DNA from: a virus
DNA length: 23,805 nt
Reading direction: 5' to 3' (one strand)
IMG/VR virus record: IMGVR_UViG_3300028925_007473
Coordinates: 1-23,805 of that record
Both the position numbers and the translations under genes were made by a program. Shown one piece after another: positions 1 through 23,805 of this stretch; position 1 is the first letter of the stretch; the number at the start of each line of letters is the position of its first letter. The notes beneath the pieces were generated by a model. The model saw only the letters and a program-made list of their open reading frames with translations. It had not been told where the DNA came from and did not search any database.

Positions 1-1
1 G

Positions 2-247
2 CGAGATGCTGAAAATACTACTCTTGCGCGGTTTATACGGAATCTTGAGTCTCGTATCTATGCTGAACTTAGCCGTCAATTAGTTAATAACCTTTTTGGC
101 GAAACAATGAGTACCGAAGGTATTCTTGAGTTAGAAGGCAATACCATCCAGTATTTTATTGACGGAGACTTTATCACCCTAATAATAACGGATTCAGATG
201 GAAACACTACGGAAATTACTTTGCCTGTCGGTTCTTTTTCTTTCTAG
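2..247 (+). CDS. csgF: Curli assembly factor CsgF, C-terminal part (5' end outside window)
   Basis: The open frame enters from the left edge and ends at TAG 245-247, giving 81 residues. It reads as the C-terminal half of CsgF: an amphipathic helix (LARFIRNLESRIYAEL), then a short spacer and a beta-rich end (GNTIQYFIDGDFITLIITD, then GNTTEITLPVG), which matches the usual CsgF pattern of a polar helix followed by strands ending in a 'T-T-x-I-x-V-x-G' type sequence. In known curli systems CsgF is secreted, caps the outer face of the CsgG pore and anchors the nucleated fibre. The gene overlaps csgG by 50 bases in another frame, so the two are translationally coupled. The signal peptide and the CsgG-contacting N-terminus lie outside the window. 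The identity rests on pattern recall plus the adjacent csgG. Confidence 0.82.
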   Translation, partial: RDAENTTLARFIRNLESRIYAELSRQLVNNLFGETMSTEGILELEGNTIQYFIDGDFITLIITDSDGNTTEITLPVGSFSF

Positions 248-1019
248 TTGCTCAGTTTTTGATCAATTTGAAGACACTTACAGTCAGCGTTTTAGTGACA
301 ATGACGTAGTTACAATTAATAAATTACAGTCAAAATCTTTAATTAACGCAATTCCTCCTGCAATTAAACCTGTTGTTGCTGTATACCCGTCCTCATTTAC
401 AGATCAGACAGGCCAGAGGAAAAGTAATAGCTCATTCGCTCTGTTCTCAACGGCTGTTACACAGCAACCTAGCGCCCTTCTCATAAGGGCATTAAAACAC
501 GCTTCAAATGGTAATTTTTTTAGAGTTGTTGAAAGAGTAGGCTTAGATAACTTAACTAAAGAACGACAGCTTATTAGATCAGCTAGAGAGCAAACTTTTA
601 ATGCAGGCGAGCCTGAAAAAGTACCGCCTTTGTTATTTGCAGGGGTTTTGCTAGAGGGTGCTGTTATAGCGTATGACTCAAATTTAACTACTGGGGGAAT
701 AGGTGCTAGGTACTTGGGTATAGGAAAAAGCGCTCAATATCGACACGATGCAATTACTGTGTCCTTAAGGATGATATCAGTAGCTACTGGAGAAATACTT
801 GTAGAGGTTCTGAGTCAGAAAACTGTGTTCAGTTATGGACAATCGGACGATGTTTTTAAATTTATAGAAATGGGGTCAGAACTTGTTGAGATAGAGTCAG
901 GAAATTCTCGCAACGAGTCCACCACAATAGCCCTTATGAAAGCTATAGAAGGCGCTGTCTTAGAATTAATTAACATTGGTTACGATAGAAGGTTTTGGAC
1001 TTATGAAAAAGATAAATAA
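198..1019 (+). CDS. csgG: Curli secretion channel lipoprotein CsgG
   Basis: The 273-residue protein has a type II signal peptide with a lipobox (LFLSSC, Cys18 lipidated) and then the CsgG domain over nearly the whole length. Recognisable CsgG stretches are 'VVAVYPSSFTDQTGQ', 'FSTAVTQQPSALLIRAL', 'LTKERQLIRSAREQ', 'LLEGAVIAYDSNLTTGG', 'GARYLGIGKSAQYRHD', 'SVATGEIL' and 'AIEGAVLELI'. CsgG forms a nonameric outer-membrane pore that exports unfolded curlin subunits; length is normal for the family. The ATG at 198 gives the lipoprotein signal directly and lies inside csgF. The next gene starts 17 bases before this one stops, so the block is one operon. The AT-rich composition matches the curlin, FecR and cyclase genes after it. 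No csgE chaperone gene, and no csgB or csgD, is visible in the window. Confidence 0.95.
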   Translation: METLRKLLCLSVLFLSSCSVFDQFEDTYSQRFSDNDVVTINKLQSKSLINAIPPAIKPVVAVYPSSFTDQTGQRKSNSSFALFSTAVTQQPSALLIRALKHASNGNFFRVVERVGLDNLTKERQLIRSAREQTFNAGEPEKVPPLLFAGVLLEGAVIAYDSNLTTGGIGARYLGIGKSAQYRHDAITVSLRMISVATGEILVEVLSQKTVFSYGQSDDVFKFIEMGSELVEIESGNSRNESTTIALMKAIEGAVLELINIGYDRRFWTYEKDK

Positions 1020-1734
1020 AAAGATATTGCTTATTACAAGTTTTCTTACAAGTGCCGCGCTATACAGCGCAGACAATGAAATTTACATTGAGCAATCAGG
1101 AGCTACTGCAAATATTGATGTAGAACAGCTAGGCATATCTAACTTGATTGGAGGTTTAGGCTCTTCAGCAGGAAGTTTAACGCCATTAGACCTTGATGGT
1201 ACTGGAATGACGCTAGATATTAATATGATTGGTGCTACCAATAAGTTCTTTGGTGATATTTATGCTGACAGCTTTACTGGTCTGTATAACTTTACAGGCT
1301 CAACTAATTTATTCACAATCCAAGTTGATCCAAGTAACACTTACGGAGCAGACAGCTCTAATCACAACGTAGCTGTAACAGGCGCAGGAAACACGTTTAC
1401 ATTAAACCAAGGGACATCTGCTATGGCGGCAACTTTGGACTTGGATTGGATTATCCAAGGGTCTAACAACACCATTACATCAAACATAAACATTGATGGT
1501 GCTACACAATATATAGACATAGATGGCTCAGATAACACTCTTACTTATACTGGTACTGGAGTAACTGCTTCCGCAGGAGGTTATTTTTACTTAGATCAAA
1601 CAGGTGGATCAAGGACGTTTAATATTCAACAACTGAGTACACAGGATAATGACTGGCTTAAAATACTTTCTACTGGTTCTAGTGGTACTATTTGCGTCAT
1701 TCAAAACGACCAAGGTACAAGCCTTAGTTGTTGA
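1003..1734 (+). CDS. Curlin-like secreted fibre subunit
   Basis: From the ATG at 1003 the product is 243 residues. It begins with a Lys-rich start and a hydrophobic core ending SAALYSA, a signal peptide probably cut before DNEIYIEQSG. The mature chain has beta-rich stretches with curlin-like spacing of Asn, Ile/Val, Gln and Gly: NEIYIEQSG, NIDVEQLG, NNTITSNINIDG, YIDIDGSDNTLTYTG and TFNIQQLS. The regular five-repeat Ser-x5-Gln pattern of E. coli CsgA is not present, so it is a divergent curlin or curlin-associated protein. It is longer than classical CsgA (about 150 residues) and ends in a Cys. It overlaps csgG by 17 bases, which makes it the obvious export substrate. An ATT codon at 976 also opens the frame, but it is not a credible start and would precede the signal peptide. 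Curlin family: fairly sure; amyloid formation: not shown. Confidence 0.75.
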   Translation: MKKINKKILLITSFLTSAALYSADNEIYIEQSGATANIDVEQLGISNLIGGLGSSAGSLTPLDLDGTGMTLDINMIGATNKFFGDIYADSFTGLYNFTGSTNLFTIQVDPSNTYGADSSNHNVAVTGAGNTFTLNQGTSAMAATLDLDWIIQGSNNTITSNINIDGATQYIDIDGSDNTLTYTGTGVTASAGGYFYLDQTGGSRTFNIQQLSTQDNDWLKILSTGSSGTICVIQNDQGTSLSC

Positions 1735-2758
1735 TATTGGCGGCATATCTGAAGTATCTGGATACGCACAGGTCAAAAGGGATAGTGAACCTCTTAATGC
1801 GGATTTAAAGTTAAGCATTCAATCCAACGATCAAGCTGTAACCACCAATGGCCGTATGGCTATTACATTCTTAGATGACTCGACTGTAAAGTTGACTGAG
1901 CATAGTCAACTAACTATAGACGAATACATCTTTGATCCAGACCCTAGTAAGTCAAAGATGGCACTTACTTTTGGACTAGGAACCGCTAGATTTATAAGCG
2001 GTAAGCTAGGGCAAATAGACAAAAGAAACATATTGTTAAAAACGCCAGTAAGCAATATTGCGATTCGCGGGACGGACTTTACTGCAACAGTAGATGAACT
2101 AGGTCGCAGTTTAATTATACTCCTGCCTAATAAATATGGAGTTTCTAGCGGGGAAATAGAAGTAATTACGGCTATGGGTAGCGTGTTACTAAATAAACCT
2201 TACGAAGCAACAACTGTATCGGTGTTTGAGTCGGCTCCATCAAAACCAGTAATATTAGATTTGACGCTAGATTTTATTGATAACATGTTAATTGTTACGC
2301 CTCCCGCCAAGAAAAATGTAGTTATAGATGAGCAGGTAATAAAAACTGCAAATATTTTAGATTTTAACGATCTGGATATTGATTACTTAGATGAGGATTT
2401 ATTGGCTGAAGACAGCTTGGAATTTACAGAACTGGACATCAACTATCTAGACGTTAATTTCTTAGAAGACTTATTAAATATTTTAGATGCGCTAGGTGTT
2501 GATGAAGAAGAAGACCAGTTAACTCAAGTTTCAGGAGTTACAATGACTGGAACTAGCTTTGGAGCAGATGTTAATACCCAAATAACCGCAATAATTACAG
2601 GTCAAACACTAAGTCTTGTTAGGAATGTTAGCGAATATACTAAGTTAGACTTAGATATTTCTGGCGGCTACACGGTAATTTTAATTCAAGACGGTATCTC
2701 CAATACAATCAAGATTAATGGCGGTGACTCTGTTATTAGAATCACACAGGAAGGCTAG
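1649..2758 (+). CDS. Exported FecR-domain protein with curlin-like C-terminus
   Basis: The 369-residue protein starts with a clear signal peptide (KYFLLVLVVLFASF, predicted cut after VQA at about residue 25). Residues about 40-175 form a FecR domain: a beta-rich fold with 'AITFLDDSTVKLTEHSQLTID' and the hallmark 'TPVSNIAIRGTDFTATV'. Residues about 235-285 hold an acidic duplicated segment (FNDLDIDYLDEDLL and FTELDINYLDVNFL). The last ~70 residues are beta-rich and end NTIKINGGDSVIRITQEG, similar to the Asn/Ile/Gln/Gly spacing of the curlin gene before it. FecR domains act in the periplasm, classically passing a signal across the inner membrane; this protein has no anti-sigma part. The start lies 86 bases inside the curlin gene and encodes the signal peptide, so the overlap is unusually long. 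The stop overlaps the cyclase start (TAGTG). No iron-uptake gene is nearby. Confidence 0.85.
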   Translation: MTGLKYFLLVLVVLFASFKTTKVQALVVDIGGISEVSGYAQVKRDSEPLNADLKLSIQSNDQAVTTNGRMAITFLDDSTVKLTEHSQLTIDEYIFDPDPSKSKMALTFGLGTARFISGKLGQIDKRNILLKTPVSNIAIRGTDFTATVDELGRSLIILLPNKYGVSSGEIEVITAMGSVLLNKPYEATTVSVFESAPSKPVILDLTLDFIDNMLIVTPPAKKNVVIDEQVIKTANILDFNDLDIDYLDEDLLAEDSLEFTELDINYLDVNFLEDLLNILDALGVDEEEDQLTQVSGVTMTGTSFGADVNTQITAIITGQTLSLVRNVSEYTKLDLDISGGYTVILIQDGISNTIKINGGDSVIRITQEG

Positions 2759-4548
2759 TGAAAAAAACTATTGCAGGTATTGTGGCCGCGCTATTGTTTT
2801 CTGTTTTAGCTTATCAACCATCTTTAATCGAAGTTATAAAATTAAGGGTCTTTGACGCTTTAGTTAAAACTGAGGAGCCAACAGGCAATATAGTTTTGCT
2901 TAACCTTACCGAAGAAGATATACATAACGAAGGTGGGTGGCCTTTTCCACGAGAGCGACTAGCTGAGATTCATATTAACTTGTTAAATGCAGGAGCCGCA
3001 TCAGTTTCTTGGGTAGTCGTGTTTAGCGAACCAGACAGATTTGGCGGAGATGCAGTATTCTCAGAAGCTTTATCCTACCACCCTAGCGTAATAGCTATGT
3101 TTGAAACTGACGGATACAAAGAGATACCCAAGACAGAAGGCACAGTAGTACTGGGCAATGATGTTGGAGGCATAGAGGCTGTAGGCGTTACGCAAAACAT
3201 AAAAGCTCTTAGAGATGTATCATTGCAAGGCATAGTATCCGCGCCTGTTGATGTTGATAACTTAGTCAGGCGTATGCCGTTGCTAATGAGAAGTCCAGAC
3301 GGATGGATAGCTAGCTTTGGAACGCAACTATTAAAGGCCGTTACAGGCACAAGCACTTACGTTATTAAAACTAACGCTAACGGAATACAAGAAATACGAG
3401 TTAAGCAGTTAAACCCCATCCCAACCGACAGTAGCGGCAGGGTTTGGGTTAACTGGATACAAACAGAAAGCACTACGTTAGACAGCATGGACGTAGAAGG
3501 GAAGATGGTTATTGTAGGAACTACGGCTAAAGGCATTCTTCCACAGGTTTCTACCCCCAAAGGGTTGCTTTACCCACACCAGATACAAGCATCGTTAGCT
3601 GAAACTATTATTCATGCGTCTAACAAGCGTATGCCTATGGTGCCAAACGAATCGTTGCTTTATGAGATGTTGAACTTTGTTTTTGGCGTGTTGTTAGTTT
3701 TTGTATTTATTAACTATTTGGGCGTATATTTAGGTCTTGCGCTGTCATTAGCGGCTATGGTTGCTATGGGTGCATTGGGATACTATTTAATACAGATAGG
3801 ATTTTTAATAGATGTAACGTGGACAATAATCTCTCAGTTTGTAATAGCGTCTGTTACTTTTTACCTTAACTACAAAGAACAATATAAATTACGGCAACAA
3901 ATTAAAAAACAATTTGAGCATTATCTAGACCCGCGACAAGTTAAAAGATTGCAAGAAAACCCCGAATTACTCAAGTTAGGGGGTGAAAAGCGTTACTGTA
4001 CGTTCCTATTTACTGATGTTCGCGGGTTCACGGCCCTATCAGAGAGCGTAACGCCCGAAGAAGTAACGTATATTATGAATAAGGCCTTAACTGCACAACA
4101 ATCAGCAGTAGCAAAGTGCAACGGCATGGTTGATAAGTATATAGGTGATGCAATGATGGCTATCTTTGGAGCGCCATTAAACCTAGAAAGGCATGAAGAT
4201 TGGGCTATAAAATGCGCCAAACAAATTAAAATAAACATGAAAGCCCTTAATGTTGAGTTTAAGACTAAAGGACTGCCTCCAGTGCAGATAGGCATAGGGA
4301 TTAATAGCGGTGATGCTATTATTGGGAACATGGGTTCTGATCAGCGTTTCGATTACACTGCAATAGGGGATGCTGTTAATGTTGCGGCTCGATTGGAGTC
4401 AGGAACCAAAGATGCAGGCGTAGATGTTCTGATAGGCTCTAGCACTGCACAACACTCCAATAGTAGGTTACAATCATTACCGTCTATTAAAGCAAAAGGT
4501 AAGTCTAAAAAACTTAAAGTTTATACAATAATTGAGGAAGTACAATGA
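2758..4548 (+). CDS. CHASE2-domain class III adenylate/guanylate cyclase
   Basis: This 596-residue membrane protein starts at GTG, overlapping the upstream stop. An N-terminal hydrophobic helix (about residues 5-22) precedes a periplasmic CHASE2 sensor (about 25-290; IVLLNLTEEDI, GGWPFPRERLAEI, VDVDNLVRRMPLL). Three transmembrane helices follow (about 303-372), a short linker, and a class III cyclase domain (about 408-590). Both metal-binding aspartates are present, D420 in FTDVRGFT and D464 in KYIGDAMM, as are the transition-state residues N541 and R545 (NVAAR). The base-selecting pair looks like K460 and T534, typical of class IIIb adenylate rather than guanylate cyclases. It should make cAMP from ATP in the cytoplasm in response to a periplasmic signal. 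FecR/CHASE2-cyclase pairs occur in bacterial chromosomes from memory; inside a phage operon this is unusual. All catalytic residues are intact. Confidence 0.93.
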   Translation: MKKTIAGIVAALLFSVLAYQPSLIEVIKLRVFDALVKTEEPTGNIVLLNLTEEDIHNEGGWPFPRERLAEIHINLLNAGAASVSWVVVFSEPDRFGGDAVFSEALSYHPSVIAMFETDGYKEIPKTEGTVVLGNDVGGIEAVGVTQNIKALRDVSLQGIVSAPVDVDNLVRRMPLLMRSPDGWIASFGTQLLKAVTGTSTYVIKTNANGIQEIRVKQLNPIPTDSSGRVWVNWIQTESTTLDSMDVEGKMVIVGTTAKGILPQVSTPKGLLYPHQIQASLAETIIHASNKRMPMVPNESLLYEMLNFVFGVLLVFVFINYLGVYLGLALSLAAMVAMGALGYYLIQIGFLIDVTWTIISQFVIASVTFYLNYKEQYKLRQQIKKQFEHYLDPRQVKRLQENPELLKLGGEKRYCTFLFTDVRGFTALSESVTPEEVTYIMNKALTAQQSAVAKCNGMVDKYIGDAMMAIFGAPLNLERHEDWAIKCAKQIKINMKALNVEFKTKGLPPVQIGIGINSGDAIIGNMGSDQRFDYTAIGDAVNVAARLESGTKDAGVDVLIGSSTAQHSNSRLQSLPSIKAKGKSKKLKVYTIIEEVQ

Positions 4549-4754
4549 TTACAATTAATGATGTAACTTACGAAGAAGAAGATTTAACGCCAGAAGCAAT
4601 CGCTAATGTTGCTCGTGTTAACGAGTTAAGACAAGAGCTTAACTCACATCAAATGCGTGTCTCAGAACTTAATGTTTTAATTTCTGCTTACGCTAACGCA
4701 ATCAAAGCAAGCGTTGAAGTGGTTGAAGAAGGTGAAGAGGCGAAAGAAGCGTAA
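4545..4754 (+). CDS. Small phage protein, DUF6447-like
   Basis: A 69-residue acidic protein whose ATG overlaps the cyclase stop (ATGA). The layout is a short strand-turn-strand start (MITINDVTYEEEDLTPEA), then a helical part with ELRQELNSHQ and 'LNVLISAYANAIK', then an acidic tail. This matches my memory of a family of small phage proteins beginning 'M-x-x-I-x-I-x-G-x-x-Y' and ending with 'Y-x-x-A-L-K', annotated as DUF6447; the function is unknown. Its place just before the holin genes suggests a structural or lysis-linked role, but nothing in the protein proves this. There is no signal peptide and no membrane helix. Confidence 0.72.
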   Translation: MITINDVTYEEEDLTPEAIANVARVNELRQELNSHQMRVSELNVLISAYANAIKASVEVVEEGEEAKEA

Positions 4755-4936
4755 TGCCTACAGTCAAAGAAGCACTTATTAAGTTAGAATCTCATGAGGC
4801 AGAATGTTCTGTAAGATACTCAAATATTGAAAAACGCCTTGATGATGGAGCAAAAAGATTTAATAGGCTAGAAATGATGCTTTGGGGCGTATATCCCTTT
4901 ATCTTAGCTTCTTTGGCGATAACAAAACTATTGTAG
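4754..4936 (+). CDS. Small membrane-anchored coiled-coil protein, holin-associated
   Basis: This 60-residue protein overlaps the previous stop by one base (TAATG). Residues 1-40 are a charged amphipathic helix (SHEAECSVRYSNIEKRLDDG, then RFNRLEM) and residues about 43-58 form one membrane helix (WGVYPFILASLAITKLL). A short soluble helix followed by a single C-terminal membrane segment is a common plan for XhlA-like and class III holin-like phage proteins placed just before the true holin, which fits the next two genes. It is probably a holin partner or regulator at the inner membrane. It could also be a membrane tether for a virion factor. The assignment rests on architecture and neighbourhood, not on a specific motif. 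Confidence 0.7.
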   Translation: MPTVKEALIKLESHEAECSVRYSNIEKRLDDGAKRFNRLEMMLWGVYPFILASLAITKLL

Positions 4937-4944
4937 GAGACACC

Positions 4945-5328
4945 ATGTCAATACTTGCATCGTTAGTCGGGCCAGTTACTGGTCTATTAGATAAGTTCAT
5001 TGAAGATAAAGACACTAAGAATGCTTTGGCACATGAAATTGCTACCATGTCAGAGAAAGCGTCTAATGAAAACGCTATCGCTCAGATTGAGTTAAACAAG
5101 GCTGAAGCCCAGTCTGGGTCTCTGTTTATTGGCGGATGGCGACCCTTTGTGGGATGGACATGCGGTTTGGGACTTGCCTACAATGTAATTATATCTCAGA
5201 TACTTTCTATTTGGTTTGTGGTTCCTACGGTTGATCCCTCGCTACTAACGCCTGTGTTAATGGGTATGCTTGGTATGGGAGCGATGCGTTCGTTTGAGAA
5301 GACAAAAAATGTTGCGAGAGAAAAATGA
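4945..5328 (+). CDS. Three-helix phage holin
   Basis: The 127-residue product resembles the 3-TM holin family (Holin_3TM, also found in gene-transfer agents). It has an N-terminal amphipathic segment (SLVGPVTGLLDKFIEDK), a helical stretch (ENAIAQIELNKAEAQS), the diagnostic 'GGWRPFVGWTCGLGLAYN', two further hydrophobic helices (IISQILSIWFVV, and LLTPVLMGMLGMGAMRS) and a basic tail. It should accumulate in the inner membrane and open at the end of infection to release the endolysin. The ATG at 4945 is preferred because TAGGAGA lies just upstream; the in-frame start at 4882 would add 21 residues read from the previous gene. The stop overlaps the endolysin start (ATGA), the normal holin-endolysin pairing. 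Confidence 0.88.
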   Translation: MSILASLVGPVTGLLDKFIEDKDTKNALAHEIATMSEKASNENAIAQIELNKAEAQSGSLFIGGWRPFVGWTCGLGLAYNVIISQILSIWFVVPTVDPSLLTPVLMGMLGMGAMRSFEKTKNVAREK

Positions 5329-5687
5329 CTGATTTTAAAAACGATGACTTTAAATACTTTAAGCTCTCAGATTTTGATTGCCAAGAAACTGGCGAAAATA
5401 ACATGTCTTTTGATTTTATTCACGCTCTTGACCAGTTAAGAGGAGCCTGTGGATTCCCATTCATAGTCACAAGCGGCTTTAGATCAAAAAATCATAGCGC
5501 TGAAAAACGTAAAGAAAAAGCAGGAACTCATGCATACGGAATTGCCGCAGACATTAGAGTATCTGGAGGCGCACAGCGTTTAGCTATTGTTAAACATGCG
5601 TCTGCTCTTGGGATGTCTGTAGGTGTTGCTAAAACCTTTGTACATGTTGATACTCGAAAGACTGAGCCAATGTGTTGGTGCTATTAA
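5325..5687 (+). CDS. Peptidase M15 family endolysin
   Basis: A 120-residue zinc peptidase of the M15 type (Peptidase_M15_3-like), usual in phage lysis cassettes and cutting peptidoglycan cross-bridge peptides. Zinc ligands are in order: H69 and D76 in 'HAYGIAADI' (the H-x6-D pattern) and H107 in 'FVHVD', with D109 next to it. 'VTSGFRS' is the conserved loop before the metal site. Length is normal for the single-domain form. There is no signal peptide, so release depends on the holin, whose stop codon it overlaps. It ends in an unusual Met-Cys-Trp-Cys-Tyr tail. No separate Rz/Rz1 spanin pair was found near it, so the outer membrane must be disrupted some other way or by a gene outside the window. 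Confidence 0.92.
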   Translation: MTDFKNDDFKYFKLSDFDCQETGENNMSFDFIHALDQLRGACGFPFIVTSGFRSKNHSAEKRKEKAGTHAYGIAADIRVSGGAQRLAIVKHASALGMSVGVAKTFVHVDTRKTEPMCWCY

Positions 5688-5735
5688 CTTAAGAGTTATA
5701 AAACTTATTAATATGATTAAATTTGGAGAACACAA

Positions 5736-8700
5736 ATGAGCAAAGGCGGTGGTGGCGGAGCAATGCAAGGTGGCTACGGTCAACAAGGCGGCGGTTTTGG
5801 TCAGCAGGGTGGCTACGGTCAACCTAGGGTTCCAACTAATCAAGGTGGAATGTATAGCCGCATGGGAGCGCAGTCTTCTATGGGAGGCAAAGGTGGTCGT
5901 TCTCCAAGTGGGTTTGGTCAGCAAGGTAGTTACGGACAACAAGGTGGCTATAGAGGCGGCTTTGGTCAACAGCAGGGTGGATTCGGCCAGCAAGGTGGTG
6001 GATTCGGTCAGCAAGGTGGCTACAGAGGCTCTATGGGCGGAAAAGGCGGTCAACAGGGCGGTTATGGTCGGCAACAAATGCCCAGAAGTCCTTATGGGCA
6101 AAACACAGGATTCCCCGGACAACGGCCTGCTCCTAACTACGGGCAAATAGGAAGAGGCGCTAAAGGCGGTATGGGTAACATGGGTGGAGGTCAACGCTAT
6201 CAAGCACCATACATGCCTACTCTTGTGGATACTGGCGAAAGTAACGGTGGGACTGCCACAAATGGTATGGATATTAATCCCCCAAGAGGAGGAATGGGTG
6301 GCTCTATGGGCGGAGGTGAGGGTGGAAGAAACTATACAGACCCGACAACTGGAAATGAAATGTATCAGCCGCCAATGCCAACAGTTCCTGAAGGCATGTC
6401 GCAACGTATGGTAATGCCACCGCCAATTAATACGGGTATGGGCGGCAAAGGTGGACAACAACCTCCACAGATGAGAACGCAAGGGCCAGAAAGCCTTAGA
6501 ATGCAAGGGACACCACTGCAACAGAGCATGGCCGTCAATCACATGGCAGTCCAACCAATCAACGCAGTGCCGCAACAATATACAAGAGATGATAATTTAA
6601 AATCGACAATAATGCAGGCTCCAGATATTCAGGGTGCAGAGACAGGAATGCCGGGTAGTTTTGGATATTTATCTCCAGAAGAAAAAGATAGAAGAGAAAG
6701 AGGAGTCCAAGATAGACTGGCTCGTCAGCAAACGTTTATGGACGAAAATCCTTTAGTGCCTCAAGTACAGAATTTAGACCTACAATTGCTTGGTGGGCCT
6801 AACGATCCTTTGTCGGAGAACTATATTGACCCAAGGATAGAGATGCGAGAGATAAAAAGACAGCAACAGGCAGAATATGACGCATCAGAGCGCCCGGTCC
6901 GTCGCTTAACATCGCCGCGCCCGGTTTTGGACCCCCGGGGATCAGCTAATTTGGCCCAGCCGGGACCGGTGTTATTCGATCGCGATCCTACGATTGGGAA
7001 CCCGTACTCGCCATTTGACGATAGCGGGATTCAAGCGCAAATAGGTGGTTTACAAAAACAGTTTGGCAACATAATTGGCAACATGCCTTCGTTCGATCCG
7101 ACCGATATGCAAGCGCAGATTCAGGCTAATCAAGCGTCAATTGGCAACATGCCTACGTTTGACGATAGCGGGATTCAAGCGCAAATAGGTGGTTTGCAAG
7201 AACAGTTTGGCAACATGCCTACGTATGATGATAGTCAGCTCAGAAAAGACATGGACAGTAGGTTTGGAAACATGCCTTCGTTCGATCCGAGTGGTTTGCA
7301 AGACCAAATAAAATCTCTGCAAGCGTCAATTGGCAACATTCCTCAATTTGACCCGAGTGAGATGCAAGCGCAGATTCAGGCTAATCAAGCGTCAATTGGC
7401 AGCATTCCTCAATTTGACCCGAGTGGGATGCAAGCGCAGATTCAGGCTAATCAAGCGTCAATTGGTAACACAGGGAAGCCCTACGGAAACTCCTTTCCAC
7501 CGTTCGATGGGACGCAAAAACCAAATCTATTCCCACCGGCAGCTACAGCTCCACCACCAGCAGCTCCACCACCAGCAGCTACAGTTCCACCACCAGCAGC
7601 AGCTACAGTTCCACCACCACCAGCAGCTACAGCTCCACCACCAGCGGCTCCGCCAGTGGCAGCTCCACCAGCTACAGCTCCGCCAGTGGCAGCTCCACCA
7701 GTGGCTCCACCAGGTCAATTACCACCTCCAACAGTCGCGGCTGGTGAAACGCCTTACGTTTCTAGCGTAGATCAAACGACAATAACGTCGGACCCGACAA
7801 CGCAACAGCTGTTGTTTGGTTTGGATGGACAAGGCGGATTTATACCGGGCGCTATGCAAGCGGCTGAAAATACTTTCTTCAATCCAGATGGCACGCCAAG
7901 AGTGGTTGACCAAGAGGTTGCCGGATTGACGCCTGACCAAGAGAGGGCAATGGAGCTCGCTCGTGGTCAGGTTGGCATTCAAGATCGCTACCTGGGTGGT
8001 GCAGAAGATTTATATCAGGAAGGCGTCAGGCGCTCTGACGAAGGGTTGGCGCGGCAAATAGCTTTGGGCCAAGATGCTTTAGGAACCACGCAGAGAGGTG
8101 TTTCTGAAGAGCAAGCATTGCGTGACAGGGGCCTCGAGGGGCTTCTAAGCTCCATAGGTGAGGGCAGACAGCTTGCCGGCGGAGCAACCAGCGATCTTTA
8201 CGGTCGGCTGGGAGAAACCGAAAATATTCAGCGCGGCGCGGTAGACCAGTTTGGCAGACAGCTGGGCGGGATTGAATCAATGCGGCGCGGGGCGGTCGAA
8301 GATTTTGGCGGTAGGCTGGGAGAATCAGAGGATTTAATTCGCGGCACGACCGGAGCCTACGACCAAGACCTGACGAAGGAATTTTACGACCCCTACGAAG
8401 ATCGGGTCGTTAACCAGACAATCGAGGATGCGCTGAAGGGTTCTGATAAGGCCGACATGGCTCAATTTGCACGGGATGTTTCAAGTGGTGGAGAATCAGC
8501 TTTCGGCTCCAGAGCACGTCTAACTGCCGGTGAGAGGCGTGAAAGCCTTGGCAGGGGCTTGGCTCAAGAGCTGGCCGGAATTCGCTCTCGTGGCTTTACA
8601 GAGGCCCAGAGAGCGGGCACTTCTGAATTTGCCAGACAAAAAGCAGCACAGGGCGCAGCGGGTAGCAATTTAGCCGGCTTATCCGGCCAACGGCTTGGAG

Positions 8701-9398
8701 CGCAACAGCAGCTCGCAAGCGGCTTAGGGTCACTCTCAGGCCAGCAGTTGGCAGCTCAGCAAGGCTTAGCCTCTGGCTTAGGTCAGGCCGGACAACAAAG
8801 ATACGGTGCCGGCACAAACTTAGGCTCGACACTGGTTGGATTGGGGCAGACTGGACAACAGGCGATGTCGGGAGCTGGACGGGCAGCACTGGGATCTGCC
8901 GGTCAATTGGCTGGCGCACAAGGTCAGATGGGTGGCTTGTACGGGCAGGGTGGACAACAGCAACAAGAATCAAGAGCGGGGCTAGGCAGATTCATGCAAG
9001 GACTTGGTAGCCAGGCGCAACAGGCCGGCATGACCGGAATCAATGCGCTGGCCGGCTTCGGTGGCCAGCAACAGCAATTGATGCAGCAGATGCTTGATGC
9101 GCAGCGCCAGAACGCAATGATGAGACAACAGGCACCACTTGCTCAGTATCAATCACTGTTGCCGTTCATCCAGGCGGTGCCACAAGGGCAGCAACAAACA
9201 CAAACTGCTTACTCTCCTCGGCCTAGCGCTTTACAGGCTGCACTCGGAACAGGGCTCAGCACCTTTGGCGGAATCGGCAGCTACATGAATCAGGCCGGGC
9301 CCTCTGCTCCTACCCAGCAACAAGGTGGTTTGAGCCCTGCCGCGATAAAGCAGCTTGAGCAATTGCTGGCGCAGCGGCAACCGGTTACAGGAATATAG
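5736..9398 (+). CDS. Giant low-complexity virion-type protein
   Basis: This 1220-residue protein follows a good ribosome site (TTGGAG). Residues about 3-125 are Gly/Gln/Tyr/Phe-rich, made of GGYGQQ and GGFGQQ units; about 126-330 is Gly/Met/Pro-rich; about 425-580 holds 22-residue repeats (FDPSxMQAQIQANQASIGN); about 600-670 is a Pro/Ala linker. From about 675 a more ordered, helical region (LTPDQERAMELARGQVG, FYDPYEDRVVNQTIEDAL, SAFGSRARLTAGERRES) runs into Ala/Gly/Gln helices. The C-terminal part recalls proteins common near tail and internal-virion genes of marine phages, with a 'Y-x-x-P-Y-x-x-x-V-x-x-x-T' then 'G-A-F-G-S-R' order. No enzyme motif is seen. It is probably structural (fibre, tail or ejection protein). 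The C-terminal half is visibly more GC-rich than the first half, suggesting assembly from two sources. Confidence 0.75.
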   Translation: MSKGGGGGAMQGGYGQQGGGFGQQGGYGQPRVPTNQGGMYSRMGAQSSMGGKGGRSPSGFGQQGSYGQQGGYRGGFGQQQGGFGQQGGGFGQQGGYRGSMGGKGGQQGGYGRQQMPRSPYGQNTGFPGQRPAPNYGQIGRGAKGGMGNMGGGQRYQAPYMPTLVDTGESNGGTATNGMDINPPRGGMGGSMGGGEGGRNYTDPTTGNEMYQPPMPTVPEGMSQRMVMPPPINTGMGGKGGQQPPQMRTQGPESLRMQGTPLQQSMAVNHMAVQPINAVPQQYTRDDNLKSTIMQAPDIQGAETGMPGSFGYLSPEEKDRRERGVQDRLARQQTFMDENPLVPQVQNLDLQLLGGPNDPLSENYIDPRIEMREIKRQQQAEYDASERPVRRLTSPRPVLDPRGSANLAQPGPVLFDRDPTIGNPYSPFDDSGIQAQIGGLQKQFGNIIGNMPSFDPTDMQAQIQANQASIGNMPTFDDSGIQAQIGGLQEQFGNMPTYDDSQLRKDMDSRFGNMPSFDPSGLQDQIKSLQASIGNIPQFDPSEMQAQIQANQASIGSIPQFDPSGMQAQIQANQASIGNTGKPYGNSFPPFDGTQKPNLFPPAATAPPPAAPPPAATVPPPAAATVPPPPAATAPPPAAPPVAAPPATAPPVAAPPVAPPGQLPPPTVAAGETPYVSSVDQTTITSDPTTQQLLFGLDGQGGFIPGAMQAAENTFFNPDGTPRVVDQEVAGLTPDQERAMELARGQVGIQDRYLGGAEDLYQEGVRRSDEGLARQIALGQDALGTTQRGVSEEQALRDRGLEGLLSSIGEGRQLAGGATSDLYGRLGETENIQRGAVDQFGRQLGGIESMRRGAVEDFGGRLGESEDLIRGTTGAYDQDLTKEFYDPYEDRVVNQTIEDALKGSDKADMAQFARDVSSGGESAFGSRARLTAGERRESLGRGLAQELAGIRSRGFTEAQRAGTSEFARQKAAQGAAGSNLAGLSGQRLGAQQQLASGLGSLSGQQLAAQQGLASGLGQAGQQRYGAGTNLGSTLVGLGQTGQQAMSGAGRAALGSAGQLAGAQGQMGGLYGQGGQQQQESRAGLGRFMQGLGSQAQQAGMTGINALAGFGGQQQQLMQQMLDAQRQNAMMRQQAPLAQYQSLLPFIQAVPQGQQQTQTAYSPRPSALQAALGTGLSTFGGIGSYMNQAGPSAPTQQQGGLSPAAIKQLEQLLAQRQPVTGI
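5742..6100 (+). repeat. Prion-like Gly/Gln/Tyr-rich coding repeat
   Basis: Short degenerate units encoding GGYGQQ, GGFGQQ and SMGGKGG recur through the 5' end of the giant protein gene. The composition (Gly, Gln, Tyr, Phe, few charges) resembles low-complexity domains of eukaryotic RNA-binding proteins that phase-separate. It is coding, not a non-coding repeat. Confidence 0.85.
7080..7466 (+). repeat. Tandem 66-base (22-codon) coding repeats
   Basis: Copies run from 7080, 7146, (a shortened 57-base one at) 7212, 7269, 7335 and 7401, each beginning with the codons for Asn/Ser-Met/Ile-Pro. The last two, 7335-7400 and 7401-7466, differ at very few positions, so the duplication is recent. Each unit encodes a PxFDPS turn followed by a short helix, MQAQIQANQASIG. 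A partial earlier copy begins near 7011. Confidence 0.9.
7534..7725 (+). repeat. Pro/Ala-rich linker repeat
   Basis: CCACCA, GCAGCT and ACAGCT/ACAGTT triplet-type units alternate and encode runs such as PPPAATVPPPAA. It forms an extended flexible linker between the 22-residue repeats and the ordered C-terminal half of the giant protein. Such tracts change length by slippage, and an assembler could also miscount copies here. Confidence 0.85.
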
Positions 9399-9409
9399 GA
9401 CGCCCACAG

Positions 9410-10828
9410 ATGGAACAACAGATAAAAAAATATCAGACCGAAGAAGAGGTGGTGGCTGAGGAAGATCCTTTTAGCGGTGGCATTGATTTAAGCCAAATTG
9501 ATCCGACTGCTTTGATGTTGCTCATGGCTCAAAATAAAGCTGCGGCTAAAACTACTCCACAAGCATTTGAATCAAATGTTGAAAGGTATCAACAGCGGTT
9601 AGCTCCCTTTTCTTATCAAGCGCCAAGAAAAGATATTTTTGACCTAGCAAGCTCGTTAGGCGCAGGAATATTGGCTTCTCAGCAACGAGGCGGAAGAAAC
9701 CCTTTCGTTGGAATAGGCGAAGGATTTGTAGGCTTGTCTCAGCAACTAAGAAAGGACGAGGAAGACAACGCTAAGAATAGGCAAGCAATGGGATTACAGG
9801 CATTTCAGTTGGCGTTAAAAGACGAACAGCAAGCCCGTGATTACATGAACCAGATAGACCTAAAGCTTATAGACAATGCCAACAAAGAGCCGGAATACAT
9901 GCGCATTGAGTGGGACGAAGTTGACCCTGACACTGGGGAAACCGTCAACAGAGGTCAGAGTATTGCCAACATACCGAGTAATTACGCAGCTATTGAAGAT
10001 CTTATGAAAACCAAGAATGGCAGAGAGGTCAAGCTCGCTGACACACAGATCAACATGCCAGATCCAAATGCTGGCTATGGAGACAGAAAGGCTATTGATG
10101 CCATAGATCAACAATCACAGCAGTTTTCAGCAGAAGCTAATGCATCGAATGCGGTCGTTGACCAAGTTAATCGAGCATATATTTTAGCTAATCAAATAGT
10201 TCAAGAGGGTGGAACATTTGGGCCATACGCCAGATCAACTTTAGGTATTAGAGAGTTTGTATCAAGCCTTGGCTACGGTGATTTGTTAGAAGCAGAAGGC
10301 GCTATAGCTCCACAGAAGGCTTTAAATCAATTGGCTATGAGTTTCACTATGGCTATTGTTTCTCAGACCAAGGGCGCAATTTCCAATAGAGAAATGGAGC
10401 TTTTCATAGCGGCTTCCCCTACGCTTGGGTCTACAGCAGAAGGGTTTATGGAACAACTGCGGCTTTTGGAAAAACTGGCTCTTAGGAAAAAAGATTTTTA
10501 CTCAAATTATCTGACCGAAATGGATACCCTTGAAAAAGATAAAAGTTTAAGCCATACGCAAAGAAGAATTAAGCTGGATCGATTCAAGAATGATTGGCCT
10601 GAAGCCAATCCTCTTCTAAGTGAAGAAGATGAAGCAATACTACAGAACGCAATAGATAACCCTATTATTGATAACGATTTCACGCCTCGTGCTTTCAGAC
10701 GCGCTTGGGAGGCAAAAGAAGCAGAGCTTGGGAGAATACCCCTTGTGGCATCAAAAGCAGATTATGATGCTTTGCCAAGCAAGGCTTATTATAGAACCGC
10801 AAGAGGCCAAAGAGCGCAGAAACCATAA
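9410..10828 (+). CDS. Putative internal virion / structural protein
   Basis: A 472-residue protein starting 11 bases after the giant protein, with AGGA upstream. It is mostly helical and polar, without signal peptide or membrane segment. Residues about 10-110 are Gln/Gly-rich (NPFVGIGEGFVGLSQQLRKD) and resemble phage proteins that begin 'fd-l-A-S-x-L-G-x-G-i-L'. The best-ordered section is about 225-365: SNAVVDQVNRAYILANQ, then 'ALNQLAMSFTMAIVSQTKGAIS', 'NREMELFIAASPTLGSTAEG' and a long helix. That section matches my memory of a conserved domain in phage virion proteins, with 'TKGAISNREM' as its centre. It lies between two large putative virion proteins and its stop overlaps the next start (TAATG), so the three are made together. 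Function is inferred from context; no catalytic motif is recognised. Confidence 0.65.
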   Translation: MEQQIKKYQTEEEVVAEEDPFSGGIDLSQIDPTALMLLMAQNKAAAKTTPQAFESNVERYQQRLAPFSYQAPRKDIFDLASSLGAGILASQQRGGRNPFVGIGEGFVGLSQQLRKDEEDNAKNRQAMGLQAFQLALKDEQQARDYMNQIDLKLIDNANKEPEYMRIEWDEVDPDTGETVNRGQSIANIPSNYAAIEDLMKTKNGREVKLADTQINMPDPNAGYGDRKAIDAIDQQSQQFSAEANASNAVVDQVNRAYILANQIVQEGGTFGPYARSTLGIREFVSSLGYGDLLEAEGAIAPQKALNQLAMSFTMAIVSQTKGAISNREMELFIAASPTLGSTAEGFMEQLRLLEKLALRKKDFYSNYLTEMDTLEKDKSLSHTQRRIKLDRFKNDWPEANPLLSEEDEAILQNAIDNPIIDNDFTPRAFRRAWEAKEAELGRIPLVASKADYDALPSKAYYRTARGQRAQKP

Positions 10829-13389
10829 TGGCGAACGAAACGGATGAATTTGGCGGGATTATCGTAGGGGGCAATGTAGACGAATTTGGTGGCAAGTTGC
10901 TTGAAGACACCAAAACTATTGGTCCCTCCATAGAAGAAGACCCAGAGGATGCTAGTGGCATCGGTAACGCCCTGTTAGCTGGGTTAACCAATAGCGAAGA
11001 AAATAAAGTTTTCTGGTTGGCTGCCAAACGCTTTCCAGAGCAAGTTGAAAAGGGCAACAACCCAGCGGAGTTTTATGCCCTTGATGAAAGCGGGGACCTT
11101 TTTTACCGTGACCCATATTCAGGCGAATACAAAAAAGAATTTGCAGACGATATCTTTGGTTTTGATATCGACTACCTAGACAACCTGGGGCCAGTCGGAC
11201 AGTTTTTAGGTGAAGTGGTAGGTGGCACAATTGGCCTTACGTCTGGCTTTATGTCCGGCGGCTTCCCCGGCGCCGCCCTTGGCGGGGCTAAAGGTACTGC
11301 TGTTGGCGGTGGAACTTCTTATGCGATAAGAGCAGGGTTATCTCAAGCATTGGGTGGGCCTCCATTAGAGGTAGAAAAGGCGGCAAAGGATTTGGCTTTG
11401 TCGTCCGCATTTGGGGCAATTCCTTTTGGCGTTCCAACAAAGGCAGCGCCAAAAACTCTCAAGTTCATTTTTGACAAGTTTCCCGGTACGGAAGGCAGAA
11501 CTATCTTAGCCGATATTGTTCAGAACGGCGGGCGCACAGTTGATGAAAAACTTGAGTATATGTCTCGAAAATATCCAGATATATCTCTCTCTAGAGCAGA
11601 AGCAAACGAATTAGTTGGAAATGCGGGGTACAAAGCCGAGGCTTTTATCAACAAAAACGCACGCAACGAAACTTTGGTGCAACATTACAACGACCGCAAC
11701 GAGAGAATTGCTTATCACGCAGAAAATTTCTTTGAACAGGTTATAAGCGGAAAGCTCGTCACTGGAGCAACCAGTAAAAAACTGACGGGCCAAGCCTCCG
11801 TGGACGCAGAATTGGATATAGCTCGTGCTGCCGAGCTATACATTGAAGCAGAAAAGAAAAAACTGGCAGCACGAGTCGCCCCGTTATACAGAGAAGCGTA
11901 TGACATGGATGTGGCCATCGATGTTAGCGATATTATTAAACAAATAGACGAGGTTATTGGCAATCCAAATGCTTCGGCAGAAAAGATTACTGCTTACAAA
12001 AAAATGAGGGCTGCGCTAACAGATTCATCAATTGGCGATAACGCGCCAAGGGAAAGCACGGAGTTATTGCACGAAGGACTAAAAGATAATTTTAATAGAT
12101 TGCTGTCTTCCCTCACAAAAGATGCGGATTCTTCTTTAAAGAGAGAAGTGACGCTGGTGAAAAACCAAGTTTCTAACCGGCTCAAAGAGGCGAACCCCCT
12201 TTACAAGAACGTGACACAAATATATGACGACGCCTTTGGAACCGCGCAGATTTTAGATAGAGGCATTGTAGGACAATTTGCCAAGGTAGCGGGATTTGGC
12301 GAAAAAGCCGCAAGATTAACTAAAAAATTATTTAGCGGAAATATTAAGCCGCGTGAAATACAAGAATTAAAAACCATTATGCAATTAACGGATGATGGCG
12401 CAAAATCTTGGCAAAACCTAAAAGGCACATGGCTAAGCACTCAGTGGGATGAGGTTATCACTCAAGGAGGGAATCCATTAGGCCAGCCAAATAAATTTCT
12501 TAGTGCTATGGGAATTAAAAGTCCTTCAAGAGCTTTTCCAAAGGAAAATGTTATATATGACGCAAGAGGGATGCGGCTACCTGCGTCCGCAGATGAATTA
12601 GCAAAACTCGCTGACGAAGTTGCTGAATATCAGGTAAAGGGAAAAAAGGCAAAGATGTGGGAGGCGATGTTTGAGCCAGATGAGTTAAAAAGCTTTGTTG
12701 ACCTTACAAGCCTGATGGAAATGGTGAGCCGAATACAGACCCAAGCCGGTTCAGATACGTTTGGAAATTTCACTATGGACGCTATTCTTGCTAAAGAAGC
12801 AAAACAAATTATGGGGCAAGGACTGGTAACTGGGGCCAAGCAAGCTTATTACAGTGCCGGCGGCCTCTTGACGGCACTGTTTAGTTTGCCCTCTAGGGTT
12901 GCTGGGACAGGATTTAAAGATTTGATGGGCAATGTCGCACAAAGACAAAAAGACGCCTACATGGATCTTTTGATTAGCCACATTGTTGACGGAAGTAAAC
13001 GGGTGTCTTTAGACGCCGTTATGGAATCGGTCAAGCCAGCAGCTTATTTAATCTCACAAACCTTTACTCGCGGTGGTGTTGAGGGGCTGATCGGTTTGTT
13101 CAATGACCTTAGCCGAGATGAAAGAAAACAACAGTTTATTGAGCGGGGTGATGAAGTTATTGAAGGGCAACAACAAGATCAGCAACAAGAGCTTAACGGC
13201 CAAATAGAGGGCGCAACCCCTACCGCATTAAACTTGCCCTTGTTTGAAGACATGCCGCAGAGTGGTTTTGGCGGGGCGCCTAGCGGTTTCGATGTATCAA
13301 TGTCACCGACAATTCTACCCTCTGCATCCGATCGAGAAATAGCGATGCGCATGAACGCAAAAAAATCAGGTATCGGCTCGCTCGTCTAA
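10828..13389 (+). CDS. Large putative DNA-ejection (internal virion) protein
   Basis: The 853-residue protein overlaps the previous stop by one base. Its N-terminus repeats the DEFGG motif (DEFGGIIVGGN and DEFGGKLL). Residues about 120-180 form a Gly/Ala-rich, membrane-active stretch with glycine-zipper spacing (VGQFLGEVVGGTIGLTSG, GAALGGAKGTAVGGG). The rest is mainly helical and charged (residues about 280-560), with a Gln-rich segment near 765-785 and a Pro-rich end. Size, amphipathic glycine zipper and position fit proteins injected with phage DNA to form a conduit in the envelope (as gp15 and gp16 do in T7-like phages), but no lytic transglycosylase motif was seen. The 3' end overlaps the convergent gene by 24 bases. 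Confidence 0.62.
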   Translation: MANETDEFGGIIVGGNVDEFGGKLLEDTKTIGPSIEEDPEDASGIGNALLAGLTNSEENKVFWLAAKRFPEQVEKGNNPAEFYALDESGDLFYRDPYSGEYKKEFADDIFGFDIDYLDNLGPVGQFLGEVVGGTIGLTSGFMSGGFPGAALGGAKGTAVGGGTSYAIRAGLSQALGGPPLEVEKAAKDLALSSAFGAIPFGVPTKAAPKTLKFIFDKFPGTEGRTILADIVQNGGRTVDEKLEYMSRKYPDISLSRAEANELVGNAGYKAEAFINKNARNETLVQHYNDRNERIAYHAENFFEQVISGKLVTGATSKKLTGQASVDAELDIARAAELYIEAEKKKLAARVAPLYREAYDMDVAIDVSDIIKQIDEVIGNPNASAEKITAYKKMRAALTDSSIGDNAPRESTELLHEGLKDNFNRLLSSLTKDADSSLKREVTLVKNQVSNRLKEANPLYKNVTQIYDDAFGTAQILDRGIVGQFAKVAGFGEKAARLTKKLFSGNIKPREIQELKTIMQLTDDGAKSWQNLKGTWLSTQWDEVITQGGNPLGQPNKFLSAMGIKSPSRAFPKENVIYDARGMRLPASADELAKLADEVAEYQVKGKKAKMWEAMFEPDELKSFVDLTSLMEMVSRIQTQAGSDTFGNFTMDAILAKEAKQIMGQGLVTGAKQAYYSAGGLLTALFSLPSRVAGTGFKDLMGNVAQRQKDAYMDLLISHIVDGSKRVSLDAVMESVKPAAYLISQTFTRGGVEGLIGLFNDLSRDERKQQFIERGDEVIEGQQQDQQQELNGQIEGATPTALNLPLFEDMPQSGFGGAPSGFDVSMSPTILPSASDREIAMRMNAKKSGIGSLV

Positions 13390-13623
13390 ATCGTCCTGAG
13401 CTTCACTAGCGGACACGATCGCACCATCGACCTCGTAATCGAAGTCGTAGCCCATGTGGGCTTCCCCATTAATGTTGATGACTAGGTTTCTGGAGATAAG
13501 GCGCAACAGAGCGGCCTGGTGGTGCAGAGTCAATCGGCTAAACAGCTCTATAACTTCCTTTGCTTCCAGAACAGGCTGGTAGGATTGAGGCAAGGATTTT
13601 GCCTTCTTGCCAAACATTCTCAT
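13366..13623 (-). CDS. Small conserved-looking protein of unknown function
   Basis: An 85-residue protein read leftwards, starting three bases after the stop of the regulator gene at 13627, so the two form one operon. A second ATG (at 13617) lies two codons in. The N-terminus is basic (FGKKAKSLPQS), the middle is helical (LEAKEVIELFSRLTLHHQ then AALLRLISRNLV), followed by two beta strands (INGEAHMGYDFDYEVDGAIV) and an acidic tail. I do not recognise the family. Its 3' end overlaps the end of the large virion gene on the other strand by 24 bases. The opposite-strand frame over this area has no ribosome site and a less protein-like composition. A role as partner of the RHH protein is possible but is only inferred from the operon. 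Confidence 0.65.
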   Translation of the reverse strand: MRMFGKKAKSLPQSYQPVLEAKEVIELFSRLTLHHQAALLRLISRNLVININGEAHMGYDFDYEVDGAIVSASEAQDDLDERADT

Positions 13624-13626
13624 CCG

Positions 13627-13800
13627 CTAAAGAGCCTGGCGCGAGTCTTGAATGAGCATCCGGTGCTCCCGCTCGATCAACACTTTCAATTGATCGATCT
13701 TGCTCCGCCGCTCACGGTTACAAATCTCTTGCAAAAGATTGTAGGTGTGAACGTCGAGAGCCAAAGATTTTCGGATCTTCGGATTTATGTCTTCTGCCAT
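13627..13800 (-). CDS. Ribbon-helix-helix (Arc/CopG-type) regulator
   Basis: From the ATG at 13800 the product has 57 residues: MAEDINPKIRKSLALDVHT, then YNLLQEICNRERRSKIDQL and KVLIEREH. This is the RHH layout: a short basic beta strand (RKSLALDV) for base contacts, helix 1 (HTYNLLQEICNRE), a turn with Arg-Ser-Lys, and helix 2 (IDQLKVLIEREH). It probably binds DNA as a dimer and represses its own and other early promoters. The gene stands next to the divergent oxygenase and near several TGCA-containing palindromes, which are candidate operators. The frame continues upstream without a good start; the MAED start is preferred for its fit to the family. No clear ribosome site precedes it, which suggests a short or weak leader. 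Confidence 0.7.
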   Translation of the reverse strand: MAEDINPKIRKSLALDVHTYNLLQEICNRERRSKIDQLKVLIEREHRMLIQDSRQAL

Positions 13801-13862
13801 AATCGTTTTTGTTGGTTGATGGATATGGAACATTCTATAGATTCGTGCAACAATTAGCAACT
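13801..13862. promoter_or_regulatory. Divergent control region between RHH regulator and oxygenase
   Basis: The 62-base gap separates the leftward regulator gene and the rightward oxygenase gene. On the - strand TTGCTA (13860-13855) and TATAGA (13839-13834) sit 15 bases apart, a weak sigma70-type promoter for the regulator. It holds GTGCAAC and TAGCAAC, which resemble the TGCA elements in other gaps. No clear + strand promoter or ribosome site was seen for the oxygenase. Confidence 0.35.
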
Positions 13863-14576
13863 ATGTACGATCTCAAAAACTACCTGCTTTCAATGCAGTC
13901 GCACTGGATGGTGCACCAGCCCACCTATAACGCGGTGCAAGAGTCCCTGCCACTGATTACCAAGTATCAGGCAAATGAGGGCATCGAAAAATTAGGCAAC
14001 ACGCCGGCTAAGAAAATCTGCCGGCAGGTCTTCCCCGAGGTTTACACATTCCCGCTATTCAGGCGTCAGTGGTGCAAGATGATGGTGGAAGAGATTGATC
14101 TCATGCGGAAAGATCTGGCTTTTAAGGCAAACGAGGATGAGGACGCGCTCAGGCAGATCCCTGAGATTGTCTTAAAGACTGAATGCCCAGCCCTCTACCG
14201 CAATATGTGGTTCGTGGCGCAGACAGTCATCAACCCGATCATCACCTCGCTCTGGCAGAGAGACTGCCGCGATGCAGCCACTATACAGATTGCTAACTAC
14301 AACATTGTAGACAAGAAACAAGGTGCCTGGCATCACGATGAGTCGGCTGACATATCGGTGGTGGTGCCGCTCAACACCGGTGGCTATAAGGGTGGCGGTA
14401 CGGAGTTCCACAACCACGGCACGCTGAAGCCATTGCCCAGCGGCCACGCGCTGATGTTCCCCAGCTTCACCAACCTACACCGAGGGCTGCCGGTGGATGG
14501 CGGTGATAGATACCTTTTAGTCTTCTGGCTCTACCATAAAAGTCGTGTCGTTGATCTGTACGAGGACATAGACTAA
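13863..14576 (+). CDS. 2-oxoglutarate/Fe(II)-dependent oxygenase
   Basis: Starting at ATG 13863 the product has 237 residues. The C-terminal jelly-roll carries the full iron facial triad: H157 and D159 (HxD in GAWHHDESAD), H206 (in FTNLHRG) and R216 (in GDRYLLVFWL), which holds the 2-oxoglutarate carboxylate. Strands 'ADISVVVPLN' and 'GGTEFHNHG' fit prolyl-hydroxylase-like oxygenases, which are frequent in marine phages. The first ~140 residues are helical and unassigned; they may bind the substrate. Substrate is unknown: a protein side chain, a nucleic acid base or a small molecule are all possible. The frame extends to a TTG at 13809 without a ribosome site, so the ATG is preferred. It is transcribed away from the RHH regulator, which may control it. 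Confidence 0.85.
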   Translation: MYDLKNYLLSMQSHWMVHQPTYNAVQESLPLITKYQANEGIEKLGNTPAKKICRQVFPEVYTFPLFRRQWCKMMVEEIDLMRKDLAFKANEDEDALRQIPEIVLKTECPALYRNMWFVAQTVINPIITSLWQRDCRDAATIQIANYNIVDKKQGAWHHDESADISVVVPLNTGGYKGGGTEFHNHGTLKPLPSGHALMFPSFTNLHRGLPVDGGDRYLLVFWLYHKSRVVDLYEDID

Positions 14577-14592
14577 TTTAATACCTGTTTAA

Positions 14593-14643
14593 TTGCATAA
14601 AGTTGCACAAATATGCAGACAACGACACGATACTATGTATAAT
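14593..14643 (+). promoter_or_regulatory. Promoter A with tandem TTGCA repeats
   Basis: A perfect -10 box TATAAT lies at 14638-14643. Upstream are AACGACACGAT (14621-14631), shared exactly with the promoter before 23781, and a tandem direct repeat TTGCATAAAG/TTGCACAAAT (14593-14612), spaced one helical turn. The best -35 at 17-base spacing is GCAGAC (14615-14620), which is weak, so an activator or repressor is likely. It would drive the gene at 14700. Confidence 0.65.
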
Positions 14644-14654
14644 AAGGGTGTAAG

Positions 14655-14670
14655 AACGCCGCGAGGCGTT
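14655..14670 (+). other. 5' leader hairpin with GNRA tetraloop
   Basis: AACGCC (14655-14660), loop GCGA, GGCGTT (14665-14670) forms a 6-base perfect stem closed by a GNRA loop, about five bases after the expected transcription start of promoter A. A hairpin at the extreme 5' end usually protects mRNA from decay. It lacks a U-run, so it is not a terminator. Confidence 0.5.
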
Positions 14671-14699
14671 ATAGTCAATCAACCAATAAGGTAATCAAC

Positions 14700-14930
14700 A
14701 TGATCAGACAATTTTATACCAGACATCCAGGGACTAGAAAACCAATATCTATTGCGTATGACATCGAAGGATATAGCTCAATTCCATATTCTATGGATGA
14801 TGACACAATCGCATCATTGAATGGCTTGGCGGGTAACACAGACGCCGATGTCAAGATCGCCTTGGCTTGTTCGATGCTCGGATGGGATATACCAATGGCT
14901 GGCGAACTTAGCACTTGGACAGAATTATAA
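14700..14930 (+). CDS. Small early-type phage protein, unknown function
   Basis: A 76-residue protein preceded by AAGG and promoter A with its leader hairpin, which supports it as a real, strongly transcribed gene. It begins MIRQFYTRHPGTRKPISI, has a short beta-like region (AYDIEGYSSIPYSMDDD) and a hydrophobic helical end (VKIALACSMLGWDIPMAG). I recognise no family and see no signal peptide or membrane helix. Its position, first after a promoter in a run of small genes, is typical of phage host-takeover genes. That role is inference. The overlapping - strand frame looks like its shadow. Confidence 0.65.
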   Translation: MIRQFYTRHPGTRKPISIAYDIEGYSSIPYSMDDDTIASLNGLAGNTDADVKIALACSMLGWDIPMAGELSTWTEL

Positions 14931-15027
14931 CGCAGCCCCAGTCTTTTTCTAGTGTGTGTATCTGGGCGACATCAAAAATAACTGACACCGAGGGGATGCA
15001 AGGCCCCACTCAAACAAGGAGGAAAAA

Positions 15028-15150
15028 ATGACTGAGCCTGAGACTATTCACATACTAACAGTGATTTGCGGGACGATAGCAATAATCGTGCTTGGCGGAG
15101 CATTTATCATCATCCGCGATATAAAAAAGGTAATGAAATGTGAAAATTGA
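15028..15150 (+). CDS. Tiny single-pass membrane protein
   Basis: A 40-residue product with a strong ribosome site (AAGGAGG, 7 bases before the ATG). Residues about 7-29 form one membrane helix (ILTVICGTIAIIVLGG then AFIII), followed by a basic end (RDIKKVMKCEN). The start is acidic (MTEPET), so the predicted topology is N-out, C-in. The hydrophobic core and strong ribosome site argue for a real gene. No family is recognised; small membrane peptides of this kind in phages act as holin antagonists, exclusion factors or host membrane modifiers. Confidence 0.7.
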   Translation: MTEPETIHILTVICGTIAIIVLGGAFIIIRDIKKVMKCEN

Positions 15151-15219
15151 CACAGAAAAACAAGGGGAAGAACACTGTATAAGTGGGACAAGGGCAAGTC
15201 AGGTGTACAAGGAGGCGTT

Positions 15220-15387
15220 ATGAAAAAGCTGATAGTAATTGCGGGAGCAATATTGTTTTTTGGCCTTATGGGGATCGTTGGTAATATGAGCCTTGAGGAT
15301 GCGCTAAACGAAGAACGGCATTACGCTGAGATGGTTTGCGACGGCCACTGGCCCGACTACAAAGATATTTCACCAGAGTGCGAATAA
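15220..15387 (+). CDS. Small exported or membrane-anchored phage protein
   Basis: A 55-residue protein with a strong ribosome site (AAGGAGG, 5 bases before ATG). MKK and a hydrophobic stretch (LIVIAGAILFFGLMGIVG) make a signal anchor, followed by a polar periplasmic part (LNEERHYAEMVCDGHWPDY) ending SPECE with two Cys. The 'EMVCDGHWPDY...C' arrangement recalls a family of short phage proteins with a Y-C/A-E-M-V ... G-W-P-D-Y motif, whose function I do not know. The bidirectional terminator begins four bases after its stop, so it closes the operon started at promoter A. Confidence 0.75.
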   Translation: MKKLIVIAGAILFFGLMGIVGNMSLEDALNEERHYAEMVCDGHWPDYKDISPECE

Positions 15388-15390
15388 AAG

Positions 15391-15419
15391 AAAGGGAGCC
15401 TAGCTCCCTTTTTCTTTGG
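15391..15419. terminator. Bidirectional Rho-independent terminator
   Basis: AAAGGGAGC (15391-15399) and GCTCCCTTT (15403-15411) form a 9-base stem with a 3-base CTA loop. On the + strand a T-rich run (TTTTTCTTT) follows; on the - strand the stem is followed by TTTCTTTT. It ends the small-gene operon from the left and the replication operon from the right, which converge here. The stop codon of the - strand gene (15400-15402) is the loop itself. Confidence 0.88.
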
Positions 15420-15597
15420 CCTTCCTTTCTGCGTATGTATATAGGTTCTCACCAAACATTTTTTCAAACCAAGCATCCCATTTAATGCCCTTGGGTGTTC
15501 GCTCTTGGCGTTTCTTCCAGGCAAATCTGGCGGCATGAAGCTTTTTCTGGTGCGCCCAATCTGGGTCTGCTTGGTTAATACAGGTCACCCAGGTCAA
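15400..15597 (-). CDS. Small basic protein, last gene of replication operon
   Basis: A 65-residue protein starting inside the exonuclease gene (overlap 23 bases), with a TTG at 15597 or a GTG at 15588 as start. Its sequence is rich in Trp, Lys and Arg: CINQADPDWAHQKKLHAA, RFAWKKRQERTPKGIKWD, AWFEKMFGENLYTYAE and RKAKEKGS. There is no membrane segment. The basic, helical character suggests a nucleic-acid partner, perhaps of the exonuclease, but no family is recognised. The stop codon is the loop of the terminator hairpin, and the last two codons are in its stem, so the gene and terminator have evolved together. Confidence 0.62.
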   Translation of the reverse strand: MTWVTCINQADPDWAHQKKLHAARFAWKKRQERTPKGIKWDAWFEKMFGENLYTYAERKAKEKGS

Positions 15598-16348
15598 ACT
15601 CCCTTACGCCAGACTGATTGTAAGGTATGTACAGGTCTTTTTCTCTACAAGATATACCAAGAGTCATGGCTTGCTCGTTCTTTGCATCAGCATAGGCTAT
15701 GGCTTCGTCTGATAGCGTATATATAGCATAGGGGTATGGGTGAGGTTTCTCTTGGGCCAAGAAGTAAAACTTCTCTGTGGGCAGCCCTACAGCCCTACAG
15801 CCAGCGATATAAAATGCTGCTTGCTGGTGGTACTTGAATGCGTTGATAGCGCCCTTGAAACCACGCGGTGAAGCATCCCGACAGGTTTTGAGATCCCAAA
15901 TGTCTGTGCCGGTGTGCCAGTCAAGCTTGCCCTTGCACTGTTGGCCGTTCCACATAAAGCATATTGTGAGCTCAACGTGGTGCGATTCCTTTGGAATAAA
16001 GTCAGCAACTATCTCTCGGCGGGCCATGCAAACATCGTACATCTCCTGCTTGATAGGCTGTCGATGGCCTGTAGTCATCAGGAAATCTTCATATTCTTCT
16101 TTGCCAATCTTGGTGCGGCGGTTGATATCTGGTCGAATTACAAACTCTTCGTCAAACTTGTGGTGCTCGAGAAACACCGTGTGCTGCACCCTACCTTCCA
16201 GCAGCGCCGGCGACTCGCTGTTGAATTTGCGATGCTTCCATGAGAACGGGCATTTGCTGATTGCGGTTAGATCGTGACTGCGCCATGCCGGTATGCTGTC
16301 GTAGGTTGGGTAGTCCAGATCCTCGTAGATTCCTTCTTTGAAATTCAT
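15575..16348 (-). CDS. RecE-type PD-(D/E)XK exonuclease (DUF3799-like)
   Basis: A 257-residue protein with a good ribosome site (AGGAGA). It shows the DUF3799/RecE C-terminal nuclease order: 'WRSHDLTAISKCPFSWKHRK', G52 and H56 in 'EGRVQHTVFLEH', D143 in 'GKLDW', D152 and K154 in 'IWDLKTC' (the D-x-K catalytic pair), and Q175/Q176 in 'YHQQAAFYI'. It should be a 5'-to-3' double-strand exonuclease producing 3' single strands for recombination or end repair. Two genes upstream is an SSB-like protein, a normal recombination neighbour, but no RecT or Red-beta annealase is visible in the window. The start overlaps the stop of the methyltransferase stub (ATGA). Confidence 0.87.
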   Translation of the reverse strand: MNFKEGIYEDLDYPTYDSIPAWRSHDLTAISKCPFSWKHRKFNSESPALLEGRVQHTVFLEHHKFDEEFVIRPDINRRTKIGKEEYEDFLMTTGHRQPIKQEMYDVCMARREIVADFIPKESHHVELTICFMWNGQQCKGKLDWHTGTDIWDLKTCRDASPRGFKGAINAFKYHQQAAFYIAGCRAVGLPTEKFYFLAQEKPHPYPYAIYTLSDEAIAYADAKNEQAMTLGISCREKDLYIPYNQSGVREFDLGDLY

Positions 16349-16482
16349 AGTTTTCTCCTATGCTTTGCCAATACCTTCTGGCAGAACTTATCGTTCTCGC
16401 AGAACGCGACTGTCTCCATGCCAGCGCGATCCAGCCCAAGACTGAATCCGCCGATACCGCTGAAGAGATCCAAAACCCTCAC
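16345..16482 (-). pseudogene. C5-cytosine DNA methyltransferase, N-terminal stub (45 residues)
   Basis: From a GTG at 16482 the frame reads MRVLDLFSGIGGFSLGL, then DRAGMETVAFCENDKFCQKV and LAKHRRKL before TGA. This is the S-adenosylmethionine-binding motif I (DLFSGIGGFSLGL) and motif II region (FCENDKFCQKVL-KH) of Dcm-like C5 methyltransferases. Where a full enzyme would go on after 'KHW' the frame runs into the ribosome site of the exonuclease and stops. The catalytic Pro-Cys motif, later motifs and target-recognition domain are absent from the window, so it cannot methylate. The stub sits exactly between the DUF3310 and exonuclease genes with coupled spacing, and codon use is intact. It is either a deletion remnant still translated to couple the operon, or a retained mini-protein. 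Confidence 0.85.
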
Positions 16483-16484
16483 GA

Positions 16485-16787
16485 TCAACCGTCAAAGGGA
16501 TCGATGTAGTCGGTTACGGTGATAGTGGCATTCTCGCCTTCGGCCTCCAAGTCGGCTCTGGGATCGTCTCCCATACTAAAGCGCAGATACCAGATGGCTT
16601 TGAGCTTATCCTCAACCGAGGTCTTGCTCTTCTTGTTCATCCGCCACAGATACTTGAACGCCGCAATCTCAGAATATTTCTGGGTGGCCTCCAGCCCGAA
16701 GACGGCAACCATTGAGTCGATACACTCGATGCCGCCATCAAGGGCGTAGTGGTCAGGCTGGTCAACGGATTCAGAATTACTTGGCAT
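16485..16787 (-). CDS. DUF3310 phage protein (possible nucleotide kinase)
   Basis: From the ATG at 16787 the product is 100 residues. The DUF3310 signature is clear: DQPDHYALDGGIECIDSMV, then FKYLWRMNKKSKTSVED and KLKAIWYL, in the order His-Tyr ... Glu-Cys-Ile-Asp ... Lys-Tyr-Leu-Trp-Arg ... Glu-Asp-x-x-K-A-x-W-Y-L. The domain occurs in phage T7 gp1.7, which phosphorylates dGMP and dTMP, so a deoxynucleotide role in replication is a reasonable guess. The C-terminus (GENATITVTDYIDPFDG) is acidic and lies outside the domain. It starts 14 bases after the SSB-like gene and is followed closely by the methyltransferase stub, all in one leftward operon. The frame extends further upstream but only over the SSB-like gene. 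Confidence 0.82.
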   Translation of the reverse strand: MPSNSESVDQPDHYALDGGIECIDSMVAVFGLEATQKYSEIAAFKYLWRMNKKSKTSVEDKLKAIWYLRFSMGDDPRADLEAEGENATITVTDYIDPFDG

Positions 16788-16800
16788 CGTTTTCTCTACC

Positions 16801-17529
16801 TTAGAACGGGATATCAATGTCGTCATCAAAATCACCCTTGGTGTCGTCTTTCGCCAGATCGGCCAGCCCGCCAGATGCCGGCACCGGTTCGGCACCCTTG
16901 CTGCGCACAGCCAGCACCTCAAAGCTTTGCTCAATCTCTTCTGCCATCCACGGTGGCATGTCTTCTGTCATGTCACACATGGCCTTTGATTCATCTGTGC
17001 TCTTGCCCGAAAACTCTTGCGCATAAACGTCAATGTCAAAACACTGCAAATCATTGGAAGTGGTAACCTTCTTCATGCCACCCTCCGGCTTGTAGACGCC
17101 CTCAACCTTGACCCGACCGCCAACCTCATCCTTATTCTGCTTAATCATTTCAAGCTCAGCGGTCACACCCAACACTTTAGGCAGTTCGAAGCCAGCCAGA
17201 TCAGCGTCCGAGAACGGTCGTCCGCGCCAGCTCTTGAGATCCTTGAATAACGCCGCGTTTTCGTTAAGCGAGGCCGTGTATTTCTTTGACGCGGAAAACG
17301 GTCGCCCATCTGCCATGCGCACCTCTTCCCAGCGCTCTGAGCCGTCATCAACCTCTTGTTTGTGGGTAACCTCCCAGTAGATATAGACGATGTGGCGCTT
17401 TCTGAGTGGACCATCCTGATATGATTCTTCTCGTGTGCCAGCATCGATGAGCTTGTAGCACGTTGCCTGATAGCGGCCGGCCTCTAAATTTTCGTAGTCA
17501 CCGCCGCCGCTTGAAATGGTTAATCCCAT
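16801..17529 (-). CDS. Phage single-stranded-DNA-binding protein with SSB-type tail
   Basis: From the ATG at 17529 (ribosome site TGAGGAC) the product is 242 residues. The N-terminal ~180 residues have alternating strands with 'GRYQATCYKLIDAGT', 'IYWEVTHKQEV', 'PFSASKKYTASLNENAALF', 'DLKSWRGRPF' and 'GFELPKVLGVTAELEMI', resembling DUF669-type phage proteins with an OB-like fold. The strongest clue is the C-terminal tail GDFDDDIDIPF, nearly identical to the bacterial SSB tail that docks replication and repair proteins. It should coat single-stranded DNA made by the helicase and exonuclease and recruit host SSB partners. It is the first gene of the leftward operon and diverges from the primase-helicase, so both may share control. 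Confidence 0.8.
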   Translation of the reverse strand: MGLTISSGGGDYENLEAGRYQATCYKLIDAGTREESYQDGPLRKRHIVYIYWEVTHKQEVDDGSERWEEVRMADGRPFSASKKYTASLNENAALFKDLKSWRGRPFSDADLAGFELPKVLGVTAELEMIKQNKDEVGGRVKVEGVYKPEGGMKKVTTSNDLQCFDIDVYAQEFSGKSTDESKAMCDMTEDMPPWMAEEIEQSFEVLAVRSKGAEPVPASGGLADLAKDDTKGDFDDDIDIPF

Positions 17530-17634
17530 GATTTTGTCCTCAATGATTGGTTGAATTGATTGGTTGAATTGAATTGTAGAGATGTATACTATTATGCACA
17601 TTCTTCTAATTCAAATCAAACCAAAGTTGCGCCT
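17530..17634. promoter_or_regulatory. Divergent control region between SSB-like and primase-helicase genes
   Basis: A 105-base gap. On the + strand TTGAAT (17564-17569) and TATACT (17585-17590) are 15 bases apart, a short-spaced promoter for the primase gene. Repeated TTGAATTGA/TTGGTTGAATTGA units (17540-17576) give an AT-rich direct-repeat tract. TATGCACA at 17593-17600 recalls the TGCA elements of the other gaps. No clear separate - strand promoter was found. Confidence 0.45.
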
Positions 17635-19821
17635 ATGTCACTAAAAGTTAGCCGTCCCACACCCAAAAATATGACTAGGCCGTTCACCGGAGATCACAGG
17701 AGCGACTTCAGCAATTTCTTGCAAGGCAACGGACTCGAGCCGGACCCCAAGAAAGGTTTGGTCACTGATGGCAGCATTGGACGCGCTTACATTAATGTCG
17801 GCGGGGCACGCAAACTGGTTGGCTGGTATCAGCTGTGGCTGGAACAGAGCGTACCGTTTGGACGAATTGGCGATTACCGTGTGTCAGCCACAGAACCGAC
17901 AGACATCTGGAAACCGGAAAATCAGAAGAATTTTCAAATGACCGCGCAGCACCGAGAAGAAATTGCCGAGTTGCAGCGTCAAGCAGAGGTCAAGAAGGCC
18001 GATAGCTACAGCAGGGCCGCAAAACGCTCGCAGTTTCTTTGGGACCAAGCAGAACCGTGCGAACGGCACCCTTATTTAGAGAAAAAACAGGTACTCAGCT
18101 ACGGCGGCCTCAAGGTCAATAAGGAAGGGCTGTTGATGATGCCCCTGTACGACGCGCAGATGACCATCTGCGGTATTCAATACATCAGCCCCGATGGCTC
18201 TAAGAAATTCCTTACTGGTTCAAAGAAAAAGGGCAGTTTCTTCATTCTGGGCAAGGAAGTGCTCAAAACCAGCCAAACAATCAACTTTGCCGAGGGCTAC
18301 GCGACAGCTGCAAGCTACCACCAAGATTTTAGTCAACCGGTGATAGTGTGCTTCGACGCCTACAACCTAACAGCCGTTGCCGAGGTGGTTTTTGAGTTCC
18401 TGAACGACAGGAAGTTCGTTTTTATTGCCGACAACGACCCAGATTCCAATACAGGCGAAAAAGAGGCCATAAAGGCGTGCCAAACGATCCGTAAGCTGCA
18501 CGGTCAGGCCGATGTGTTCATGCCTGAGTCCAAGGGCGACTACAACGATCACAAGAACCAGGTGAGGGTATTGGAGGGCGAAATCGTCAGCCCGACGCTG
18601 AAAAACATCGACATACCGGTGGATTATGACTTTGTACGCGGCAGCACCGGCCGATACCTCAACACGAAGGACAATATTCAGGGCGTTCTCACGGTCAATG
18701 GGGTGAGCTGCCTGTACAACGTCATTAAAAAGCGAATGGAGATTGATATCCCCAACACCAAGTTCATCGCTGACATGAGGGAAGAGGCTTCACTTATCGA
18801 GATTGAGGACCGCTGCATCCAGATGGGCATCCCACACTCCAAGGTGCGGGACTACCTGAAGGTGCTGGCCGTCGAGTGGAACCCAGTCAAAGCGTGGATG
18901 GAATCGAGGAAATGGGACGGGCGATCTCGGCTACAGGAGTTTCTGGACACCATTGGCAGCCCCGAGAACGAGGCCCTCAAAGAGATGCTGATGAAGAAGT
19001 GGCTGATAAGCTGTTGTGCGGCAGCTTGTGAGGAGAAGGGCGTTTCGCTTGAGGGCATCCTAGTCTTTCAGGGTGCCCAAGGATTAGGTAAGACGCTGTG
19101 GTTTAAGCGTCTTGCCAATTATGACGATGGTTGGCTCTTGGAAGGTGCAATGCTCAACCCAACTGACAAGGATAGCGTGAAACGTGCGGTCAGCCATTGG
19201 ATAGTAGAGCTCGGTGAGATCGAGTCTACCTTTAAGAAGGCCGACATCGACCAGCTGAAGGCATTCATTACCAGCAAGAATGATGAGCTTAGATTGCCTT
19301 ACGATCGTGCCAGCACAACGTATCAAAGACGTACCGCATTCTATGCCAGTGTTAACGCAAGAGAATTCCTCACGGATACGTCGGGAAACCGTAGGTTTTG
19401 GGTGATACCCGTGAAGACGATCAACTTCAACCACGGCATAGATATGCAGCAGCTCTGGGCCGAGGTGAAAGAGACGCTCTATGTGCCTGGCCAGAAGAAT
19501 TGGTTTCTAACACCCGACGAACGGAAGATGCTTGACCGATCGAATGAAGGCTACCGCACGCAGTCTAGCGTTGAGGATCTGATACTGGAGCACGTTAGGT
19601 TTGATAGTAAGGTTACTGAACCAGTGCAAATGACTAAGCTGTTGCGTGACTTGGGGATCGCCAACCCGAGGATAACAGACTTCAAGGACGCCAATCGGGT
19701 GTTAGCAATGAACGGTGTGGAACCAAGGAAAAGTAACGGCAAAAAAATATACGACCTGGATTACACCATACCCAGCCAAGACCTCAATCCGGCACCTGGA
19801 TACAAGAGCTGGGATGCATGA
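17635..19821 (+). CDS. Toprim primase - VirE/D5-type helicase
   Basis: Starting at ATG 17635 the product is 728 residues. A Toprim core lies at about 175-310: E220 in 'FAEGYATA' and D266-x-D268 in 'IADNDPDSNTG', the metal-binding residues of primase/topoisomerase enzymes. From about 440 is a VirE-type (PF05272-like) P-loop ATPase: Walker A at 480-487 (GAQGLGKT, catalytic K486), Walker B-like 'IVELGEIES', then 'SKNDELRLPYDRA', 'RRTAFYASVN' and the arginine-containing 'GNRRFWVIPV'. No CHC2-type zinc finger is visible at the N-terminus. It should unwind the template and make primers for phage replication. Composition is more GC-rich than the curli block. The stop overlaps the following small gene (ATGA). 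The ribosome site is weak. Confidence 0.92.
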   Translation: MSLKVSRPTPKNMTRPFTGDHRSDFSNFLQGNGLEPDPKKGLVTDGSIGRAYINVGGARKLVGWYQLWLEQSVPFGRIGDYRVSATEPTDIWKPENQKNFQMTAQHREEIAELQRQAEVKKADSYSRAAKRSQFLWDQAEPCERHPYLEKKQVLSYGGLKVNKEGLLMMPLYDAQMTICGIQYISPDGSKKFLTGSKKKGSFFILGKEVLKTSQTINFAEGYATAASYHQDFSQPVIVCFDAYNLTAVAEVVFEFLNDRKFVFIADNDPDSNTGEKEAIKACQTIRKLHGQADVFMPESKGDYNDHKNQVRVLEGEIVSPTLKNIDIPVDYDFVRGSTGRYLNTKDNIQGVLTVNGVSCLYNVIKKRMEIDIPNTKFIADMREEASLIEIEDRCIQMGIPHSKVRDYLKVLAVEWNPVKAWMESRKWDGRSRLQEFLDTIGSPENEALKEMLMKKWLISCCAAACEEKGVSLEGILVFQGAQGLGKTLWFKRLANYDDGWLLEGAMLNPTDKDSVKRAVSHWIVELGEIESTFKKADIDQLKAFITSKNDELRLPYDRASTTYQRRTAFYASVNAREFLTDTSGNRRFWVIPVKTINFNHGIDMQQLWAEVKETLYVPGQKNWFLTPDERKMLDRSNEGYRTQSSVEDLILEHVRFDSKVTEPVQMTKLLRDLGIANPRITDFKDANRVLAMNGVEPRKSNGKKIYDLDYTIPSQDLNPAPGYKSWDA

Positions 19822-20000
19822 GCGGCCCGAATGTCTATCTGACGATCTTTATCTGGGACGGCCTCGACTACACTGGACCGAGCATTGTGGCGAAGACGCG
19901 GGCAGAAGCCGAGCTCATTTGTGAGGGTTTAAGCTGCCAAATCGTGCGCGAATTGACGAATGTGATAGTGGCAAATCAGGGCATGGTCACCCTGCATTAG
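19818..20000 (+). CDS. Small protein coupled to primase-helicase
   Basis: The 60-residue product starts on the ATGA shared with the primase-helicase stop. It has a strand-rich first half (MSGPNVYLTIFIWDGLDY, TGPSIVAKTRAEAELI) and then CEGLSCQIVRELTNVIV. There is no signal peptide or transmembrane helix. I recognise no family. The tight overlap is the main support for reality; the length and composition are otherwise plain. It may be an accessory replication factor. Confidence 0.6.
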   Translation: MSGPNVYLTIFIWDGLDYTGPSIVAKTRAEAELICEGLSCQIVRELTNVIVANQGMVTLH

Positions 20001-20268
20001 TTTGATTTTTGGCGATGTGCAAGTTTGTATAAAGTTTGCAGCAGTGATTTTATGAGCGATAGGGAGAATTAACGTACCCTACCCTAGAGCTGTAACCTGA
20101 TCTTAAACCCTTATGGCTACTGGGTTTATACTATATATAGGGTATACCCTTTATATATAAGACTATAATATAGAAGGAGTATAGTGCTATAAAACAATAG
20201 TTATACGCAGCCCAGAACGTATATATAGGGGGGAAGCGTACCCTGCCCCCTGATTTCGGGAGAGAGTG
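20001..20268. promoter_or_regulatory. AT-rich palindromic region, candidate origin or regulatory zone
   Basis: No gene is visible in these 268 bases. They hold ATGTGCAAGTTTGT (20015-20028), shared exactly with the gap near 23720; four TACCCT copies (20075, 20080, 20145, 20239) plus the opposite AGGGTA; TAAACCC...GGGTTTA (20104-20110/20122-20128); the palindrome at 20132-20157; and CTATAATATAG (20163-20173) with a TATAAT inside. The position between primase-helicase and small terminase, together with AT-richness and repeated words, fits an origin of replication or a packaging/regulatory site. Which of these it is cannot be told from sequence. Confidence 0.45.
20132..20157. repeat. 26-base palindrome around AGGGTATACCCT
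   Basis: A perfect 12-base palindrome, AGGGTATACCCT (20139-20150), is flanked by TATATA (20132-20137) and TATATA (20152-20157), with one mismatched pair (20138/20151). It could bind a dimeric protein or extrude as a cruciform. Confidence 0.8.
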
Positions 20269-20448
20269 ATGGATGAGGATTTATTTTTTGACTACGACAA
20301 GACGCTAAGCGATGAGAGAAATTTCACGCAATGGTTTATGATGAACTGCTCTGAGCGGGCTGAGTTTGGCGAGCAGGTCTACACGCAGGAGGAAGGGTTG
20401 AAAGTTTTCAAGCAGCTATTTTTTAGCAGGAGTTCGGATGGCGGGTAG
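20269..20448 (+). CDS. Small acidic protein before terminase small subunit
   Basis: The start is ATG 20269 (MDEDLFFDYDKTL), with a GTG codon immediately before it and GGGAGAG as ribosome site. The product has 59 residues, with SDERNFTQWFMMNCSERAEF and a C-terminal helix (EEGLKVFKQLFF). I recognise no domain. It overlaps the terminase gene by 11 bases, so the two are probably translated together after the control region at 20001-20268. Acidic small proteins beside terminase genes are common but have no single function. Confidence 0.65.
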   Translation: MDEDLFFDYDKTLSDERNFTQWFMMNCSERAEFGEQVYTQEEGLKVFKQLFFSRSSDGG

Positions 20449-20950
20449 ACCGAAGAAGGACAAACCTAAACTTATGGCCGTGCCAGAGACCTTTGACAAG
20501 GATGATGAGTTTGGGATAACTGCTATGCAAGCGAGCTTCGTCTGGCATTACACCGAAGGTGCGTGTGGCCAGACAGTCGCCGCCAGAAACGCTGGCTTCG
20601 AGTTCCCAAGCAGCGCTGCCAACAAGATGCTCAACGGAACTGCTTTCCCGAAGGTTACTCGCGCCGTGCGTGTGCGCCAGGACGAGCTGGCTGAGAAGTA
20701 CGCCATCACGCCGCAGAAGACCGGAACAATGCTCTGGAATATTGCTGAGACAGCATTCGGAGCCGGCCACTACAACGCCAGCGTCAGCGCAATCAAGGAG
20801 CTGAACCAGCTGGCCGGGCTGTCGGTCAACCGATCGCAGAACATCAACATCAATGCAGACCTCAATACCATGAGCAAGGACGACATTAAGGACCGGCTCT
20901 CGAAGCTTCTACGGGCTGAAGAGACTGAACCATCCGACAAAGATTTCTAG
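20438..20950 (+). CDS. terS: Terminase small subunit
   Basis: A 170-residue protein with a good ribosome site (AGGAG). The N-terminus is basic (AGRPKKDKPKL), then a helix-turn-helix region 'TAMQASFVWHYTEGACGQ', 'TVAARNAGFEFPSSAANKML' with a Pro-x-x-Val-T-x-A following, matching small-terminase DNA-recognition domains (Terminase_2-like). The middle is helical ('LAEKYAITPQKTGTMLWNIA', 'YNASVSAIKELNQLAGL'), typical for oligomerisation, and the C-terminus is charged (KDDIKDRLSKLLRAEE). It should bind the packaging site and load the large subunit. The large subunit is not adjacent; a 383-base gap and a nuclease follow instead, which is unusual. The packaging site may lie in or beside this gene. 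Confidence 0.83.
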   Translation: MAGRPKKDKPKLMAVPETFDKDDEFGITAMQASFVWHYTEGACGQTVAARNAGFEFPSSAANKMLNGTAFPKVTRAVRVRQDELAEKYAITPQKTGTMLWNIAETAFGAGHYNASVSAIKELNQLAGLSVNRSQNININADLNTMSKDDIKDRLSKLLRAEETEPSDKDF

Positions 20951-21333
20951 GGAACAGAACCAGTCACGGGCCCGTCTCCCGATCCGAGCCCCAAAATTCC
21001 AAACAATTCAAAATCCTCGCAACCATTTGATATTGCTAGAGTTATTGGCAGTTCGCCCAAAATACCAATCGTGTCCGCTCTGCCCATTGGGGTCACTGCT
21101 AAAAGTTGCAAGTATGTATACACTGCACCCTAGCGGCAGAAAGTGTTTGTATATCAATAGCTTACGATAGGGGTCCCTTGAGATCCGTTTTTTCCTGTGG
21201 TTTTTCTTTTATTTTTTTGCGGGCCCCCCGACAAATAGAAATCGGCGGTGGGTGTATAGCTATAGCTGGGTTCACCGCATAGAGTAACCAAAATTCTGTA
21301 CCGCCCTTCAGATTCTCCGTATACTGCTTTTCC
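20951..21333. other. 383-base non-coding region with operator-like and hairpin elements
   Basis: No gene is supported. The stretch holds ACGGGCCCGT (20966-20975), TGCAAGTATGTATA (21107-21120) similar to elements near 20018 and 23712, a second TTTGTATA (21146-21153), a T-rich tract (21188-21218), CCCCCCGA...TCGGCGGTGGG (21225-21251), TATAGCTATA (21255-21264), and the 6-base stem GCGGTG/CACCGC (21245-21250/21273-21278) enclosing the latter. It also has TATACT at 21320-21325, only eight bases before the next ATG, which might give a leaderless transcript. It may be a packaging, replication or control region. Confidence 0.5.
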
Positions 21334-21762
21334 ATGTCAGCATTGAGCCGCACCAAGGGCGCCACATTTGAAAGGACCGTCGTAAAAAAAATTAATAATT
21401 TTTTTGAGATCGAGGGTATTGATTTCAGCTGCAAGCGCAACCTGGACCAATATCAGATTGCGAACCTCACAGACATTGATATCCCGTTTCACTCTGTTGA
21501 GTGCAAGCACTACAAGGATGGCTGGGCTTACAAGCCGGAATGGCTGAAGCAGACGATTGAATCTGCTGGAGAAAAAATTCCCATTCTGATTTTTCGGTAC
21601 AACCGAAAGCCAATACAGGTTTGTATCCCCATGCACGCCATAAATCCCGAATGGGAGGTAGACCCCCATTTAAATTGTGTCATTTCCTTAGACCAGTGGT
21701 TCGAGGTGCTGAGGCGCAATTGGGATGTCTATCGTTGCAAATATAGTTCAAGAATTTCATAA
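21334..21762 (+). CDS. PD-(D/E)XK nuclease, Holliday-junction-resolvase-like
   Basis: A 142-residue protein with a compact nuclease core: E13 in 'KGATFERTVVKKIN', D47/D49 in 'NLTDIDIPFHSVECKHY' and E56-x-K58 in that same segment (VECK), i.e. the E...D...E-x-K set. This resembles phage resolvase or restriction-like nucleases that cut branched DNA before packaging. A conserved helix 'WLKQTIESAGEKIPILIF' and 'RYNRKPIQVCI' follow. No ribosome site is clear at ATG 21334. The next gene starts 38 bases before its stop. The match to a specific resolvase family is not certain; a phage-type endonuclease is safe. Confidence 0.8.
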   Translation: MSALSRTKGATFERTVVKKINNFFEIEGIDFSCKRNLDQYQIANLTDIDIPFHSVECKHYKDGWAYKPEWLKQTIESAGEKIPILIFRYNRKPIQVCIPMHAINPEWEVDPHLNCVISLDQWFEVLRRNWDVYRCKYSSRIS

Positions 21763-23488
21763 TATAAATATGACTGAGATAAAAGACGGTTCTGTAGATA
21801 ACATCGATATATTTGAAGAAGGTATGCCGTCTAACTTGCAGAAATTTGCTGACGGTGGTCCCGTAGACAGAGTAAAAGACTTCTTTGCCAGACAGATGGA
21901 GCGCAAAATAGAGCGAGACAGGATGATGGCTGAAGCACAACGTGCGGCCATAGAAGAATACGCTCCGTCTGCTGGTCAACTAGCAAACTTTGGCGGCATG
22001 TTATTGCCAGGCATGGGCATCTACGACGCTAAGAAAGGTTGGCCATCTATGCCTGATAAAGACCAGCCGCTTTCAGAGTCTTACTCCGGCGAAAATTCCC
22101 GAAATCTGCCTGAAAATTTAGAGCGTGGAGGCTGGGGAGGTTATTTTGATGCCTTGATGCAAGGATTAGGGGTCGCTGGAGATTCAATTTACGGCATACC
22201 CGTAGCGGGTGCTGTGTTAGGCCCTACATTCGGCACTGCTTTTAAAGCTGCTGGCGCTGTGGGCAAGCTGATTAAGAGGGGTATAGGCAGCTTACCATTC
22301 AGTACAGGAGATTTAAAAAAAATCTTTATTGATCAGCATCCGCCAGTTGGATCAATTGACCCAAATACTGGAAACCAAGTAACCGAGAGATTGATACAGT
22401 CAAGAGCAGACAAGTTAGAAAAAAACCTTAAAAAACCAGCAGTAAGACGTAGGGAAGAGGCAAGAGCTGCAAATCAAATAGAAGATTTAATACCTCAAGA
22501 AAGAAATATACTGGATCCAAACGATCTGTATGGCCATAGCTTAGTGCCCGTGGCTGGTGATCGATCGGGCATAGGAACCCTTACAGACATCAAGGGCGTA
22601 CCGTTAAGCTTTCCTGTACAAGTACAAGGCGGTCCGGGATATCCCCAATTCATGGGAGAAGGAAAGGGCTGGGCTTCCATGCAAGGTGCAGCACACCAAA
22701 AGCAAATGAATTTTATTAGAGCTGAAGGTGAGACGGGCATGCCCGCGCTTGGTGTCTATACAGCTATGGGGCGTGAAGGAATTAATTTTTCTACTCCTGT
22801 AGCTTTGGCTATGGTTGGCCAGCTCGATTTTTTAAAAATACCAAAAAAACATATTTCTTCATTTAATGCTTCATTAAGGAGAGGCACGAAAGGGAATCCT
22901 GGCATTAAAGATTTTGTTGGTTTAGACAGCCCGGACCTTGTGTCACAGTTGCTTGGAAATATTCCAAGCAATGTCAGTTCTGGCAATATAAGAAAAGCCG
23001 TAGTTGAAGAAATGCAAAAAGCTAGATGGCAAAATTTAGGATTCCCTCTTTACGAAGATGTGCTTGAAACAGTAATCAATCCACAATTAAGGATTTCTAG
23101 AGGTCCACCAGGAACTTTGAATCCTGCGGAAACAGGATACACAATATTCAGGGCTGACCCGGCCAAGCAAACTTTTACAGATCCTTATCATCTGAGTTAT
23201 GACACAGTAATACCCGGTGACTACCTTGGTGGATTAACAGGTAGAGGCGCTCCCCCAGAGTTATTGTTTCCGCAAAACTTTGCCCGCATGCAAGAAAAAC
23301 TAAATGTTGCTGGCCGACCGCTAACAAGACAACAGCAGTTGGGGTCTTTGGCTATGGAACCTATGGTAGAACCAGTAACTGACAATTTGATTGAAAACTT
23401 GGCTAAGTATTTAAACAGAACCCAAGGCACAAAATACGCTCACGGTGGCGGAGTCAACAGTGCAGGTATTGGGCGGTTAAGCCGCTAA
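21725..23488 (+). CDS. Putative virion-associated protein with KFADGG motif
   Basis: A 587-residue protein. Early on it has 'LQKFADGGPVDRVKDFF', and it ends 'YAHGGGVNSAGIGRLSR', a pattern common in marine phage virion proteins. After 'FGGMLLPGMGIYDAKK' and 'YFDALMQGLGVAGDS' comes a small hydrophobic part (IPVAGAVLGPTFGTAFKAAG). Residues about 265-325 show 'DLYGHSLVPVAGDRSGIG', 'LTDIKGVPLSFPVQVQGGPG' and 'GWASMQGAAHQKQMN', which recalls a domain of phage 'polyvalent' proteins injected with the genome. No catalytic site is recognised. It starts inside the nuclease gene (ATG 21725; a second in-frame ATG at 21770 is possible). It is AT-richer than the nuclease and terminase genes. Function: probably carried in the virion or delivered into the host; inference only. 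Confidence 0.6.
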   Translation: MSIVANIVQEFHNINMTEIKDGSVDNIDIFEEGMPSNLQKFADGGPVDRVKDFFARQMERKIERDRMMAEAQRAAIEEYAPSAGQLANFGGMLLPGMGIYDAKKGWPSMPDKDQPLSESYSGENSRNLPENLERGGWGGYFDALMQGLGVAGDSIYGIPVAGAVLGPTFGTAFKAAGAVGKLIKRGIGSLPFSTGDLKKIFIDQHPPVGSIDPNTGNQVTERLIQSRADKLEKNLKKPAVRRREEARAANQIEDLIPQERNILDPNDLYGHSLVPVAGDRSGIGTLTDIKGVPLSFPVQVQGGPGYPQFMGEGKGWASMQGAAHQKQMNFIRAEGETGMPALGVYTAMGREGINFSTPVALAMVGQLDFLKIPKKHISSFNASLRRGTKGNPGIKDFVGLDSPDLVSQLLGNIPSNVSSGNIRKAVVEEMQKARWQNLGFPLYEDVLETVINPQLRISRGPPGTLNPAETGYTIFRADPAKQTFTDPYHLSYDTVIPGDYLGGLTGRGAPPELLFPQNFARMQEKLNVAGRPLTRQQQLGSLAMEPMVEPVTDNLIENLAKYLNRTQGTKYAHGGGVNSAGIGRLSR

Positions 23489-23616
23489 CTTTCTTCATAC
23501 TGGTCTTCCTCGGCTTGCGTCGGGCCTCCCAAAAGACCCACCAATCTCTCGATCAACCCAATAAGCTCCAGGTCATCTTGGTTGTTTGTATCAATTTCTA
23601 TGGTTATTTTAGCCAT
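23485..23616 (-). CDS. Tiny acidic protein (43 residues), - strand
   Basis: From the ATG at 23616 the frame reads MAKITIEIDTNNQDDLELIG, then LIERLVGLLGGPTQAEEDQ and YEES. A purine-rich GAGGATGGAG just upstream works as a ribosome site; another ATG lies three codons earlier. It has a beta-strand start (AKITIEIDT) and a helix (DLELIGLIERLVGLLG), a fold pattern seen in small phage regulators and inhibitors, but no family is recognised. Its stop overlaps the end of the large upstream gene by four bases. The amphipathic pattern and ribosome site make it more than a chance frame. Confidence 0.6.
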   Translation of the reverse strand: MAKITIEIDTNNQDDLELIGLIERLVGLLGGPTQAEEDQYEES

Positions 23617-23711
23617 GCGCTCCATCCTCAAAATTTAATGGCTTATATACAGCCTATTGCAATATTACGCGACCAGTCGTTGCGAAGGTAAAAAAGTGCG
23701 CACCCCGTATG

Positions 23712-23748
23712 TACACAAACTTGCACATAACGACACGATGGGTATAAT
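23712..23748 (+). promoter_or_regulatory. Promoter D with shared element
   Basis: TTGCAC (23721-23726), a 16-base spacer and TATAAT (23743-23748) make a near-consensus sigma70 promoter. The spacer contains AACGACACGAT (23729-23739), identical to promoter A. The -35 overlaps the operator-like sequence at 23712-23728 (reverse of ATGTGCAAGTTTGTGTA). It drives the gene starting at 23781. Confidence 0.82.
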
Positions 23749-23780
23749 CAACTTCCTTGATAACGGCATTGGAGAAGGTA

Positions 23781-23805
23781 ATGGAAGAGTCTAAAAAATC
23801 GTGCA
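23781..23805 (+). CDS. Start of an unidentified gene (cut by window edge)
   Basis: ATG at 23781 follows GGAGAAGG and lies 33 bases after the -10 of promoter D. Only MEESKKSC is visible, so the product cannot be named. The strong promoter and ribosome site make it a real early-type gene. Confidence 0.6.

Follow-up and report, generated by a model that had tools for sequence, protein, structure and literature searches.

Curli genes are already known from ocean phages. In pelagimyophages, csgF and csgG were described and 'sibling capture' was proposed as their use (PMC7029224). A T8SS module that also includes FecR, a cyclase and a 'histidine kinase' was reported in podo- and myophages, and is expressed in the ocean (PMC9599517). 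For the Methylophilales phage Melnitz, a role in lysis control was put forward as speculation, and cultured hosts showed no clumping (PMC9004378). Published guesses as to their function include sibling capture, uptake, superinfection defence and lysis control (among others in PMC7029224 and PMC9004378). The known hosts of these ocean phages have no curli genes.

Here we analyzed a virus record of 23,805 bases (hereafter the window), which has a GC content of 46% and no end repeats. Positions 2-5687 carry, on the + strand throughout, the genes csgF (3' part), csgG, a curlin-repeat gene, FecR, a CHASE2/cyclase gene, two small genes (s1 and s2), a holin and an M15 endolysin. The sequence-only reading had called this run of genes as one continuous block, which Pfam and PHROG searches and inspection of the junctions confirmed. 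The GC content of the cassette and lysis block is 39-40%, against 49% elsewhere in the window. The rest of the window consists of phage genes, namely large unassigned ORFs, a 2OG-Fe(II) oxygenase, an exonuclease VIII-like gene, a primase-helicase and a small terminase. The gene at 5736-9398, coding for 1220 aa, resembles a fusion or a deletion when compared with sister contigs.

The csgF gene (2..247, 81 codons) starts beyond the left edge of the contig, and its Pfam CsgF match (6e-11) covers the C-terminal 81 aa only. An independent contig, L084, is colinear with window positions 1-6434 at 93% nucleotide identity, and holds upstream of the shared part a complete csgF preceded by the end of a small gene, c1. 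The full-length L084 product has a signal peptide and the motif F-x-S-P-x-F-x-G. This N-terminal, CsgG-binding motif (F-x-S/N-P-x-F-x-G) was present in 210/210 homologues; the window copy is without its N-terminus. The csgG product (198..1019) is an outer-membrane lipoprotein pore by its matches to Pfam CsgG (8e-48) and to PDB CsgG chains (3e-43). Its lipobox reads LSSC, and the lipobox pattern was found in 205 of 221 homologues. Two hallmarks of a T8SS, a CsgG lipoprotein pore and a CsgF with the CsgG-binding motif, are thus found, the motif by way of L084 and the homologues. The third gene (1003..1734) encodes a secreted protein with Q-x-G-x2-N repeats, a candidate CsgA/B-like fibre subunit, and the Q, G and N positions of the repeats are invariant in 45 orthologues. 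It had no Pfam curlin match; its AF2 model is made of beta strands (pLDDT 79), and a Foldseek search of this model against PDB returned solely non-significant beta-solenoid matches.

The FecR-domain protein (1649..2758; Pfam FecR 1e-7) has a signal peptide, a FecR beta domain, a disordered acidic linker and, in its AF2 model, a C-terminal beta repeat that resembles a curlin repeat and contains two invariant residues, Q347 and Q367. By Foldseek, the model matched 6ovk, the cell-surface signalling domain of PupR (E 8e-5). A FecI/FecR iron regulator had been suggested for this gene (PMC9599517). We found no anti-sigma N-terminal domain with Pfam or AF2, the N-terminus being a signal peptide, and no sigma factor or receptor gene beside FecR. 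As the anti-sigma part is missing, an iron-regulator role is unsupported. The next gene (2758..4548) encodes a CHASE2 sensor/class III adenylyl cyclase (Pfam CHASE2 1e-33, Guanylate_cyc 7e-20) with its catalytic residues present, the active-site motifs FTDVRGFT, DKYIGD and DYTAIGDAVNVAAR being kept.

The lysis module follows. s1 (4545..4754, 69 aa) matches PHROG 21153 (1.6e-8), and s2 (4754..4936) encodes a 60-aa coiled coil with a C-terminal membrane segment that may act as a lysis accessory protein. Both small genes also occur with the holin and endolysin in relatives without T8SS; s2 had in addition a weak NCBIfam match to a GTA head-formation family (8e-4, under the cut-off). The holin (4945..5328) has 3 TM segments (Pfam GTA_holin_3TM, PF11351, 4e-14; PHROG holin 1e-31) and the M15-type endolysin (5325..5687) matches Peptidase_M15_3 (PF08291, 7e-10; PHROG endolysin 7e-29), so that the holin and endolysin of a gram-negative lysis cassette are both there. 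Between the window and L084, dN/dS was 0.054 for csgG, 0.018 for curlin, 0.059 for FecR, 0.052 for the cyclase, 0.063 for the holin and 0.124 for the endolysin. This purifying selection (0.02-0.07 in the cassette, 0.06-0.12 for holin and endolysin) indicates that all are working genes, with the strongest constraint of the block acting on curlin.

The junctions are tight. csgF and csgG overlap by 50 nt (csgG ATG at 198, csgF stop at 245-247), csgG and curlin by 17 nt (curlin start at 1003), and curlin and FecR by 86 nt (FecR start at 1649). The subsequent junctions are TAGTG (FecR/cyclase), ATGA (cyclase/s1), TAATG (s1/s2), a gap of 8 nt (s2/holin) and ATGA (holin/endolysin). The earlier list of junctions was right for these last five; its values of 50, 17 and 86 bases are overlaps rather than gaps, which implies a tighter coupling than a list of gaps would. 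The same overlaps recur in other loci, with -50 or -56 in 133/205 csgF/csgG pairs and -86 or -92 in 120/175 curlin/FecR pairs. The stop of the cyclase gene also lies close to the start of several unrelated lysis-region genes: -4 for s1, -8 or -4 for d43, -22, -8 or -11 for the spanin gene c50, and +15 for a holin. Separate promoters or terminators splitting the curli genes from the lysis genes would have contradicted the proposal of a single late transcript, and positions 1-6500 showed no excess over chance of promoter-like and terminator-like sites. The coupled block and its recurring join to lysis genes stand, and the block is likely one translationally coupled operon; its late transcription as one unit is likely too.

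We next turned to other genomes. Three CsgG scans of IMG/VR yielded 222 T8SS loci. Having been picked for their similarity to three CsgG queries, these loci are not a random sample. Of the 186 loci whose upstream flank is long enough to tell, 185 have the small gene c1 before csgF; none of the 104 loci that lack T8SS genes has it. The c1 product, 95-117 aa long, combines a coiled coil with a single N-terminal membrane segment and belongs to phrog_18771, for which no function is listed. One or two 'histidine kinases' have been placed at this position (PMC9599517); searches of Pfam and NCBIfam with E values as high as 5 matched no kinase domain, and c1 was retained neither as a histidine kinase nor as a known holin, for want of a family match. 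With c1 seen via L084, the window shows the order that characterizes the pelagiphage T8SS, small gene-csgF-csgG-curlin-FecR-cyclase, within a phage genome. Being both restricted to phages and bound to the T8SS, c1 is the best lead.

A search for csgF/csgG next to holin/M15 genes had been suggested as a check, and it showed that the curli-lysis join recurs in many phages. When only lysis families with Pfam or PHROG support are counted, 52 of the 105 loci in which the sequence continues for 1 kb or more past the cyclase have a lysis gene that starts within 1 kb. When CsgG proteins were clustered at 90% identity, keeping clusters with both flanks visible, 18/34 had a lysis gene within 1 kb. As a baseline, such a gene is found at 1 kb or less from only 12% of the gene junctions in 21 long contigs. 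The excess has a binomial probability of 7e-9, to be read knowing that clusters are not independent. Pfam did not confirm d44 as a 3TM holin, and a recount without d44 gave the same result.

Several arrangements were distinguished, in which [ ] stands for csgF-csgG-curlin-FecR-cyclase. The window type is c1[ ]s1-s2-holin-M15. Others have the endolysin upstream and the holin downstream (M15-c1[ ]holin), or read c49-c1-c1[ ]c57-Rz-Rz1-GH24 lysozyme, c1[ ]d43-d44-GH24 lysozyme (taken as HTVC023P-like), [ ]c175-M15 and, in the T4-like contigs L298-L311, Rz-Rz1-c1-csgF-c1-csgG... The adjoining lysis sets are non-homologous: 3TM holin/M15, Rz/Rz1 spanins/GH24 lysozyme, and spanins in T4-like phages. 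The 16/34 clusters that are not lysis-adjacent include HTVC008M-like phages (SSB and 2OG oxygenase upstream); exceptions also comprise L059-like contigs (structural genes on both flanks), L005-like contigs (head-tail connector-like genes downstream) and L217-like contigs (lysozyme about 2.1 kb upstream). On the CsgG tree, neighbour classes require at least 12 changes, and starred branches force no fewer than 3 changes in the holin class and 2 in the lysozyme class. The curli-lysis association thus appears to have more than one origin, and part of the changes may be losses.

From these data we hold, with moderate confidence, that the phage curli cassette heads the lysis cassette as a late coupled operon, which displays curli-like fibres shortly before lysis. 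Late display is supported by the proportion of lysis-adjacent clusters relative to the baseline, and as the cassette is repeatedly joined to lysis genes that are not homologous, the fibre is most likely a late product. CsgG and CsgF would form an outer-membrane export channel, through which the curlin-repeat protein would leave the cell. The FecR protein, which is secreted and ends in a curlin-like tail, might nucleate or tether the fibre, and could be read by its partner, the CHASE2 cyclase, to produce intracellular cAMP, as the pairing of the two genes suggests. The fibre would cover the infected cell just before holin and endolysin open it, and virions would be freed among sticky envelopes and neighbouring cells, allowing sibling capture or shielding from rival phages. 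The position in the lysis region would supply the late timing, and the cassette need not take part in lysis. Some observations point away from late fibre display: the clusters that are not adjacent, a curlin protein without a Pfam curlin match or a significant Foldseek match, a CsgE that was not seen, and the unclumped Melnitz hosts (PMC9004378).

An alternative, which we regard as possible but rather unlikely, is that the lysis region is only a late moron slot, tolerating extra genes that are expressed late, with fibre and lysis functionally unlinked. The benefit (adhesion, uptake or superinfection exclusion) would then be equal at any other site. Relatives lacking T8SS speak for this, as unrelated small genes fill the same slots. 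At the level of gene order, L090 reads tail fibre-c34-c14-c68-c16-c16-s1-s2-holin-M15 and its T8SS counterpart L060 tail fibre-c34-c14-c1[ ]s1-s2-holin-M15; likewise, L136 and L138 read M15-c68-c16-c16-holin and their counterparts L026, L028 and L051 M15-c1[ ]holin. Since L090, L136 and L138 hold c68-c16-c16 there, the cassette occupies a variable small-gene slot in or beside the lysis module. The slot fillers c68, c16, c21, c25 and c36 were considered as spanins and not retained, the sole match being that of c68 to an Rz family (0.013). T4-like and other phages that have the cassette away from lysis genes, as well as the frequent switches of neighbours on the CsgG tree, also agree with a tolerant slot. 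However, more than half of the assessable clusters are lysis-adjacent, with at least 3 non-homologous lysis sets, above what position predicts, and the cyclase gene is often stop-start coupled to the gene that follows.

The sequence-only reading saw no spanin pair and suggested that a CsgG-type pore could help to breach the outer membrane, or that the fibre could alter adhesion. In the window, which does not cover the left part of the genome, no spanin HMM matched and no lipobox ORF was found in 4300-6100. This, the adjacent holin and endolysin, and the proposal published for Melnitz (PMC9004378) are what one would expect if CsgG, with CsgF, were a lysis effector, a pore that depolarises or perforates the outer membrane and replaces or times the spanin step. 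We nevertheless consider it improbable. In many T8SS phages an Rz/Rz1 pair directly adjoins the cassette, and G037, a T8SS-less sister with the same s1, s2, holin and M15 genes, has no recognisable spanin either, both of which weaken the substitution idea. Moreover, a bare pore would need neither the conserved and strongly constrained curlin and FecR nor the CsgF channel-plug motif found in all homologues; that curlin is the most constrained gene favours fibre export. We are equally doubtful of a more elaborate reading, in which phages repeatedly made a whole bacterial curli operon part of their lysis cassettes, together with c1 and a cyclase that reads the fibre, and in which the state of fibre export is tied to lysis timing, export or the FecR/cyclase signal cueing or braking holin triggering. 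Lysis proposals have now become testable, as one and the same holin and endolysin occur in phages that have the cassette and in phages that lack it. Finally, bacterial curli genes wrongly attached to a phage contig, of which the GC step and the aspect of the 1220-aa gene might be signs, are hardly credible, as L084 is colinear across the join, L014, L018, L020, L043 and L060 repeat the cassette-holin-endolysin order, and a chimera point, if any, falls 3' of the lysis genes.

Bacterial relatives of the cassette were found on two Caulobacteraceae MAG contigs, L404 and L406, as csgF-csgG-curlin-curlin-FecR-CHASE2 cyclase. The flanks of L404, judged from translations, look chromosomal (TetR-like regulator, amidohydrolase, acyl-CoA dehydrogenase, methylmalonyl-CoA mutase subunit). 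The two contigs share 87% identity over exactly the operon and their flanks are unalignable; the operon therefore appears mobile. It is rare in the order of this MAG, as a FecR search of 299 genomes matched one, the MAG itself. FecR and cyclase were stated to be absent from bacterial curli operons (PMC9599517); L404 and L406 show that they can belong to one. Sulfurimonas and its relatives also have FecR-CHASE2 cyclase gene pairs, there unaccompanied by curli genes, which suggests that FecR and the cyclase form an older signalling pair.

How does the window compare with described systems? No report on the lysis neighbourhood of the T8SS cassette was found in our literature search, and PMC9599517 mentions no holin, endolysin, lysozyme or spanin. 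The earlier remark that csgG-like genes occur in some marine phages was correct but understated, since csgF, csgG, curlin, FecR and cyclase have all been published (PMC9599517, PMC7029224). Nor is the full cassette, which had been singled out together with its lysis genes, new in itself, being known from pelagiphages and Melnitz; what appears new is its frequent adjacency to lysis genes in different phages. By tblastn, the cassette was also found in Pelagibacter phage HTVC008M and in Melnitz. HTVC023P-type pelagipodophages and pelagimyophages (HTVC008M, KC465899) share with the window the order csgF-csgG-curlin-FecR-(curlin)-cyclase, as well as c1 before csgF, where the authors place their histidine kinase. 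Between the window and HTVC008M, CsgG is 46% and the cyclase 33% identical. The window differs from the pelagiphage module by its start-to-stop join to a holin/M15 lysis cassette, whereas in HTVC008M the cassette lies between SSB/2OG oxygenase and tail genes.

Melnitz (EXVC044M, PMC9004378) shares the cassette order, FecR included, and has two curlin-repeat proteins, but its proposed lysin, gp67, does not adjoin the cassette. Its CsgF was thought to be diverged (PMC9004378), whereas the channel motif is kept in all homologues here, that of Melnitz included. The Caulobacteraceae operons share the gene order and differ in being without c1 and without lysis genes, L404 being flanked by housekeeping genes. 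Together, c1 and a chromosomal operon already holding FecR and cyclase alter the published picture of the T8SS module. Compared with csgBAC/csgDEFG of E. coli, the CsgG and CsgF families are shared and the window CsgG can be aligned to solved CsgG; FecR and the cyclase are added, and CsgE, CsgD and CsgC were not seen. The CsgG constriction loop has diverged: it keeps the F of FSTAV and neither the Y nor the N of its E. coli counterpart.

Base composition varies along the window: GC content is 39-40% in the curli and lysis genes (1-5687) versus 49% in the remainder (5736-23805), and GC3 exceeds 0.6 in the replication genes versus about 0.3 in the genes of the curli cassette. Immediately after the lysis genes comes a 1220-aa ORF, Gly/Gln- and Pro-rich (5736-9398), whose N-terminal part resembles a 576-aa protein of L084, an independent contig colinear with window 1-6434, and whose C-terminal part resembles a 631-aa protein of G037, a sister contig devoid of curli genes. 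The window lacks the genes that in relatives separate the counterparts of these two parts. The ORF is either a true deletion/fusion or a chimera at 6.9-8.3 kb, and this candidate chimera region is downstream of the window's lysis genes.

The phage-type cassette was also present in MAG contigs L399-L403, L405 and L407-L411, mostly with c1, the small membrane protein gene preceding csgF. Their assignments include Pelagibacter, Maricaulis and Flavobacteriaceae, among others, and they have the appearance of phage sequences placed in MAGs by binning. A csgG-like gene was found in OR851715.1 (hit H7), a 1.5-kb record titled as Salmonella phage that may be host DNA.

Two Caulobacteraceae MAG contigs, L404 (5092-11112) and L406 (5064-11121), carry curli operons with FecR and cyclase genes. 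Their 87% identity is confined exactly to the operon, with unrelated flanks; this may be a mobile bacterial curli operon. In Sulfurimonas/Sulfurovum-type genomes (L432, L433, L440, L447, L448, L470), a CHASE2 cyclase gene immediately follows a FecR-domain gene, with curli genes absent nearby.

Within the lysis module, the window holin gives a hit to the GTA 3TM holin family, and the 60-aa protein s2 (4754-4936) gives a weak one to NF048001, the family of GTA head formation proteins, at 8e-4, which does not reach the cut-off.
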